Shown here piece by piece: positions 1 through 64,000 of a stretch of DNA of 64,000 nt (position 1 is its first letter; each line of letters begins with the position of its first letter). Location of the stretch: positions 1 to 64,000 of the forward strand of contig NZ_CP040793.1 in assembly GCF_021952865.1 (NCBI RefSeq), in the 5' to 3' direction. The notes beneath the pieces were generated by a model. The model had not been told where the DNA came from. It searched no databases and saw only the letters and a program-made list of their open reading frames with translations. A program made the translations under genes and the position numbers. The stretch is from Clavibacter californiensis. Its GTDB lineage: Bacteria > Actinomycetota > Actinomycetes > Actinomycetales > Microbacteriaceae.

Positions 1-1
1 G

Positions 2-193
2 ATGCATCCGCTGTCCGAGGTCCAGCCCGGCGACCTCATCTTCTGGGGCGGTGACGACGCCTGGCACGTCGGCATCAGCCTCGGCGGCGACTTGATGATC
101 GCCGCCCCCAAGGTCGGCGACGTCGTCAAGGTCCAGAAGGTCTGGGGCCAGCCGAACGGCCAGGTCTGGCGGCCCGTCGACGGGCTCGAGTAG
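2..193 (+). CDS. NlpC/P60-type peptidoglycan hydrolase, C-terminal fragment
   Basis: Only the last 63 codons are in the window; the reading frame is open to the left edge, so the true start lies outside. The segment shows the late NlpC/P60 pattern: a V-x-PGDLIFWG strand, then WHVGI with the second catalytic residue (His), then a MIAAPKVGD loop followed by a VVKV strand. The family cleaves peptide stems of peptidoglycan. It sits 51 bases upstream of a coupling protein, which fits a transfer-associated wall hydrolase that opens the cell wall for the mating channel. The catalytic Cys is not visible because it would be upstream. Confidence 0.75.
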   Translation: MHPLSEVQPGDLIFWGGDDAWHVGISLGGDLMIAAPKVGDVVKVQKVWGQPNGQVWRPVDGLE

Positions 194-244
194 CGCGGCA
201 CGACATCAGCCGATCACACGGACGACGAGGAAGAGGACAAATCG

Positions 245-1876
245 ATGAGCACGACCTCCCTGGACACGCTGGCGACTCCTTTCGGTCAGATCCCCTGGCC
301 GTGGTGGGCGCCGGCGCTCGTCATCGCCGCGGCGGCGCTCGCTCTCGCGGGCGTCCTGTTCTCCGTGACCCGCCGGTACGGGTCGCATCCCGTGGACCGG
401 ATGCAGCGTCACCTCCGGGCCGGCAACAAGCTCGATCCGGTGCTGTATCCGGCGCGCCTGAAGTCCACGCGAGAGGAGCTGCACCCTCGCGCCGAGGATC
501 TGCCTCCCGGGCAGAGGATCGGCACGCTCGTCGGCAGAGGATCGACGTGGATCTGGCAGGGCTGGCGCGACGTCGCGATCTACGTCTTCGGCCCGGGCCG
601 AGGCAAGACCACGGGCGCCGTCGTGCGCCACATGCTGGAAGCGCCCGGGCCTGCGGTGATGACATCGAACAAGGTTGACGGTGTGAAGGACGTCCTCGCG
701 GGTCGAAAGCGCAGGGGACGGCAGTGGGTGTACGACCCGATGCAGGTCTACCGGCAGGACCCGCGTCCGGACTTCGTGTACGACCCGTTGGAGGACGTCA
801 CCGACCTCATCAGCGCCCAGGAGATCGCGGCGATCTTCGAGGCGAGCACGAAGGAGGCGGACAGCAAGAGGGACGCGCAGTTCGACTCCCAGGGATTGGA
901 CCTCTTCGCCTTCGCGCTCTTCGCGGCGAAGCTCGAGGGCACCGGCCTCTGCCAGGTCTATGCGTGGATCACGCAACAAGAGCACGCCGCGCTCCGCGCG
1001 ATCATGCAGAAGCACGGGCAGCCGGGGCCGGAGGCGGCACTGCTCGGGTTGCAGGGCCAGCCGGACAAGACCCGCGGCAGCGTCTACGCGACCGCGCAGC
1101 GGATGGCGTCCGCCCTGGCCAACGACAGGCTGCTCCTGTGGAGCCACGCACCGGGCATCCGCCGATTCGACGCGGAGGCGTTCGTCCGCAGCGACGACAC
1201 GGCCGTGCTGATCTCCCGCAACGGCGCGGGATCGGGTGGTGCCTTCGTCGCCGCGCTTGTGCGATCGATCGCCCGCGCCGGCGAGAGGGCAGCATCCGCG
1301 GACGGTGGCCGCATCACCATCCCCATCGTGTTCGAGCTCGACGAGGTCGCCAACATCGTCCGCTGGCCGGAACTCCCGGACCTCGTCTCGTTCTACGGGT
1401 CGATGGGGCTGTGCCTCAGCATGTACTTCCAGTCGTGGGGGCAGATCGTCCGAACCTTCGGCAACGACGGCGCCGACACACTGTGGAGCGCGTCGTCGAT
1501 CCGCGTCTACGGCGGCGGCGAGTCCACGCAGTCGCCGTTCCTCAGGCGGTTCAGCGAGAGCATCGGCACCTACGACGAATGGACGACGACCACCTCTTCC
1601 GGCCAGAACGGCTCGACGAGATCACGGACCTCGAAGTCGACGCAGATCCTCCCGGCGGACGTCCTGGCGCATCTGCCGAAGTGGCGAGCGGTGTTCGACG
1701 CCTCCGACGTCGGTCCGGTACTCGTCCGCATCCGGCCCTGGTTCGAGGACGAGGTCCTCTGCGCCATGGTCGACGGGCAGGAAGTGGCCGAAGGCAAGAT
1801 CGTGAAACAGAAGAGGGCAGCGGCGGTTGAATCCGAGGCGATCGCGGAGAAGGCCGCGCATGTCGACGCCGTTTGA
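245..1876 (+). CDS. VirD4/TraG-like type IV coupling protein
   Basis: A 543-residue protein that should be a membrane-anchored ATPase linking the relaxase-DNA complex to the secretion channel. It has one strong N-terminal membrane segment (about residues 19-42), a Walker A motif GPGRGKTTG near residue 117, a Walker B-like IPIVFELDEVANI near residue 358, and the TraM-recognition-type region after it. The ATG is preceded by a good GAGGAAGAGGA ribosome site about 8 bases upstream. The 3' end overlaps the next gene by 17 bases, implying coupled translation. It belongs functionally with the MobF relaxase at 11.6-16.0 kb. Other VirB-type channel genes are not in the window. Confidence 0.88.
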   Translation: MSTTSLDTLATPFGQIPWPWWAPALVIAAAALALAGVLFSVTRRYGSHPVDRMQRHLRAGNKLDPVLYPARLKSTREELHPRAEDLPPGQRIGTLVGRGSTWIWQGWRDVAIYVFGPGRGKTTGAVVRHMLEAPGPAVMTSNKVDGVKDVLAGRKRRGRQWVYDPMQVYRQDPRPDFVYDPLEDVTDLISAQEIAAIFEASTKEADSKRDAQFDSQGLDLFAFALFAAKLEGTGLCQVYAWITQQEHAALRAIMQKHGQPGPEAALLGLQGQPDKTRGSVYATAQRMASALANDRLLLWSHAPGIRRFDAEAFVRSDDTAVLISRNGAGSGGAFVAALVRSIARAGERAASADGGRITIPIVFELDEVANIVRWPELPDLVSFYGSMGLCLSMYFQSWGQIVRTFGNDGADTLWSASSIRVYGGGESTQSPFLRRFSESIGTYDEWTTTTSSGQNGSTRSRTSKSTQILPADVLAHLPKWRAVFDASDVGPVLVRIRPWFEDEVLCAMVDGQEVAEGKIVKQKRAAAVESEAIAEKAAHVDAV

Positions 1877-2417
1877 CGCGACCAGCTGGCCCGACGTCCC
1901 GCCGCCCAGCTGGGGCGATGAGCCTCCTCCGCTGAGCGATTGGGACGCGCCACCAACGCCCGAGGACGAGGGCATGCCACCCGCCGACCCCGGCACAGGC
2001 GAGGTCATCGACAAACGCGGAGCGACGGCGGCACCCCGCGTGAAGAAGCCGAAGCCGGACGAGCGGAAGCTCTTCCTCGACTGGGTCGCGCTGCATCTGA
2101 GCCGTGTCGAGGCGTTCGGGGTGCCGGTGAAGCAGAACCCGGCGTGGTGCCCCGAGTGGTGGAAGCACCCCGAGGTCGTCGAGCGGTTCTACGTGTCCTG
2201 GAAGGGCTACCTCGAGGCAACGAAGCGCATGCAGGACGATCGGCTTGCACAGTCAGCATGGTGGGTGCAGCACTGGGATCACCACGCCCGGATCATCTTC
2301 GACAAGACATACGGCCCGTTCCGGGCCTGCAACGCCGCGGGACACCTCGCCGACAACAAGGGCGAGCCGCTCACGATCGTGCCCGAAATACCACCAGTCG
2401 GGCAATATGTAATATAA
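1860..2417 (+). CDS. DUF4913 domain protein of the transfer region
   Basis: 185 residues if translation starts at the ATG inside the coupling-protein gene; a TTG 33 bases earlier is less likely. The second half carries the Trp-rich DUF4913 pattern: WCPEWWKHPEVVERF, then an SAWWVQHWDHHARIIF block, then a GPF-C segment. The first 60 residues are acidic and Pro-rich. The family is common next to relaxase and coupling-protein genes in actinobacterial plasmids; its biochemical role is unknown to me. The last codons and the TAA fall inside a dif-like palindrome, so the C-terminus (PVGQYVI) may have been rewritten by a recombination event. A decayed relative lies at 11.2-11.4 kb. Confidence 0.78.
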   Translation: MSTPFDATSWPDVPPPSWGDEPPPLSDWDAPPTPEDEGMPPADPGTGEVIDKRGATAAPRVKKPKPDERKLFLDWVALHLSRVEAFGVPVKQNPAWCPEWWKHPEVVERFYVSWKGYLEATKRMQDDRLAQSAWWVQHWDHHARIIFDKTYGPFRACNAAGHLADNKGEPLTIVPEIPPVGQYVI

Positions 2418-2424
2418 CGGACAC
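2399..2424 (-). other. Weak dif-like palindrome (site D)
   Basis: The half-sites GGGCAATAT and TAACGGACA flank a central GTAATA. Read in reverse it shares roughly 14 of 23 positions with the actinobacterial dif consensus, clearly fewer than the sites near 23.5, 34.5 and 38.8 kb. It sits exactly where GC-rich transfer DNA gives way to the lower-GC sugar island and contains the stop codon of the DUF4913 gene. It may be a diverged XerCD site or a chance palindrome. Confidence 0.3.
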
Positions 2425-2671
2425 GCAGAAGACAGGACACCTAGGGACATGCCCAGCCGCCTGCGAACCCTCATCAGCACCTGCCTACTCTTCCTGGGGC
2501 CCTGGTGAACGGCGAGTTATGAGGCACGTCAGCCGGATCTACGTGGATAACCGCTGCTGGGACCCGCCTCAGTCACCTCCCGGTCGCCGAGACCTGCAGC
2601 CATCGCCAGTAGCAACCTGACCTCCTGGTCTTGGAAACGATCGCCGCGGATCGGAACGCAGTCATCCCAAA
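2418..2671. other. Non-coding junction, no convincing gene
   Basis: About 250 bases between the DUF4913 stop and the end of the epimerase gene. I see no conserved protein fragment and no clear terminator. It marks the left boundary of the lower-GC island. Confidence 0.5.
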
Positions 2672-3673
2672 CTAGATCAACCGCTCAGTCCACGAGCGCG
2701 GAGTCATCGCCCCCGGGATCTCCACTTCTCGGGCGTAATCAAACGGGCGAGGACCACTCAATGATATCCACTCGACCATCGCACGGAGACCTGACTCCAA
2801 CGACGTCTCAGTCCTATAACCCAAGAGCGCTCGCGCCTTGTCAGCGCTGCATGTCGCGACTGCCACTTCGGTAGGCCGATCAGGAAGGTAAATAGGACTC
2901 AAGTCGAACTCTAAAATACTCGCAATAAGGGAAGCGAGTTCAAAGATTGACACATCCTCCTCATCGGGGCCGACGTTAAATGTCTCGCCACTGATGCCTT
3001 CTTGAGTACCGAGCCTCTCTAAGCAATACACCACGTCCTCCACGAAGCTGAAACATCTCCGGTGCGAGCCGTCTCCATAAATAATCGGCTGTTTGCCCTG
3101 AAGCATCCGGTTGATCATAATTGCGGCAACATTGCGATATGGATCATCATATTTTTGCCGCGTACCAATGATGTTATGTGGTACAGCAATTGTATATTCC
3201 GTGTCATGCAAGGTAGCGAGGTTGGCGAGAAACTTCTCGGCAGAGACCTTGGCAATACCGTACGCATTCACGGGCTTCGGTTCCTGTAACTCGTGAAACG
3301 GAGCCTCAATTCTGCCGTAGCGAGCCATGGACGAGCAGTAGACGATGCGCCCAACACCACCAGCCACAGCGGCAGTAATTACTTCGACAGACGCCTGGGC
3401 ATTATTGCGGTATACGTACGCCGGACTGAAAACGCTCAACCCATCATACGCGGCCGCGGCACAGTGGTACACAACATCTGAAGACGCGATCATAGACTGA
3501 TACCCAGAACGATCCAGACAGTCGACCCTCTTAAAGGCCACGCCATCGGGAACATTTGCGAGCTCCCCTCCCTCTAGGTTATCGATGCCTAGGACAGTTG
3601 CACCAATCCGTGTAAAGTGCTCTGCAACGTGGCTGCCCAAGAAGCCAGCCACCCCAGTGACAAAAACTTTCAT
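2672..3673 (-). CDS. NAD-dependent sugar-nucleotide epimerase/dehydratase (extended SDR)
   Basis: 333 residues from the ATG at 3673, which has an AGGAGA ribosome site 8 bases upstream; an in-frame TTG two codons earlier is rejected. The N-terminus carries the nucleotide-binding VTGVAGFLGSHVAEHF (GxxGxxG), and the active site shows YGIAKVSAEKF (YxxxK) near residue 150. This is the GalE/RfbB-like extended SDR family, which epimerises, dehydrates or reduces nucleotide-bound sugars; the substrate cannot be told from sequence. It is divergent from an aldo/keto reductase, with only 33 bases between the starts, so the promoters must overlap coding sequence. Base composition is lower in GC than the flanking transfer genes. 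Confidence 0.85.
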   Translation of the reverse strand: MKVFVTGVAGFLGSHVAEHFTRIGATVLGIDNLEGGELANVPDGVAFKRVDCLDRSGYQSMIASSDVVYHCAAAAYDGLSVFSPAYVYRNNAQASVEVITAAVAGGVGRIVYCSSMARYGRIEAPFHELQEPKPVNAYGIAKVSAEKFLANLATLHDTEYTIAVPHNIIGTRQKYDDPYRNVAAIMINRMLQGKQPIIYGDGSHRRCFSFVEDVVYCLERLGTQEGISGETFNVGPDEEDVSIFELASLIASILEFDLSPIYLPDRPTEVAVATCSADKARALLGYRTETSLESGLRAMVEWISLSGPRPFDYAREVEIPGAMTPRSWTERLI

Positions 3674-3706
3674 TTCCAATTCTCCTTTGTTCTAGTAGTG
3701 GAAGGC

Positions 3707-4735
3707 ATGCAATTGCGATACAAGGCGTTCGGCAATACGGGTCTCATGGTCTCCGAAGTGGGAATAGGCTCGATGAACCTATTTGACGAAAAGGGTCCAG
3801 GGGGCGCTTCGGACGACGCTTCAAGGGCCATTCTCGACGAGTACGTAAGTCAGGGTGGCAACTTGATAGACACGGCTGATGTATATGGTCGCGGACACGT
3901 AGAAGGAATGCTCGGAAAACACCTCCATTCAAAACGCGACACGATTTTGCTATCAACCAAAGTGGGGCTTTCTCGCTCGCCATCCGATGTCAATGCCGGC
4001 GGGCTCTCAAGAAAAAGCATTCACAACGCACTTGCGGAATCACTGAAGAGGCTCTCTACTGACTACATCGATATACTGTGGGCGCACACACTCGACACCC
4101 TCACGCCTCGAGAGCAAGTAATCAGTGCACTAGAAGATGAACAGCGTGCTGGTAACATCCTCCACTTCGGGGTAAGCAACTGGCCAGCATGGCAAACAGC
4201 CGCTGCGCATATGCTCAGCGTAAGCTCGCGCGGACACGGCATTTCTGGTATCCAGGTAAAATACAATTTACTCGATCGTGACGTCGAAACCGAGCTTTTG
4301 CCCATGGCACACGATCTCGGACTAGCCGTGACGACCTGGGCGCCGTTAGCTGGCGGTGTTCTCAGCGGTAAATACAGCGACGAAAGCTCAGGAGGGCCTT
4401 CCCGCTTCAACGATTTACAGCGACTTCCCGACGCCCTTAGACGAACTGCCGCGATGCGTGTACGTAGCCTGGCCGCGGAAGCGCAACTGACGCCAGCCCA
4501 ATTGGCGCTGAATTGGTTGGTTAGCAAAACTTCCCCCATTGTATTCCCGATCCTCGGCGCACGAACTCATGACCAACTCACGAACAACCTGTTGCAGTTG
4601 GACGCTGAGGTCCCTAATCACGTATCAGCTGCTATTGAGCAAATAGCCGCACCAGAACCGCGTTATCCATACACTTTTCTGGACGCCCAGCGAGCGTCAG
4701 GCTCTGTTCGTGGACGACTTACCGCGATCAACTAG
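3707..4735 (+). CDS. Aldo/keto reductase
   Basis: 342 residues from the ATG at 3707, chosen because the family begins M-x-YR-x-FG-x-TGL-x-VSE; a GTG three codons earlier is possible. The catalytic set is visible: Asp and Tyr in DTADVYGRG, Lys in LLSTKVGLS and His in LWAHTLD. The C-terminal NADPH-binding region PILGARTHDQL is also present. The family reduces aldehydes and ketones, including keto-sugars in deoxysugar pathways. It is transcribed opposite to the epimerase and overlaps the 3' end of the glycosyltransferase operon by 8 bases (convergent). I infer that it acts with the neighbouring sugar genes. Confidence 0.85.
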   Translation: MQLRYKAFGNTGLMVSEVGIGSMNLFDEKGPGGASDDASRAILDEYVSQGGNLIDTADVYGRGHVEGMLGKHLHSKRDTILLSTKVGLSRSPSDVNAGGLSRKSIHNALAESLKRLSTDYIDILWAHTLDTLTPREQVISALEDEQRAGNILHFGVSNWPAWQTAAAHMLSVSSRGHGISGIQVKYNLLDRDVETELLPMAHDLGLAVTTWAPLAGGVLSGKYSDESSGGPSRFNDLQRLPDALRRTAAMRVRSLAAEAQLTPAQLALNWLVSKTSPIVFPILGARTHDQLTNNLLQLDAEVPNHVSAAIEQIAAPEPRYPYTFLDAQRASGSVRGRLTAIN

Positions 4736-5819
4736 CCGCCTGAAGATCGCGGAGTAGATCGTCAACCGCCTCGCAGACCTCACTGCTCGATACATCGCTC
4801 GTCCATGAGACCTCATGTTCGCAGCCCGGCTTTGGCCCATTCCAATAGTGCTCCGATGGTATGTTATGCCGCCCGCAAACGGGACACGACTGGTTCCATG
4901 ACACTTGGACGCGATGCCTTGCCCGAGTTTGGGGAGCGAACGTTGCGAGACCAGGAGCAGTCCAAATGCCCACTGTTGGAGCTCCCGAGGCGATTGCGAC
5001 ATGCAGAAGCCCGCCGTCGCTAGCCACTACTAGCCGAGCTTCCGACATGATAGAAGCAATTTCCGGTAACGTGATGTCTGATATGTGCGCTGCGTCGGCA
5101 CCACAAGCCCGCACTACCTCGTTACACAACTCACGTTCCCACTCCGCGCCTAACACGAGTACCGCGTAACCACGCAAACCGCAGTATTTAGCAACTTGCG
5201 CGAAATGCCCTGCTGGCCAACGTCTACGCGCTCCACCGTTGCCGGGGCAAACGACTACATAGGGCATTTTTCCAAAGCGCGCAACCGCAGTCGCCCGCTC
5301 AACGGGATCAAGCTTCAGTCTCGGTTCAAGTTCACGCCAGTCGATCCCCAGCGCCGTCATCAGCTCCAGATAGCGGCGCACCTCGTTTTGATAGAAGACA
5401 TACGACACGTTGACGTCTAAAGCCTGCGAATCAGGGGTTTTGAAACCCGCCGTATGTTTGGCATGAAGGTCGAGAACTAATGGATTCGAATACTTACCCC
5501 CGCCGTGCATCTGTAGGACCAAGTCGAACTTCTGCTCTCGCATTGAGTCACGCCATGCGAAATATGCAGAGCTCGGTTCTCGAACCAGATGTCGATTAGC
5601 GGACACCCCAGGAAAGTCGGGAACTACGACAACTGAATCTATGTCCTCTAGAAGCGACGCAAGCTGATAGTGCGCCCTGGTGCCCATCAAAGTAATATGC
5701 GCGTCTGGGTATGCCTCCCTCAACGCACGGATCGCTGGAAGAATTACAATCAAGTCACCTAGCCCGTTGGCTCGAAGTATTCCGATTCTTTTGAGGTTAA
5801 CATATGCCTTACGCAGCAC
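4728..5819 (-). CDS. Glycosyltransferase family 9 (heptosyltransferase-like)
   Basis: 363 residues from a GTG. The N-terminal IGILRANGLGDLIVILPA is the GT9 signature, and the C-terminal half has the donor-site block YVVVCPGNGGARRRWP and the SDGGLLHVA motif. GT9 enzymes transfer heptose from ADP-heptose to lipopolysaccharide in Gram-negative bacteria; in actinobacteria they occur in wall-glycan and aminoglycoside-type pathways. It is the last gene of a five-gene operon, starting 5 bases after the preceding glycosyltransferase stop. With no LPS expected in this host, the acceptor is more likely a small molecule or wall polymer (inference). Confidence 0.82.
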   Translation of the reverse strand: MLRKAYVNLKRIGILRANGLGDLIVILPAIRALREAYPDAHITLMGTRAHYQLASLLEDIDSVVVVPDFPGVSANRHLVREPSSAYFAWRDSMREQKFDLVLQMHGGGKYSNPLVLDLHAKHTAGFKTPDSQALDVNVSYVFYQNEVRRYLELMTALGIDWRELEPRLKLDPVERATAVARFGKMPYVVVCPGNGGARRRWPAGHFAQVAKYCGLRGYAVLVLGAEWERELCNEVVRACGADAAHISDITLPEIASIMSEARLVVASDGGLLHVAIASGAPTVGIWTAPGLATFAPQTRARHRVQVSWNQSCPVCGRHNIPSEHYWNGPKPGCEHEVSWTSDVSSSEVCEAVDDLLRDLQAAS

Positions 5820-5824
5820 GGCGA

Positions 5825-6793
5825 TCAGCTCCCAGCAATGGTGCGCGCGAGCAAGCTATCCCATTCGGAGACGAACCGTGGAATCCCAAACTGGCGAATG
5901 GCAACAGCTCTTGCCCTTTCTCCGTAATGCCGAGCCATGTCCGGATCCTCTAGAAACCGTGTCGATGCCTTTACTAGAGCTTCGTAGGATGTACTGAGGA
6001 ATACATCTTCTCTATGTAGAGACTCGGCAGCCTCGGTTGTATTAAGGCACACAATTGGCATCCCAATGAACATAGCTTCCATCAGCGACAAGCCTAGGGA
6101 CGTCCACCGGAACGGATGAATGTACACGCGACGGCGAGCGATTTCCGCGTGCATCTGCACCTGCGGCAGATCGTAGGTGACAAGTTGATCCGCTTCGACG
6201 CCCAGACGTCCGTGCAACCAATCCGCTCCCATACCGAATACATCGACGGGCGCTGCTTCGCAGAAGCGTGGGAGGAGATCAGTACCAGTTGCTCGGCCGC
6301 GGCGGATAGGGTCGTTCACGACAACTGTCTGCCTGGGCAACTCACCGGTGTACAGATGCCCAGGATCGACCACTCCATCGACAATGACTGATACGCGGGC
6401 TCCGTCCGTGTCCCACATGAGATCGTTGAAATGCGTCACCTGAACGACCTCAATGCTCTCCTGAGCTGCCATCGGGTGTCTCGTGTAGGGGACGTTACCG
6501 CCTGGGGTGTTGTGCTCTACGTAGACGGCCGGCACGTCACGGCCTGGCTTCCGACCCGTCCATAGCTCCGTGAGCACAAGCTCGTGCGGGCGTTGAAGCA
6601 GCACCACGTCGAACTCAGTCGCGCGTAGGTCCTCAACAGGCACCTCTTGGACGTTTGACGGCCAAGTCCACGGAGGCCGAATGCCAAGTCCATCAGCATC
6701 TCGGGCCGCAGTCATCGGCAGCAGATACTCGTGATCCCCACGGACAAAGCTATTCGTCCACGTTCCATGTACGTGCCACATAAGAATTCTCAT
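5825..6793 (-). CDS. GT4-like glycosyltransferase
   Basis: 322 residues. The start is well fixed: the AAAGGAGA ribosome site overlaps the end of the upstream gene and lies 6 bases before the ATG. The C-terminal half holds the GT-B nucleotide-sugar binding region with IHPFRWTSLGLSLMEAMFIGMP, where the EA pair sits in the usual place. The N-terminal acceptor domain has an EHNTPGGNVPYTRHP loop. It is shorter than the usual 370-400 residue GT4 proteins. It should add a sugar to the product of the island, together with the GT9 enzyme. Confidence 0.75.
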   Translation of the reverse strand: MRILMWHVHGTWTNSFVRGDHEYLLPMTAARDADGLGIRPPWTWPSNVQEVPVEDLRATEFDVVLLQRPHELVLTELWTGRKPGRDVPAVYVEHNTPGGNVPYTRHPMAAQESIEVVQVTHFNDLMWDTDGARVSVIVDGVVDPGHLYTGELPRQTVVVNDPIRRGRATGTDLLPRFCEAAPVDVFGMGADWLHGRLGVEADQLVTYDLPQVQMHAEIARRRVYIHPFRWTSLGLSLMEAMFIGMPIVCLNTTEAAESLHREDVFLSTSYEALVKASTRFLEDPDMARHYGERARAVAIRQFGIPRFVSEWDSLLARTIAGS

Positions 6794-6796
6794 GTA

Positions 6797-7729
6797 TCAG
6801 TCTCCTTTTGCTTGTATTGCGTTATCAGTCACGAGTAGTTCCTTTTCGAGACGTACGGCCCAAGATGCGTACTTTTCCGGAGCGTTGATCCGGTAGGTTT
6901 CGGCCGTTTCGAGTAGTCTCATTATTATGAGAGCGCGTAGCTGTTTGACGTAGGTCGCCCGGTTAAGAACTTCCGGCGGTACCGCAGCGCCTTCAAAACG
7001 ATGCCAACTCTGACGGAATGCGGTCGGCGTATGAGCCCTCACGAGCCAATTCCACCACGCAACATCCGTCAGCTCGGGGCCTATGCGTACGTCCTCGAAG
7101 TCGAGTATTGCAGAAAGGACCCCTTCCTTAAACAGTACGTTTTGGGGACCAAAGTCACCATGACATACCCGAAGTAGCGAGCCCGCATACAACTCATCGA
7201 GATACTCGAAATGCACCTCGATGTGCCTCTTCACTCCAGGAGACAAATGGTGGTCGATATTCTCTAACCATTTTGCCGCGGATACACGAAGCATTCCTGC
7301 CGTCCGCCAGGTCGACCCATCGCCCCAAGCCGGAATCGGTACTGTGCCGAACTCTTGAAGAGCAACTCCCATGCACGCTGCCAACGAAGGCCAAGCATCG
7401 CTGGATAGATCTGATCCCGCAGCCTCGTAGCCCGGTACTCCTTCCATGCGTGTACTTACAGACCAAATCACGCCGTGCCAAGATCCTGATGCGATAATGA
7501 CCGGAACAGGTAGAGACGAGTGGTTGTGAACGTGACGCAGAGCCCGAAGACGATACTCGCCGGCGTGAGCGTCTGAGTAGATCTGAACAGCGACATCTGT
7601 GACACCATCCACCGTTGCCAGCCAAGTTGCATTCTTGTTCCCCCAAACCGCCGAGGTTAGGTTCGCTAGCTGGCCGCCCAAACTACGCTCGAGTTCGATC
7701 ACGAGGTCCGACGGTAATGAATGAATCAT
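6797..7729 (-). CDS. APH-like phosphotransferase (aminoglycoside/choline kinase fold)
   Basis: 310 residues. The Brenner motif CHGDFGPQNVLF supplies the catalytic Asp and the Mg-binding Asn, and AILDFEDVRIGPELTDVAW is the DFG-equivalent. This fold phosphorylates aminoglycosides, macrolides, choline or sugars. Its start overlaps the stop of the MFS gene (ATGA), and its stop is 3 bases from the next gene, so the operon is tightly coupled. Next to an exporter it could be a self-resistance enzyme; alternatively it activates a sugar intermediate. Sequence alone does not decide. Confidence 0.8.
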   Translation of the reverse strand: MIHSLPSDLVIELERSLGGQLANLTSAVWGNKNATWLATVDGVTDVAVQIYSDAHAGEYRLRALRHVHNHSSLPVPVIIASGSWHGVIWSVSTRMEGVPGYEAAGSDLSSDAWPSLAACMGVALQEFGTVPIPAWGDGSTWRTAGMLRVSAAKWLENIDHHLSPGVKRHIEVHFEYLDELYAGSLLRVCHGDFGPQNVLFKEGVLSAILDFEDVRIGPELTDVAWWNWLVRAHTPTAFRQSWHRFEGAAVPPEVLNRATYVKQLRALIIMRLLETAETYRINAPEKYASWAVRLEKELLVTDNAIQAKGD

Positions 7730-9060
7730 GATACTGTGCCCACGTTCGGTAACGTTGGTGGCTTCTGGTCTCGCACGAGCATGACCAGCGGAACAGTTGC
7801 AAGCGTCAACCCGATGCCGACGAGGAGCAATGCGCCCGATCTACCGAGGATCGACCCAAGGGACCCGCCCACAAGCCCTCCCACCGGGAGCAGCGCCATA
7901 ACGAGAAATCGTGACGCCGCATTTACTTTCCCAAGTACCTCGGGGCGCGTCACTAGTTGCCGATAACTTGTTTGGAGAATGTTGTATATGGTTTGACCAA
8001 ATGCGGGAATAGCCGTACCGGCTATCAATAGTACAATGCCAACACTAGAATCCGCAAAGGCTACGCCGATGCTGAAGGGACTTGTTACAACGGCCACTGA
8101 CCATAACGCTCTGACATGGCCGACGCGGGCAGCTAGGGTATTGCAGCAGACGGCGCCAAGTGCCCCCGCGGCAGCGCCAGACGAGAGCACCAACCCAAGT
8201 AGTGACGGTTCTAGGCGAACATCAACGACAAGGAACGGTACCGTCAGCGCACTGGCTGCAACGAACAAAAAATTTGAAATTGCACTCGATGCGATTAGCT
8301 TCCTGAGTACGGAGTGGCGAGCGATAGTTCGAAAGCCGATCCAAATCGACTCACGCTCCGGTCGACTTACTAGCGGTGCATCGTTGGCAGGGATGCGTAG
8401 AAACATGAGAGCCGTAGCACTTATTATGAAGGTCACAGCGTCTAAACCAATGGCTCTACCCGCACCGAACACCTGAGTAACCCAACCCCCGAGACTGGGA
8501 CCTGCCAGCTGGGCGGACGAGCGGACGCCCTCCAACACGGAGTTTCCCTTGATCAGTGCGGCGCGAGGTACCAATCGCGGTGTAACAGTATGGTAGGCGA
8601 GCTCAAAGAAGACGCGCCCGATACCGGCCACGCCGCCAAGAATTGTGATAGATAGGACGCTGGCCGTGCCCATCACCGCCGTAATTGCAATAGCGGCCAT
8701 AACTCCGCCTCGGAGGATGTCCGCGAATATCATCACTACACGCGGTGATATTCTGTCGATCACGTGGCCTGCGGGAAGGCTTACAAACAAGAAGGCTGCG
8801 TTTTGCGCTGCGACAAGAATACCGATTTCCGCTGATGACGCGCCGAGTCCTGCCGCGGCTAGAATCGGAAGCGCAATTGAGGTGACTTGCGTCCCAACCG
8901 TACTGAGGGTCTGACTACCGAGGAGGAGGTAGAACGCTGTCGAATGAACGCTAGGCTGCGCTGGAGCCGGTATACCATTATCGAGTGGCGTTTGATCAGC
9001 AGCTGGACCTGCACCAGTTTGGCCTGTCGAATGTCGGCTTTGTCTTTTCGCGTAGCTCAT
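7726..9060 (-). CDS. Major facilitator superfamily exporter
   Basis: 444 residues with about 12 hydrophobic segments after a 40-residue polar N-terminus. The loop after the second segment reads GHVIDRISPR, matching the MFS motif A region. It resembles the drug/siderophore exporter branch (EntS-like, MFS_3). The gene overlaps both neighbours by 4 bases (ATGA), a sign of translational coupling. In context it probably exports the glycosylated product of the island or confers resistance to it. Confidence 0.85.
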   Translation of the reverse strand: MSYAKRQSRHSTGQTGAGPAADQTPLDNGIPAPAQPSVHSTAFYLLLGSQTLSTVGTQVTSIALPILAAAGLGASSAEIGILVAAQNAAFLFVSLPAGHVIDRISPRVVMIFADILRGGVMAAIAITAVMGTASVLSITILGGVAGIGRVFFELAYHTVTPRLVPRAALIKGNSVLEGVRSSAQLAGPSLGGWVTQVFGAGRAIGLDAVTFIISATALMFLRIPANDAPLVSRPERESIWIGFRTIARHSVLRKLIASSAISNFLFVAASALTVPFLVVDVRLEPSLLGLVLSSGAAAGALGAVCCNTLAARVGHVRALWSVAVVTSPFSIGVAFADSSVGIVLLIAGTAIPAFGQTIYNILQTSYRQLVTRPEVLGKVNAASRFLVMALLPVGGLVGGSLGSILGRSGALLLVGIGLTLATVPLVMLVRDQKPPTLPNVGTVS

Positions 9061-10079
9061 AAGTTCTGTAGATCAACGAGACGACGCTGGTCAGAAGACG
9101 AGACGGCACCCATGGCCATGGCCAGGCTGTAGATATTGTCCTGGCACGCTCCCATCGGTGTTCGCCCGGTGTCCATGTATTGTACGAACTCCCCCAAGGC
9201 AGCGGCTACTTGCTCTTCTTTGGCGTCTATAATTACCGTCGACGTGTCGAATATCTGGCCGTCGAGTTCGCAAGAAAACGCAGTTTCCCCATCCCAGGTT
9301 GCCGAGCCTCTCGGACCAGAGGCACGCCACTCAGCATTCCACGAAGTAAGCAGACCATCGTTACACCACGACCCGTCGTAGTTGAACTTAGCCCCGTTTA
9401 CCATTGTGAACGCCGCGAGAGCGGACGCATTGTTCTTGAACCAGCTCCATGAAGGGTTGGATGCAACGCAGAATACCTCTGCAGGGTCCGTATCCAGAAT
9501 AAACCGGGCAACGTCGAAGTGGTGGATGGCCATGTCGACCAAAAGTGGATGATCCATCTGCTCTTGATAACTATTGAACCTTGGGGATCGGCGGAACACG
9601 CACGACAGCGCTTCCACCGTACCAAGATGCTCTAGAACTGTCTTGAACTTTCGCAGGTTGCGGTCGTAGCGGCGATTTTGGCTTGTCATCACCATCAGAC
9701 CACTGAGATTTGCTTCCCTTACTATCCGCCTTGCACCTTCCATGGTCGTTGCTAGTGGCTTTTCTGTTATGACAGGAAGCTGGGCAACCAGTGCAGACAG
9801 CGTCGTGTCTACATGCGCGTTTGGGCTGGTCGTATTTATGCAAAAATCGTAGTGATCTCGTTCTAATAGAGCCGTCACGCTTTCCGCGACATTTTTCTTA
9901 GACACGTTATGCGTCGCCGCAAATCGCGCTGCGGCGTGCAGATCGATATCGACTACTCCGGTCAAGGTTGTTCGGGGATTTGCTGCAATCTCATCAGCCC
10001 ACCTTGACCCCCGGGGACCGGCCCCTAGAACTGCCACTTTAAAATCTCGTTGCGACCCTTGCGCCTGAGCCTTGTTCAT
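9057..10079 (-). CDS. Gfo/Idh/MocA-family sugar oxidoreductase
   Basis: 340 residues from the ATG at 10079; an upstream in-frame start at 10151 would add 24 residues without family similarity. The N-terminus has the Rossmann motif AVLGAGPRGSRWADEI, and the EKP motif appears in VITEKPLATT near residue 105. The family oxidises or reduces sugar and inositol hydroxyls with NAD(P) and is frequent in aminocyclitol and deoxysugar pathways. It is the first gene of the minus-strand operon. The intergenic region ahead of it (10.08-10.32 kb) shows no SigF-type promoter on this strand. Confidence 0.85.
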   Translation of the reverse strand: MNKAQAQGSQRDFKVAVLGAGPRGSRWADEIAANPRTTLTGVVDIDLHAAARFAATHNVSKKNVAESVTALLERDHYDFCINTTSPNAHVDTTLSALVAQLPVITEKPLATTMEGARRIVREANLSGLMVMTSQNRRYDRNLRKFKTVLEHLGTVEALSCVFRRSPRFNSYQEQMDHPLLVDMAIHHFDVARFILDTDPAEVFCVASNPSWSWFKNNASALAAFTMVNGAKFNYDGSWCNDGLLTSWNAEWRASGPRGSATWDGETAFSCELDGQIFDTSTVIIDAKEEQVAAALGEFVQYMDTGRTPMGACQDNIYSLAMAMGAVSSSDQRRLVDLQNL

Positions 10080-10321
10080 TGTTACAACCCGTCGTATCGG
10101 TGTTGCCCATGTAATCCAAGGTACATTTAGTCCCCGTCGTCTGTCTATCACCTGCGCCCATCACACCGCAAGCGCTTGTAATACAGGGTGTAGCTGGGCT
10201 AGGTTGACCGCCGACGGGGGAGTGGGGCCCGATCTAGCATTTCGCAGGAGCTTGACGTCTGTGTCTTCCTACTAGCAGACGTAGGGCCTGAAGTGTCCAA
10301 ATTGGGGCGCGAAGGCTTGAT

Positions 10322-10347
10322 GTTTGGGGCGCTCTCTATCTGGGTAT
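10322..10347 (+). promoter_or_regulatory. SigB/SigF-type promoter of the sigma-factor gene
   Basis: GTTT at 10322-10325, a 16-base spacer, then GGGTAT at 10342-10347. This matches the actinobacterial SigF/SigB promoter consensus (GTTT, 14-17 bases, GGGTA-T). It lies 35 bases before the GTG of a gene encoding a sigma factor of that same family, so autoregulation is likely. Confidence 0.7.
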
Positions 10348-10382
10348 GGAGGGCGTGGATCGCACCACTGTGAGGGGACATC

Positions 10383-11198
10383 GTGTCTGATCTTGCGGGG
10401 CCATCAACGTGTGCCACTCGCACGACACGCTGGGCCCAGCGCAACGCGACCGGAGTGCTGTTTGCCGACGCTGAGGCGGCAGGCTCCACTCCTCGTGGCC
10501 TAGCGCTCAAAGAGCGGCTGCACCACAAGATTGTGGTTGATCATCTTCCGTTGGCATATGCGATCGCACGCCACTACTGGGTTCCTGCTTATGATCTAGC
10601 CGACCTTCGCCAAGTCGCCGCCGTAGGACTCGTGAAGGCCGTCAAGCGGTTCGATTTGGGCAGATACACTCCGTTTGTAGGATTTGCTTACCCCTACATA
10701 TCCGGCGAGGTTCGTCGTCACTTACGCGACAACGAATGGGTAGTCCGGCCTCCACGGTCGGTTCAAGAGCATCGACAGTTAGTATTCGCTGTTGAGTCAC
10801 AGCACACTCAACCAACGGGTCGCTCGTTGCAAGTTAGGGACCTCGCGCGACTGACTGGATTGTCGCCGATGGCTGTCTCAGAGGCGATTGCGCTGCAGAC
10901 TCATTTGCGGCCTGACTCTCTAGACTCGATCGTGCAGGGGACGGCGGATAGAACCTTGGCAGACGAGATCGGACGCAAAGAGGTGGGTTATGATTCCGTC
11001 GATCTATCTTCGACTCTTCGACCTGCCATCGACGCGTTAAGCCACAGAGAGAAGCAGATAATTTATCTTCGTTTTTTCGAGGAAAGAAGTCAGGCCTATA
11101 TTGGCAGTGTACTCGGCGTGTCCCAAGTCCATGCGTCACGATTGCTGAAGGCGACGCTAGGCAAACTCGCGAATGCGCTTGAAGGCTCTTTCCCGTAG
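10383..11198 (+). CDS. SigB/SigF-type alternative sigma factor
   Basis: 271 residues from a GTG with a GAGGGGA ribosome site. Region 2 is seen at about residues 45-120 (YDLADLRQVAAVGLVKAVKRFD and the YISGEVRRHLRDN block). Region 3 follows (VRDLARLTGLSPMAVSEAI), and region 4 lies at about 219-258 (SHREKQIIYLRF plus the HTH around VLGVSQVHASRLL). It directs RNA polymerase to stress or developmental promoters. No anti-sigma gene is beside it. Its position next to, and divergent from, the sugar operon suggests it may control that island, but I found no matching promoter in front of the operon. Alternatively it is a passenger. Confidence 0.85.
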   Translation: MSDLAGPSTCATRTTRWAQRNATGVLFADAEAAGSTPRGLALKERLHHKIVVDHLPLAYAIARHYWVPAYDLADLRQVAAVGLVKAVKRFDLGRYTPFVGFAYPYISGEVRRHLRDNEWVVRPPRSVQEHRQLVFAVESQHTQPTGRSLQVRDLARLTGLSPMAVSEAIALQTHLRPDSLDSIVQGTADRTLADEIGRKEVGYDSVDLSSTLRPAIDALSHREKQIIYLRFFEERSQAYIGSVLGVSQVHASRLLKATLGKLANALEGSFP

Positions 11199-11210
11199 TG
11201 AGGTTTACGT

Positions 11211-11407
11211 GTGTCCATCAAGCAGAAACCCGGTTAGTGCCCGGAGTGGTTCAAACCCGCGGAGTGTGGGGCTGGGTTCCGCGTTGCCTGGTAAGGCCAC
11301 CTCCAGGGGCGAAGCATCATAGGATGCAACGGCTGACGCAGTGCGTCTAGTGAGGCCAGCACTGCGACCACCACGCCCGCATAATCGTCGACGAGATCGG
11401 AGCCCCC
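11211..11407 (+). pseudogene. Decayed DUF4913 gene remnant
   Basis: Translation gives VSIKQKPG-stop-CPEWFKP, matching VPVKQNPAWCPEWWKHP of the intact gene at 1.9-2.4 kb. About 130 bases later another frame gives RLTQCV-stop-stop-GQHCDHHARIIVDE, matching RLAQSAWWVQHWDHHARIIFDK. Three Trp codons have become stops, and a frame shift separates the blocks. It lies between the sigma factor and the convergent relaxase. Confidence 0.75.
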
Positions 11408-11443
11408 GGGGGCCCGCAACACGGTGGGAAGTCTCGTCGAGGA

Positions 11444-11461
11444 CGGGGGCGGCCCCCTTTT
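11444..11461 (+). terminator. Possible short GC hairpin with T run
   Basis: CGGGGGCGGCCCCC followed by TTTT. The stem is strong but the loop is only about 3 bases. It could end transcription from the sigma-factor gene towards the convergent relaxase gene. Confidence 0.3.
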
Positions 11462-11559
11462 GTGCCGCAGGTACCGTGAATCCTCCTACTCGTCATACGA
11501 TGCGGGCGTGGAGAAGTGCAGGCACGTCTGCGAGGCGCCTGGTGTTCTCCGGGCCTAGG

Positions 11560-14500
11560 TCAGCGCTCCACGCCGTCGTCACCGCGCGAGATCTCTGGTG
11601 CTGCCGGCTGGTTGGTCCACGAGGTCTTGGAGCTGCTGTCGGTGGACCGCTCGTCGGGGTCGATGCCTGCAGCACTTAACATCTCGCGCTCCTCTAGTTC
11701 ACGGCTCGTGTACACAGCGTCCTCGATTTGCGCGCTACGGTCGATCGTTTCCGCCTCCGCTTTGTCTCGTCCGTAGGACGAGAGAGCCGTCGCGCCGTCC
11801 AAGATTGGGAAGCCTTCTACAGCGGCGTCGCCCTCGCGCTCCTGCTCGAGCTGAGTGCGGCGGTAGGTGGCGGTGAACGTGTCGGCGCGCTCCTGCTCCC
11901 GTGCAGCGGTCTGCTCGGCCTTCTCCTGGTCACGGCCGGCCTGGCGATGCGCCTCGCGGACGGCTTGCTCACGCTCACGCGGGGCCCTGCGCTGCGTCTC
12001 CTGCTGATCGCGGCGCGGCTCGTCTGCGGCACGCTGGATCTGCCGGGTGACCTCCGAGGTGATGGTCTGCCCGACGCGGCCCGCGTTCCGGCCGACGTGC
12101 TCGAGGGCCTCGTCGATGGGATCGCTCATGGTGGTTCCTTCCTGTCCGGTGGCGGGGGAAGCCGTGGCTACGGGGGCGGTCTCAGGGCTTGTCGCATTCG
12201 CGGGTGCTGTCTCGACGGTGGATGCCTGTGGAGTGGGCGCCGAGGCGAGCTCTGAGGCCACGGCCGTAGTCGTGGCCACGACAGCTGGAGCCTGCTGCGC
12301 GGCTACGGCCGCGATCGCCGGCACGGCGACGGGACGGCCGAGGGTGGCGCGGACGGTGTCGGCGCGGGTCGCGAAGTGCGCCGCGTACCGCTGGCGGGTG
12401 TCCAGGGCGATCGGTTCGGCGGTGAGGAGCAGGGACGCCTTGTGCATGGCCGTGAGGCGCTTCTGCAGCCGGTCGGCGATCTCGTTCCCGTGCAGCGCTG
12501 CGGGGATGGCCATCAGCTCTGCGGGGTCGACGCGGTACTTGGCGCGGAGGACGTCGACCTCCGCGGCGAGCTGGTGCCAGGCGATCATCCTCTTGGGCTG
12601 CGAGGGGACGGCGCCGAGCGCGTCGGTCCAGGCAGGGCGCTCGACGGCGAGTGTCGCGCCTCGCTCCTTGAGGCGGACGTCGATGTAGTGGTGGCGCTCC
12701 CGCAGGTGCTCGCGCCAGTCCTCCGGCACCAGGTCGTTGTCCTGCAGGCGGGCGTCCGCGATCCACGCGGCAACGCCGTCGACTTCGGGCAGGTCCATCA
12801 CGGAGCGCCTCGGGGCGTCGATCTTCTCGAGGGCGCGTTCGATGCGCCAGGACAGCACCGCCGGCACATCGTCGGCCGTGCCGAGCTCGCGCTGCTCGTA
12901 CGCGACGCGGAGGGTGTCGACGGGGCTGAACCCGTAGTCCTCGGCGTGCCGGAGCGCGGCCGCGACGGCGCCCCAGCTCTCCTGCGACTGCAGGGTGGTG
13001 GCGAGGCTGGTCCCGAGGGCGACCTCCGCGATCCGGCCGTAACGGATCTCGCCGGCGCGCTCGGCGACGTCGGCATGCTGGTCGATGAGGGTGACCAGGT
13101 CATCGACGCGGTCCTGCTCCGCGCGGATGGTCTCGTGCGCGGAGAGCATCGCGTCGGAGCGGGTGGCGATCTGCTCGAGCGCGTCGCCGACGGCGGCGCC
13201 GTCCGCGACCTCGAGGTAGAGGCGGTTGGACTGCTTGCCGCGGGTGAGTCCGGTGTAGGCGGTCTCGCGGGTCATGCTCTCATCGCCCAGGATGTGGCTG
13301 GTGTCGGCGGTGAGGCCCTGGGACCGGCTGATGGTGCGGGCGTAGCCGAGCTCGACGTGTTCGCGCACATAGCCGGCGGGGAGCGTGACGGGCGCGGCGT
13401 GGTCGCGGTGGACGACGTCGAGGGATCCGTCGGCGCCGATGCGGGTGACCTGCCAGAGGTCGCCGTTCTTGACCCGGTCGCGGCCGTTCTGGATCCGCAG
13501 CAGCGACTCGTTGCGGCGGGTGGCGACGAAGTCGCCGACGTGCGCGGAGAGGTCGTCGCGGAGCTTCACCGCGCGGGTGCCGATGATGGTGCCGGCGGCG
13601 ATGCGGTGGGCCTGCGCGCGGGCGTTGAGCTCGGTGACGGTGGCGCCGGTGGGAGCGAGCATGAGCGAGCGGAGACCGGCGTCGGTGTCGGTCTGCCAGC
13701 CGGCGAATACAGCGTCGGTCATCCGGTCGACGTCGCCCCCGACGACCCGATCGTTCGCCTGGTACCAGGCGAACGGGTCGCCGGGGCGCAGCGGGTCGCG
13801 CAGGTGCAGGGACGCCTCTGCCTCGTCGGCGTCCTGGAAGCGGTGGACGTGCTCGAGGCGCACGGACCCGACCTCGCGGTCGATCAGGCGCAGCGCGCCG
13901 CCGGCCTCGACGGCGGAGAGCTGGCGGTCGTCGCCGATGAGGCGCACGTGCGCGCCGTACTCGCGGGCGATGGTGTGCAGGGCGGCGAGGCGCTGGGTGC
14001 CGGCCATGCCGGCCTCGTCGACGACCAGGACGTCCCCGGCCCGGATCTCGTACTTCTCGGGTAGTTCCGCCTGCGCGTGGGCGGTCAGGAACCCGTGGAT
14101 GGTGGTCGCCTCGATGCCGACCGCTTCGGCGATCACGGACGCGGCAGGGGCGGAAGGGGCGAGGCCGATCATGCGGCGGCCACCTTCCTCGAGCGCGGTC
14201 GCGGCCAGGCGCAGCGCGGTCGTCTTGCCGGCGCCGGCGGGCCCGATGCCGACCACGAGCTCACGGTCCGACGTCGCAAACTCGCGCGCGAGATCCCGTT
14301 GGCCGGCGTCGAGCGGTCCGGTGTGCTGGGCGGCCGTGCGCTCGAACGTGTCCCGGCTGATGGGGGAGACGGTGCGGGTCCGGGCGGCGTCGAGGAGCTG
14401 GTCTTCGGCGTCGAGGATCCGCGTCGACGTGAACAGGGTCTTGCCCTTGTGGTCGTAGATGCTCGACCCGTCCGACCGCGTGAGCGGCGTGAACGCGCCG

Positions 14501-15987
14501 TGCGGGGACGGGGGAGTGAGGGTCACCGATCCGCCCAGGGCGGCGCGGGTGACCTTCTGCACGAGGGGTTCCGCGACGCTCTGGTCGGGGATCAGGGCGG
14601 CGAGGTGCCGGCGTGCTTCGGCTTCGATGACGTGCGCACCCCACACCGCGTGATGCTCTTCCACCGTGCGGAGCACCTGCGCGGTGACCTCGTCGACGTC
14701 GACGCTCGCGGCCTCCTTGTTCGTGGGCGCGAGGTCGCGCGCGGCGTCGAGGAGGCCGGCGGCGCGGTCGGCGCCGACGCGGGCGACGGCGGCCTCGTGG
14801 ATGGCCTGCGGGGAACGGACGTGATCCTTCTGCGGCCGCGTCTCCAACGTCGCCTGCTGCGCGATCGCGATGAGCGTCTTCGCGTCCGGTGCACGGCCAT
14901 GGTCGCGCCGGTACTCCTCCGTCAGCCGCGCGGTCGCCGTGCGGATGGCGGCGGAGCGGGAGGAGAACGTGTCGATCAGGTCCGGGTCGACGCCCGCGAT
15001 CTCCATCACCGGCCGCTTACCGGGGGAGGGAACCCGAGCGGTCGTCGTGACGCCGAGCCGGCGGCACACCTCGGACATCACGGCGGCGTTGTAGAACTCC
15101 GACGCCGGCACGTTCATCCGGTGCAGGAGCTTGGAGTCGATGGTGCGCCACTTCCCGTCGACGCCCTTGACCTTGTTCGCGACCACGACGTGGTCATGCA
15201 GCTGCGGGTCCCCGTTCCGGGAGTCGTAGTGCCGGAACACGGTCGCCGCGATGCCGCCTTCCACATCAATCTGCGCGACCCCGTTGGTGCCGGAGCGGGT
15301 CGCGATGGCCTCGCGCTCGAGGTAGCTGATGGTGTCGCGCACGGCCTGCTCCTGGGCGGCCTCGATGGCATTCCGGGTCTCGGTGTCGCCGAGTGCCCAG
15401 AGGACGGAGACGCTCTTCGAGGGGGAGCACACGAGGTCAAATCCGGCGACCGCGGTCTGGTCGGGGCGGGTGGCCGCGGTGATGAAGTTGCCGAGCTCCT
15501 CCTTGTCGGCCGGCTCCCGTCCCTTGGCGTCGCGGAACGCCTGCGCGCCCTCGCGGGCGCGGATGAGGCGGCGTTCCTCGACGTCGGGCTCGTGGCCGTT
15601 GAGGCGCTGGAACGTGTCGTAGCCGGCTTGGATCCGTCCCTGCAGCGTGGTGGGTCCGGCGCGGTAGGCGTAGTAGGCGCGGCCGAGCTTCGCGCGCTGC
15701 TGCGCCTCCTTCGCGGACACCCCCTCGGCGAGAGCCTCGGCGATGATGCGGTCCGCGTCCGGGTGCAGCCCCTCACCGTAGAGAGCCTTCATCTGCTCCT
15801 CGGAGACCGTCCCGGACACCCCGAGGAGCGCTGCGCCGCCGCCCATCCAGCGGCCGGGAGGGTTGCCGTCGAAGGTGTAGTAGTCGCCGAGCTCACGGGC
15901 CCGATCGCGCTTCGCATCGCCCGTGGCGACCTCGCTCGTGTAGTACGCATACCCGTCCCCCGCGGAGAGGATGTGCATCGTCATCAC
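11560..15987 (-). CDS. traA: MobF/TraA relaxase-helicase
   Basis: 1,475 residues. The N-terminal TrwC-type relaxase has YAYYTSEV near residue 13 (candidate catalytic tyrosines) and the metal-binding cluster HYDSRNGDPQLHDHVVVAN near residue 255. A RecD-like helicase follows, with Walker A GPAGAGKTT near residue 580, a VVDEAGMAG Walker B and GLTADTSHI late motifs. It nicks oriT, stays bound to the 5' end and unwinds the strand for transfer through the coupling protein. The GTG at 15987 and ATGs at 15984 and 15978 are alternative starts; a GAGG lies 12 bases before the GTG. After an Ala/Pro-rich linker (about 1235-1285) there is a separate coiled-coil tail with its own ribosome site. Confidence 0.9.
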   Translation of the reverse strand: MMTMHILSAGDGYAYYTSEVATGDAKRDRARELGDYYTFDGNPPGRWMGGGAALLGVSGTVSEEQMKALYGEGLHPDADRIIAEALAEGVSAKEAQQRAKLGRAYYAYRAGPTTLQGRIQAGYDTFQRLNGHEPDVEERRLIRAREGAQAFRDAKGREPADKEELGNFITAATRPDQTAVAGFDLVCSPSKSVSVLWALGDTETRNAIEAAQEQAVRDTISYLEREAIATRSGTNGVAQIDVEGGIAATVFRHYDSRNGDPQLHDHVVVANKVKGVDGKWRTIDSKLLHRMNVPASEFYNAAVMSEVCRRLGVTTTARVPSPGKRPVMEIAGVDPDLIDTFSSRSAAIRTATARLTEEYRRDHGRAPDAKTLIAIAQQATLETRPQKDHVRSPQAIHEAAVARVGADRAAGLLDAARDLAPTNKEAASVDVDEVTAQVLRTVEEHHAVWGAHVIEAEARRHLAALIPDQSVAEPLVQKVTRAALGGSVTLTPPSPHGAFTPLTRSDGSSIYDHKGKTLFTSTRILDAEDQLLDAARTRTVSPISRDTFERTAAQHTGPLDAGQRDLAREFATSDRELVVGIGPAGAGKTTALRLAATALEEGGRRMIGLAPSAPAASVIAEAVGIEATTIHGFLTAHAQAELPEKYEIRAGDVLVVDEAGMAGTQRLAALHTIAREYGAHVRLIGDDRQLSAVEAGGALRLIDREVGSVRLEHVHRFQDADEAEASLHLRDPLRPGDPFAWYQANDRVVGGDVDRMTDAVFAGWQTDTDAGLRSLMLAPTGATVTELNARAQAHRIAAGTIIGTRAVKLRDDLSAHVGDFVATRRNESLLRIQNGRDRVKNGDLWQVTRIGADGSLDVVHRDHAAPVTLPAGYVREHVELGYARTISRSQGLTADTSHILGDESMTRETAYTGLTRGKQSNRLYLEVADGAAVGDALEQIATRSDAMLSAHETIRAEQDRVDDLVTLIDQHADVAERAGEIRYGRIAEVALGTSLATTLQSQESWGAVAAALRHAEDYGFSPVDTLRVAYEQRELGTADDVPAVLSWRIERALEKIDAPRRSVMDLPEVDGVAAWIADARLQDNDLVPEDWREHLRERHHYIDVRLKERGATLAVERPAWTDALGAVPSQPKRMIAWHQLAAEVDVLRAKYRVDPAELMAIPAALHGNEIADRLQKRLTAMHKASLLLTAEPIALDTRQRYAAHFATRADTVRATLGRPVAVPAIAAVAAQQAPAVVATTTAVASELASAPTPQASTVETAPANATSPETAPVATASPATGQEGTTMSDPIDEALEHVGRNAGRVGQTITSEVTRQIQRAADEPRRDQQETQRRAPREREQAVREAHRQAGRDQEKAEQTAAREQERADTFTATYRRTQLEQEREGDAAVEGFPILDGATALSSYGRDKAEAETIDRSAQIEDAVYTSRELEEREMLSAAGIDPDERSTDSSSKTSWTNQPAAPEISRGDDGVER

Positions 15988-16263
15988 GCGGGGACGGTAC
16001 CTCGTTCATTGCTAATGCCTGAGGTGTGACGAATCAGGCTGTGGAGAGACGAGCGAGGGACGAGCGAGGAACGCAGCAGGATGAGGCGGTCGAGAACGTA
16101 GACGGAGCTCTGCGGAGTCGGAGTGAGCGCGATGGACGGGCGAAGACCGCCAGGCGGGCATGGAAGCGACGAGGAACGAGGAGCGACTTGCCTCGCCGGA
16201 GGGGTCGCCGACCGTCACCGCGACGGGGGGGGGCAGGGCGACGCCAGGAGCGCCGTTGGCCGC

Positions 16264-16277
16264 GCATGCATGCATGC
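16264..16277. repeat. GCATGC tandem repeat upstream of the small transfer-region gene
   Basis: Three overlapping GCATGC palindromes begin at 16264, 16268 and 16272, about 60 bases before the start of the next gene. The same overlapping array occurs in the parA promoter region at 59375-59390, suggesting a shared DNA-binding protein. Confidence 0.5.
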
Positions 16278-16338
16278 ACTCACCGCCGGTGCGGCCGTAC
16301 CACTCGACGAGCCGCGAGCGAGGAGAGAGGAACGCACG

Positions 16339-16680
16339 ATGGCCGAGGTCAAGAAGGCCGGCAGGCAGTCCGCCGCACGACGGGCGGCACGAGAACGCGC
16401 CACGGAGCGAGCAGCCGAGTTCCGTCGTCGCGAGAACGCGCTCGAGGAGCTCGCCGTCGACTACTTCGTCGCCTTAGACGCGATCAAGGATGTCGAGACC
16501 GACCTGGCGCGGCAGATCACGGATGCGCGAGCTCGAGCCGACGCGGCTGTCGTCAAGATGCGCCGTGAGGCGGCTGACATCACGAACCGCATGCTCGCCG
16601 AGGGAGTCACGAGAGGAGAGGTCGCCAAGCGGCTGGGGATCGCCGTGCGAGACGTGGCCAAGGGCTCGGTTGACGGATAG
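16339..16680 (+). CDS. Small basic coiled-coil protein divergent from the relaxase
   Basis: 113 residues from the ATG at 16339, preceded by GGAGAGAGGAA; longer in-frame starts are rejected because they run through the repeat-bearing leader. The N-terminal 30 residues are very basic, and the middle (about 30-85) is a predicted helical coiled coil. The end (EGVTRGEVAKRLGIAVRDV) looks like a helix-turn-helix. I do not recognise a named family. Being divergent from the relaxase, it could be a regulator or oriT accessory protein. Confidence 0.65.
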   Translation: MAEVKKAGRQSAARRAARERATERAAEFRRRENALEELAVDYFVALDAIKDVETDLARQITDARARADAAVVKMRREAADITNRMLAEGVTRGEVAKRLGIAVRDVAKGSVDG

Positions 16681-16773
16681 CGATGCTACGCGAGTCGCCT
16701 CTTCGGCCCCTTCACGACGTAAAACGGGCGGACCCCGCATCACTTGGCGTAGTGGGCGTTAGGTTCCGGGCGG

Positions 16774-17262
16774 TCACCAAAGTGGTGGCTGATCCGGGCC
16801 GATGCCGTTGAGGGCATCCCGGATCAGGTCAGCATCCCATCCGTGATCACGGACCGCGTCGCGCAAGGCGCGGGATCGCCCGACGCGCTCGGCGCGCGGG
16901 AGCCCGCGGTATCGCGCTACTGTCCAGCGGTTCACGTGGCGACCCTTCCTCGAGCGGTCGAGCATGTTGTCTCGGTGCGTACCTGGCGTGACGTGGGACC
17001 GCAACGGATCCGGATCGACGTGAACGCACAGCGGCACATCGCACGCGTGCAGGAGCAGCGTCGACGAGGGCAGCACCGTGCCGATCATCTCCTGATACGC
17101 GTACTGCGGCGGCCTCACGGCCCGCTGGCCGTTGCCGCTCACGGAGATCCAAAAGCGTCCGTACCCGTCATCCGAGACAGCGCCCGTCCAGAGCCAGCAG
17201 TCGTCGACGCCCGGACCCTTCACGACGTACCGCCAAAACCGCTCGTGCTCGGAGGTCTTCAT
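16774..17262 (-). CDS. HNH-type homing-endonuclease-like protein
   Basis: 162 residues from the ATG at 17262. The start CWLWTGAVSDDGYGRF is the usual opening of phage and plasmid HNH proteins. The core LLLHACDVPLCVHVDP, ending TPGTHRDNMLDRSRKGR, has the Cys and His residues and the THRDNM-x-D helix of this group. Such proteins nick or cut DNA and often spread as selfish elements. The gene stands alone, convergent with the small coiled-coil gene. Confidence 0.75.
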   Translation of the reverse strand: MKTSEHERFWRYVVKGPGVDDCWLWTGAVSDDGYGRFWISVSGNGQRAVRPPQYAYQEMIGTVLPSSTLLLHACDVPLCVHVDPDPLRSHVTPGTHRDNMLDRSRKGRHVNRWTVARYRGLPRAERVGRSRALRDAVRDHGWDADLIRDALNGIGPDQPPLW

Positions 17263-17481
17263 TCCGCCCTCTGTGGTGACTCGCGAGACGTGGACCGATG
17301 GGCCGCCTCGAGGGTCGAGCGGTCCCGCTCGGTAGGAGGCTCGTGCACCTGCACGACGTGAACAGCATCGCAAGAAGGGCAAGGCCGCGCGAAGCGCGGG
17401 CGCGGCAGCCCAACGCGAGCTGGGCAAGACCACGACGCCTACAGTCAGACCCATGAGCGTCGCCGCTACGATCGTCCAGGC

Positions 17482-19239
17482 ATGAAGGCTCCGGATTCGA
17501 TCTCACCTGATGCGACCCCGCCGTCTAGGAACATCGCCGGTGCCGTCGCCGTCGTCATGAGCTGGATCGACGAACAATCGTCCGCACCGGTACCGCCGAC
17601 ATGGGTTCCTGGCGCGTCGGCTCGCGAACGTCAGGCTCTCGCGTCCCTGGGTGGTGCCGTTCATTCGTACTGGGCTTCAACCGGACGCACGCCCGAGTGG
17701 ATCAGCGCTTGGGACGACATCCAGGAGTGGCTGACTGACGGTCCGAAGGCCCCCGCCTCGGTTACCTCGGCGATCGCCTTGCTTGCCGCATCGGGTCCCG
17801 ATGCGATCGCACGCCTCTACGACTCGGCCGTGCATGCGGCCGCTCGTCGCCACCTCGGCACCTTCTTCACACCATCAGCCGAGGCTCGATGGATGGTCAA
17901 ACGCTGGACCTCCACCTTCGGATCGCCGGACGCCGTCGTGGATGTCGGAGCAGGGGTGGGGGTCTTCACGGTCGCAGCTCATGAGGCATGGCCCTCAGCC
18001 GAATTGATCCCCATCGACATCAACCCCATAACCCTGGGGCTTGTCGCCCTGCTCGCTTCCCCGAGCCTCAATGAGCGTGTGCGCCCTGTCCAAGCCGACT
18101 TCGCCGCCTGGTCGCATGAGAGCTTCGGAGACGTCGAGGGGAGGAGGCTCATCCTCGGGAATCCTCCGTACACCCGCCTTCAGCTGATCCCACCCGCTCA
18201 ACGCGCACTGCTTCTCGCGGCTGCCGGCGGCCTGTGCACCGCCCGCGCTTCACTGTCAGCCCTCATGCTCGGGACCTCGTTGACGATGATCGGAGAGCAC
18301 GACGGCGTATGCCTGCTGCTACCCGCCCAATGGTTGGAGTCGGACTACGCCGAGGGCCTCCGTGAGTGGCTGTGGGCACGAACGGACCGTCGAGTTGAGT
18401 TGCACCTCTTCGAGTCGCAGCTGTTCGCCGATGCCCAGATCGATGCGGTGAGTCTTCTCGTCGGCCCTGCGCAGCCCACACGCCAACCTCTGGTCCTCGG
18501 CATGGCGACCTCGACGAAGAGAGCCGTCGCGTCCCGCGTGCGGGAAGTCGATCGCGCCGATCAGGCGGAACCGCCAGCCAACTGGAGGCACCTGTTCGCT
18601 CGAGACACCAGCGAGCCCGCGCGAGCAGGCCAACCTCTCTCGGTACTCGCAACGATTCGACGAGGGACCGCCACGGGGGCGAACGCCTTCTTCACGCTCT
18701 CGCCGGAGGAGGTGGAGCGGTGGGACCTGCCTGCCTCGTCCCTTCGACACTTCATCCAGCGAACGCGAGATCACACCCTGTCCGTCACGACTCAGGACCT
18801 CGAGGCTCTCGGCCCGCGCAGCAAGCGGTTCATGCTGGTGATCGACAGGTCAGCCATGTTGGACGCGCATCTCCGCCACTATCTCCGCCACGGCATCCGC
18901 AACGGCGTCCATGCCAGGGTGCTCACGCGGACACGTGGCGTCTGGTTCGCGCTCGGGTCAGAGGCCTCCGCGCCTGATGTGATCGTCTCCGCGTCTGCAC
19001 GACAAGGGTTCACCCTGTTGGAGAACCAGGCGGGAGCGGTCATCGCGAACAACTTGTACGGCCTTCGATGGCACGCCACGACGCCCCTGGAGGTCCGCGA
19101 TGCGGTGCTGCGCTGGCTCCGCTCACCTGACGGTCAGGTCGCGCTCCTAGCGGTCGCGCGTCATCAAGCTGATGGCTTGCGCAAGCTCGAGGTGAGCGCA
19201 TTGGCGCGCCTGACGATCCCGGACAGCGTCACCACCTAG
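17482..19239 (+). CDS. N6-adenine DNA methyltransferase (class I, NPPY)
   Basis: 585 residues. The GTFFTPSAEARWMV segment (about 126-140) is typical of Type I and Eco57I-like methylases. The SAM-binding motif I is VVDVGAGVGVFTVA near residue 151, and the catalytic motif IV is LGNPPYTRLQL near residue 226. The C-terminal 300 residues would form target recognition. It should methylate adenine in host DNA. It is the first gene of an operon with a GHKL kinase, a receiver-like protein and a PIN-like nuclease. There is no conventional restriction endonuclease gene, so the partners may supply that role. A 63-base gap with a GCC/GGC hairpin precedes the next gene. Confidence 0.88.
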   Translation: MKAPDSISPDATPPSRNIAGAVAVVMSWIDEQSSAPVPPTWVPGASARERQALASLGGAVHSYWASTGRTPEWISAWDDIQEWLTDGPKAPASVTSAIALLAASGPDAIARLYDSAVHAAARRHLGTFFTPSAEARWMVKRWTSTFGSPDAVVDVGAGVGVFTVAAHEAWPSAELIPIDINPITLGLVALLASPSLNERVRPVQADFAAWSHESFGDVEGRRLILGNPPYTRLQLIPPAQRALLLAAAGGLCTARASLSALMLGTSLTMIGEHDGVCLLLPAQWLESDYAEGLREWLWARTDRRVELHLFESQLFADAQIDAVSLLVGPAQPTRQPLVLGMATSTKRAVASRVREVDRADQAEPPANWRHLFARDTSEPARAGQPLSVLATIRRGTATGANAFFTLSPEEVERWDLPASSLRHFIQRTRDHTLSVTTQDLEALGPRSKRFMLVIDRSAMLDAHLRHYLRHGIRNGVHARVLTRTRGVWFALGSEASAPDVIVSASARQGFTLLENQAGAVIANNLYGLRWHATTPLEVRDAVLRWLRSPDGQVALLAVARHQADGLRKLEVSALARLTIPDSVTT

Positions 19240-19302
19240 TTCCCGCGCCGTCGCCTGAGCACACGGCGACGCTCGCCGGCTCTGGTCTCCTAAGCTGAAG
19301 CC

Positions 19303-21717
19303 GTGCCGACTGATGAAGGACGCGACGACAAGGTGCTCGGCTTCGCGGTCGACACCCACCTGCTCCGCGAGCTCGGCGAACTGCTGGTAGGGCGCGACAG
19401 CACGGCGATCCTGGAGCTGGTCAAGAACGGGTACGACGCCGATGCCTCACGCGTGCGCATCACCGCCACCGATCTCGCGGACCCGGCGGCCGCCGAACTT
19501 ATCGTCGACGACGACGGCAACGGCATGACGCTGCAACGGTTCCGTGAGGCGTTTCTCCGGATCGCAGGCCGTTCAAAGGAACAAGGGCCGCGCGAGTCAC
19601 CACGGAAGAGCCGCGCGTACACCGGACAGAAGGGCATCGGCCGGCTGGCGAGCCAGAAGCTGGCTCACGAGCTGGAGGTGTTCAGCGTGCCGGACCAACG
19701 GGTTAAGGACAACGAGGGCCCCGGGGTCAGATCCCGCATCGACTGGGCGGTCATCGATCAGCAAGCCGACCTCAACAACCTGGAACGCGGGCTCGAGGTC
19801 CAGCCCGTCTTCACGGCGCCGGTGAACCGACAGCCTGGCACGAAGCTCACACTCCGACGGCTGAAGCGAGAGTGGACAGACTCGGAGATCTCCACGTTCG
19901 TCAACGAACTGCAGTCTGCGCAACCGCCCAAGTACCTGACCGCCGGCACACCAGAAGCCCTCGGTCTCAGCGCGGAGCCGCTGTTCGGAGAGCCGCTTGT
20001 GCGGACGTCGAGCGACGCCGACCGGACTTTCGATATCGAGTTCGAGGGTGATCTTAAGACCGGTGATGATCTCTGGTCTGTCGCCGCCGAGAAGTTCGAC
20101 TGGTGCATAGAGATCGATGTCCGCGACAGTCGTGTCCGCTATCGCGTGTCGCCCACCGTGAGACTGGAGCGATCAAACCCCGAGGTCCACGTCTACAACT
20201 TCGAGGCGGACGCACCTGCAGATCTGGCGTTCCAGGCGAGGATATTCTTTATGCCGGCTGCCACGGCGCGGAGAGGCCCCCTACAGGGCTTCACCCGGGC
20301 GACGAGCGGAGTCCGTATTTACCAAGAGGGGTTCCGGGTCCTCCCATACGGCGAGCTGGGAAACGATTGGCTCGCCCTCGACCGCGAGTATCGGACCGGG
20401 CAGCGCTTCTACACGATCCATCTGGACGACTCGGTCAGCGACCCCATCGAGCAGGACAAGACAGAGGCGCTGTCCGGGGCGAGCAACGCCAACTACTACG
20501 GCGCGGTCTTCCTGACCACCGCAGGCGCTCCGCATCTCGAGAGCATCGTCAATCGCGAGGGCTTTGTACCGTCCCACACCTTCGACGCGATCACCCGAAT
20601 TGTCACGAACGGCGTCAGGCTCAGCGTGCGCGTTCGGCGAGCGGTGAGCGTCGAGGCCAAGAGACGCGCAGCCGATGGCGTCCCGCGCCAGGATGCTGAG
20701 GACAGCGAGGGCGCACCGGACGACCAGCAGGCCACGAGGCAGAAGGAGGACGGCCCGTCGTCGACGGTGGCGACCGGGGTCGCCTCGACACGACCGCCGG
20801 CCCAAGATCGCGCTGGCTACGAGCTGCTGTCTCCCCACCCCGTCGCAGAGCCGGCGAGGGACCGAATCGAGAACGCCGTCACGGCCGCCGCGGAGATCCG
20901 CAGACGCGGGGACGCCGTCCCGGAACCGGCTGCCATTGCGGCTGTGGCGGACGGCCTCGACGCAGCTACGGCGGCACTCGATGAACTGGAGTCCATCCAG
21001 TCAGAACTTCGGACTCTCGCCAGCGTCGGCCTGCAGCTCGGCGCCTTCGTCCACGACATCAACGGCATGCTCTCATCCACTCGCTCAACGCGAGCCTTGC
21101 TCAGCAGGCTCGCGGAGTCGTTTACCGGGGAGTCGAGATCCGACCTGCGGATCATCCTGAAGTCCGTCGAAGAGCTCGCTCACACACTGGCACGGCAGAG
21201 TTCCTACCTCACCGACGTCCTTAGCAGCGACCCCCGTCGGCGTCGATCTCGCTTGTATGTCGCCGAGCGGGTTGCTGCGGTCCTGGCTTTCCTCGAACAG
21301 CGGGTGAACGACCGCGGGATCACGGTGGACGTGCGAGTGGACGAGACGCTTCGCACCCCTCCCATGTTCCCAGCGGAGCTGACCGCTCTCCTGACCAACA
21401 TCCTGACCAACGCCGTCAAGAACGCGGAAGACAAAGGTCACATCCTCGTGGACGCACGCCGCGATGGATCCGGCAACCCTGTCATCGTCGTCGCCAACGA
21501 CGGAGTGGCCGTGGACCTAGATGACGCGGAGAAGTGGTTCCGCCCGTTCGAGACGACCACGACCGTCGTCGACGAGATGCTGGGCCAGGGCCTAGGCCTT
21601 GGCCTGCCGATCGTCCGTGCCATTGCCGACGACTACGACAGCGACGTCCGATTCATCAGGCCGCCCTCCGATTTCGCGACGGCCATCCAAGTGTGGCTCA
21701 AAGAGAAAGAACGGTGA
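19303..21717 (+). CDS. Double-GHKL ATPase / histidine kinase
   Basis: 804 residues from a GTG. The N-terminal ATPase module is HSP90/MutL/MORC-like: N-box ELVKNGYDADA near residue 40, DDDGNGM near 70, and QKGIGRLASQKL near 110, followed by an S5-like region. The C-terminal module is a classic histidine kinase: a phospho-acceptor helix with FVHDINGML near 583, then N-box NILTNAVKNAED near 700, WFRPFET, and GQGLGLGLPIVR near 765. No membrane segment is seen, so it is cytosolic. MORC-type GHKL proteins occur in restriction-modification neighbourhoods. Here the kinase half could signal to the receiver-like protein encoded next. Confidence 0.82.
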   Translation: MPTDEGRDDKVLGFAVDTHLLRELGELLVGRDSTAILELVKNGYDADASRVRITATDLADPAAAELIVDDDGNGMTLQRFREAFLRIAGRSKEQGPRESPRKSRAYTGQKGIGRLASQKLAHELEVFSVPDQRVKDNEGPGVRSRIDWAVIDQQADLNNLERGLEVQPVFTAPVNRQPGTKLTLRRLKREWTDSEISTFVNELQSAQPPKYLTAGTPEALGLSAEPLFGEPLVRTSSDADRTFDIEFEGDLKTGDDLWSVAAEKFDWCIEIDVRDSRVRYRVSPTVRLERSNPEVHVYNFEADAPADLAFQARIFFMPAATARRGPLQGFTRATSGVRIYQEGFRVLPYGELGNDWLALDREYRTGQRFYTIHLDDSVSDPIEQDKTEALSGASNANYYGAVFLTTAGAPHLESIVNREGFVPSHTFDAITRIVTNGVRLSVRVRRAVSVEAKRRAADGVPRQDAEDSEGAPDDQQATRQKEDGPSSTVATGVASTRPPAQDRAGYELLSPHPVAEPARDRIENAVTAAAEIRRRGDAVPEPAAIAAVADGLDAATAALDELESIQSELRTLASVGLQLGAFVHDINGMLSSTRSTRALLSRLAESFTGESRSDLRIILKSVEELAHTLARQSSYLTDVLSSDPRRRRSRLYVAERVAAVLAFLEQRVNDRGITVDVRVDETLRTPPMFPAELTALLTNILTNAVKNAEDKGHILVDARRDGSGNPVIVVANDGVAVDLDDAEKWFRPFETTTTVVDEMLGQGLGLGLPIVRAIADDYDSDVRFIRPPSDFATAIQVWLKEKER

Positions 21718-21719
21718 CG

Positions 21720-22844
21720 ATGTCAGCGCCCAAGATCCTCATCGTCGATGACCAAGACCAGGGAACATTCGCCCGCGACCTGACGCTGGGCGGGACCGAC
21801 GCGACGCACGTACGCCCAAGCGAGCTGACGGCCACCATGCTCCACGACGCATCGTTAGTCATCATCGACGAGTTCCTCGAGGACTGGCCTGAGCGGGACG
21901 CGATGAGAGACAGCGCCGCTCTCTACGTCCGCGATGGGGTCGCCCTCTCCGCGCTGTTACGAGCCGAGCTCGAGGAACGCGGACCCGGCGTGGGACAGAG
22001 CACACCGTCACGAACCGCGATCGTCCTTCGAACCGGGCACCTCGGCGAGTTGGCAGGAGGACTGCCGCGTCACATCTGGTCGGTCGCAGTAGCAGGGCGG
22101 TACGACCTCGAGTGGGTCAGTCAGAAGGGGAACGACGAACGGACCGAGTGGTTCGCGGCAATTGCCCACGCCGCAGCCTCCTTGCCGTCGGAGTGGAATC
22201 CTCTCGAGAACGCCCCGCAGCGCGCCTGGCTCGGTCTCGGGGATCACCCGTGGAGCGATCGTGCGCTCGCACAGGTCGAGCAGTGCCGGCCGCCGTGGTC
22301 GACCTTGTCGGCCACGTCGTCGGGGCGGGTGTGGCTCGCGTGGTTCCTGCAGCGCATCGTGCCCTTCCCCACCTTCCTCCTCGACGACAAGCGCGCGGCC
22401 GCTCAACTCGGCTTGACCGCTCATGGACTCGAGCAGGCTCTCGACGGACCGTTGTCTTCCGGTTTGGAGGCAACCCGGTACACCGGCCAACTCAGCGACT
22501 TCGACGGACGACGCTGGTGGCGAGCAGGCATAGCCGCTCTGCGCGAGGCGCTCCTCGAGGAGACGGGTACGAGAGGCCTCATAAGCGTCGCGGCGGCCCT
22601 CTCCGCTCGTCATGGCTCCCCGTTGGAAGAGCTCGCGATGAAGGCACCGGTCTTCACGATCGATTCAACATACAAGACGGCGGCCCGCCCGATCGAGGCC
22701 GTGGATGCAGTCCGTCTCCAACCAGATGAATGGCCGGTGTACGCCGACGATCCTTGGCTCGCGGTCGAAGATGTCGACGACGATGATCTCAGCCGCTTGA
22801 TCGTCATCGACGATCGGGATGTCGTGAGCGAAGATGCCGAGTAA
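21720..22844 (+). CDS. Receiver-like protein partner of the GHKL kinase
   Basis: 374 residues from the ATG at 21720, 2 bases after the kinase stop; a GTG at 21714 is possible. The first 60 residues look like a response-regulator receiver: KILIVDDQ gives the acidic pair Asp10-Asp11, and LVIIDEFL gives a candidate phospho-acceptor Asp50. The switch Thr and Lys are less clear (TAIVLRTGHLGEL), and the spacing is unusual. The C-terminal 230 residues match nothing I know and carry no obvious DNA-binding helix-turn-helix. It overlaps the PIN-like gene by 11 bases. Confidence 0.65.
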   Translation: MSAPKILIVDDQDQGTFARDLTLGGTDATHVRPSELTATMLHDASLVIIDEFLEDWPERDAMRDSAALYVRDGVALSALLRAELEERGPGVGQSTPSRTAIVLRTGHLGELAGGLPRHIWSVAVAGRYDLEWVSQKGNDERTEWFAAIAHAAASLPSEWNPLENAPQRAWLGLGDHPWSDRALAQVEQCRPPWSTLSATSSGRVWLAWFLQRIVPFPTFLLDDKRAAAQLGLTAHGLEQALDGPLSSGLEATRYTGQLSDFDGRRWWRAGIAALREALLEETGTRGLISVAAALSARHGSPLEELAMKAPVFTIDSTYKTAARPIEAVDAVRLQPDEWPVYADDPWLAVEDVDDDDLSRLIVIDDRDVVSEDAE

Positions 22845-23448
22845 GCCACGACTGGGCGGACACGTCATGGATACGGGTCCGCTGTTCTGCCTAGGTGCGT
22901 CGACACTCATTGCCGAGCTGTATGACAGCCACTACAGGGACGATGCCGTAGTCGTCGCTGCCGTCAAGCACGAGGTGCAGCGGAATGCGGAAAGGCGCGT
23001 GCCGCCGGGTGACCCCGCACGCAAAGGGTTCGTGACGCAGGCCGCCAAGGCGAGTCAACGCCGCTATGCATTGCTACTCGCTCGAGCCGTCCCCCGGCCG
23101 GAGCCAACTCCCCAGGCGTTAACCGACATAGAAGCGCACCTTCTCCAGTTGGCGCTCAATAAGAGCAGGAACGGGCGGGTGCATCCCGACGCCAACCGGG
23201 GGGAAGCCGAGTCCCTATACGAGGCAGAGTTCCATGGAACGACGTTGATCGCCAACGAAGATGACGCAGTCAGAGTGGCCAAGGCGCGGAGGAACGCACC
23301 TGTGGAGAACTTCGTCGACGTGGTACGGCGACTTCGGCACGAACGTCACACGGTGAGCCCCCAGCAATTGGTCAACGAGTTAACCAGGTTAACGAGGCAG
23401 GGCATCGACATAGGCGACACGGTGACAGGGGTCACCGACCTCGTCTAG
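22834..23448 (+). CDS. PIN-like nuclease
   Basis: 204 residues. The acidic residues of a PIN fold occur in order and with sensible spacing: Asp13 in VMDTGPL, Glu47 in KHEVQ, Glu124 in NRGEAESL, and Asp143-Asp144 in ANEDDAVRVAK. PIN domains are metal-dependent RNases or DNases, as in VapC toxins. There is no adjacent antitoxin; instead it is translationally coupled to the receiver-like gene by an 11-base overlap. I infer that it is the effector of the four-gene operon, possibly held in check until the kinase-receiver pair is triggered. Confidence 0.68.
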   Translation: MPSKPRLGGHVMDTGPLFCLGASTLIAELYDSHYRDDAVVVAAVKHEVQRNAERRVPPGDPARKGFVTQAAKASQRRYALLLARAVPRPEPTPQALTDIEAHLLQLALNKSRNGRVHPDANRGEAESLYEAEFHGTTLIANEDDAVRVAKARRNAPVENFVDVVRRLRHERHTVSPQQLVNELTRLTRQGIDIGDTVTGVTDLV

Positions 23449-23542
23449 CCGGCCGCCGAGGTGGCAAAAGCAAGGTCAAGCCGGATGCGAACCCTCTAGG
23501 CGAGAGCCGGTCCGTTCGACGGCCCCTTTCAGTGCGCTCTGG

Positions 23543-23570
23543 GCCGCTAATAATATTTATTATGTCCGGT
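23543..23570 (+). other. dif-like XerC/XerD recombination site A
   Basis: The half-sites GGCCGCTAAT and TTATGTCCGGT flank an AT-rich centre (AATATTTA). This closely follows the actinobacterial dif pattern CCGATAAT, 6 bases, TTATGTC, with the centre 1-2 bases longer. It lies 95 bases after the PIN-like gene and supplies the stop codon of the opposing gene. Confidence 0.6.
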
Positions 23571-24062
23571 CATGCCTGCGCGAGACCGCTGCGGTGATCC
23601 AGATACCACGTTCCCGGAACGGGCGCGGGCTCTCCTCGAGGGCGATGTCGCGGGAGATGCTCCGCGTCGACGCCCACCACACAGCCGGCGCAACCGAGCG
23701 CCAAGCGTCGGAGCTCCGGGGCGGGGGAGTCCACTTGTCACGGTCGGCGAGGTACTCGGTCAGTGCCGCGAACGCGGCGTCGATCTCGACGGATCCGGTC
23801 GGTGCCGGCGGACCGTGAACACGCCGGCGCCGAGCCGGGCACCGCCGCGGCGGTACGTCGACGTGTAGTCGTCGAGAGTCTGCAGGACACCGAACCGCCA
23901 TCCAGCCGTCGGCGGCTGACCGTCGGGGACGAGCTCGGCAGCGTCCCGGGAATTGCCTGCGGCCGTATGCAGGACGCCGAAGGAGCACACACGGACAGCC
24001 GGCACGTCTCCGGCGAGACGGATCATCTCCGACACCGGGACCACCTCACCCTGGAACTCCAT
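23560..24062 (-). pseudogene. Frameshifted gene downstream of HicB-like gene
   Basis: It starts at the ATG at 24062 with an excellent AGGAGGTG ribosome site. The first ~85 residues (MEFQGEVVPVSEMIRL to GAGVFTV) read in one frame. A shift near 23.81 kb moves the sensible sequence to another frame (TGSVEIDAAFAALTEYLADRDKW to the end at 23560). Joined, it would be about 165 residues. I do not recognise the family. It follows the HicB-like gene by 4 bases, so the two were an operon. Either a real decay or a sequencing error. Confidence 0.6.
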
Positions 24063-24066
24063 GCGA

Positions 24067-24342
24067 TCACCACCTCCTGCCCCACCCCCGCCTGACACCA
24101 GGACCGACCTGCGCGAGCGGCTCTCGCCCGGGCAAGCCTTCCACCTGAACACTGGACAACCGACGCACGGTGCCGATACGAACACGCTCGAGCGGGACGT
24201 CGAGGAGGAGTGCCGCGCACTCACGAGCCATGAGGCGGATCTCCGACACTGAGCGGGCTTGCGTGACAGCGCTCAACGCGGGGATGACGACGATCCAGTA
24301 GCGACTCTCGCGGTAGACGTACACGTGCAGCAGGAGCGGCAT
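24067..24342 (-). CDS. HicB-like antitoxin-type protein
   Basis: 91 residues from the ATG at 24342, preceded by AGGGAGAGC. The stretch YWIVVIPALSAVTQARSVSEI matches the HicB pattern (Y-W-V-V-x-P-x-L-x-G-V-x-T-x-x-x-T-x-x-E), and the ALLLDVPLERV segment is the usual end of that fold. HicB proteins neutralise the HicA mRNA interferase. No HicA is seen beside it; the downstream gene is unrelated and frameshifted, so this is a solitary HicB or part of a variant pair. Confidence 0.6.
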   Translation of the reverse strand: MPLLLHVYVYRESRYWIVVIPALSAVTQARSVSEIRLMARECAALLLDVPLERVRIGTVRRLSSVQVEGLPGREPLAQVGPGVRRGWGRRW

Positions 24343-24471
24343 CGCTCTCCCTTGCCAGACTCCAGGCATCGCCCGAAGAGAGCACCCTACCTCCGCGCAC
24401 ACCCCCGATGACAGCCCCGGACGATGTGGACGACGGCAACGAGTTTCAGTCCACCTTGGCACCATCAATGC

Positions 24472-25086
24472 ATGGGACGAGCCAGCCGCGCCAAGAAGGA
24501 TCCCGCTCGGCAGGAACGCGCAGCGTCTCAGCTCGCGCACGCACGTGAGACGCAGCGGCGCTGGCACGAATCAGCGGCAAACGACCGAGCGCGTCCGCCT
24601 GCCGAGCGACTGAAGCATCTCCTCGCGTCCGCTCACGATGACCTGCACACCCATCGCCCCGAGATCTGGGAGGTACACGAGGCGCTCACCGCACTCGGCT
24701 GGGAGATCGCGGAAGCCACGTGGGACGACATCATCTGGGACGCTCCCGCCGCCGCCGACTTCGGCAACTGGGTGGATGACCCCAACTCCGACATCAATGA
24801 GGCGACGGCGTGGGTGATCGTCGACGCGCTCTTTGACCGCCCGCTGTACCACCTCGGCCTTCCCTGTCTCGACGACAGTCCAGTCGCCACGGAGATGTAC
24901 TTCCTCGACCGGCACCGCTTGCTCTCGGCAGCAGAACAGGCCATGGCCCTGTGCCCAGGGGACGACCTCCGCCCCCTCTGGGCGGCCTTCCCCGATGCCC
25001 TCACCGCGAAGCAGTCGGAGACATGCGACCGAGGGATACAGGTCGCGGTCGGCGCGGTCCGTCAACTGACCATGCCTCCCCGCTGA
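24472..25086 (+). CDS. Hypothetical protein
   Basis: 204 residues from the ATG at 24472; no ribosome site is clear, so it may be leaderless. It has a basic N-terminus (GRASRAKKDPARQERAA), then an acidic, Trp-rich middle (WDDIIWDAPAAADFGNWVDDP) with no membrane segments. I do not recognise the family. Codon use is like the GC-rich neighbours. Confidence 0.6.
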   Translation: MGRASRAKKDPARQERAASQLAHARETQRRWHESAANDRARPPAERLKHLLASAHDDLHTHRPEIWEVHEALTALGWEIAEATWDDIIWDAPAAADFGNWVDDPNSDINEATAWVIVDALFDRPLYHLGLPCLDDSPVATEMYFLDRHRLLSAAEQAMALCPGDDLRPLWAAFPDALTAKQSETCDRGIQVAVGAVRQLTMPPR

Positions 25087-25245
25087 CGAACCGCACGCGG
25101 CCCGTCACGTCCTACCTGTCCCGCACCTGACGAGGATCACCCCGAGCTGGGCACCTCCTTGCGGGCCACAGTTGCGGGATCCCACGTCCGCGGTGCTCCG
25201 CGGCGACTTCCGACCACTCGCGGGACGTCCCACACCCAATGCGAA

Positions 25246-25271
25246 AGGGGCCGCCCTCACGGGTGGCCCCT
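25246..25271 (-). terminator. Rho-independent-like hairpin after the AbrB-like gene
   Basis: AGGGGCCGCCC pairs with GGGTGGCCCCT around a TCAC loop; on the minus strand it is followed by TTTCGC. It lies 16 bases past the stop of the minus-strand gene. Confidence 0.55.
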
Positions 25272-25286
25272 AGACGCAGTGAGTTC

Positions 25287-25550
25287 TCAGACGGCGGCAG
25301 AACCCTCCTCGGAGCGGCTGCGGCGGGTCCGCGTGCGGACCGCTCCACGTTCAAGATCCCCAGCAGCCGCTTCCAGTTGCTCGACAGCCTGATGGTTCGA
25401 GAGCAGCGCTCGCTCGTAGTCAGAGATGGTCGTGACTGGTTCAAGCACGACCGTGCCATGAGGACTCCGCGACACCCGGTAGTCGCGGTTGGCCTCGAGG
25501 AGCTTGCCGAGGCTGACTCGCCTGCGGTCGTCAGTGTGTACAAGGGTCAT
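25287..25550 (-). CDS. AbrB-like putative antitoxin
   Basis: 87 residues from the ATG at 25550 with an AAGGAGA ribosome site. The N-terminal RRRVSLGKLLEANRDY followed by TVVLEPV has the swapped-hairpin AbrB/MazE look (R-x-x-L-x-K, then a strand ending V-L-x-P). The C-terminus is a charged tail. It is divergent from a small RelE-like gene with a perfect palindrome between them, which suggests an antitoxin that represses both. Confidence 0.55.
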   Translation of the reverse strand: MTLVHTDDRRRVSLGKLLEANRDYRVSRSPHGTVVLEPVTTISDYERALLSNHQAVEQLEAAAGDLERGAVRTRTRRSRSEEGSAAV

Positions 25551-25563
25551 GGTGTCTCCTTCT

Positions 25564-25575
25564 GCACTTAAGTGC
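25564..25575. promoter_or_regulatory. Palindromic operator between divergent TA-like genes
   Basis: A perfect 12-base palindrome, GCACTTAAGTGC, lies 14 bases upstream of the AbrB-like gene and 86 bases upstream of the divergent toxin-like gene. It is a plausible autoregulatory operator. Confidence 0.45.
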
Positions 25576-25660
25576 TTGAGACCAATACTAGTCGAAAGTG
25601 GGGCATGCCGGCAATTGGGGTTCCAGCCGTCCTGCCCCATTCATATGGTAAGCTATCAGG

Positions 25661-25918
25661 ATGGACACAGCTTTCACCGCGCATGCAGAAGATGTAGAAC
25701 GCCAGCTCACGGACTACGAGTACGACCGGCTCTGGTCCGTGCTTGAGAAGGTGATGGTTGACCCGGAGGAGGCCAAGCACGCCGGATGGACGAGCTTCAT
25801 CTCCTCTAAGAGCTGGTGGGCCTCGAAGATCCCCGGCACCAGCTACACCGTGTTCTGGCTCGTCGATGCAGGAGGAACCCTCATGGTTGTCCACATCCTG
25901 GAGGACACCGGCTTCTGA
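25661..25918 (+). CDS. Putative RelE/ParE-like toxin
   Basis: 85 residues. The C-terminal SYTVFWLVDAGGTLMVVHILE resembles the last strands of RelE/ParE toxins, but the catalytic basic residues are not obvious. The size and the divergent AbrB-like partner support a toxin-antitoxin reading; the family assignment is tentative. Confidence 0.45.
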   Translation: MDTAFTAHAEDVERQLTDYEYDRLWSVLEKVMVDPEEAKHAGWTSFISSKSWWASKIPGTSYTVFWLVDAGGTLMVVHILEDTGF

Positions 25919-26078
25919 CAGGGGAAGCGCTCATTCGATCCATTGAGATCAGATGGAGCGTCACCTCCCGGCGAGCCTGCACCTGTCGCCAGCGGTGACT
26001 CACCCGCGGACCGGTTCCATGGCGCGCTCGTTCGCTGGATACGCTCTAGCTCATAGGCGACATGCAGGACAGGAGAGC

Positions 26079-26348
26079 ATGGCCATGGCGGAACTGACGC
26101 AAGCTGAGTTCGAGCGCATCGTGCACGAGGAGGCGGTGGGCATCTCCCGACTCGAGAGCGTGTCGGTGCGTGGTTGGGGAGTCACCGTCCGTATTCGCGC
26201 ACGCCGCGTCCCCTGGGACGCATCCGTGCACTTCGATCCGACCACTGCGCACGCCACGATCACGTCCATGTACATAGGCGCAGTCGTGCCGCGGATCCTC
26301 GCCGACAACGTTCGCCAACGAATGCTCGCCGTACTCGCCCTCGCCTGA
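26079..26348 (+). CDS. Small hypothetical protein
   Basis: 89 residues from the ATG at 26079, which has AGGAGAGC just upstream. The alternation RGWGVTVRIRARRVPWDASVHFDPTTAHATI suggests a small beta-sheet domain, followed by a helix (VPRILADNVRQRML). No family recognised. It lies 23 bases from the end of the convergent resolvase pseudogene. Confidence 0.5.
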   Translation: MAMAELTQAEFERIVHEEAVGISRLESVSVRGWGVTVRIRARRVPWDASVHFDPTTAHATITSMYIGAVVPRILADNVRQRMLAVLALA

Positions 26349-26371
26349 ACCGAGCCCGTCCACTCCAGCAC

Positions 26372-27012
26372 CTACATCGCGGCCCTCTCGCGCGCAGCGT
26401 TCGACTGGTGCCGATACAACGTCGCCCGGCTCCACCCCACGAGACGTGCCGCATCCTCCGCCGTCCGGCCACGGGCTCGCGCGTCGGTTGCGATCTGGAG
26501 CTTGTCGGCGATCACAGCCGGATCCGACAGAGGACGGCCGAAGCGCGTCCCGTTGTCGCGTGCGACAGCGATGCCGGCATTCACGCGCTCGACGATGAGC
26601 TCACGCTCGTACTCGGCCAGGCTCGCGAGCATGCCCAGCATCAGCCGGCCCGAGGTGGTCGCCGGGTCGATGCCGTCGGAGACCGACCGGACCTGTACGC
26701 CCCGCTCGCGGAAGTGCTTCACGGTGCTGAGCACGTCGAGCATGGAGCGGCCCAGGCGGTCGATACGCCAGACGACGAGGATGTCGCCGTCCTCGGCGTA
26801 CTGGAGCAGCTTCTTCATCCCGGCCGCTCGATCGCAGCTCGGCTGCCGGAGGTCACGTCGGCGAACACGTCCCGCTTCTGCACGCCATCCTTCACCAGGG
26901 CGTCGAGCTGGAGCTGTGCATCCTGACTTGTCGTGCTCACTCGCGTGTATCCCAGGCGTCTCACCCGCGTAGTCTGCCTCAGAAATACCCGCGGCGAGCT
27001 CCGCCGAGACAC
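26372..27012 (-). pseudogene. Serine recombinase (resolvase/invertase family), frameshifted
   Basis: The N-terminal part has the catalytic serine motif GYTRVSTTSQDAQLQLD and runs to SGSRAAIERPG-stop. The protein continues in the next frame from an overlapping ATGA: MKKLLQYAEDGDILVVWRIDRLGRS, LASLAEYERELIVERV, and the C-terminal HTH (AARLVGWSRATLYRH). Together they make a normal ~200-residue resolvase. One base change near 26.816 kb would restore it. Real inactivation, a programmed -1 frameshift or a sequencing error all remain possible. It may once have resolved or inverted part of this region. Confidence 0.8.
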
Positions 27013-27250
27013 ATCACGGTGAGACGCCTTGACGAGACGTCCGAGGCCCAGCGGACAGGGGCGCTCGACGCAGCTCGGACGGACACGAAGTGGTGTCTCG
27101 ACAAGCTATACCTTTTTGAGACGCCTATGGAGTCAGGCCTGTCTCGGCGGGAGCGGGCGTGCCCTTGGGCACCCGCGGACAAGGGGTGGCGAGAGTCTTA
27201 GGACGGAGAGGCAAGTCGTGAAGCTGTCCCTTGTCGGCTCATGAAGCACG
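27013..27250. other. Non-coding region with TGAGACGCCT repeats
   Basis: The decamer TGAGACGCCT occurs at 27020-27029 and 27117-27126, and inverted at 26954-26963 inside the resolvase N-terminus. A GTCTC/GAGAC inverted repeat spans 27095-27122. This could be a resolvase crossover or terminal-repeat region. No convincing gene is present. Confidence 0.4.
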
Positions 27251-28387
27251 ATGACTAGGATCACACTCGTGGGAAGCGATCGCACAGGTAAAGACGTAAA
27301 CGCAATAACACCGCATCAATCTACCGAGGAGCAGACTCCGCGCCGACGCCCTCGAGGTTCTGGCTCAAAGCGCTCGAAAGGCGCGCGTGCCCTAATGGCC
27401 ATCTGGAATGGCTTAATTTGGAGCGGTCGTGTTTCAGTCGTACTAGTCGTAGGCATTGTCGTGGCAGATTTCAGTATCGACACCTCCTCCCCCGAGGAAG
27501 GCGACGTGTTTGGGCTTCCGCGCGTCGCGGTAGGAGCGGTGCCGGAGCAGGAATGGAAAGACTGGGGCGTAACGTCGGTCGGAATGTACGTCGAGCCCAC
27601 CGAGGGAAAGTACGCAACCCCGCTCTGGCCACAAGCAGACACCATCAGAGTCGAGCTCCAGGTAGTTGCGTATGGAATCCTCACCGAAACTCCCGATGCA
27701 CTCGGAACGTTTACCGCATCGCCACCAACGCTGCAAGTGACTTTGCCCGAAACTGTCAAAACGTATGAGCTTGAAAGCGACCAGGTGCGAGCCACCTTCA
27801 TCTATGACTTCTATAGAGACCACGAACTGGATATACGAAAAAACCCACCTGGAGTACTAGAGCACCCAGAACGAGGCGCGGCTCCGATCATAGCAAACTC
27901 GACCACTCTCACCCCTGTAGTTTACACTCTACCGACAATTGAGGGAGAAGTAGGGGAAAGGAAAACAGAAGCTGTGGCAGTTTACTGGCTCAGCTTCCAC
28001 ACGTCGTCGACGTTCATGCGATGGGATGGGATCGGAAAGGCTGTACACATGATCTCCTGGAACCCGAACACCGGAACCAAACTCTTAACGCAACACACCG
28101 GCAAAAACCCAAATGTACTCGCCTTGCTAACTAATCCTTCGCACTTCGCACTAACTGCCCCGGTACCAAATGTGTCATACGCCGGACTGACTGCATCAGA
28201 TCAGTTAGATCCCGGCGCTATGCACGTCGTTGAAATTAGCACGCGCAACTGGATGACTGATGGCATTACCTTTGCTCGCGGATGGGTACTCCCTGCGGTG
28301 TTCGCAATATTTCTCGAATTTATGATTTCACGACGCATAGCATCTAAACGCGGTCGACACGTCGCACCGGAGAGCGCGCATCACTAG
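27251..28387 (+). CDS. Hypothetical protein with two membrane segments
   Basis: 378 residues, lower in GC than its surroundings. A basic N-terminus (about 30-45) leads into one membrane segment (VSVVLVVGIVVADF), then a ~270-residue beta-rich presumably external domain, then a second segment (WVLPAVFAIFLEFM) and a basic tail. No family recognised. It is convergent with another membrane gene of similar composition, 14 bases away, suggesting joint acquisition. Confidence 0.6.
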   Translation: MTRITLVGSDRTGKDVNAITPHQSTEEQTPRRRPRGSGSKRSKGARALMAIWNGLIWSGRVSVVLVVGIVVADFSIDTSSPEEGDVFGLPRVAVGAVPEQEWKDWGVTSVGMYVEPTEGKYATPLWPQADTIRVELQVVAYGILTETPDALGTFTASPPTLQVTLPETVKTYELESDQVRATFIYDFYRDHELDIRKNPPGVLEHPERGAAPIIANSTTLTPVVYTLPTIEGEVGERKTEAVAVYWLSFHTSSTFMRWDGIGKAVHMISWNPNTGTKLLTQHTGKNPNVLALLTNPSHFALTAPVPNVSYAGLTASDQLDPGAMHVVEISTRNWMTDGITFARGWVLPAVFAIFLEFMISRRIASKRGRHVAPESAHH

Positions 28388-28401
28388 AGATCTGTGCGAT
28401 T

Positions 28402-28782
28402 TTACGTTAGGCCATTGATTGTTGCCGCGATCGCCGGGGCGCCAAATACAACAGCAAATAGGGAACACACTGCGGCCGCGTCCTCGAAACCGTGTTTGGC
28501 ATCTTCGAGATTTTCATCACGGGCGAACGTGGAAGACAATTCCTTCAAAAGCAACAATATTGCGGACCCAATCACTCCAACAACTGCCAATTCGCCATTC
28601 ATGAAGAAGGCAATAAAAAGGGCAGTGCACAGCAGGGATGCGATAACCAGTTTTGTTATTTGCCATCCCGTAAATATTACACCGAAACGTTTTTTCCATG
28701 TAAGAAGTTCGCCTGCGTCAACGACGGGCATTTTTGGAAGTTTGCGAGCATGCGCGCCTGAATCCGTTGTGTGATCTGCCAT
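28402..28782 (-). CDS. Small membrane protein
   Basis: 126 residues from the ATG at 28782. About three hydrophobic segments: ITKLVIASLLCTALFIAFF, AVVGVIGSAILLLL, and VCSLFAVVFGAPAIAATI. No family recognised. It is close to, and convergent with, the two-segment protein. Confidence 0.55.
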   Translation of the reverse strand: MADHTTDSGAHARKLPKMPVVDAGELLTWKKRFGVIFTGWQITKLVIASLLCTALFIAFFMNGELAVVGVIGSAILLLLKELSSTFARDENLEDAKHGFEDAAAVCSLFAVVFGAPAIAATINGLT

Positions 28783-29136
28783 ACCGTCAAGGTACTGGCA
28801 CTCGGAGCGCGTGAAGGCGATTCGGTGACACCACATCGGGGGCGGGCTACGGATGGCTTGAGCGGCGCATTTGAAGCGCACTGTCTTGCTCGATAGCCCG
28901 GCTGGCAGACGACGAAGCTCCCCCTCGCCGGGGTGCTCACACCCGTCGACACACAGTTGGCCGTCGGGGACCGCAAGCAACTTCCTCTTCGGAGTAGGCG
29001 TGTATACACCGGACGAGCCTTCACGTCGGGCCGATGCGTAGCCGTGACGGCAAACCCGATCCGCCCGACGCGCGATCGTCGTTCGTCGTTCGTCCACGCA
29101 ACCCCGGCGAGTTACCACGCTGGGCGCGCCGGCCCG
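28783..29136. other. Degenerate stretch without a supported gene
   Basis: About 350 bases upstream of the small membrane gene. Open frames exist on both strands but show no conserved motif or ribosome site. It runs directly into the Lsr2 remnant. Confidence 0.4.
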
Positions 29137-29304
29137 CGCATCGGCCGTGCCACGAGCGGGAGGGCCGCTCCGCGCCGGTCGTCGAGCTCAGCGCCTAAGG
29201 AGGACCTGAGCGGCGCGCGTGAGTGGCTGCGTGCGCATGTCCACGAGGTTTTTGAGCGCGGCCGTATCGCCGCCTCCCTGCTATAGGAGTACCGCGCCAG
29301 CGCC
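29137..29304 (+). pseudogene. Lsr2 C-terminal remnant
   Basis: The translation GRATSGRAAPRRSSSS then KEDLSGAREWLRAHVHEVF and ERGRIAASLL-stop-EYRAS aligns closely with the end of the intact Lsr2 at 47.4 kb (SERGRISADLLEEYRANS). A GAG codon has become TAG near the end. The N-terminal dimerisation half is missing. Confidence 0.75.
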
Positions 29305-29322
29305 AAAAGCTCAAGCAATGCA

Positions 29323-29357
29323 AGAGGGGGTCGATCCATGCTGGGTCGACCCCCTCT
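29323..29357. terminator. Strong bidirectional hairpin
   Basis: AGAGGGGGTCGA pairs with TCGACCCCCTCT around an 11-base loop. It lies between the plus-strand Lsr2 remnant and the minus-strand protease remnant, where a shared terminator is expected. Confidence 0.6.
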
Positions 29358-29373
29358 TCGGCGTCTTCGAGAG

Positions 29374-29580
29374 CTAGCGAAGGATACGGAAATCGGTAGC
29401 GCTCTCGATTGCGTCGTGACGGAACTGAACATACTGCGGTCCGCGCCGTAGCGGGGGATGTTGCCGTAGTGGATGCCGTAGGCGGTGGTGCTGTAGAACC
29501 AGTGGCCGCCGCTGTCGCCGTCGAACCGCACTCGCGGCCGCGCTCGTCCTCGTACCCGCTGCGGCCCAGGTATCACCCGC
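29374..29580 (-). pseudogene. Remnant of a secreted S1-family serine protease
   Basis: One frame holds FDGDSGGHWFYSTTAYGIHYG, the GDSGG catalytic-serine motif of chymotrypsin-like enzymes. The expected C-terminal strand and helix (QYVQFRHDAIESATDFRILR-stop) continue in another frame. Upstream coding is also broken. Only the last third of the protease is recognisable. Confidence 0.65.
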
Positions 29581-29863
29581 GCACACTGCCACAGATGCCT
29601 CCGCGCTCACGACCTCCGCAGTCCGCGGTCCGTGGACGCCGCCCGGCACCAGCGTCGGCCCTGGGATCCACTCTTAAGCGATCACCTCCCCCGGCGGGCC
29701 CGTGCCCGATAGTGCGCCTCCCGTCGACGTCTTCGCTCGCGCACAGCAATGGCCCTGGGATGTCCAAGGCCATTGCTGTGCGTGGGCACGTGAGTGTGCT
29801 TCTCCGCATCGGTGTTCTACCGGACGCGCAGATCAGGCCGTGATGCGCCTGATGCTGCGGGTA
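29581..29863. other. No supported gene
   Basis: About 280 bases probably containing further decay of the protease gene. A direct repeat around GCACAGCAATGGCC is seen in inverted form (about 29736-29782). Nothing else is supportable. Confidence 0.35.
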
Positions 29864-30061
29864 CTACTTGCCGCGACCCGAACCGTTGCGGGTCCGATCG
29901 GCCTGGACGTATCCCATGCCGGGGCGCGGTGTGGGAGGGAGTGGCTCGCCACGGGTGACGGTGCGCTCCTGCCCGGTGATGCCTCCACGAGGCCCGACGA
30001 GCGCGTACTGGCCGGAGCTGGGGGCGATGTTGCCGGAGTGCAGCAGGGGATTAGTTGCCAT
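29864..30061 (-). CDS. Small conserved YjzC-like protein
   Basis: 65 residues from the ATG at 30061. The pattern LLHSGNIAPSSGQYALVGPRGG, then TGQERTV-x-RGEPLPPTP and NGSGRGK, is that of short proteins found widely in actinobacteria, with a conserved GxYxxVGPRGG and PLPPTPxPG. The function is unknown. The ribosome site is weak. Confidence 0.6.
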   Translation of the reverse strand: MATNPLLHSGNIAPSSGQYALVGPRGGITGQERTVTRGEPLPPTPRPGMGYVQADRTRNGSGRGK

Positions 30062-30159
30062 GGTGCGGTCTCGGCCGGCGACTCCCGCTGCGAGACGCAC
30101 CCCGGCGGGGCCATCGCGCAACGAGCTAGGATCGAGAAGTTCCCTAGACAAGAACTCTG

Positions 30160-30216
30160 GACCCCGTGTAGCCGGCCACCCTCGAGGTGGCTACGTGCCG
30201 CTCGGGGTCTTTCTTT
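30160..30216 (+). terminator. Long two-part hairpin followed by T-rich tail
   Basis: The outer stem GACCCCG/CGGGGTC encloses an inner CCACC/GGTGG and GTAG/CTAC stem, followed by TTTCTTTG. It has the form of an intrinsic terminator on the plus strand, although no intact plus-strand gene precedes it closely. Confidence 0.55.
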
Positions 30217-30294
30217 GTCTCATCGTAGTCGACCCCACCCACCGTAAGGGGCGAAAAATGCAATTTGAGGCACGATTGCATCACATGTGGGATT

Positions 30295-30313
30295 TGTTGA
30301 CCCGGGGTCAACA
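30295..30313. promoter_or_regulatory. Inverted repeat, possible operator
   Basis: TGTTGACCC and GGGTCAACA are separated by one base, giving a 19-base near-perfect palindrome. It lies about 205 bases before the DUF3800-like gene. No regulator is identified. Confidence 0.35.
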
Positions 30314-30519
30314 CAGTGCGCTTAGAGGTCGATCTGAGGCCAACTAGCCCCCTCTGAGCGAATAGATCCATACCCTCACCGTGTGGATTCGCCTCTGGGA
30401 GATCACTAGTTCGAAGTAGCGGTGATGTACAGATGCATCACCGTCGAACTCGTGTCCGACTGGATCGCGACCCGCGCTTTACGGCCAAGTGCTGGCGCGC
30501 GGGTGGCTAGCGTGGGGGA

Positions 30520-31110
30520 GTGCCCCCCTCCGCCTTCCGTGCTTTCCTCGACGAGTCAACGGCGAGCCGGGGCGACGAGCGGCAGGAGTACCTGGTCTGC
30601 GCGGCGCTCATCGACGAGGCGGACTGCGACAGCATTCGTGAGCAGCTGCGGCCGCTGCTGCTGCCGGGCCAGATCAAGCTGCACTGGACGGATGAGAGCG
30701 ACCGGCGCCATCGCGACATCGTGTCTCGCATCGTCGAGCTCGGGCCCATGAACATCGTCGTCTCCCACCTGGACACGTACCGAAAGAAGGTCGAGCGGTA
30801 CCGGCGCAAGAGCCTCGAGACGCTCTATCACGAGCTCGTCACGATGGAGACGTTCGACTTGACCCTGGAGTGCCGGTCCGACGGCCAGGACAAGGCGGAC
30901 CGGGCCCACATCGTGGGGTTGCAGGCCCAGGGGCTCGACCGGCGGCTCCGCATCGGCCACCAGCGCGGCGGAGACGAGCCGTTGCTGTGGATCGCAGACG
31001 CCGTCCTGGGCTCCATCAACGCCGCCCACCTCGGCAACACGGATCACTACGACCAGCTCCGGCCGACGCTGCTCATCAAGGCTCGCACGACGGACTCGCT
31101 GGACCCTTAA
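30520..31110 (+). CDS. DUF3800-like protein
   Basis: 196 residues from a GTG with GGGGGA just upstream. FRAFLDESTASRG at the start, YLVCAALI, KLHWTDES, and the later LLWIADAVLGSINA region follow the DUF3800 pattern. This is a predicted RNase H-like fold with acidic residues (Asp and Glu in FLDES and WTDES). Members occur in mobile elements and defence islands; the activity is unproven. It is a single gene here. Confidence 0.6.
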   Translation: MPPSAFRAFLDESTASRGDERQEYLVCAALIDEADCDSIREQLRPLLLPGQIKLHWTDESDRRHRDIVSRIVELGPMNIVVSHLDTYRKKVERYRRKSLETLYHELVTMETFDLTLECRSDGQDKADRAHIVGLQAQGLDRRLRIGHQRGGDEPLLWIADAVLGSINAAHLGNTDHYDQLRPTLLIKARTTDSLDP

Positions 31111-31184
31111 AAGCGAAAGACCCTAGATCCAGTCGTCCGGCTGGGGTTCCAAGGTCTTCTTCCTGACCCGTCGTAACGGGAGGC

Positions 31185-31202
31185 ATGTCAAAGCTATGAC
31201 AT
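31185..31202. promoter_or_regulatory. ATGTCA/TGACAT inverted repeat
   Basis: ATGTCA and TGACAT are separated by 6 bases, just upstream of a possible ATG at 31212. A dimeric-repressor operator is plausible, but no partner is identified. Confidence 0.35.
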
Positions 31203-31421
31203 CCAAGAACGATGAGCAAGACGATCAGCAAAACGCACAGCAAGACGAAGAGCAAGACGCCCACCAAGACGAAGACTAAGACGTCTACCGCCGCACGCCC
31301 AGTGACCGGCGCTCGTGGTCCTACTCCATATTCCGGCCGATGGCCGGTGGCCGCTCGTACGCTCGTCGACGAGCGCGGCCGGACGCTCCCACCCGATCGA
31401 ATCGACGGAGGAGAGCCCCCG

Positions 31422-31829
31422 GTGAGCAAGGTCAAGAGCAAGCTCGACGGCATCGACAGCCTCGTGCGCGACGTCGGCGCGCACCCGTGGGCGCACCTCG
31501 AGGCCGGGTACTGGAGAATCCAGGTCGCCGACCGCCCCGTGCTCGGGTACGTGATGCGGCACCGGGCGGAGCTCGGAGACTCGTTCATGTTCGAGGTCTA
31601 CGCCGACGCCCGCAACGACCAGGGCCGACGCATCTGGATCCGCCGCGAGCACTCGTTGAACACGGCCGTGGCGTGGATGGTGCAGCACAGCGCCGAGCTG
31701 ATCGCGTTCGCGGCACGCTCGCGCTCAGGTAGCCGGCGGCCGGCGGAGACGACGGCCGCGGAACATGCCTCCGCCGACGTCGACCAGGCCCGGGAGCTCG
31801 GCCATGTAGAGCGCGGCCAGCTCGGGTGA
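31422..31829 (+). CDS. Hypothetical protein
   Basis: 135 residues from the GTG at 31422, chosen because GGAGGAGAG lies 6 bases upstream. An in-frame ATG at 31212 would add 70 residues of low-complexity KTxSKTK repeats. The protein contains YWRIQVADRPVLGYVMRHR and FEVYADARNDQGRRIWIRREHSL, suggesting an alpha/beta domain of unknown type. Its 3' end overlaps a convergent gene by about 105 bases, so one of the two may be mis-called. Confidence 0.5.
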   Translation: MSKVKSKLDGIDSLVRDVGAHPWAHLEAGYWRIQVADRPVLGYVMRHRAELGDSFMFEVYADARNDQGRRIWIRREHSLNTAVAWMVQHSAELIAFAARSRSGSRRPAETTAAEHASADVDQARELGHVERGQLG

Positions 31830-32033
31830 CGCGGCCGTCGCGTGGATCGTCACGCGCCGGGCGTCCGCGACGGGCAGCAGCTCGGGCAGCAGGCGGACGC
31901 GCAGCGCACGGCCACGGCCCGTTCCCGGTGCCGCCGCGATGTGGTCACCGATGTGCCACCCGGCGCGGGTCCCGAACAGCGCGAGCACGACGTCGCGCTC
32001 GGGGCTGAGGTAGTACCGCGTCCACGGGCACAT
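31725..32033 (-). CDS. Hypothetical protein, possibly GNAT-like C-terminal fold
   Basis: 102 residues from the ATG at 32033. The start CPWTRYYLSPERDVVLALFG and the segment RRVTIHATAASPELAALYMAELPGLVDVG somewhat resemble the end of acetyltransferase-like proteins. No ribosome site is obvious, and the last 105 bases overlap the opposing gene. Confidence 0.4.
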   Translation of the reverse strand: MCPWTRYYLSPERDVVLALFGTRAGWHIGDHIAAAPGTGRGRALRVRLLPELLPVADARRVTIHATAASPELAALYMAELPGLVDVGGGMFRGRRLRRPPAT

Positions 32034-32351
32034 GACGAGGACGTACCACCATTTAGTCCAGGCCCTGCACGAAGGCCACCCCAGCCGAGGCGCCAATCTT
32101 CCCGCCTCGGCGGCGGGCGGAAGCTCCACAGCCGACGCCGCCCTTTGAGATCGAGGCCGCACAGTCTTCAGTCGATCGCCGCTTCCCACCGAGCTCGAGA
32201 GAACCGCGCTCGCGTGGATGCGATGTTGAGGACCCTGTCGATGAGGCTCACAGGCGGGCTCTGACGACAGTCAGCGCAGGCCGCCTCCGGGGCAGGGAGG
32301 CGCCTCAAAGCCAGAGCGGTTGCGACTCCCAATACGAGAAACCGCTTGGAA

Positions 32352-32372
32352 TGTATCTCCTAGAGAGATACA
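32352..32372. promoter_or_regulatory. AbiE operator candidate
   Basis: A perfect inverted repeat, TGTATCTC and GAGATACA separated by 5 bases, ends 8 bases before the AbiEi start. AbiEi antitoxins are known to repress their own promoters through inverted repeats. Confidence 0.65.
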
Positions 32373-32380
32373 ATCTTCAC

Positions 32381-33385
32381 ATGAAGTCCCTTGATGCCCT
32401 TCCTCTCCTTGCAGAACTCACCGCAGGGCAGTGGGGCATGGTCACGACAGCCCAGGCCGAGGCCGTCGGGGTGTCCCGCCTGCAGCTGTCACGACTGGCT
32501 CAGCGCGGCCTACTCGAGCGGATGGCACACGGCGTGTACCGCGATGCCGGCAGCGCGCCGGGGGAGTGGGACCCGATCCGAGCAGCATGGATCAGCACCG
32601 ACTCACGTAGGACGGCAGAGGAACGCATCACATCGGGTGACCCTCGCGCTGTGGTCGGCGGTAGCACGGCGGCTCACCTCCACGGCTATGGCGACCTGCA
32701 GCCGGAGCCCTACGACTTCATCACCTCGAAGCGCCGCCAGTCGCAACGGAGCGACGTCCGCTACCGGCAGCATCAGCTCGACCCACATGACGTGACGGTC
32801 GTCGCCGGGCTCCCGACGACGACCGTCGAACGCACCATCGCCGACCTCGTCCTCGAGGACCAGGACCTCAGCCTGGTCGCGGACGTGCTCGCCGATGCTG
32901 TCCGCGCTGAGTCCATCGACCTTGACCGCCTCGCCGATCTTCTCGAGCCGGCCGCCCGGCGGCCCGGCCGGACAGCCGATGATGGAGCCGGGTTCCTCCA
33001 CCGGCTCCTCGAGCTCGGGGGAGTGGACGCCGCCTCTCGGCTCCGGCGGGCTCTCGAGGGTGCATCCCGAGGCAACGCGACGGCATTCAATGCGGTGCAG
33101 GTCAGGATCGGCGAGGAGATCGCGAAGTCGCTCTCCCGCTCGATTCTTGAGACGTCGGGCGTCCTGCCGGACATCTCTCGGATCGCATCCGCGGCGATCG
33201 GCCGGATCGGCGTCCCGGAGATCGTCAGCGAGTCGGTCGCCCGTGCCCTCAGGCCGCAGACTGGCTACATTTCGGAGATGCTCCTCAGCGAGATCCGCGG
33301 CATCCCCGCGCGAACGCAACGCACCAGCGATCGCTCCGAACAGAGCAGAGCGCGCGAGAGCGCGACGAAGGACTCCGGTGCCTGA
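32381..33385 (+). CDS. abiEi: AbiEi-type antitoxin (Type IV TA)
   Basis: 334 residues from the ATG at 32381. The N-terminal winged helix (QWGMVTTAQAEAVGVSRLQLSRLAQRGLLERMAHGVYRD) and the middle domain (GSTAAHLHGYGDLQP, PTTTVERTIADLV) are typical of AbiEi. The C-terminus is longer and more variable. It should repress the operon and neutralise AbiEii without direct binding. The gene overlaps AbiEii by 8 bases. No strong ribosome site is seen, so a near-leaderless message from the palindrome is possible. Confidence 0.85.
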   Translation: MKSLDALPLLAELTAGQWGMVTTAQAEAVGVSRLQLSRLAQRGLLERMAHGVYRDAGSAPGEWDPIRAAWISTDSRRTAEERITSGDPRAVVGGSTAAHLHGYGDLQPEPYDFITSKRRQSQRSDVRYRQHQLDPHDVTVVAGLPTTTVERTIADLVLEDQDLSLVADVLADAVRAESIDLDRLADLLEPAARRPGRTADDGAGFLHRLLELGGVDAASRLRRALEGASRGNATAFNAVQVRIGEEIAKSLSRSILETSGVLPDISRIASAAIGRIGVPEIVSESVARALRPQTGYISEMLLSEIRGIPARTQRTSDRSEQSRARESATKDSGA

Positions 33386-34322
33386 CCTGCTGGGCTACAG
33401 CTCGGGTCCCGCAGCCAGGGCCGCGATCAAGACGGCCGCGCAGAAGGCCGCGCAAGGGGCATCGCCCTCCGTGGGCGATCTCATCAAGCAGACGATGTTC
33501 GATCGCTTCCTCTGCCGCGTGTTCGCCGACGACGAGCCCATGTTCGTGCTGAAGGGAGGGACGGGCATGCTAGCGCGCATGCCGCGCAGCCGTTCGACGC
33601 TCGACATCGACCTGGCGGCAACGGAAGGCGCGCTCGACGCCGCCGTCGACGAGCTCGTCCAATGCGCATCACGGGATCTCGGCGATCACTTCCGCTTCGT
33701 CTACAAATCGCGGACAGAGCTGCTCACCGGCGAGAACCAGCCGTACACGAGCGGATGCCGGGTCACATTCGACGCGTACCTCGGAGTGACCTCGCACGGC
33801 AAGATCGGGATCGACCTGGCCGTAGGCCACATGCCCTCGGCAGCACCCGAGCGTCGAGCGCCGGCGAACCGGCTGACGCAGCTTAAGTTCCGCACGTACG
33901 ACTACCTGCTGTACCCGCTCGTCGACCAGGTCAGCGACAAGCTCTGCGCAACGTTCCAGGTGTACGGCCCAGAAGGCCGGCCGTCGTCACGGGAGAAGGA
34001 CCTGGTCGACCTCGCCATGATCGCGTCCTTCGAGACCGTCGACGCGGCCGAGCTCCGGGTCGCCGTCAACCAGGAGTTCCTGCTTCGCTCCCTCGAACCG
34101 GTCGATCACCTCACCGTGCCCGAGCACTGGGGCGCCGCATATCGACGCATGGCCGCGACGACGCCGCTGGCGGATCACCGCCCTCGGATCGAGGATGCGG
34201 TCGAGCTCGTCTCTTCGTTCCTCGATCCCGTCCTCGACGGAACCATCACCGAGGGGCGTTGGGATCCGACCACGTCGACGTGGGTCGCAGGCGAAGGGAC
34301 AGATCCTCGCGAGGACGCGTGA
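33378..34322 (+). CDS. abiEii: AbiEii-type nucleotidyltransferase toxin
   Basis: 314 residues from a GTG with GAAGGA upstream. The nucleotidyltransferase motif is clear: FVLKGGTGMLAR near residue 57 and RSTLDIDLAA near 73; the later DLVDLAMIASF is the conserved motif with Lys and Asp. AbiE toxins modify tRNA acceptor ends and stop growth during phage infection. It is coupled to AbiEi by overlap and ends about 200 bases before dif-like site B. Confidence 0.88.
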   Translation: MPDLLGYSSGPAARAAIKTAAQKAAQGASPSVGDLIKQTMFDRFLCRVFADDEPMFVLKGGTGMLARMPRSRSTLDIDLAATEGALDAAVDELVQCASRDLGDHFRFVYKSRTELLTGENQPYTSGCRVTFDAYLGVTSHGKIGIDLAVGHMPSAAPERRAPANRLTQLKFRTYDYLLYPLVDQVSDKLCATFQVYGPEGRPSSREKDLVDLAMIASFETVDAAELRVAVNQEFLLRSLEPVDHLTVPEHWGAAYRRMAATTPLADHRPRIEDAVELVSSFLDPVLDGTITEGRWDPTTSTWVAGEGTDPREDA

Positions 34323-34522
34323 CGCGCGCGAACTCCCAGAGACAGCCGCGCTGTACTCCACGCAGAAGAGCAAGGGTCCCAGGCGAAGTGCCGTGGCCCA
34401 CAACATCGCCTCAGCCGTTGTCGGACTGACCCCTGGTCCGATTTCGCCGCGTTCAGAGGTCCATAGGCGGCCGTTGGCTGGTGAAGGCGCCTGATTTGCC
34501 CCTCTCGCCGCTTGAACTCGCA
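34323..34522. other. Intergenic, no supported gene
   Basis: About 200 bases between AbiEii and dif-like site B. No conserved fragment or clear hairpin. Confidence 0.4.
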
Positions 34523-34548
34523 GGCCGATAATAATATTTATGTCCTGT
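34523..34548 (+). other. dif-like XerC/XerD recombination site B
   Basis: GGCCGATAAT, centre AATATT, then TATGTCCTGT. Both arms match the actinobacterial dif half-sites, and the orientation is the same as sites A and C. It separates the AbiE operon from the ImmA/IrrE and ubiquitin-like block. Confidence 0.65.
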
Positions 34549-34601
34549 TGTGGTCCCTTGACCGCGGCGATGGCGCCCTGGAGAGCGACTACCCCAGGCG
34601 G

Positions 34602-35729
34602 TTAACGATCCCTCGCTGATTCCACGGCCTCGCCCATGATCTTGTCGAGGTCGACCTGAACGCGCAGTCTCGCGATCGGACCACCCCAGATATTGTGAAC
34701 ATGCGCCCACTGCCCTGCAATCAAACTTGGTGAAACCTTGAGGCGCTGCGCCAGCGATATGACGTCACGTGGCGACGAGATACCTAGCAGTTCGGATTGA
34801 TAGCCAGCTGGTATCAAGACCTCCTGAGCGTACCTATTTGCTGCTGTCTCGTGCATGTCGTCGTCATCATTAACGCGACCCTCGTCGATAAATGTACTCC
34901 TCTTGGGATGCATCACGATGTGCGCTATCTCATGCAGAATGGTAAACCACAAGCCGTCTAGTGTCTTATATCGACTGGTAACTGCGATCATTGGCGTTCC
35001 GTTTATTCTTCGTGAAACACCGCTGATGCGGGTACCGGGCACTTCGGGAACAAACACTAATACTACCCCGGCATCGAGCAAAGCCGCTTGAGCGTCCAGA
35101 AAGGCTACTCGCGCATCTTTTACTGTAAGTCGAGGCAAGGACCGCGCAACCTTATCGAGACCCTTCGCGTCATACTCTTTTACGCGTGACACGTAAGGCT
35201 GTGCTTGTATCTCCGCCAGGCGAAGCCAAAGCGCCGTGAGGTTCGCGTCGACAGGGTGCACCTGGCTCCGCTTGTAGGAGGCTTGCGGCACCAGCCAAGT
35301 GTCTTCATATGCCTTAGGCGAGGCCACTTGAAAGAACGCAAGCAGCTTTGCCACTAGGGCCGAGCCGGTGTCTTCTGCGCTAATGACGCAACGCTGTATC
35401 AGGAGGTGGCGTGGGAAAGCGGCCGCCCATGACACAAAGTCGGCCGCCGCGCTGCGACGTTCAGCTCGCGCTTGCTCAGCTTGGTAGGCCGCTTCCAGAC
35501 GGAGCCATGTGTCGGCAGGCGTTCCCAGGACCTGTTCCAATGTGACAGCGACGTCAGGCGAGACTGACGCGGCGCCCTTTACAACCAAGTTGATGTGCTT
35601 GGTGCTCAAGCCGGTCCGCAATGCAAGCTGCGCTTGCGTGAGTAGACGTGCGTCGAGTTCACGCTGAAGGAGCCGACCCGGGTGGGGGGCGAAGTCGAAG
35701 TTGGGCTCTCTGACGGTGTATTTGGTCAT
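34602..35729 (-). CDS. XRE-HTH plus ImmA/IrrE metallopeptidase
   Basis: 375 residues from the ATG at 35729. The N-terminal HTH_XRE lies at about residues 15-75 (LTQAQLALRTGLSTKHINLVVKG). A helical linker follows, and the C-terminal COG2856 peptidase has the zinc motif HEIAHIVMH near residue 268 and the third ligand region ETAANRYAQEVLIP. Such proteins repress and cleave a partner, as ImmA does with ImmR, or act in HigA-like systems. It follows the upstream small gene by 9 bases. GC is somewhat lower than in the flanks. It lies just inside dif-like site B. Confidence 0.85.
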   Translation of the reverse strand: MTKYTVREPNFDFAPHPGRLLQRELDARLLTQAQLALRTGLSTKHINLVVKGAASVSPDVAVTLEQVLGTPADTWLRLEAAYQAEQARAERRSAAADFVSWAAAFPRHLLIQRCVISAEDTGSALVAKLLAFFQVASPKAYEDTWLVPQASYKRSQVHPVDANLTALWLRLAEIQAQPYVSRVKEYDAKGLDKVARSLPRLTVKDARVAFLDAQAALLDAGVVLVFVPEVPGTRISGVSRRINGTPMIAVTSRYKTLDGLWFTILHEIAHIVMHPKRSTFIDEGRVNDDDDMHETAANRYAQEVLIPAGYQSELLGISSPRDVISLAQRLKVSPSLIAGQWAHVHNIWGGPIARLRVQVDLDKIMGEAVESARDR

Positions 35730-35738
35730 GATTCTCAA

Positions 35739-36107
35739 TCAGCTTGCGTGCCGGAGGATGGAACGGCCGCGAATATGCAGGTCTTGGATGAGTAGGTCTT
35801 GGATCACGGGGGCATGGGTCTGTAGGTACCTGCGCCGTTGTGTTGCGGTCACCTCGTCCCCTTGCACCCAGTCGATGTTGAGCGGCTGCGCGTGTAGCTC
35901 CACGTGCTCCAGGGAGAACGTCAAGCCGGCGGGCCCGACGTTGGTCTGGACGCTCTTGAAGGTCAGCAGGTGGTGCAGTCGAGGAACGTGCGCCAGAAGG
36001 ACCAAGAGGTCCTGAGCGGCGGCCGCCTGCGAGCCGACGGCCGCGCGCAGCCGTGCCGGTTGGCAGCAGAGGACCTCAAGAGCGGGGTCGACCCAGGCCA
36101 TGTTCAC
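35739..36107 (-). CDS. Small partner of the ImmA/IrrE gene, unknown family
   Basis: 122 residues from a GTG with GAGG 5 bases upstream; an ATG two codons later is an alternative. Mostly helical with a beta segment (GPAGLTFSLEHVELHAQPLNIDWV). It is encoded directly before the HTH-ImmA gene in a two-gene operon, in the position of the toxin in HigBA-like pairs. No catalytic motif is recognised, so the toxin role is only inferred. Confidence 0.55.
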   Translation of the reverse strand: MNMAWVDPALEVLCCQPARLRAAVGSQAAAAQDLLVLLAHVPRLHHLLTFKSVQTNVGPAGLTFSLEHVELHAQPLNIDWVQGDEVTATQRRRYLQTHAPVIQDLLIQDLHIRGRSILRHAS

Positions 36108-36117
36108 GTTTACCTCG

Positions 36118-36166
36118 TTGGTACATCGAATCGGTGGTACACTTCAGATGTACCGACTAGGTACAT
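36118..36166. promoter_or_regulatory. GGTACA operator array between divergent operons
   Basis: GGTACA occurs at 36120, 36136 and 36160, and inverted (TGTACC) at 36149. The array lies between the ImmA/IrrE operon and the ubiquitin-like operon. The HTH-ImmA protein is the obvious candidate regulator, which would link both operons. Confidence 0.5.
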
Positions 36167-36220
36167 GCTACTTCCTTCCACTCGGGGAGGAGGGGCGCCA
36201 CGCCAGTGAAGGAGGGACCC

Positions 36221-36658
36221 ATGGTCCCCGCACTCCCCACCCCCCTGACCATCGACATCGACGGCAAGGGCCTTCGTACTTCGGACTACGACCAGGACGC
36301 CGCTTCTCTCATGCGCCTCGCCGGGCGCGATCCTAAGATCTTCGACCTGTTCCTCGTGACGGAGCACGGGATTGAGGAGCCCATTCGAGACATCCAGATC
36401 GTCAACCTCACGGACGGCATGCGGTTCGTGACCAGGATCAATCTCCGGTTCACCATCGACGGTCAGCCCTTCAGCACCTACGACGATGACCAGACTGCCA
36501 GCAGCCTTCTCCTTCTCGCAGGCGTCGCACCCGCTCAGTACGACCTCGCGCGCGTCCGACCCAACGGCCAGACGGAGTCGTTCCGCGACGAAGAGATCGT
36601 CAAGCTGCAGAACGGCGACGAGTTCGTCACAGCCAAGCGGGTCGGTGGAGTCGCGTGA
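36221..36658 (+). CDS. Multiubiquitin-type tandem ubiquitin-like protein
   Basis: 145 residues from the ATG at 36221, which has AAGGAGGG correctly spaced; the earlier GTG contains that site and is rejected. Two homologous beta-grasp repeats are visible: LTIDIDGKGLRTSDYDQDAA (about 8-75) and LRFTIDGQPFSTYDDDQTAS (about 77-140). The end reads RVGGVA, a Gly-Gly followed by two residues, so processing by the adjacent JAB peptidase would be needed to expose the conjugating glycine. It overlaps the E2-like gene by 4 bases (GTGA). It matches the bacterial 'multiubiquitin' family of E1/E2/JAB operons. Confidence 0.85.
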   Translation: MVPALPTPLTIDIDGKGLRTSDYDQDAASLMRLAGRDPKIFDLFLVTEHGIEEPIRDIQIVNLTDGMRFVTRINLRFTIDGQPFSTYDDDQTASSLLLLAGVAPAQYDLARVRPNGQTESFRDEEIVKLQNGDEFVTAKRVGGVA

Positions 36659-37032
36659 GTGACACGTCCGGCCTCTCCCCGGCCGCTCAGCAGTTCGTCG
36701 ACGACATGACAGCTGCTGGCGCTGCCGCCTGGGTCGACGGGACACAAGTCCTCTACAAGGTTCAGGCCACAGACGGGCAGCTCGCTCCAGAGATCATCAT
36801 CACGGGGGTTGGGCTGGCGGACGTGCAAAGCTGGCCCGCAATCCCGCCTCACTGGATCCACCTACCCGAGACGCTGACCTTTCCGCAGACAAATGAAGAA
36901 GCCACCGAGTGTCCTGGATGGCAGCGACACTCGCGGGACTACGGAAACCCGGATCCAACGGTACCGCCGGCCCTGTCATGGCTCCGCCACGTCCGAGGTT
37001 GCCTGACCATCGCCATCCGTCGGGAGGTCTGA
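36655..37032 (+). CDS. Prokaryotic E2-like protein (family E)
   Basis: 125 residues from a GTG overlapping the previous stop. The block LPETLTFPQTN, then CPGWQRHSRDYG and SWLRHVRGCL matches the Prok-E2 family E pattern, with conserved GW-x-x-HSR and W-x-x-HVR. Cys86 and Cys116 are the two cysteine candidates for carrying the ubiquitin-like protein. It should accept the activated modifier from the E1 domain encoded next and pass it to a target. One base separates its stop from the E1 start. Confidence 0.8.
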   Translation: MSDTSGLSPAAQQFVDDMTAAGAAAWVDGTQVLYKVQATDGQLAPEIIITGVGLADVQSWPAIPPHWIHLPETLTFPQTNEEATECPGWQRHSRDYGNPDPTVPPALSWLRHVRGCLTIAIRREV

Positions 37033-37033
37033 C

Positions 37034-38512
37034 ATGCGTTACTCCGTAGCCATGTCGGGCGATGTCGAGACCACCATGAGAGACCACCTGATCCGTGACG
37101 ACGGCCAGGAGGACGTGCTCATCGCCACATACGTCCTCTCGACCGGCGACAGGCGAATCACCGCACTTATCACGTCCGTGATTTTCCCGGAAGACGACGA
37201 GCGACTCGTCCACGGCAACGCCTCCTTCACCAGCCGGTACGTTCTTCGTGCGTCGACACAGGCGCGTGCGCAGGGTCGCGGCATCGTCCTCCTGCACTCT
37301 CATCCGCTAGGTAGGGGTTGGCAGGAGCTCAGCGACATGGACTCGCACACGGAGTCTGAGTACAAGCGTGTCGCACTCAGCATCACCACGAAGCCGCTCG
37401 TCGGGATGACTCTGGGCGGCGCCAACACGGCCTGGTCAGCTCGCTTCTGGTTTGACTCCAGCAAGCCCACCTGGGCGGAGTCCGTTCGCTCCGTCTCCAA
37501 CAAGCTTACGGTCACGTGGAACGACCGGCTTCGCCCGATCCCCAAGGTGACCGATTCCCAGAAGAGGACAGTCTCCTCGTGGGGGACGACAACTCAAGCT
37601 TCGATTGCTCGGCTCCGTGTGCTGGTTGTGGGTGGAGGAAGTGTCGGCCTCGACGTTGCTCAGCGTCTCGCCGCGACGGGTCTCGCAACGGTCGGGATCA
37701 TGGACTACGACGCTGTCGAGACCGTGAACCTCGATCGCATGATTGGTGCTACGAGATCGGACGCGGCCCTCGGCCGCTCGAAGGTAGCCGTGGCATCCCG
37801 ACTGATGCGCTCAGCCGCCACCGCCAAGACGTTCGACGTCGTCGAACACGAAGTCAGCATCACAGACCCTGTCGGTGTTTCCGCGGCGCTGGACTACGAC
37901 GTGATCTTCTCGTGCGTCGACGGCCCCTGGGCTCGTGCCGTGCTGAACGCCCTGGCTTACGCCGACCTCATTCCCGTCATTGATGGTGGCATCGCTCTTG
38001 ACGCACTGCCAGACGGACGCATGCGCAACGGCATCTGGCGCGCACACACCCTCGTGCCGGGCGCCCCGTGCATGGCGTGCCTCGGGCAGCTCGTTCTGAG
38101 TGACGTATCCCTCGACAAGGATGGTCTCCTCGAGAACCCGGAGTACATCTCAGGAACCCAGCGTGAAGCCCCATCGCATCAAAACGTGGCGGCGCTTTCG
38201 GCAAGCGTCAGCGCCGCGGTACTGGCTCAGTTCGTCAGCCTCACCGCCCACCCGGGTGGGCGCGGGAGCCCTGCTCCTCTTCGCTACATGCTGTCAACGC
38301 ACGATCTGGAACATTCACGGGCGGCCTGCGGCCCCTACTGTGCTTTCACCAGCGCCACCGCCGCAGGAGACGGGCGCACCCCGATCGCCGAACCTCGGGA
38401 TGCGTGGCGCACGATCGTCCGCAAGCGTGCCCACACGAAGAAGCCGCCCCTCCTTCGCGTTCTTGATGCCCTTGAAGGTCGCCTGCACGCCGCAATCGAT
38501 CGCATCACATAG
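37034..38512 (+). CDS. JAB-E1 fusion: deubiquitinase-like plus ThiF-type activating enzyme
   Basis: 492 residues. The N-terminal JAB/MPN metalloprotease has LLHSHPLGRGWQELSDMD at about 85-103 (H-x-H and S-x-x-D zinc ligands). The E1/ThiF domain starts near 195 with VLVVGGGSVGLDVAQRL, then YDAVETVNLDR, and a CMAC/CGPYC pair of zinc cysteines (about 345 and 435). It should trim the Gly-Gly-Val-Ala tail, adenylate the modifier and load the E2. The three genes form a complete minimal conjugation cassette without an obvious E3. Related operons have been linked to anti-phage defence. Confidence 0.88.
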   Translation: MRYSVAMSGDVETTMRDHLIRDDGQEDVLIATYVLSTGDRRITALITSVIFPEDDERLVHGNASFTSRYVLRASTQARAQGRGIVLLHSHPLGRGWQELSDMDSHTESEYKRVALSITTKPLVGMTLGGANTAWSARFWFDSSKPTWAESVRSVSNKLTVTWNDRLRPIPKVTDSQKRTVSSWGTTTQASIARLRVLVVGGGSVGLDVAQRLAATGLATVGIMDYDAVETVNLDRMIGATRSDAALGRSKVAVASRLMRSAATAKTFDVVEHEVSITDPVGVSAALDYDVIFSCVDGPWARAVLNALAYADLIPVIDGGIALDALPDGRMRNGIWRAHTLVPGAPCMACLGQLVLSDVSLDKDGLLENPEYISGTQREAPSHQNVAALSASVSAAVLAQFVSLTAHPGGRGSPAPLRYMLSTHDLEHSRAACGPYCAFTSATAAGDGRTPIAEPRDAWRTIVRKRAHTKKPPLLRVLDALEGRLHAAIDRIT

Positions 38513-38783
38513 GGACCGGGTGGCGGCCGGCAAGCTGATACTAGAAAGCTCTGCCCCTCATGCGTACGCGCTAGGAGGTTTATCCATCACTACGTCGCGC
38601 CCAGCTAGCGAGCCTGCTCGGAAGGCCCCCAAGGAGCGATCCGAGGACGGAGCCGTCGACGAAGCGAACGCTTGCCGGTCGCCGCCATGCCTCGAGGAAC
38701 GCAATCGCGGCGACTTTCTTCAGCATTTGGCCCGGACTCGGACGCGCGTCGGGTGTGCCGGCACATGCGCGCGAGCCAATTCC
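38513..38783. other. Intergenic to dif-like site C
   Basis: About 270 bases with no convincing gene. A minus-strand open frame (38580-38828) runs through the dif-like site and shows no known motif; it may be a gene fragment cut by recombination. Confidence 0.35.
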
Positions 38784-38811
38784 TGTGCCGATAATGTACC
38801 TTATGTCATGT
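38784..38811 (+). other. dif-like XerC/XerD recombination site C
   Basis: 28 bases, the normal dif length: TGTGCCGATAAT, centre GTACCT, then TATGTCATGT. It is the closest of the three sites to the chromosomal actinobacterial dif consensus (CCGATAAT, 6 bases, TTATGTCAAGT). Together with site B it brackets the ImmA/IrrE and ubiquitin-like operons. Confidence 0.72.
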
Positions 38812-38963
38812 AGTGATCGTGTGGACACTCCCGTGTTCGGGTTCGCCTACTCCAGGAGGGACTGCCAGTCAGTCACTGAGCCCTACGCTGCGGGCCGCCT
38901 TTACCGCCGAGCCTTTCAGCGTCGGATCGCACCACAAGGCACTCAAACCGCTGAAAAGTCCGG

Positions 38964-39182
38964 CTAACTCGTCGCCGAGCGCGACGCGGACAATGCAAGC
39001 GTGGCGTGCAGGAGCGCCCGTTGAGTGGCCACGTCTCGGGAGTGCTGCGCATGAAGCGTGGGCCCGTATGCGTAGTCGTAGAGCGTCGCGACTGCAGCGA
39101 GATGCTGCTCACGCGACAAGGAAGCGACGTCCACACCTGACGGGAGGTCGGAGCCAAACGGGTCGATAAACGGACGAGCCAT
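38964..39182 (-). CDS. Small hypothetical protein
   Basis: 72 residues from the ATG at 39182. Starts MARPFIDPFGSDLPSGVDVASLS and is otherwise Ala-rich and helical. No family recognised and only a weak ribosome site. Confidence 0.4.
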   Translation of the reverse strand: MARPFIDPFGSDLPSGVDVASLSREQHLAAVATLYDYAYGPTLHAQHSRDVATQRALLHATLALSASRSATS

Positions 39183-39336
39183 ATCGGCAGCATAGGCGTG
39201 TGCTCGCGTACCAGCCCGTGCGTGGTGGCGACGACGGCGGGTAAGCCCAACGATTGGGCGCCTGGCCCGGCAGCGAGCCGAGATCGCCGCCGAGACTGTC
39301 CTAGCCTGAGACCACTCACGGAAGAGACGGAATTGC

Positions 39337-39681
39337 ATGGCGGATCAGACCTCGCTGCGTGACGACCGATGGTCGAAGGTCGCGATCCTCACGGGTGCCG
39401 TCGCGCTTGGCGTGTACGCCGTGCTCTGGTGCGTGATGTGGCTCCCGTTCTACATCGACGGGACCGGGCTGCTGATCCTCTACCCGCTCTTCCTCCTCGC
39501 ATGGGTACCCATCGAGCTCCTGGCAGCTCTCAGCTTCGCTTTCGCGATCGTCGCCCTGGCGAAGCGGCAAGGCAGAACGTCTGGGACCATCGGGATCCTG
39601 ATCGCCGACGTCCTGTTCGTCGTCCTCTCGCTCCCGACACTCTGGTACGGCGAGTTCCCCTGGTACGTCTTCACCCCCTGA
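39337..39681 (+). CDS. Small membrane protein
   Basis: 114 residues with three hydrophobic segments (about 15-35, 42-75 and 85-103) and a short basic loop (ALAKRQGRTSG). No family recognised. It precedes a lipoprotein gene by 19 bases and may share its transcript. Confidence 0.6.
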   Translation: MADQTSLRDDRWSKVAILTGAVALGVYAVLWCVMWLPFYIDGTGLLILYPLFLLAWVPIELLAALSFAFAIVALAKRQGRTSGTIGILIADVLFVVLSLPTLWYGEFPWYVFTP

Positions 39682-39700
39682 ACAGCACGAGGAGCACGAC

Positions 39701-40135
39701 GTGACCGCACCAGCACGGCCGCCTCGACGCAGCGGCCTCGGACTCGGCGCGGTCGTGTGCCTGGCAGCGCTCTCAGCGTGCGCAGCACCGGACGAAGCCG
39801 CCACCCTGGATTACTACTCGACGAGCAGCACGCCCGCACCGGCCGACGTCGTCGCTCAGGTCGAGGTCGCCGGCGTCACCATCACCTGGCCACAGGAACC
39901 ACACGACCTCCTCATCACCTCCGTCGCCAGTTCGAGCTGCCCCCGCGTCCCCCTCGAGTTCCGCAGAGACGCATCGCAGACCCTCGTCGTCGCTGAGGAC
40001 ACAGGAGAAAGCAGCGCCTGCTCAGCCGACCTCGGCCCCACGACCTCGCGCTTCGAACGACCCGACGCCTGGACACCTGCCGCTCTCGTGACGGCAGAAC
40101 AGGACGGTGACACCCTCCTGCTCACGGTGGAGTAG
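39701..40135 (+). CDS. Lipoprotein
   Basis: 144 residues from a GTG with GAGGAG upstream. A basic start, a hydrophobic segment, and the lipobox LSAC at about residue 26 give a secreted, lipid-anchored protein. The mature part is short, acidic and beta-like with paired cysteines (SSCPRV and SACSADL). No family recognised. First of three small lipoproteins in a row. Confidence 0.65.
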   Translation: MTAPARPPRRSGLGLGAVVCLAALSACAAPDEAATLDYYSTSSTPAPADVVAQVEVAGVTITWPQEPHDLLITSVASSSCPRVPLEFRRDASQTLVVAEDTGESSACSADLGPTTSRFERPDAWTPAALVTAEQDGDTLLLTVE

Positions 40136-40199
40136 GCCATATCGTCAAGTGGCTAGATACACACCCGCGCAGTTGCCGCCCCCGTCGAGACGCAGGACG

Positions 40200-40511
40200 A
40201 TGATGACCGTGCCGCATTCCAGACTCCCAGCCGCCGCGGGGGCGCTCATCGTCGTCGCGGCCGTGAGCGGCTGCAGCGATCAGCGCATCTTGCATCTCAG
40301 TCAGAGCGAAATCACCGAGCCAGCGTGCGAGACCACTCAAGACATCCCCGCCGCCGATCTGACGGAAGCCGCAGACCAATCCTGCCGACCCTTCGGGTCG
40401 ACCATCGTCTTCCCGTCCGGCGACCGCATCACCATCCAGGGCGGCGCCGCCTCGGTCGTCGCAAATGGGGACGACACCACCAGGTACTCCTACGAGGACG
40501 TAGGCGACTAA
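40200..40511 (+). CDS. Lipoprotein, apparently cut short by an in-frame stop
   Basis: 103 residues from paired ATGs at 40200 and 40203. Signal peptide with lipobox VSGC. The mature part has two further cysteines. After the TAA, the same frame continues with protein-like sequence (GVIAARYTADCADV to QWPCDPQ) to a TAG at 40631, which would bring the length to about 143, similar to both neighbours. It therefore looks like a truncated gene. Confidence 0.6.
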   Translation: MMTVPHSRLPAAAGALIVVAAVSGCSDQRILHLSQSEITEPACETTQDIPAADLTEAADQSCRPFGSTIVFPSGDRITIQGGAASVVANGDDTTRYSYEDVGD

Positions 40512-40850
40512 GGGGTGATCGCCGCGCGGTATACGGCAGATTGCGCCGACGTCGAAACGTGGGGTCCTGCTGAGGCGATCAACAAAGTCCGGGAGGCGTT
40601 CGGAGAGCAGTGGCCCTGCGACCCGCAGTAGGAGCACCGACGACGCCCACTCCTCGGCGGGCAACCCGCCCTGCCGATCTCCACAGCAATGGCCGACTAG
40701 ACGTCGGACGCGCTCCCCTACCACTGGGGGGCTACGAGTGACGATCGGCGAGAGTAGGTTCGCCAGCAGGGGATCACCATCGTCGCGTCGCCGAGGCGAC
40801 TTCGACCATCAGCGACACCTCCCCGCACGCCAAACCGAAATGAGTCGTTG

Positions 40851-41276
40851 ATGAGAAACCTGTACGCAGCTATTGCGGCCGGCGTGATGCTCATCATCGT
40901 CTCCAGCTGCTCTGAGCCCAGCGCGAGCACACCCACTCCGACGGCCACAGCGCGCATGAGCTTCGACGACGGCCTCCTGACCATCCAGCAATACCGGGCC
41001 GCCGACGGCAGCTACAACTCAGCCACCGCCCGGCTCGCCGGCCCCCTGTCGTTCGAGGACGGATGCATTCGCGTCGGCGGCTACACCGTCGTCGTGCCAC
41101 GCCCCGCGACCTGGGACGGCGAGACCCTCACTGTCGGCGACCAGAGCTTCACCCTCGGCGACGAGCTCGACATGGTCGGTGGATACGCGCAGAACCGACA
41201 GCCCGGACAGCCCGACGACTGCCCCGGAGAGACATTCTTCGCCAGCGGAGTCGAGCCCCTCGCAGACGAGCCCTGA
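40851..41276 (+). CDS. Lipoprotein
   Basis: 141 residues from the ATG at 40851. Signal peptide with lipobox VSSC, then a Ser/Thr/Pro linker (SEPSASTPTPTATA) and a beta-rich domain. No family recognised. Similar in size and layout to the two upstream lipoproteins, so possibly a diverged family. Confidence 0.6.
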   Translation: MRNLYAAIAAGVMLIIVSSCSEPSASTPTPTATARMSFDDGLLTIQQYRAADGSYNSATARLAGPLSFEDGCIRVGGYTVVVPRPATWDGETLTVGDQSFTLGDELDMVGGYAQNRQPGQPDDCPGETFFASGVEPLADEP

Positions 41277-41429
41277 GCGCACTCTGCCCGACGCAGACAC
41301 GAGGCAGCTGCCGCCACAGGCGTCCGGCAGGGGATCCCTCCCCGGACGGCTCCAGCCGCCATCAAGAACTCGTGCTCACCTACTACCTATTTGCGTTCGG
41401 CTCCGCCGCGCGCGTGGGATGCTCGCGCA

Positions 41430-41909
41430 GTGACTGGACCCCGCGATACCCGTGATGCGGTCTACGCCGAGATCGACCTCATCGCGACGTGGACGAAGTG
41501 GCTGCCATTTTCCGAGGCCGCGAGCACGATCGACCGCCTTCCCGGCGTTTACTCCATGCGGAGCGGTGACCGCATCGTGTACGTGGGTATGGCCGGCGAG
41601 CGGGCAGGGAGCGGCAAGCCCAGTGGCATGCGTGGCCGACTTGCGAGGTACACGAGTGGTAAGGCCGCCGCCTCTGGATTCGGAGAGGCAGCACTAGACC
41701 GCGCTCTCGCCGACGTCGCCTTCGTGAGGCAACAGCTAACAGCCCTCGAACAGGGCAAACCTCGTCGGACGACGGAGTGGTCGCAGGATGCGATTGGGTG
41801 GCACGAAATTGAATTGAGGTGGACAATCTGCACGGACGCCGGCGCGGCAAGAGTCCTCGAGAAGCAAATCGTCCAGTTGCTTCGTCCACACGGCATCTGG
41901 AACCGCTAG
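41430..41909 (+). CDS. GIY-YIG-like nuclease domain protein
   Basis: 159 residues from a GTG. The segment LPGVYSMRSGDRIVYVGMAGER has the GVY-(10)-YVG core of GIY-YIG domains, followed by GMRGRLARYTSG with the conserved Arg. The Glu in ARVLEKQIVQLL fits the metal-binding residue. The fold cuts DNA in homing enzymes and repair proteins. Stand-alone here; its role may be selfish or defensive. Confidence 0.65.
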   Translation: MTGPRDTRDAVYAEIDLIATWTKWLPFSEAASTIDRLPGVYSMRSGDRIVYVGMAGERAGSGKPSGMRGRLARYTSGKAAASGFGEAALDRALADVAFVRQQLTALEQGKPRRTTEWSQDAIGWHEIELRWTICTDAGAARVLEKQIVQLLRPHGIWNR

Positions 41910-41978
41910 TGGGGCCGGTCACTCTTCCTGCCAGACGTCCCCGGGCGAACGCTGTTGGACGCAATAGCGACCACTGGC

Positions 41979-42716
41979 CTACTTGTCTTCGGGCTTCTCG
42001 TACCAGCGGGGTGTGCGAAGGTGCGCTGCGAGAAGGTTCGTCTCCATGTCGCGCCGGTAGCGCAGATGGTTGATGGCGGCGGACGCCGTTCCCTCGTACG
42101 TGAGCGCTTCGCCCGGAGTGGGCACATGGCGACCGTGCGCAACCTTGTTCCGCAGGTCCGCCAGTTCTCTGATGAGGTCAGCTGCATCGTCACTGAGGAA
42201 GCCGCAGTTGACCAGCGCTCTGACTAGGGCCGAGGTGCTTCGGTTCGGGTTCTTCCTCGAACGCGGCAGGGAGTCGGTGATGTGAGCAAACTCCTCCACC
42301 TCTTCATACAGGGCAGCCCACGTACGCATGATGAGCCCCGACGGGTCGCTCGAATCTCCCAACGCCCCGACCGGGTTAGTGGAGCCGTGCTTGTCGACGT
42401 GCGACCCCGAGCCCTCTGCTGGCGCATGCGCCGACGTGTCCTCAGTGGGGGCCTGATCGTCAGTTGGCACCTCGGCGCCAGGTCCCTCGAGGTCGGCAGG
42501 GGCAGCAATGGGAAGGTCAGCAGGAAGGGTCCCAGCTGTCGCCTCTGCCTCCGCGAGCTCATCGCCGAAATCAGCTTTTACGCCAGGGGCTTCCAGGTGG
42601 CGAAGCTTGCCGAGGGCACCTGCGATCTGCGACCTGAAGACGATGCCGAGCACGAGCACGACAGCGGGCCATGCCACCGAACTGATCCATGACGAAACTG
42701 CTTCCAGCCAATCCAT
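41979..42716 (-). CDS. Membrane-anchored hypothetical protein
   Basis: 245 residues from the ATG at 42716; longer in-frame starts lack protein character. One N-terminal membrane segment (about 10-32), then an acidic Ala/Pro-rich linker (about 60-110), then a helical C-terminal domain (ADLIRELADLRNKVAHGRHV) reminiscent of HEPN-like helices with an R-N-K-V-A-H motif. No assigned function. Confidence 0.55.
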   Translation of the reverse strand: MDWLEAVSSWISSVAWPAVVLVLGIVFRSQIAGALGKLRHLEAPGVKADFGDELAEAEATAGTLPADLPIAAPADLEGPGAEVPTDDQAPTEDTSAHAPAEGSGSHVDKHGSTNPVGALGDSSDPSGLIMRTWAALYEEVEEFAHITDSLPRSRKNPNRSTSALVRALVNCGFLSDDAADLIRELADLRNKVAHGRHVPTPGEALTYEGTASAAINHLRYRRDMETNLLAAHLRTPRWYEKPEDK

Positions 42717-43139
42717 CTCGTCATCGTGGCAGACAGGGCGGTTCTTGCCGACTGTCCGCGAAGGGATTCCTTGTCGGATTACCGAGAGCGCCGGAGTCGG
42801 TCGACCTCCGTGCGGCCGGCGCGGACGCTGGACGATTGGACAAACCCGAGGTTTTAACGCGTGAGGACCGCACGATGTTGATCGGCGTGCTCGCGAACTT
42901 GAGCGCGGTAGTCCTCGGCGCGGACGAGGACCATCCGGCGGGGTGCGCACTCGATGCGGCATGTGGTCGACCGCTACCGGTCGGACCTCGCGATGCAACT
43001 TCATCACCCTCCATTTGATCGGGAGTGCTGGGCGACCCTCGAGGTGCAGGTTGGGCACCTTCGCATCATGATCGGGGAAGACCTCGGCTGATACCGAGCG
43101 ATGGTCCGGTGACGGATACTTACCCGGATCACTCGCTCC
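42717..43139. other. Intergenic, no supported gene
   Basis: About 420 bases between two minus-strand genes. Short open frames only. It presumably holds the promoter of the membrane-anchored gene. Confidence 0.4.
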
Positions 43140-44328
43140 TCAACGCAGGGACGGACTCGACCCGAGCTTCCGGCGCGTCGCCACCCGGTCGAGGACCGCC
43201 TCCACATCGGTGAGCGCGAGCTCCCTACCCGCGGCCCCGGTCGGGATCGTCGCCGTCGGGCGCTTGATGCTGATGCTGAGCACGCGTCCCATGAACCGCA
43301 CGACCGAGGAAGCCTTCTCGGCGCTGAAGTCGAAGACGCACCGCACCTCGTCGACGTCCACCGTCTTCCACCACCCTCGCCAGGCAGCCGACTCCACCAG
43401 GTCCCCGAGACGTTCCCTCTCCTCCTCGTACTCCTCGGGGGACGTCGTCGAAGTCGTAGATGGCGCTCCCCCACATGACGTCGATGTGGTCGTCCGGCTT
43501 CTCCACGAAGCGGAAGCCGATCGCCGTCGCCGGGCCGGACGGCTCGATGGGCAGCGGATCCACGTGCCCGCCGCGCACCTCGACGGCACCCGTCACGACG
43601 TCGAACGTGAAGCTCCCCCGGTCGCCCAGGATGATGCCCGGAACCGAGATCCCCTCCACGGTCGTGCTCGACGTCCACCGCGGGCTCCGCGCCGCCCGGT
43701 CGAACGACCAGTACGAAGACCCGCCGAGGATCTCGACCGAGAGTCGCAGCGATCGTTCTCCGCGCAGCTCATCGACCTCCACCCGCAGCCGGAGGAACCC
43801 TTCGTCGCGGAGGACGCCGACCAGACGCATGCGGCGGGATCGGCTCCGATCCTGCTTCCACGGGCCGTGTCGCTGGAACTCGTAGTCGTCACGGCGGACG
43901 GCGTCGGCCGCGCGGTCCACGGCCGCCGGGTCGCCACCTCGTCGCGCCACCAACCGCTTCAGGGTCTCCCGCCACATGATCAGCACCAGCGAATCCCGCT
44001 CGCGGACGTCGAGGTCGTGGAAGCCCGCCGGGACGCTGACATGCGCGATGTCCTCCCCGCCCGCCATGTGGTTCGAGACCTCGACCTCCAGGTCGCCGCT
44101 CGCCGACGGTCGACCGGGCAGCAGACGGATGCTCGCGAACGGCATCGTGATGCCCTCCGCCGCCAGGCACTCGCCCAGGGGCTCAGTGACCTTCAGGGAA
44201 CCGCGCAGCAACGCGTCCATCGCGAGGACCGGCCCATGGGTCTCCTCGTGCATCCCATGCGGATACCACCGGCGGTCCGGCCAGCCCCCGTCCGGCCACA
44301 CATGCACATTGCTCAGCGTCGGCGCCAT
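43140..44328 (-). pseudogene. Hypothetical gene with a frameshift
   Basis: Starts at 44328 and reads as a plausible protein up to WGSAIYDFDD. A shift near 43.445 kb moves the sensible sequence (PEEYEEERERLGDLVESAAW to KLGSSPSLR) into another frame ending at 43140. Joined, it is about 395 residues with no membrane segment. No family recognised. Either inactivated or a sequencing error. Confidence 0.6.
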
Positions 44329-44670
44329 CTGCCGATCATGACAGCGACAACCGCCGCATCACCACACCCCACCGGTGCCCCGGTTGTGGATCCCTACCCG
44401 GACCATCATGACCTCGGGTTGAAGCCGCGAACACAGGCGTCTCAAATTGGTGGTCCGGCAATCGTTCCGGCGAAGGGGCCTCTCCTGAGACTCCTGCTGC
44501 ATTGCTGGAGGCCTGCCTCGTTGCCGCATTGAGCGCATAGGAGATGAGCGGCGGCAGCCCCTCCTCACGCACGCTTGGTGGCACTGATAAGAATTCCCAG
44601 CTGCGCGTGACCAACCGAAGCTGTGGCTCTCGAGGCCCTAAGACGCGAGCCCAAAAGGCCGCGAGGCTAC
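44329..44670. other. No supported gene
   Basis: About 340 bases upstream of the frameshifted gene. A 92-codon minus-strand open frame exists but has no motif or ribosome site. Confidence 0.35.
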
Positions 44671-45339
44671 TCAGTAACGGACGGTTTCGCGTTCATCGGA
44701 CGCAGCGGCCGTCGCGATCTTTACAGCGATTCGGACGCGGTATTCGATGCCCGCCGTGAGGTCCTCCCACCGACGGAGCTCGCGCTGGCCGGCCAACCAG
44801 GCGCCGAAGCCTACGAGCAAGCCGAGCGCGACGGCAGCGGCCGCGATCTCGATCGAGGTCTGCGTCGGCACGCCCTGGAACTCGCCGGGACCTCCCGCGG
44901 CCAGGGACGTCACAGCAACTGCCCACGTCACGAAGAACATCGCTGTGAAGGCGGCCGCTATGGACGCCGACGCGTCCAGCAGGCCGAGCACAAACGCCCA
45001 TCCTCCCCCGATGGGACTCGGCTTCGGAGGGTAGCCCATCAGCAGAGACCGCCGGGCACCTCGCCGGTCGCGGATGCGATCAACAACACACTGCACGAGC
45101 GACAGCACCGTGGCAGTCACGACCATGACCGATTCCAAGCCGACCGCGACGAACATCATCGGAGGGACGGGGGTCGCCACCACGCCACCGAAGAACGTCA
45201 CCAGGAAGCCTGCCCCGCAAAGCAACACCGACGCCGTCTGCAAGGAGTGATCAGACCGGCGCCAGAACCGACGCAGGATCATCCCGACCGCCGTGAGTAC
45301 CACGAGCTCCAAGACCACACTGACAATCACACTCACCAT
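44671..45339 (-). CDS. Membrane protein
   Basis: 222 residues from the ATG at 45339, which has AAAGGGGG 8 bases upstream; an upstream GTG overlaps that site. About five hydrophobic segments, with a basic cytoplasmic loop (DRIRDRRGARRS) between the third and fourth. No family recognised. Confidence 0.6.
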   Translation of the reverse strand: MVSVIVSVVLELVVLTAVGMILRRFWRRSDHSLQTASVLLCGAGFLVTFFGGVVATPVPPMMFVAVGLESVMVVTATVLSLVQCVVDRIRDRRGARRSLLMGYPPKPSPIGGGWAFVLGLLDASASIAAAFTAMFFVTWAVAVTSLAAGGPGEFQGVPTQTSIEIAAAAVALGLLVGFGAWLAGQRELRRWEDLTAGIEYRVRIAVKIATAAASDERETVRY

Positions 45340-45478
45340 GACGAGTACCCCCTTTGGCACGGAATAGGAACCCGAACAGGGGACATAGCATGAGGGCGTA
45401 GCTGTAGTTTCTCGATCACCCGGCGATAGCCGCCACTCCCCCGGCCCGCTGATCAGTGCGCTGGCCCATCAGCACTTA

Positions 45479-46432
45479 TCAACCCCGGGGCATCTGCACG
45501 CCGAGGAGTGGTGCGAGGACGTGCTCCTGGATCTGGTCGTAGAGGTGATTCATCATCTGATGGATTCGGGTGCCGTCCGAGATAGCCGTGTCTGGGCCCA
45601 TGCACACGTCGAAGTTGACCTGCTCCCACGTCGGGTACTCCCGCTCCGGACCGCCCGAGTAGTCCGTACCTCGGAAGGGGTTGCTGGACGGGAGGCACGG
45701 GGTGGCGAAGGGAGTGTCACTCTCGAACACCGGCCGGCCTATGTCGACCTTTACGTTGCCGCGCATCCCGACCGGATGCGTCAGCGCAGACGTCGACGTC
45801 ACGGCCGTCAGCATCACCGCCGGTCGTCGGTGCGCGTAGAGCTGTCGAAGCTCGTCGAGCACGATCAGCGGGTGATGCGGCCTGTCCTCCTCTGGCGTGT
45901 GATACGGCTGCAGCTCCTCGATGATCTGCTGCGACTCAGGAGACATGCCCACGATCTTCTCCCGGGCCGTGGCCTTGGCGCCCCACGGCCTCCTGCTGAT
46001 CGGGAAGCCGATTGACCGCGGATCCGCGTCCGGGGTGTGCGCCATGGTGAGCTCGTACGCGAGGTAGTCCAGAGACGTCCGCAGCCACATGATCGAGCGC
46101 GCGAACAGCTCGGTCCACTCCTCGGGAAGCTCGTCCGATGTGACGAGGATGTCCCGGCCGTCGGCGTCCTCCGCAGCCGTCACGCGTGCTGGTTCCCTCC
46201 CGAAGTAGGCGTGCTCCCGCTGGCCGAGCTCGATGAGCGCGACGGCGCCGTCACGAAACGCCTTCGCGGCCGCCCCGTCGCCGAGGTAAGGCGAGATGTC
46301 CGACGCGAGCGGGATCGGCCCAACCTCGGGATCCAGGGTCGCCGCGACACTCCCCCCTCCCCCGCGTCTGCGACCGCGCTCCGCCTCGAGTCGCGCCTGC
46401 GCCCTCGACGCCTTCGCTTTCCGCCCGCTCAT
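45479..46432 (-). CDS. Hypothetical protein
   Basis: 317 residues from the ATG at 46432 with GAGAGGGCGG upstream. Basic N-terminus (SGRKAKASRAQARLEAERGRR), then a mixed alpha/beta body with WLRTSLDYLAYELTMAH and FPISRRPWG, a pattern seen in uncharacterised actinobacterial proteins. Cytosolic. Divergent from the SRAP gene, with 125 bases between the starts. Confidence 0.6.
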   Translation of the reverse strand: MSGRKAKASRAQARLEAERGRRRGGGGSVAATLDPEVGPIPLASDISPYLGDGAAAKAFRDGAVALIELGQREHAYFGREPARVTAAEDADGRDILVTSDELPEEWTELFARSIMWLRTSLDYLAYELTMAHTPDADPRSIGFPISRRPWGAKATAREKIVGMSPESQQIIEELQPYHTPEEDRPHHPLIVLDELRQLYAHRRPAVMLTAVTSTSALTHPVGMRGNVKVDIGRPVFESDTPFATPCLPSSNPFRGTDYSGGPEREYPTWEQVNFDVCMGPDTAISDGTRIHQMMNHLYDQIQEHVLAPLLGVQMPRG

Positions 46433-46557
46433 GCCGCCCTCTCTGCTGCGAAGTGACCGCCGTATGGTGCCGTCAAGCATGAGTCTCCCCCGCAATCCCG
46501 CGTACGTAAACGGCTCGACCGGTCGCATTCCACCACGAGAGGGAGAAGACTCGCCAT

Positions 46558-47244
46558 ATGTGTGGACGCGTCGTAGTGACACGGGCCTCGGGAGATCTCC
46601 TGCCCGATCTGCTGGACGGGTTCGATCCGCTGCGGGATGACTTCAACGTCGCGCCGACCCGGGACGTCGCGCTTGTGCGTGAGCGCGAGGGTGAGCGGTC
46701 GGTGGTGCCCGTGCATTGGGGGTATGTGCCCGGGTGGGCGAAGGACTTCACGAAGCAGCGGCCGCAGCCGATCAACGCGCGCATCGAGACCAAGTCGGCG
46801 TCGCCGATGTTCCGGAAGTCGTTCGCGACAGCGCGAGCGATCATCCCCGCCGCCGGCTACTACGAATGGGTCGTCACGGAGACGGGCAAGCAACCGCACT
46901 TCATCCACCAGCCGGACGCGGCCATCGCGATGGCCGGCATCGTCTCCGCCTGGCCGGATCCGGCCAAGGACGAGGACGCCCCGGACAAGTGGCGGCTCTC
47001 GATGGCGATCATCACACGGGACGCGCACGTGGCTCCGGGCGAGGTTCACGACCGGATGCCGGCGTGCCTCACCCCGGACGCATATGACGACTGGCTCGGC
47101 GATCATCTGCCGGCGAACGACCTGCTCAAGCTCCTCGACCGCGAGTCGCTCCAGGTCGCGCACGACCTCAAGCACTATGAGGTTTCCCGAGACGTGAACA
47201 GCGTAAAGAACAACCGCGCTGACCTCATCACTCCCCTCCCCTGA
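46558..47244 (+). CDS. SRAP-family (HMCES/YedK) abasic-site protein
   Basis: 228 residues. Catalytic Cys2 follows the initiator Met (MCGRVVV), and the family motifs are in order: FNVAPT, HWGYVPGWAKD, PINARIET, AAGYYEW and HDRMP. SRAP proteins form a thiazolidine crosslink with abasic sites in single-stranded DNA and protect it from breakage. On a conjugative element this fits protection of the single strand during entry or replication. Full family length. Confidence 0.9.
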   Translation: MCGRVVVTRASGDLLPDLLDGFDPLRDDFNVAPTRDVALVREREGERSVVPVHWGYVPGWAKDFTKQRPQPINARIETKSASPMFRKSFATARAIIPAAGYYEWVVTETGKQPHFIHQPDAAIAMAGIVSAWPDPAKDEDAPDKWRLSMAIITRDAHVAPGEVHDRMPACLTPDAYDDWLGDHLPANDLLKLLDRESLQVAHDLKHYEVSRDVNSVKNNRADLITPLP

Positions 47245-47314
47245 CTCAAAACGAATGCGAGAGGCAAACCGCGACCACGAAATGCGCACTGTACGGACCT
47301 GGGGCTGTATCGTG

Positions 47315-47345
47315 GGATTCAGCGCATCGTTACCGCGCTGAATCC
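47315..47345. promoter_or_regulatory. Perfect inverted repeat in the lsr2 leader
   Basis: GGATTCAGCGC and GCGCTGAATCC are separated by 9 bases and end 18 bases before the lsr2 ATG, just ahead of the GGGGAGGAAA ribosome site. It may be an operator or an RNA hairpin that limits translation. There is no T run, so a terminator is unlikely. Confidence 0.55.
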
Positions 47346-47363
47346 GTATGGGGAGGAAATTAG

Positions 47364-47708
47364 ATGGCCCGCAAAGTAGTCACCACGCTCGTTGACGACA
47401 TCGACGGCACGCAGATCGACGATGGCCAGGGCGAGACCGTCCCCTTCGCGCTCGACGGGGTCAATTACGAGATCGATCTCAGCGACGACAACGCAGCCAA
47501 GCTGCGCACCGCGCTCGATGACTACATCGAGAAGGGCCGCCGCGTCGGCCGCGCCACCTCAGGGAAGGCACCCCGCCGCTCGGCCGACTCGAGCCCGAAG
47601 CAGGACCTCAGCGCTGCGCGCGAGTGGCTGCGCGAGCACGGCCATAAGGTCTCCGAGCGCGGCCGCATCTCCGCGGATTTGCTCGAGGAGTACCGCGCGA
47701 ACAGCTAG
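47364..47708 (+). CDS. lsr2: Lsr2 nucleoid-associated silencer
   Basis: 114 residues. The N-terminal dimerisation domain starts ARKVVTTLVDDIDG, and the C-terminal AT-hook-like DNA-binding domain carries RGRIS between AREWLREHG and LLEEY. Lsr2 binds AT-rich DNA and silences foreign genes in actinobacteria, functionally like H-NS. A plasmid copy could quiet the lower-GC islands in this window and reduce the cost of carriage. A strong terminator follows at once. Confidence 0.93.
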   Translation: MARKVVTTLVDDIDGTQIDDGQGETVPFALDGVNYEIDLSDDNAAKLRTALDDYIEKGRRVGRATSGKAPRRSADSSPKQDLSAAREWLREHGHKVSERGRISADLLEEYRANS

Positions 47709-47720
47709 AGCGAGCTGCAC

Positions 47721-47761
47721 GCACGAGAGGGCAAGCCCGGCACGGGTCGGCCCTCTCGTGC
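47721..47761. terminator. Terminator after lsr2
   Basis: A perfect 12-base stem, GCACGAGAGGGC with GCCCTCTCGTGC, around a 17-base loop that itself pairs (CCCG/CGGG). It starts 12 bases after the lsr2 stop and also faces the end of a minus-strand pseudogene. Confidence 0.7.
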
Positions 47762-47770
47762 GTCAGTGGG

Positions 47771-48400
47771 TTAGGCGGCGGTCGACGCCGCCGTGAGCCG
47801 GCGCTTGTTCCGTGGGAGCAGGAGCCCGCCGGCGAAGATCATGGCCGCGAACATCACACACGCGAAATCGCACGGGCCGGCGCCGTAGAGGATCTCGGCG
47901 GTGAGGCCGGCGAGGCGGCCGCGAGGAGCGTGGTGGCCTCGTAGAGGCCCAGCGCACGCCCGATGCGGGCAAGGCCGGTGGCCTCGGTGAGGACTGCCTG
48001 CTCGATCGGCAGAATTGCTGCCAGCGCGGACAGGAGCCAGAGGATGGCAATCGTCACAGGAACCCGCGCAAGCGCCGACCCGCCCACGAACGCGGTGCCG
48101 CGGCGACGAGGACGGGCGTGTCTCCGTGCCGCACAGTGAGTCAGTGAGTCAGTGCAGGTGGGCGGTGCGACCACGTAGCGATCCCGCCCGAGAGCGAGAT
48201 CCAGGCGATGGAGAGCGGACCGACGCAGACCTCGCGCTACAGGCCTAGCACCAAAGGCAATCCGAGGGCAGCCTCCGCCGTGCCGATGACCGTCACCACG
48301 GCAAGGAGCGGCCGCAGCCGGCGCCCCATCGCCCGGGGCGTCAACGGGCGGCCCTAGTCGAGTGGCGTCGACTTCGCCCCAGTCCACACCAGTCGCCCGC
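47771..48400 (-). pseudogene. MFS transporter pseudogene
   Basis: Hydrophobic MFS-like pieces are scattered over three frames. RLRPLLAVVTVIGTAEAALG lies at the start, VPVTIAILWLLSALAAILP and LGLYEATTLLAA in the middle. The end reads LTAEILYGAGPCDFACVMF and MIFAGGLLLPRNKRR to a TAA at 47771. The gene is much shorter than a full transporter and has several shifts and stops. Confidence 0.65.
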
Positions 48401-48579
48401 TCGAGGCGAGCAGCATGCCGGCGACGAGCGCGCGCCCCGCCGCTGCGAAGTGTCGGCGCCTAACCGACGGCTGAGAGCGACGCGGTCGACGGCAGAAGAA
48501 CGACCCAAAACCCAAGCTCCTCAGCGACATGAGCAGGGCATGTGCGCGCGGATCCGTGCCGTGGCAGGCACAACTGCGC
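48401..48579. other. No supported gene
   Basis: Short stretch between the MFS remnant and the immunity-like gene; nothing recognised. Confidence 0.35.
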
Positions 48580-49551
48580 CTAGAGCCCTACGACGAACTC
48601 GACGACGCGCCTTCCGCTTTCGTCATCAACAACCCGCCCATGACGCGGCATGCTCACGCAGTGTTCCCCGTCGCGAGCCAGCGACCGCTCCAGCACCCCA
48701 CTGCCGTCCGACACCGACCGGCTCTCCGGCACAACTGAGAGGTAGACAATTCTTTCCCGAACCTCCGACCGGGTGCTTACAAGTGCATGCACGAATACAC
48801 CCTTATCGACCGCCCGATCGCCGCCGCGAATAGCGCCCGCATCCCGCAGAAAAACGTTGGCGCCAACGCCGTCGTGAAATGTAGTCACTAATTGCGCGGG
48901 TTGTTTATGCTTGCGCTTCCAAGCTAATTCTGGAAGTAAGGGAACGAAGCAACTCAAATCCCGCAGTAGTGTCTCGTCAAATTCTGACGGAGACCTCAAT
49001 ACGGATTCGAATACATCCTTGCCCGCAAGAATGCTTGCACCCCTGATCCAACTCGAGTCATTACCTCCAGCGCTATACGAATCAAATTCCGGATAGTCGA
49101 TTTGGTACATCTTGTAGGCAAGTGTTTGAGCAAATGATAATATTTCTTCATCTGCCATTTTGGCTAGGCTTCGCTCTAGGCCCCCGATTCTTTTCTGTGA
49201 AGCCGTCTTGGGAGCACCTTCTAAGAGGCGCCAGAATTCCGCATCCCGCATTGGCGACTGATGCCGCCCATCAACTATATCCATCGGGTAGTCGGGATCT
49301 TGATCCTCGAGCAGAAGCTGAGGAACCACTTCCTCAAGAGCACTCAGCCGAGTCGCATCGACAGCGTTGTCCATAGCAGCGCAAACTCCAGAACCCATAC
49401 CAACCTCGAACGGTACTGGCTCGGGAGCGGACGCGGTAACGCCGTTCTCACGAACCGCCCGCGAATCACTGTTCGCATATTCAATAACGCAACGTATTAC
49501 ACGTCCCTCCACAAAGACTGGCACGAGTGAAAACTCTGTACATGCACTCAC
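48580..49551 (-). CDS. DUF4240-type candidate immunity protein for the RHS toxin
   Basis: 323 residues from a GTG at 49551 with AGAGGAG 5 bases upstream. The middle section (about 95-220) has the DUF4240 pattern: RDAEFWRLLEGA, then ADEEILSFAQTLAYKMYQIDY and SSWIRGASILAGKDVFESVL. DUF4240 and related helical domains occur beside polymorphic toxins. It starts 10 bases after the RHS stop, on the same strand and with the same lowered GC as the toxin tip, which is the expected position for an immunity gene. The inhibitory role is inferred. Confidence 0.6.
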   Translation of the reverse strand: MSACTEFSLVPVFVEGRVIRCVIEYANSDSRAVRENGVTASAPEPVPFEVGMGSGVCAAMDNAVDATRLSALEEVVPQLLLEDQDPDYPMDIVDGRHQSPMRDAEFWRLLEGAPKTASQKRIGGLERSLAKMADEEILSFAQTLAYKMYQIDYPEFDSYSAGGNDSSWIRGASILAGKDVFESVLRSPSEFDETLLRDLSCFVPLLPELAWKRKHKQPAQLVTTFHDGVGANVFLRDAGAIRGGDRAVDKGVFVHALVSTRSEVRERIVYLSVVPESRSVSDGSGVLERSLARDGEHCVSMPRHGRVVDDESGRRVVEFVVGL

Positions 49552-49561
49552 GTTTACTCCT

Positions 49562-52500
49562 CTACCGGCAACTGTAGCGCTGCCCAGGGGGGCACTTTCC
49601 ATGTTTGGCCCTGTACGCGCGGATATGAATGTACTCAAGCGTTCGAGCTGCCGTCTTACCCTTCACGGTGTAAAGAATGTCAGACTTGCACTTCCGTTTG
49701 GCGTACGACTCACACTTTGACTCTTGTGATTTTGGCCGTACGCCTGGCTTCTGATACGAAATGCCGAACTTATAAGTGTGTTTCACCCCATTTTTCCTGT
49801 ACGAGATCTCGTAGACCGTGTACTGCTTCTGGCGGAGGTACGGCTTAACCTTTGTTGCGACATAGGGCCTAGGAACAACCCGCGGCTCTGCGCGCGCCTG
49901 TCGAAGGGACTTCTGAATCGACTGCGCCGCCATGTAAGTGCCGACCCCCAGCGCGATGGCTCCAATACCGAGCGCAATCCACCCGATTGGTCCAGCCGCC
50001 GCTGCCACGGGAATGAAGATAGCCGCAGCAGCCGCCATATTTCCAGTCGTGTCAAACTCGTTTATCGGGTCCGTCGGATATGCGTAGTCATTATCAACCC
50101 CGCCCTCCACCGGGTCGACCTCGAGGAATCTGCCCAGAGCAGCAACATACTGTCGCGCTCCCATCTCGATTGTCGAGATGGACCCCTGGTGCTCAGTCAG
50201 CTTGCTGTGACTGCCCATCCATCCGTAGTCAGCGCTTCCCGAGAGATTGTCGGGCCCAGCATCATCACCAACCGCTGACCCCAATTCACCCGTTTGCGGG
50301 TCAATGACTTGGCCGAACGGATCGTAGGACACGAGCTTCCCTTGGCTGTAGAAGATATCGCCATGGTTGTTTGGATATGACCAGCGCGCCGCGCCGGAGG
50401 CAGGCATTGCCACGCTGGCCCCACCGACCAGATCCAAAATACGCTCCAGGACAACAGAACTGCCGTTGAGAACCGCAATCGGCTCATCCGCGAGACCCGA
50501 ATAGGCATATCGCTGCACCTCGGTTGCGGCGTTGGGCTTTGAGACTTCTCTCTGCACTACACGATCGAGGGCATCACGTGAGTATTTGACGACCGTACCA
50601 TCTGTCAATGTCGTCTGCAGATGACGATTTGCGGTATCGTATGCGATCTTCTGATCTGCCAGGACGCTTGTATTACCATGCGCGTCGTAGGTCAGATTTG
50701 TAGCCGACAGGTTTGCGGCATTGATTGCATTAGCACCCGTTTGCGCATTGGATTGAGTCGTGTTCACCAATCGATCTGCGCGATCGTAGCAATAGCTCGT
50801 GGCCGAGGTCCTTGTTCCATCCTTGACGTCTGTGAATGACGTGCGGTTGCCGTTGAGGCCTGCCTTGGGGCTCGCCAAGCAGTTCGCATTTAGGCCATAC
50901 GCATATGTGAGGTCGTGTCTCGGGATTTGCGCCCGCGTCAGACGACCGGCGGCGTCATACGTGTACGACGAGACGTTCGTCACAGACCCACTAGTTACGG
51001 TGTCCTTAATGACCCGACCTGTCTGCGAACGCACAACAGAGTTACTGACTGTGGATCCGTCCTCGAAGCTGTAACTGAGCCCCGTAGAGCGACCCATGGG
51101 ATCTTTGGCGAGCTTGGTAAGCGATGATCCGTTACCCGCCTTGTCCGCACCTAAGGGGTACATCACTGAAGCGAGCTGGTTGGCTGCATATACGGGATCT
51201 GCTATGACTTTGCCGTTGTACGACGTCGTCTCGAGCTGCCCAAATGTGTTATACGTAAACGACTGAGTGGTCGCGTTCAGATCGGGCGTCGTAGTTGTGG
51301 AACTCATCACCCGATTACCGGGATCACTGTAAACAATGGAGGATACAGTACCCCAAACGTCCGTGTACTTGACGACCCTCTCGATCAAGTCCGTTTCGGT
51401 CGTGATAGTGGCGCCATTAGGTGAACCGTTGACCGACGAGTCTTGAATGGATGATTTCAGGGGATTACCACTCACGGAGGGTGACGTTACGACGGTTCTC
51501 TGCGGGTATGAAGCGTTAGCCGCGATGACCTGTTTGACCACGATTCCTCGCGCGTCGTAGGAGGTGCAGGACCAGTCAGAGTCTCCCGTGGTCTTAGTTC
51601 CGACCGTTCGTCCCATCAAGTCGTAGACGGACGAGGACGATACCGCCGCCCCTACGCTCGGGGTAGGTGAGGTGACCTGCTTGAGGAACCCGGATTGAGG
51701 CGTAGCAGCGGGCAGCCCGCAGACTGCTCCCCCGAATGCGTCTTGCAGGGTCTCGCCGGGCCCATAGTACGAGTAAGTAGTGCCATTGGCTCCGCCTGAC
51801 CCACCTGATGCGACGCTGGCCGGTAAGGTTCGTGAGGTCTTCCGCAGGAAGCCGGACCCGACTGCCTCGTATGCGGTTTCGGTCCGGAGGTTAAGTCCGT
51901 CAGGATCCTCTGTCGTCGCAGTAGGGAAGCCGAGCCAGGGAATTCCGTATGCCGTCTCAGTGACGCTGGATGCCACCTGATTTGGGGCGACACCGCTCAC
52001 GCCTGCCGGTACAGAGTCATCCACTGTGGTTCGCGACAGAAGGCCGTATCCGGGCGTCAAAGCACTACCTGGCACAGCGACCCGCGCACCTCCTGGTGCG
52101 GTCCACGCCAAGGTCAGAACCGAGCTTCCCGTGTCGTTCGTGTACTCAACGCGAATACGCGACTGCTGACCAGCGATGACGTCGACAGATCCAGCATATG
52201 ACCATCGTGGCGCCCCGTTCTTCCAGTCACTGACTACGAGAACGTCATCGATCCAGACCTGCGCCCCGTCGTCTGCATAGGTGGATATCGCGTATCGTCC
52301 GGACGTGGGAAAAGTGATGTACCCAGTCCAACGGGCTGACCACTGATTCGCGTTAATTCCTGCGGTGGGAGCCCCTCCGGCCCAATCTCGATCAAGTCCG
52401 CCACCGGCCGCACCTGCACCGAGGCCAAACGCAGCGGGGGCACCGGCCAATCGTGGGTTGTTGAAGTAGTTCGCGCTCAGCCCCACGAGGCCTTGATCGT

Positions 52501-55500
52501 AGGTGGTACTCGTGTGGGGCGGCTTCTGGGGGCAACTCGACAGGGGTCGTCGATCGGACCCGAAGCACGAGGCGGGAGCGGGCCCGTACTGATCCGTTAC
52601 TCGATCTTGAGTGTTGTAGAGCGTGGTCGTCTTAAGGCCTTCATCGTTCGTGCTTGACAGCGCCATATCTCGGTCGTTCCACTCCGAATACGACTTCGTT
52701 CCTACCACGTCAGAGACTGTGAGTTCGCGATAAGCAGCATCAAATGTGTACGTCTGAGCATGGCCGTTTGAGGGAGCCGCGGTTGGCGGAGTATCGCCCA
52801 GCACATCAACATAGGAGACCCCGGCGCCGTAGGAGTACTTCTTGCCCTGACGAAGCGCCGCGGTCAGCCCGTCCGGAGCGGGGAGCGTGATTGACGTGGT
52901 CCGCCCCGCCGTGTCATAGGCGATCGCGGTGGTCTGCGCGGCTCGCTGCGGGCGGGAGGTATCCGCAGCCAGCCAGTCGTTCGCGACGGACCCCCGCATA
53001 CCAGTGAGGCGTCCAGCGACGTACGCGAAATCGACAATCTCATTACCAGGGTCGACTAGGCGCGTGAGGAAGCCGTTCGCGTCGTAGAAGACGCGCGTGG
53101 TATCGGGCGTTCCGGCGACGTGCCCAGGGTAAATGATGCGACACAGCATGCCGGCGGGGGGCGGTGTGAATCCACTGCCAGTCGGGATAGGACAAGCCGA
53201 TCCGTTGGCGTCCCCATCCGTGATCCCTAGCCCCACCTTTGCAACCGTGTCGCCTGCGTAGACGAACTTGATCTGCCGATCGAACGTCGTAGTCGCCGCG
53301 CCGGTCCTCTTTGAGAGCGGGTCGGAGATTGTAGACAGCTGCCCGGTCCCAGCACGGTACTCGATGACGGGACTAGTGGGCTTGAGGGCGTCCGAAGCGG
53401 GCGTGATCGAGGCGATCTTTCCCGATGGACCGAAAGCGGAGATCACTCCGTCATCCCCAGTGATCGTCACTAGGCCCGCGGCATCTACGGACAGGACCCC
53501 GTACTCCCCGTCCGGGGCCTTATACCCACCTTCAGAGACCTTGCTGAAGGTGTGAGTCGTTCCGGACATGTCCGTCACGACGACGCTGGCTTCGTTAACC
53601 TGCGCGGAGCTATACTCACCGGAGTCGCCAGCCAGGGCTGTGGAAGCTGACCATCCCCCCGGCAACACCTCAGCGTCGCGGGTGAACCACTCAGCAGGGA
53701 CGACGAATTCCTTGCCATCGGATGTACGAACCCAAAGCTTCAGGAAGGCGGCGCCAAAGTTCTCGAAGTAGTCGACAGAGATGGGCACGGGGCCGGCTGC
53801 TACCTGGCGTGCACTGCCCCATTGAACCGGAGCCGGCCAGTCGTCGGTCCACTGGTCTAGAACAGTCTCTCCGTTAAGCCGCATCCTGGCGCCGTTGTCG
53901 CGCTCGAATCCGAAGACATAGGAGTCAGACTTGGGAACGTTGATGAACCCAGTCCACTTTGCCATGAAAGCTTCCGGAGAGAGGCCCGGGCCCGGGGCTC
54001 CCATACCCCAGTCGAAGGCGATGGAGGGGTCTACGCGGGTCAGGTTGGGAACTCTCGAGTCGAAGGACCACGATGTCGCTGGTCCCGTAGTCCCGTTGAC
54101 GTCGTAGTACGCCGCGTTGAGCCCGACTGTGCGGGGCTTTAGCGAGTTGTAGTTGAACGTGAGGCCCATGGGGCCCCCGAGCGTCGAGACGGAGGGCGAT
54201 TCGAACTGCATGTTCAGATTTCCGTTGGCGAGGTTGACCGTCACTCCCCCGAATTCGTCCTCAGGCGAGGGCCCCGCGTCTGCGATGCGTTGATTGACGG
54301 TGAGCTTGTTTACCCAGGTCGCCTCGGCCTTGTCGTAGCTGTCGTTTGTGAGGACGACCCAACTGTATGCGCCGCCGTCCTGGAGAGACCCGGCGGGCAC
54401 GGACCACGTGGGGTTCGCTTGCCAGCCGGAGCTGATGACGGCACCCGTCTTTCCGTCGGAGCCCGTCGCAATGCGGAACTGGTACGTGACCGGATCACCG
54501 TTGGGGTCTGTGGACGTCGACGTGCTGAGCGTGGGCGTGGTCGTAGTGATGACGCTGCCGTTCCCGGGCGTGGCGGAAGTCTGAGCCGGCGTGGGAGCAG
54601 GGGCGTTGGTCGTGAAGGACCAGATGGCTGATGAACGCACCGTGGAGGTGCCGAGATGTCCGTCATATCCGTCTCGAACGTAGGCTCGCCAGTAGTACTT
54701 GACTCCCGGCTTCAGGGCGTTTGCAGGTACTCGAGCTTCATTAGTACCGATCCAGTCGGAGTCGTATGCTGCATTAGTCCCGCCTGGGTCGGGGTTCTCG
54801 CTCACGTAGAACAACCAGTTGAGGCCCGTAGCTTCCGGGTCAGTGCTTCCGACCTTCAGAGTCGGCATGAGGGGCGCTCGGCTGTCCTGAGCAGGGGCTG
54901 GAGCCACGGGCTGCCCAGCAGACGGGTATTCCTTCCAGTCCACGAAGAGGGTGTTGTAGACGCCCTTGAAGGTGTATGCACCTGCCTTTTCTGCTCCTGT
55001 GGACATGAGGTAGTTTCCCCGGCTGCCATCACGGACCCATTGTGCGATGCGCTGAGAGAGCCCTTCATCCATGGCGTTGCCGCTGCTGCTTATCGGCCAC
55101 CAGCTGAGGTGGTCACCGGCTCCGTTGTAGTTGAAGGCGGTGGCGTGCTTGACGGTTCCCGTCCACGCCTCGTTCGTGCCCAGGCCGGCGACCTGCCCGT
55201 ACATCTGCGCTGCTACGACCTGCTTGCCGAACAGCTGCTCGTAGTTGTAGTGCTGCACAGAGCGCCAGTAGCGGTCACCGGAGTCACGTGAGTTGCCGAT
55301 GCGGGCACGACCGTCGCGGATGACAGTTCCATCACTCTTGAAGGAGTAGACGTCCTCCATGTCCGCCTGCTGCGTGGTGGGGTCGACGTACACCGGGTAG
55401 ACCCTCTTTGAGTCTGACAACCAGTTACGGTCGGGTCGGAGCTCGATGTTCCACGCGTTTCCGTCTTGGGAGAGCTTCGTGTCGATGGTCTCGAGGGCGG

Positions 55501-56419
55501 GTTCACTGCGGCCCTTGACACCAGAGGAGTCCCACATCACGGGCGTTGGCATCAGAAGCACGACAGCGTCGTCGGCGTCGAGGAACTCAATGCTTCCGTA
55601 CTCACCCATGCGCAGCGTCAGACCAGGTGCATCGACTCGCCACGTCCACGAGTCCTCTGCGGCGGCGGGCAGCGAGTCGAGTACAAGGGTCTCCTTGACA
55701 GCACCCGGCGTGACCTCGTACTTGAGGTCGACACCGTCAAAGACATCGTTGTACTGAAGCTGGTTGAGCCCCTGCGAGTCGCGCGGCCTGGCGAGACGAG
55801 CGAGCTTGCTTGCAGCTGCTCCTTCCAGAGAGAAGCGCACTGCGGTGCCTTGCGCGTTGACAGTCAGAACCCCGGAGTCATCGGCTGTGTTAGAGAAAGT
55901 CGGCTCGAGCTCATGCTTGATTGCAGCCGCGCCGCCGCGACCGTCAGCCAGGGTCGTGGTGGAGATCGGCTCCCACTGCCCGTTCACGTCGTAGTTGATG
56001 GGCTCGTGGGACAGCTTGGTCGTATGTGTGCCGTCCTTATTGACGTAGGTGTTGCTGAACTCAGCGCTCTCCACCAAGACGCTGGTGTCGGCATCGAAGC
56101 TCGTCTGGTCACCTACCGGAGTCGGCTCTGCAGTACCAGGTGCAGGTTCTTCCGTGCTCGGCGACTCCGGCGGCGCCTGGTCGTATGAAGGGGTGGACTG
56201 CTCCCCGGGCACATCGAAGTCGCCGCCTGGTACAGCGGGTTCCAAGGTCTCGTAGGGCTCTGACGAGAGAGGGGCGACCTTCATGGGATCCGGAGTCGCT
56301 GCCTGGCTGCTCTCCCCCGTGGAAACCAGGAGAGTAGCCGCTAGTGCGAAGGTCACCACTCCAGCGATGGTGGCTCGGCATGCGTTCTGGATCGACTGCG
56401 TCACGGTTCTCCCTGCCAT
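49562..56419 (-). CDS. Secreted RHS/YD-repeat polymorphic toxin
   Basis: 2,285 residues from the ATG at 56419. Order: signal peptide (1-38, ending SSQA), a Pro/Glu-rich linker, a beta domain, a DNRLRE-like region (about 360-500), fibronectin-like strands, a PA14-like domain (about 768-905), RHS repeats, a second PA14-like domain (about 1309-1440), more YD repeats, and the RHS core with [19 protein letters not shown] (about 2085-2105). A hydrophobic linker follows, then a ~90-residue tip: [21 protein letters not shown], Arg, and [10 protein letters not shown]. The tip resembles a URI/GIY-YIG nuclease. The RHS shell would encapsulate and deliver it to competitors. Confidence 0.85.
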
Positions 56420-56942
56420 GCGCAATCCGACGTCACGCTCAGGAAGTCACAGTAGATGTACACATGATTCTAAGCAGCAGGACCGACACCCCCCAATAGA
56501 GGGTGGTGGTGCGCCACAAGGTGCGTTGCCTTCGTGGGTGCCGCTACCGGCGCGATAGGGCCAGGGCCTGGCGGTAGTCGTGTCCTTTGTCGAACTAGCG
56601 CCCCGGCGGACGAACGTGTCCGAGTCGTTCGGCGGGCGAAGGACGACCTTTGAGCTAGATGCAGTAGCTCGCCGGCTGCATAAACCGTCGCATCGGTAGC
56701 ATCGGCGAGGCGTTGATCGCGATCTTGAGTCACCTCCCTGCGGTTAGGCCGTCCGACTTCATGCTGACGAGGCGCCCGCTTCCCGGTTGAGACCTACCCC
56801 GACGCGTGGAACGCCAGAGGAAGACGGATCTGGACTCGTCGTAGGAACTCGTTGCTCTCTGCCGTGGCGTGGGTGATGTGGATCAGTGTCGACCTTGTTG
56901 CGTCCTCAGCACGGAAGGACGCCGCCGGTCCCTACAGGTCGC
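56420..56942. other. Intergenic, promoter region of the RHS gene
   Basis: About 520 bases. It must hold the RHS promoter on the minus strand, but I cannot pick clear -10/-35 boxes. No convincing gene; the minus-strand open frame at 56470-56733 lacks motifs. Confidence 0.4.
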
Positions 56943-57983
56943 TCACTCGGGCTTGACTCCACCGGCCCAGTCCAGAGCTGCGATGATCCGCTCCTCCGCC
57001 GGCAGCGCCTGCTGTTCGGCAGCCGGCAGCGTCTCGTATGCGTAGGTCGACACGGCCATCGGCGCCGACGCCTGGCCCAGCGCATACCGGACGGTGTGCT
57101 CGTTGCGGCTACCGCAGATCAAGATCCCCACGGTAGGTCGGTGGAAGTCACGCCGCATCTTGTCGTCGACGACGGCGACGTAGAAGCCGAGCTGGCCGGC
57201 GAAGGCGAGCTCGAACTTGCCGGTCGTGAGCTCGATGACGACGTAGCGGAGCTGCTCGGTCTGGAAGAAGAGGAGGTCGACGTAGAAGTCGTCGCCGTCG
57301 ACGTCGAAATGGACCTGACGGCCGACGAACGCGAAGCCGGCACCGAGTTCACGGAGGGTGTCGACGATCCGGTCCATGAGGGCTTGCTCGAGCTCGCGCT
57401 CGGAGACCGCGTCGGTGAGGTCGAGGAAGTCGAAGACGTACGGGTCCTTGCCGAGTTCGCGGGCCAGGTCGGAGTCGGCAGGAGCGAGCTGGCCGGCGAA
57501 GTTCGTGGGCGGGGCCCCGATCCGCTCGAGCGTTCGGTTCATGATCTGGTTCGTGAGCACGTTGCGCGACCAGCCGTGTTCGGCGGCGCGTGCGGCGTAC
57601 CAGTCCCGCGCCGCGCGGTCGTCGAGCTTCCCGAGGAGGACGGTGATGTGTCCCCAGGGAAGTTGTCCAACAGCCAGTTGGACAACTTCGGCACGGTCGG
57701 GCCATGCCCCCGCGAAGGCGCGCATCTAGAAGAGGTTCGAGCGGGAGAAGCCCTTCATTGCGGGGAACTCGGCTGGGAGATCCTCGGCGAGGCGCGCGAC
57801 GACTGCACTCCCCCAGCCCTCATCTTCCTGGCGCTCCAGGATCACGTGGCCGATGGATTAGTATAGCTCGATGAGCTGCGTGTTCACCCGACGCTGCGCG
57901 GTCAGCTGCGCCGTTCGGACCTGCTGCTTCAGCGTGGCGAGGACGCTGGAGTAGTCGGTCGGCAGCGGCAACATCTCGGACAC
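56943..57983 (-). pseudogene. DUF1016/YhcG PDDEXK nuclease with two in-frame stops
   Basis: From the GTG at 57983 the frame reads PLPTDYSSVLATLKQQVRTA, then VNTQLIELY-stop-SIGHVILERQ and RSNLF-stop-MRAFA, and continues to 56943. The family normally has LYW-x-IG and NL-x-x-M-R at those points, so both stops replace conserved codons. The C-terminal nuclease part is intact (VDLLFFQTEQLRYVVIELTTGKFE with D, E and K residues). The downstream 260 codons could still be translated from the ATG at 57725, but a full enzyme cannot be made. Confidence 0.8.
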
Positions 57984-58027
57984 CGGATCAGGCTAGTCGC
58001 CGCGGATCGTTCGGTACGCCTGGCTGC

Positions 58028-58402
58028 TCACTGCCGGCGGTATGCGTCCCGGATGGCCTTCTCCACCACCGCACGTTGCGTCTGCGGCCCGTCGCCGGTG
58101 TCTCGTCCTTCGGAGACGGCACGGTCGATCAGCTCGAGCACGTCGGGTGCGAGCCGGGTGCTGAACGGGATGGCGACCTCGCGGCGGGTGTTGCCACGCG
58201 AAGGCGCCGGGGCCGCTGCAGCCACAGGCGTGGACACCGCTGCAGGTACCACCGCGGGGGTAGCTGCAGGAGCGGCGGCCGGCGGGGTGGCTACCTCGGG
58301 CTCACGTCGGTAGTCGACAGGGTCGATCCGCTCGTCTGGTGCGGGCTGTGCGCGCCGTCGAGTACGGAGGTCGGCGGGCCGGTCCGGCTGCGTGTCGGTC
58401 AT
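58028..58402 (-). CDS. ParA partner protein, ribbon-helix-helix-like
   Basis: 124 residues from the ATG at 58402, which overlaps the parA stop (ATGA). A Pro/Ala-rich linker (about 35-70) joins a basic N-terminus to a compact C-terminal domain (REVAIPFSTRLAPDVLELIDRAVSEGR, AVVEKAIRDAYRRQ). That domain looks like a ribbon-helix-helix DNA-binding fold. In this position it should be the centromere-binding partner of ParA and probably recognises the GCATGC repeats upstream. Confidence 0.65.
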   Translation of the reverse strand: MTDTQPDRPADLRTRRRAQPAPDERIDPVDYRREPEVATPPAAAPAATPAVVPAAVSTPVAAAAPAPSRGNTRREVAIPFSTRLAPDVLELIDRAVSEGRDTGDGPQTQRAVVEKAIRDAYRRQ

Positions 58403-59169
58403 CGGATCACCTGGTCGGCGATGGCGCTGTATGCGTCGAGCACGGGGGCCCCTTTCCTGAAGTTTCCGTACCACTCCCCCGTGAGGCGGACCTCTTGGAC
58501 GATCGCCCGCTGGGGCACGAGAGGGAGAAGGAGCATGCCGGTCTCGCGGAGCTCGTCGATGCTCGCGACTGCGGGCCGGGACATGATCGTGTCGCTCACT
58601 CCCCCGACGACGATGCCTGCTTCTTGGAGCGTGACGGGTGCTCCGATGCGTGCGCGGCTGTGTCGGAACTGCTCGACCGTCCGTCGGGCACCGCTGACGC
58701 CGTCGATCCCATCGCTGGTCGCCGTGGACGCGTAGACGACGGTGTCGGCGGCATTCAGCGCGGCCAGGGTCAGGGGTCCGCCCTGACGATTGGGGCAGTC
58801 GATGACGACGAGGTCGGCTTGGACATCCTCGAGGGACGTCCGCAGTCGGAGCTCGGCGTGGTCGGCACGGTCCGCCTCGCGATTGGAGACGTTGCGCGCC
58901 GAGGGAATGACACGGAGGCGGTCCGACCATGTGGTCGATACGGCGATGTCCTCAGCCCATCCCTCGGGGTTCTCGTCACCGAGGATCGCTCCCACATGCA
59001 GTCCCTCTTCGGTGGGCGCTACGTCCAGCCATTTCGTCGACGCGGCGCGGGGGTCGAGGTCCACGAGGAGCGTGCGCAGACCTCGCGTCGCAGCGATCAT
59101 CGCGAGCGACACTGCTGTGGTGGTCTTCGAGACGCCGCCGGACTCGCTGTACACCATGACAGTTTGCAT
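58399..59169 (-). CDS. parA: ParA-family partition ATPase
   Basis: 256 residues from the ATG at 59169; longer in-frame starts would translate the repeat array and are rejected. The P-loop is YSESGGVSKTTTAVSLA: the canonical ParA signature Lys (K-GG-xx-KT) is Ser here, a variation to note. Walker A' (LLVDLDPRAAST) and Walker B (LVVIDCPN) follow. ParA positions plasmid copies along the nucleoid with its DNA-binding partner. It is translationally coupled to the partner gene. Confidence 0.85.
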   Translation of the reverse strand: MQTVMVYSESGGVSKTTTAVSLAMIAATRGLRTLLVDLDPRAASTKWLDVAPTEEGLHVGAILGDENPEGWAEDIAVSTTWSDRLRVIPSARNVSNREADRADHAELRLRTSLEDVQADLVVIDCPNRQGGPLTLAALNAADTVVYASTATSDGIDGVSGARRTVEQFRHSRARIGAPVTLQEAGIVVGGVSDTIMSRPAVASIDELRETGMLLLPLVPQRAIVQEVRLTGEWYGNFRKGAPVLDAYSAIADQVIR

Positions 59170-59390
59170 GCAAGCAAGTATGCCTGCTTCGTTGGCAGCC
59201 TGCAAGCAAGCAGCCATGCCAGCGTTTATGTTTGCAGACATGCATGCAGGCCCACATGCATGCAAGCCATAACGCACACTTTCATGCCGTCTGGCTTGCA
59301 TGCAAGCACGCAAGTACCCGCGCAGTGCTCACCAGAGCGCTCGTGGGGTCAATCCTTGGTCCTTTCGGGTACTTGCATGCATGCATGCAT
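59166..59390. repeat. GCATGC repeat cluster upstream of parA (centromere or origin candidate)
   Basis: GCATGC palindromes start at 59166, 59242, 59258, 59298, 59375, 59379 and 59383, several as TTGCATGCAAG. Related GCAAGCA units lie between them. The array overlaps and extends upstream of the parA start, as a parS/operator region or origin iterons would. Confidence 0.75.
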
Positions 59391-59528
59391 CCACATGGGC
59401 ATTGGGGGAGCGGCGCTGGTGAGCTCGCTTGCGCACCTCACATCGGAGCCGCCGACAGCTCATCTAGCCGTACTTCGCGCGGATCGCGGCACTCGTCGGG
59501 CAAGCAGCAGCGCTCCTGGCGCGTGGAA

Positions 59529-59888
59529 TCAGAAGTTGCTGTCCTGGATCCCCAAGCAAACCCTCGTCGCTTGAGCTTCCTCGCGAGGGAGCCACTCGAA
59601 GTCATACCGGCCGGTCCTCGACCTTTCGGCAGCGACATCGACTTCCAGGTATCCGGATTGGATCTCCTGCAGGGCGAGGTACGGCTCGTAATCCTCCTGG
59701 GACCGCTCGCGGGTCCCGTCCTCCCAAACGACGATGTACCAGATCCACCATTTCCACTGCCGGTCGAACAGGCCGTGATACTTCCCCAGCACAGTCGCGA
59801 CGTGCCCGGCCCGGGCACCATCACGGGACAGGACACCGACGCCGCCGTCGAAGGGCTCGAACGCCGCGTCAGGGACAGGGGGGAACAT
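59529..59888 (-). CDS. Hypothetical protein
   Basis: 119 residues from the ATG at 59888; an in-frame ATG at 59927 would add 13. Trp-rich strand WKWWIWYIVVWEDG, then a charged C-terminus. No family recognised. Divergent from the next gene, so the leader is shared. Confidence 0.5.
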   Translation of the reverse strand: MFPPVPDAAFEPFDGGVGVLSRDGARAGHVATVLGKYHGLFDRQWKWWIWYIVVWEDGTRERSQEDYEPYLALQEIQSGYLEVDVAAERSRTGRYDFEWLPREEAQATRVCLGIQDSNF

Positions 59889-59979
59889 GGAGCGCACGGA
59901 CTCACCGTATCCACGGGCGAGCCTCATTCCACAGGTCGACTCAGCACGGGCACCTATCGTCGTCAGCGTGGGGTACCTG

Positions 59980-60264
59980 ATGACTGACGACCGCGTGCAG
60001 CGGATCCGCGAGGAGCCGGAGCGCGTCGCGTACGACGGCCACGTGCTGATCGTGCAGGCGTCGGAGCGCCTGTCCCGACTTGAGCTGTTCGAGCGTCGGG
60101 CGGAGCTCGAGGTGGTTCTCGGCGACGAGGTGGTGGCGTACATCGCCCGCGACTCCGTGGAGCAACGGCTGTTCTGGTCCGCGCGCATGTTCGACGTCGG
60201 GATCCTCGGGTTCGGCTCGAACACACTCATAGCCGGCCTTCGTGCCGCCCTCGGGACACGATGA
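59980..60264 (+). CDS. Hypothetical protein
   Basis: 94 residues from the ATG at 59980; a GTG ten bases upstream is also possible. Charged first half, then VVLGDEVVAYIARDSVEQRLFW. No family recognised. Its stop overlaps the start of the next gene (ATGA). Confidence 0.5.
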   Translation: MTDDRVQRIREEPERVAYDGHVLIVQASERLSRLELFERRAELEVVLGDEVVAYIARDSVEQRLFWSARMFDVGILGFGSNTLIAGLRAALGTR

Positions 60265-60461
60265 GCATCTTCGGGCTCCCGACCGCGATCGTCGTGATCG
60301 TCATCGCGATCATCTGCGTGATCGGCACGATTCTGTGCATCCGCCAAGGCTCAATCGAGGGCGGGCTCGGGGCACTGATCCTTCTGGTCGCCGCAGTCTT
60401 CTTCGGCGGATGGGGCTACATCGCAATCGACGCTCTGGTCAACGGATACCCGGGCCCATGA
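60261..60461 (+). CDS. Small membrane protein
   Basis: 66 residues with two hydrophobic segments (about 7-27 and 34-55). Coupled to the upstream gene by a 4-base overlap and 13 bases from the next small membrane gene. No family recognised. Confidence 0.6.
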   Translation: MSIFGLPTAIVVIVIAIICVIGTILCIRQGSIEGGLGALILLVAAVFFGGWGYIAIDALVNGYPGP

Positions 60462-60474
60462 GGAGACGCCCGCG

Positions 60475-60684
60475 ATGAGCGAGAAGCCCACACAACCCGG
60501 CATAGCAATCGGGGGAGGGGTCGTGTTCATCCTGTTCGGCCTCTGGGCCCTCATCGACGGCATCGCCGATCCCAGCGGGCGGAGCAAGGGCGGCATGCCC
60601 GTGTTCGTGTTCGTCGGTGTCTTCTTCGCCTGCGGGATCGCCATGATCGTCATCGGCCTGCGGTCGCGGCGCCGGCAGCGCTAA
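60475..60684 (+). CDS. Small membrane protein
   Basis: 69 residues with two hydrophobic segments (about 9-29 and 41-62) and a basic tail (RSRRRQR). Third gene of a three-gene run. No family recognised. Confidence 0.6.
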   Translation: MSEKPTQPGIAIGGGVVFILFGLWALIDGIADPSGRSKGGMPVFVFVGVFFACGIAMIVIGLRSRRRQR

Positions 60685-60923
60685 CCGGCTCGATGCCTGT
60701 CTGCTGACCGACGGAGCGCAAGGGGGATCGACCCTCAACAGCCGCCTCGCGGCAGTGTGGCCCCCCTGGCTCTGAGGGGCCTCCTGCTCCGCCGCCACAC
60801 GGCGGGGTCGCTCTCGGGCGTCTGATCGCCGGTGACGCTTTGATCGACCTCGCTCAGGTCTTCGGCCACCGTCGCGAGCTGCCGGAAGTTCACCGCAGCG
60901 GTGTGGCTCCCGTGCCGCCACGT
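60685..60923. other. No intact gene; possible ParB remnant
   Basis: About 240 bases beyond the stop of the ParB-domain protein. Minus-strand protein-like segments (VNFRQLATVAEDLSEVD) may be decayed sequence of a longer ParB. Confidence 0.35.
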
Positions 60924-61292
60924 CTACTTCGTGATCAACGGCTCCTTGCTGCCGAGGACGATGGTCATGGCCTCGCGCCGGTCGTTCTCGATCATCTGCT
61001 GCACGATGCGGTCGGCCGTGGTCTCGTCCGCGTCGATGACGTAGACCGGGATCGTGGCCACGCCTGCCTCGCGCGCTCCGAGGGTGCGGCGCTGCCCGGC
61101 ACGCACGAGCACGTTCCCGTGCTCATCCCGTCGCGCCAGCACCGGCGTGATGAAGCCGCGGGCCCTGATGCTCTGGATGAATTCGACGGTCAGCGCCGCG
61201 CTGGGTCGTACATTCGCCTCGATGACCAGAGTGGTCGGGTCGACGTGCTCGATGACCCCGCTGGTAGTGGTGGTGTTCTCAATGATGCTCAT
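60924..61292 (-). CDS. Shortened ParB N-terminal-domain protein
   Basis: 122 residues from the ATG at 61292 with GAGAGGGAA upstream. The ParB/Srx core is clear: IEANVRPSAALTVEFIQSIRARGFITPVLARRDEHG, then RAGQRRTLGAREAG. The usual helix-turn-helix and C-terminal domain are missing; the protein stops soon after QQMIENDRREAM. It may be a truncated pseudogene or a stand-alone CTPase-like domain. It is not beside parA. Confidence 0.65.
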   Translation of the reverse strand: MSIIENTTTTSGVIEHVDPTTLVIEANVRPSAALTVEFIQSIRARGFITPVLARRDEHGNVLVRAGQRRTLGAREAGVATIPVYVIDADETTADRIVQQMIENDRREAMTIVLGSKEPLITK

Positions 61293-61550
61293 GGGTTCCC
61301 TCTCCGCTTCAATCGATATTTTTGCCTGTACGGCGAGAGAATCGATAGAGAGCGGGAGTGCCGGAGTGCACGAGAAGTCGGGCGAAATAAGGGGGCTTGC
61401 GACCGCGTCCGACTTGTTGGGCACGCAGGCGCGGAGCGAACTACGATGACCGGCCGGACAGACGAAAAAACAGGCGGTCAGTGCCGCGCAGCGGCTCCCG
61501 GGGCCGCCACGGCCTCACCCGCCGGCACCGCCGGCGCTAGAGCACCGCAC

Positions 61551-61577
61551 TGGTGCGCGAGACGGGACTCGAACCGC
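61551..61577 (-). other. tRNA 3'-end-like segment
   Basis: On the minus strand the sequence reads GGTTCGAGTCCCGTC and then TCGCGCACCA, i.e. a T-loop, a half T-stem and an acceptor end with CCA. The 5' T-stem partner and the 5' acceptor strand do not pair, so it is not a complete tRNA. It could be an attachment-site relic. Confidence 0.4.
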
Positions 61578-61645
61578 CCAGAACAGGGGCCACGCGATAG
61601 CGATCCCTGCTTTCAGCTACACCGTATCGTCGATAGCATTTGCGC

Positions 61646-62110
61646 ATGGCATCATCCGCGGCCCAGCAAGCTCAGCAGGCACAGCAGACCCACCTTGCAC
61701 AGCAAACCCACCTTGCACAGCAGACCGGACAAAGCATTTCGAATCCTAAAATGTTTTGGTCGGCGGTCGTCACTGCTCTTCTGACCGCTGTGGCGGGCGT
61801 GTTCGTTTGGCTAATACCGGAGCAGTCCGGGGAACTCGCCGCAGCCTTTGGCGCGGGCTTGGCAACAACGTGCTTGATCATCTCCCCCGAAACACCCGGA
61901 CGATTCGTTGCGGCTGCGATCGGAATCTTGATCCCTCTGTACTGGCAAGTCTTGAAGGCCGGACTGAGGCTCGTCAATTGGGACGAGCCTGTCATCGAAT
62001 CTGCAAAAGCATTTGGCGTCGCATCACACGACATCGAGATCTGCCTACTCATTGTGGCCGTCGTCGTCGCGCTCATCGGCCTCTGGGGAAAGCCGCGGTA
62101 CACCCGCTGA
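61646..62110 (+). CDS. Membrane protein with Gln-rich repeat N-terminus
   Basis: 154 residues from the ATG at 61646. The N-terminus repeats QAQQ and THLAQQ units (about 5-28), encoded by short DNA repeats. Three to four hydrophobic segments follow. Lower in GC than its neighbours. No family recognised. It ends 4 bases from the convergent replication gene. Confidence 0.55.
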   Translation: MASSAAQQAQQAQQTHLAQQTHLAQQTGQSISNPKMFWSAVVTALLTAVAGVFVWLIPEQSGELAAAFGAGLATTCLIISPETPGRFVAAAIGILIPLYWQVLKAGLRLVNWDEPVIESAKAFGVASHDIEICLLIVAVVVALIGLWGKPRYTR

Positions 62111-62114
62111 CCGC

Positions 62115-64000
62115 CTAGGCAGCCTCGCCAAGGTACTGCCAACGGGCCTCGGGGTTGAGGGCGCCGTCGAGGACGAGCGCTCGAGCTGCACGATGGTCGG
62201 CGCGGGTCGCCGAACGGGGGTAGCGGGGCCAGACGCGCTCGCCCGCGGTCGGCGCCGCGAACAGGGGTCGGCTCAACACGGTGGGGCGTCGGGGTCGGGC
62301 TCGGGGAGCGGTGTGCATCGTCGTGAGCTCGGCGTTCCACCAGGCCCAGACCTCCCGCTCCGCTTGGTACCGGTGCGCACGGTCGACGAGGAGCCCCAGA
62401 ACGTCGAGCGCGCGGGCAGCAGCATCGCGGAGATCGCGTACGGCTCGGGCCCATCCGTGTCTGTGTGTCTTGATCAGGCGGTGTCGGCGGAGCCTGCCGA
62501 GGATCGTGGCCGTGTGACGACTGCTGACTCCGAGGATCCGCGCCGCGCTGTCGACGGTGAGGGCAGTGTGCTGGCCGAGGGTCGCGTAGAGCCTGCCGGC
62601 GAGGTGGCCAAGGCCCGGGCGGGTGAACAGGTCGTGCCTCTGGTCGGTGAGCTCGTGCTCGAGGAGAGCGACGAGCTCGGCGCGATGTGCGAACAATTCG
62701 GTCGGGGGGCGGGGGTTATCGAGTGGTTGTGACCCAACCACACCGTGTGCTGTGGAAACTCGCCAGGTCACCCGCCATTCGGCGGCGTTACCGGCGTCGG
62801 CCGCGGTGACGCGGGCAACGAATCCGGCGTCCGTGAGGGCCTGGAGGGCCCGCTGCGCGGTGCTGCGGCCGAGGCCTGCCATGAGGGCGAGATCCCGGAT
62901 CGAGGCCGCCACGGTCTGCTTCCCGGTCTGGAGCGTGAGGTAGACGAGCGCGGTGAGGATCGAGCGCCGGGAGGCGTCGGCCTCGGAGCGTCCCCACCTG
63001 CCGGGGGTGACCCGGAAGGAGGTGAGGATGGCGTCGACGTCGGCAACGATCGCCGCTAGCTCCGTGAGGTCCTGCGGCTCGCGGCGGGCCGGGAGGGGCC
63101 GCTGTACGGCCGCGAACTGCTGGGCCTTGGCCCACTGCCGCTCCAGGCGATCGCGTGCCTCGGAGGCGCTGCGGGCGCGGCGGCCGCCGCGGCCGGTGTT
63201 CTTGGTGCGGTAGTGCTCCATGCCCGGCGCCGTCCGGGCGGCGTGCTCAACGTCGCCGAGGGTCCAGCCGGCGTTCGCGGCCGCCAGGAGGCACATGAAG
63301 CCCGTCCACGACGGGTTCCCGCCGCCGTCGATCGTGGCCATGTGCGCAGCTCCCGCACGGCTGAGTTCGCGGTGCGCGCGGTGGCGGACGTCGACGGGGC
63401 CCGACGGGGCGCTGTCGGCGGCGCGCGGCGCCGGCGCCCGCTCGAGCAGCAGCGCGGTCAGCGCGTCCAGATCTGCCGTCGACGTCGACGGCGCCAGGAG
63501 CGCGGCGACATCGCCGGCGAGCACGCGCGAGCTGGTGCCGTCGCGGTGCGGGGACAGCGGGGGACGAGCGGAGCCCTCGGCCGGGTTGCGGAGCATCCCG
63601 TGGTCCAGCGTGCGGAAGCACGCGTACGCGGCCGCAGCGAGGGCGCCGACCTGGGCAGCCTGGGCGCCACCAGCCACGGCGACCCACACATGGCGGCCGC
63701 CGGTACTGGAGGAGCGACAGAGCACGTGCGCGATGCCGAGCTCGTCGAGCGTGCGGGAGAGCACCCCGGCTTGGTCCTGGGCCTGTTCCATCAGCTCGGG
63801 GACGACGCCGGTGCTGTCCTTGCCGTCGAAGTCGAAGCACAGCAGCCGGTACCGACCAGCGGCGTCCGCGAGACGGATCGCCCACGGCGTCGACGGCGCC
63901 ACGGGGCCGAGCGGGTGAAGCCGGGGGTAGCTGTTGCTGTCCAGCCGGCCGTAGGCGTCGCGGATCATCGCGCGCACCTGGTCGCGTGGACTCAGGCGGC
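62115..64000 (-). CDS. Plasmid replication protein: primase-like domain plus winged helices (start outside)
   Basis: At least 620 residues; the frame is open to the right edge, so the start may lie beyond it (a GTG at 63977 is the first internal option). The N-terminal primase-polymerase-like part has LLCFDFDGKDS and, about 50 residues later, STGGRHVWVAV. The second half has two winged-helix-like regions (ASIRDLALMAGLGRSTAQRALQAL and VDSAARILGVSSRHTATILGRL). Such proteins start replication of actinobacterial plasmids. Its position near parA and the repeat cluster supports this. Confidence 0.7.
   Translation of the reverse strand, partial: RLSPRDQVRAMIRDAYGRLDSNSYPRLHPLGPVAPSTPWAIRLADAAGRYRLLCFDFDGKDSTGVVPELMEQAQDQAGVLSRTLDELGIAHVLCRSSSTGGRHVWVAVAGGAQAAQVGALAAAAYACFRTLDHGMLRNPAEGSARPPLSPHRDGTSSRVLAGDVAALLAPSTSTADLDALTALLLERAPAPRAADSAPSGPVDVRHRAHRELSRAGAAHMATIDGGGNPSWTGFMCLLAAANAGWTLGDVEHAARTAPGMEHYRTKNTGRGGRRARSASEARDRLERQWAKAQQFAAVQRPLPARREPQDLTELAAIVADVDAILTSFRVTPGRWGRSEADASRRSILTALVYLTLQTGKQTVAASIRDLALMAGLGRSTAQRALQALTDAGFVARVTAADAGNAAEWRVTWRVSTAHGVVGSQPLDNPRPPTELFAHRAELVALLEHELTDQRHDLFTRPGLGHLAGRLYATLGQHTALTVDSAARILGVSSRHTATILGRLRRHRLIKTHRHGWARAVRDLRDAAARALDVLGLLVDRAHRYQAEREVWAWWNAELTTMHTAPRARPRRPTVLSRPLFAAPTAGERVWPRYPRSATRADHRAARALVLDGALNPEARWQYLGEAA

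Follow-up and report, generated by a model that had tools for sequence, protein, structure and literature searches.

Anti-phage defence by signalling from a histidine kinase to a receiver protein and on towards an effector is found in the Detocs system, and the operon analysed here has a similar plan. To our knowledge Detocs has neither a methylase nor a paraMORC domain and uses another sensor, which sets it apart from this operon. The available text of Bellieny-Rabelo 2021 (PMC8011034) describes a soluble kinase with HATPase_c_3 and HATPase_c domains encoded beside a receiver-like gene (the HEF_HK/Response_reg_2 pair), with a kinase/receiver linkage of 91.6% in 644 regions. The pair lies near restriction-modification (R-M) genes, conspicuously those of C5 methylases; a paraMORC origin was proposed for it and it was suggested to control R-M. 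Iyer 2008 (PMC2292703) defined paraMORC families 1-5 in R-M operons and linked paraMORCs with DNA looping of the MutL type as well as with Vsr/mismatch repair; the word "receiver" is absent from its text. Within the limited literature searched, part of it accessible as excerpts, we found no published description of the four-gene set reported below, and the accessible part of a BREX survey of 2026 held no system like it. A system with HATPase and REC domains predicted by DefensePredictor (PMC13092281, Fig. 6F) could overlap with this operon, as far as its available description goes, while the GHKL protein VcSduA in the accessible part of PMC12137116 is a different one.

The window, a stretch of 64,000 nucleotides of Clavibacter californiensis DNA, carries four co-directional ORFs on its forward strand at positions 17482-23448. 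Gene 1 (17482..19239) codes for an N6-type DNA methylase of 585 aa, gene 2 (19303..21717) for a double-GHKL protein of 804 aa, gene 3 (21720..22844) for a response-regulator-like protein of 374 aa and gene 4 (22834..23448) for a PIN-like putative nuclease of 204 aa, of the DUF3368 type. The first three genes are separated by gaps of 63 and 2 bases and the PIN gene, placed downstream, overlaps the receiver gene by 11 bases. The initial annotation had described a methylase, a double-GHKL kinase, a receiver and a PIN protein with spacings of 63, 2 and −11 bases; sequence and profile matches bear out the composition and the ORF coordinates agree with the spacing.

By its motifs, the product of gene 1 is a sequence-specific DNA methylase of the N6 type: it is Eco57I-like, with a motif I DVGAGVG and NPPY at residues 227-230. 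It matches the PADLOC MTase_II model (2.8e-27) and Pfam Eco57I (2.5e-5, slightly below the curated cut-off). Its carboxy-terminal half carries a G..TG.N.FF motif that we take to be typical of TaqI-type recognition domains. Identity to the methylases of relatives is 37% (locus L003), 36% (L008) and 21% (L004). The PADLOC (2023) models matched, among the four genes, only the methylase and the amino-terminal ATPase of gene 2. No PADLOC endonuclease model matched any of the four products over its length, the REase_II matches being confined to parts of the amino-terminal ATPase. A plain type II R-M system was set aside, as the methylase is present by sequence and no endonuclease is found among the four genes.

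The 804-aa protein has a paraMORC/HgiDII-like GHKL ATPase domain at residues 34-133 (Pfam HATPase_c_3, 9e-18) and a histidine-kinase ATPase domain at residues 692-801 (HATPase_c, 1.3e-18). A phospho-acceptor-type histidine, His584, lies within the sequence FVHDI. In the alignment of kinases the phospho-His column and the N and G1 box columns are conserved in 21/21 rows and the G2 columns in 20/21, the remaining row (L025) being truncated by a contig end; the phospho-His together with the N, G1 and G2 boxes is the sequence signature of a histidine kinase. The amino-terminal part (residues 14-196) matches the NCBIfam BbrUII/HgiDII model NF050001 at 1e-23, with a score of 83.7 that is far below the cut-off of 550, and it also resembles the amino-termini of PADLOC REase_II proteins (6e-11). 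The GHKL domain of BbrUII/HgiDII enzymes is thus related to that of the window protein, whose remainder is a histidine kinase instead. As in paraMORC families 1-5, in the available account of these families, an amino-terminal GHKL ATPase, here with intact motifs, is encoded by a DNA methylase gene and has varying partners, which in those families are nucleases or TIR proteins. It differs from them in its carboxy-terminal half, a histidine kinase that is paired with a receiver on another protein, and no helicase is found among the four genes.

The response-regulator-like protein has a receiver domain (residues ~1-155) followed by a mainly helical carboxy-terminal domain. The receiver is predicted to adopt a (beta-alpha)5 fold and has the Asp pair (D10, D11), the phospho-acceptor D50, T105 and K136 that characterise response regulators. 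D10, D11, D50 and K136 are present in 17/17 aligned rows and Thr or Ser is found at position 105 in all of them. The two residues assigned to a phosphorelay from the sequence of the window, the His of FVHDI and Asp50, are therefore invariant in the relatives examined. Pfam gave no meaningful match for the receiver and PIN proteins of the window, Foldseek alone matched the models of the two to no structure with an E-value of 0.001 or below, and none of the PIN, receiver and fourth-gene profiles had a significant match among PDB sequences. No fold match was obtained for the carboxy-terminal domain of the receiver protein, VIA-align rows mostly spanning residues 1-161; this output domain could bind DNA.

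The HEF_HK/Response_reg_2 pair resembles the window operon, in its available description, by the combination of HATPase_c_3, HATPase_c and a core His in one protein, by the adjacent receiver and by the methylases nearby. The Pfam models tell the two apart. HEF_HK (PF19191) gave no match at E 0.1 for the window kinase or for those of L012, L029, L069 and L092. Response_reg_2 (PF19192) did not match the window receiver and matched one of 17 receiver relatives, at E 0.46; the one PF19192 member compared with the window receiver family scored 0.9% in hhalign. At G222, a genuine Response_reg_2 locus, we find a 979-aa GHKL ORF and a 367-aa ORF containing FFSGCGG, presumably the motif I of a C5 methylase; its receiver protein is unrelated to that of the window (hhalign). 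The adjacent methylase of the window is N6-type (NPPY, Eco57I/MTase_II-like) whereas those near the published pair are conspicuously C5-type, and ORFs with C5-type patterns occur near L023 and L027, which belong to the close clade defined below, and near L092. A PIN partner, or one of the ~245-residue family described below, is not mentioned for the published pair in the accessible text, where unnamed neighbour groups (OG_20, OG_16 and others) could include one. Membership in the HEF_HK/Response_reg_2 family was rejected for the window operon, which by sequence is placed beside this family, yet outside it. The initial annotation, which could match the operon to no named system, had missed this published paraMORC-linked near relative, although the operon does fail its two Pfam models. 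New relative to the initial annotation are the conservation across phyla, the invariance of the catalytic residues, the exchange of the output gene and the placement near the published family.

A kinase profile built from four sequences identified at least 332 relatives in genome contigs. The best 80 were examined and include a close clade (L012-L027) at 35-41% identity and a distant set at 21-31%. Counting the window, L003, L008 and L004, the close clade comprises 20 loci, 18 of them complete; L018 and L025 are cut by a contig end. The receiver gene lies next to the kinase gene in 19 of the 20, the exception being L025, whose contig ends inside the kinase. Kinase, receiver and fourth gene are consecutive in all 18 complete loci, and neighbours overlap or are no more than 20 bases apart: relative to the kinase stop, the receiver gene has a start codon at −8 to +14 bases, and relative to the receiver stop, the fourth gene has one at −47 to +20 bases, other starts being possible in some loci. 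A methylase-profile match (≥25 bits) is found alongside in 17/18 complete loci (18/20 overall), two of the matches being weak (L022, 37 bits; L023, 27 bits, from a long reverse ORF overlapping the kinase gene). The two loci without a match, L025 and L027, have an ORF of 472-473 aa just upstream with NPPY-type and motif-I-type patterns, and in L023 it is a downstream ORF that bears the C5-type pattern. The position of the methylase gene varies, with some copies downstream or on the opposite strand. Named phyla represented in the close clade are Actinomycetota, Pseudomonadota, Verrucomicrobiota, Acidobacteriota, Planctomycetota, Gemmatimonadota, Chloroflexota and Nitrospirota. A chance cluster was rejected because the layout recurs across phyla, and the conservation of the four families as neighbours, on which the initial annotation had staked its reading, holds.

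Among the best 80 loci, a receiver-profile match is adjacent in 59, the ~245-residue family in 53, PIN in 3 and a methylase-profile match in 46, with receiver, fourth gene and methylase-profile match occurring together in only 42; the 21 loci without a receiver-profile match include some that lie at a contig end or have diverged too far for the profiles. Part of the same loci went into the receiver and fourth-gene profiles, so that their counts lean in favour of the association. The methylase profile is independent, having been built from four loci outside the 80, and its 46 matches in the operon zone (690 kb) compare with none in 755 kb of flank. Evolutionary distances of the kinase correlate with those of the receiver (rho 0.52, 19 loci), the methylase (rho 0.56, 17 loci) and the ~245-residue family (rho 0.73, 12 loci), each beyond all 1000 permutations, and with those of PIN (rho 0.69, 6 loci), a value reached by 28 of 1000 permutations. 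The correlation suggests that kinase and methylase have for the most part moved together, evidence against a free exchange of methylases in the close clade. The four genes are a real and conserved module, which is likely to be a conflict system of the R-M kind driven by a phosphorelay.

Kinase plus receiver is also the usual plan of gene regulation. The receiver could be a transcription factor that tunes the methylase or other genes, with PIN as a regulatory RNase; the carboxy-terminal domain without fold match leaves room for such a function, and the accessible text of Bellieny-Rabelo 2021 (PMC8011034) suggests that the related pair controls R-M genes. The sensor position is occupied in the window operon by a paraMORC/HgiDII-type ATPase, however, and the fourth gene is tightly coupled to the receiver gene in 18/18 loci (overlap or gap ≤20 bases). 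The methylase gene has no constant place, being found downstream or on the opposite strand in some loci. We regard two-component regulation of the methylase as rather improbable.

The fourth gene of the window codes for a putative PIN-like nuclease. The protein remotely matches DUF3368 proteins and its acidic residues D13, E47, E124, E126 and E142 align with those of relatives: D13, E47 and E124 are identical and positions 126 and 142 acidic in 7/7 rows. The best alignments of its low-confidence model (mean pLDDT 51.8) are with PIN-type structures, VapC rows among them; two PF20698 loci examined gave no support for PIN. PIN occupies the fourth slot in 6 of the 18 complete close-clade loci (the window, one locus of its family, one of its class, and loci of Micromonospora, Nocardioides and Streptomyces), and L003 carries two tandem PIN genes. 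The make-up of this group, together with the G+C content of the window, points to an actinobacterial host. In the other 12 the slot holds an unrelated family of ~245 residues that has no detectable relationship to PIN (hhalign, 0.35%), and a Pfam scan of 30 of its members gave no meaningful match (three families at E 0.029 or worse). The receivers of the two sets of loci are nevertheless homologous (hhalign 99.5%, E 5e-23). PIN was accordingly dropped as a constant component of the system, and in this respect the initial annotation is not supported. A kinase tree with 31 rows sets the PIN loci apart on one side of a branch (support 79/84, recovered in 83% of 200 bootstrap trees), whereas the other close-clade rows group together (support 97/92), this group including L018 and L025, which are cut before the fourth gene, and the viral-contig locus L092. 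The presence of two unrelated families in the same slot indicates that the output module was swapped; since the ~245-residue family also occurs in the distant set, a single replacement of it by PIN is the simplest reading. Such an exchange is as expected for swappable effector modules. As the ~245-residue family has no known fold, it may also be a regulator, and PIN could take its place without being the effector.

The overlap of the PIN gene with its upstream neighbour recalls VapBC, in which a PIN gene lies just downstream of its presumed partner and overlaps it. In a toxin-antitoxin-like module the receiver would neutralise a PIN toxin in the manner of VapBC antitoxins, phosphorylation by the kinase upon infection or plasmid loss would free it, and the methylase would maintain the element. 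The 11-base overlap, the VapC rows among the best matches of the low-confidence PIN model, the tandem PIN genes of L003 and a relaxase on the contig fit such a module. Its antitoxin would be a 374-residue receiver protein in an operon with a kinase and a methylase, not a short DNA-binding protein, and its toxin is replaced by another family in 12/18 loci. We judge this explanation unlikely; it overlaps the one we prefer, from which it departs chiefly in what the receiver does.

The window covers the first 64 kb of its contig, which measures 78,006 bases and has a TrwC relaxase/helicase; this makes a plasmid or an integrative element likely. The receiver was detected in 2/99, 2/396 and 2/299 genomes, the window's own included each time, and the kinase in 3/394 genomes at E 1e-20, one of them of the distant L009 type. 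In tblastn searches the receiver was found in 1 of 72,556 plasmid records, PIN in none of the plasmid records, and the kinase gave two partial matches in phages. A single-sequence scan of genome contigs with the receiver (77 stretches) detected no relative. Upstream in the sister locus L003 are genes for Shedu (SduA_C, 1.4e-25), PglZ and BrxL; as PglZ and BrxL were noted beside this locus, BREX was considered for the window operon and set aside. Among 94 flank proteins of 13 loci, 183 PADLOC families matched at 1e-10 or better; the 25 families listed have one matching protein each and include PglZ, BrxL, JetA, type I specificity, MTase_II and AbiEi. The MTase_II match is perhaps the ORF beside the L027 operon, which is part of the flank set. 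Flank proteins scanned singly had PADLOC matches in 3 of 10 cases. These counts come without a control set and an enrichment of the flanks in defence genes is only suggestive.

Sparse presence in relatives, together with the replacement of the fourth gene, is more in keeping with a conflict system than with a housekeeping role in repair. A function in DNA repair or chromosome maintenance analogous to that of MutL/MORC looping ATPases and to Vsr repair, with the methylase providing a strand or self mark, would agree with the ties to MutL-type looping and Vsr/mismatch repair drawn in the accessible text of Iyer 2008 (PMC2292703); we consider it very improbable.

The explanation we favour, with modest confidence, is an R-M-like defence module in which a His-Asp phosphorelay takes the place of the restriction endonuclease. 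The mechanism put forward in the initial annotation is plausible in this respect. Host DNA would be marked at the methylase's own site. The double-GHKL protein would be a soluble sensor kinase whose paraMORC-type ATPase clamps or scans DNA, and unmarked, invading DNA would lead its carboxy-terminal kinase domain to autophosphorylate His584. The receiver protein would then take over the phosphate at Asp50, and its helical carboxy-terminal domain may hold or activate the partner encoded beside it, in the window branch the putative PIN nuclease. The fuller version, in which a MORC-type ATPase/histidine kinase reads a methylation-based distinction of self from non-self and signals through the phosphorelay to exchangeable effectors (PIN or the ~245-residue family), is put forward tentatively.

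R-M systems are usually viewed as enzyme pairs. If the recognition of DNA were linked to the killing enzyme by a kinase/receiver relay, the response could be amplified, reversed and directed to one of several effectors, and the recurrence of paraMORC kinases next to DNA methylases would be explained. In most relatives the fourth gene is without a meaningful Pfam match and offers an obvious starting point for discovery. If the proposed mechanism is true, the operon would represent an immune system that is widespread and as yet unnamed, and would serve as a model for the sensing of DNA modification by MORC ATPases.

A distant version of the four-gene operon, with genes in the same order as in the window, is found at L009 (5979-10663). 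Here an SPPY-type methylase gene precedes that of the double-GHKL kinase, and the third gene codes for a DD-containing protein of 402 aa; no fourth gene, neither PIN nor of the ~245-aa family, was found at this locus. Upstream of the kinase in the distant set of kinase relatives (21-31% identity), genes coding for proteins of ~290, ~1075 and ~370 aa recur at L038, L046, L047, L053, L059, L063 and L066. The uncultured Cenarchaeum contig at L091 carries five consecutive same-strand ORFs matching the GHKL profile.

In the close clade, the PIN-carrying sister operon of L003 is immediately preceded by co-directional genes for Shedu SduA_C, PglZ and BrxL (33-5822). A tandem second PIN gene is also present there (11735-12367), whose product is 38% identical to the PIN protein of the window. 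At L004, on Rhizobium plasmid pTH2c, the kinase, receiver and ~245-aa genes are followed by a GIY-YIG nuclease gene (16109-17038).

Elsewhere in the window, the minus strand encodes a 2287-aa protein with matches to PA14 and RHS-repeat (49562-56425) and a protein with HTH and IrrE/M78 peptidase domain matches (34602-35738), which we take to be an ImmA-like regulator of mobile elements. On the plus strand, at 36206-38512, a gene for a multi-ubiquitin protein (PF14452, 3e-11) is followed by an ORF of 125 aa and by a gene whose product is ThiF/E1-like (2e-25). These consecutive genes form an operon of the bacterial ubiquitin-like type, which may be a further conflict system.
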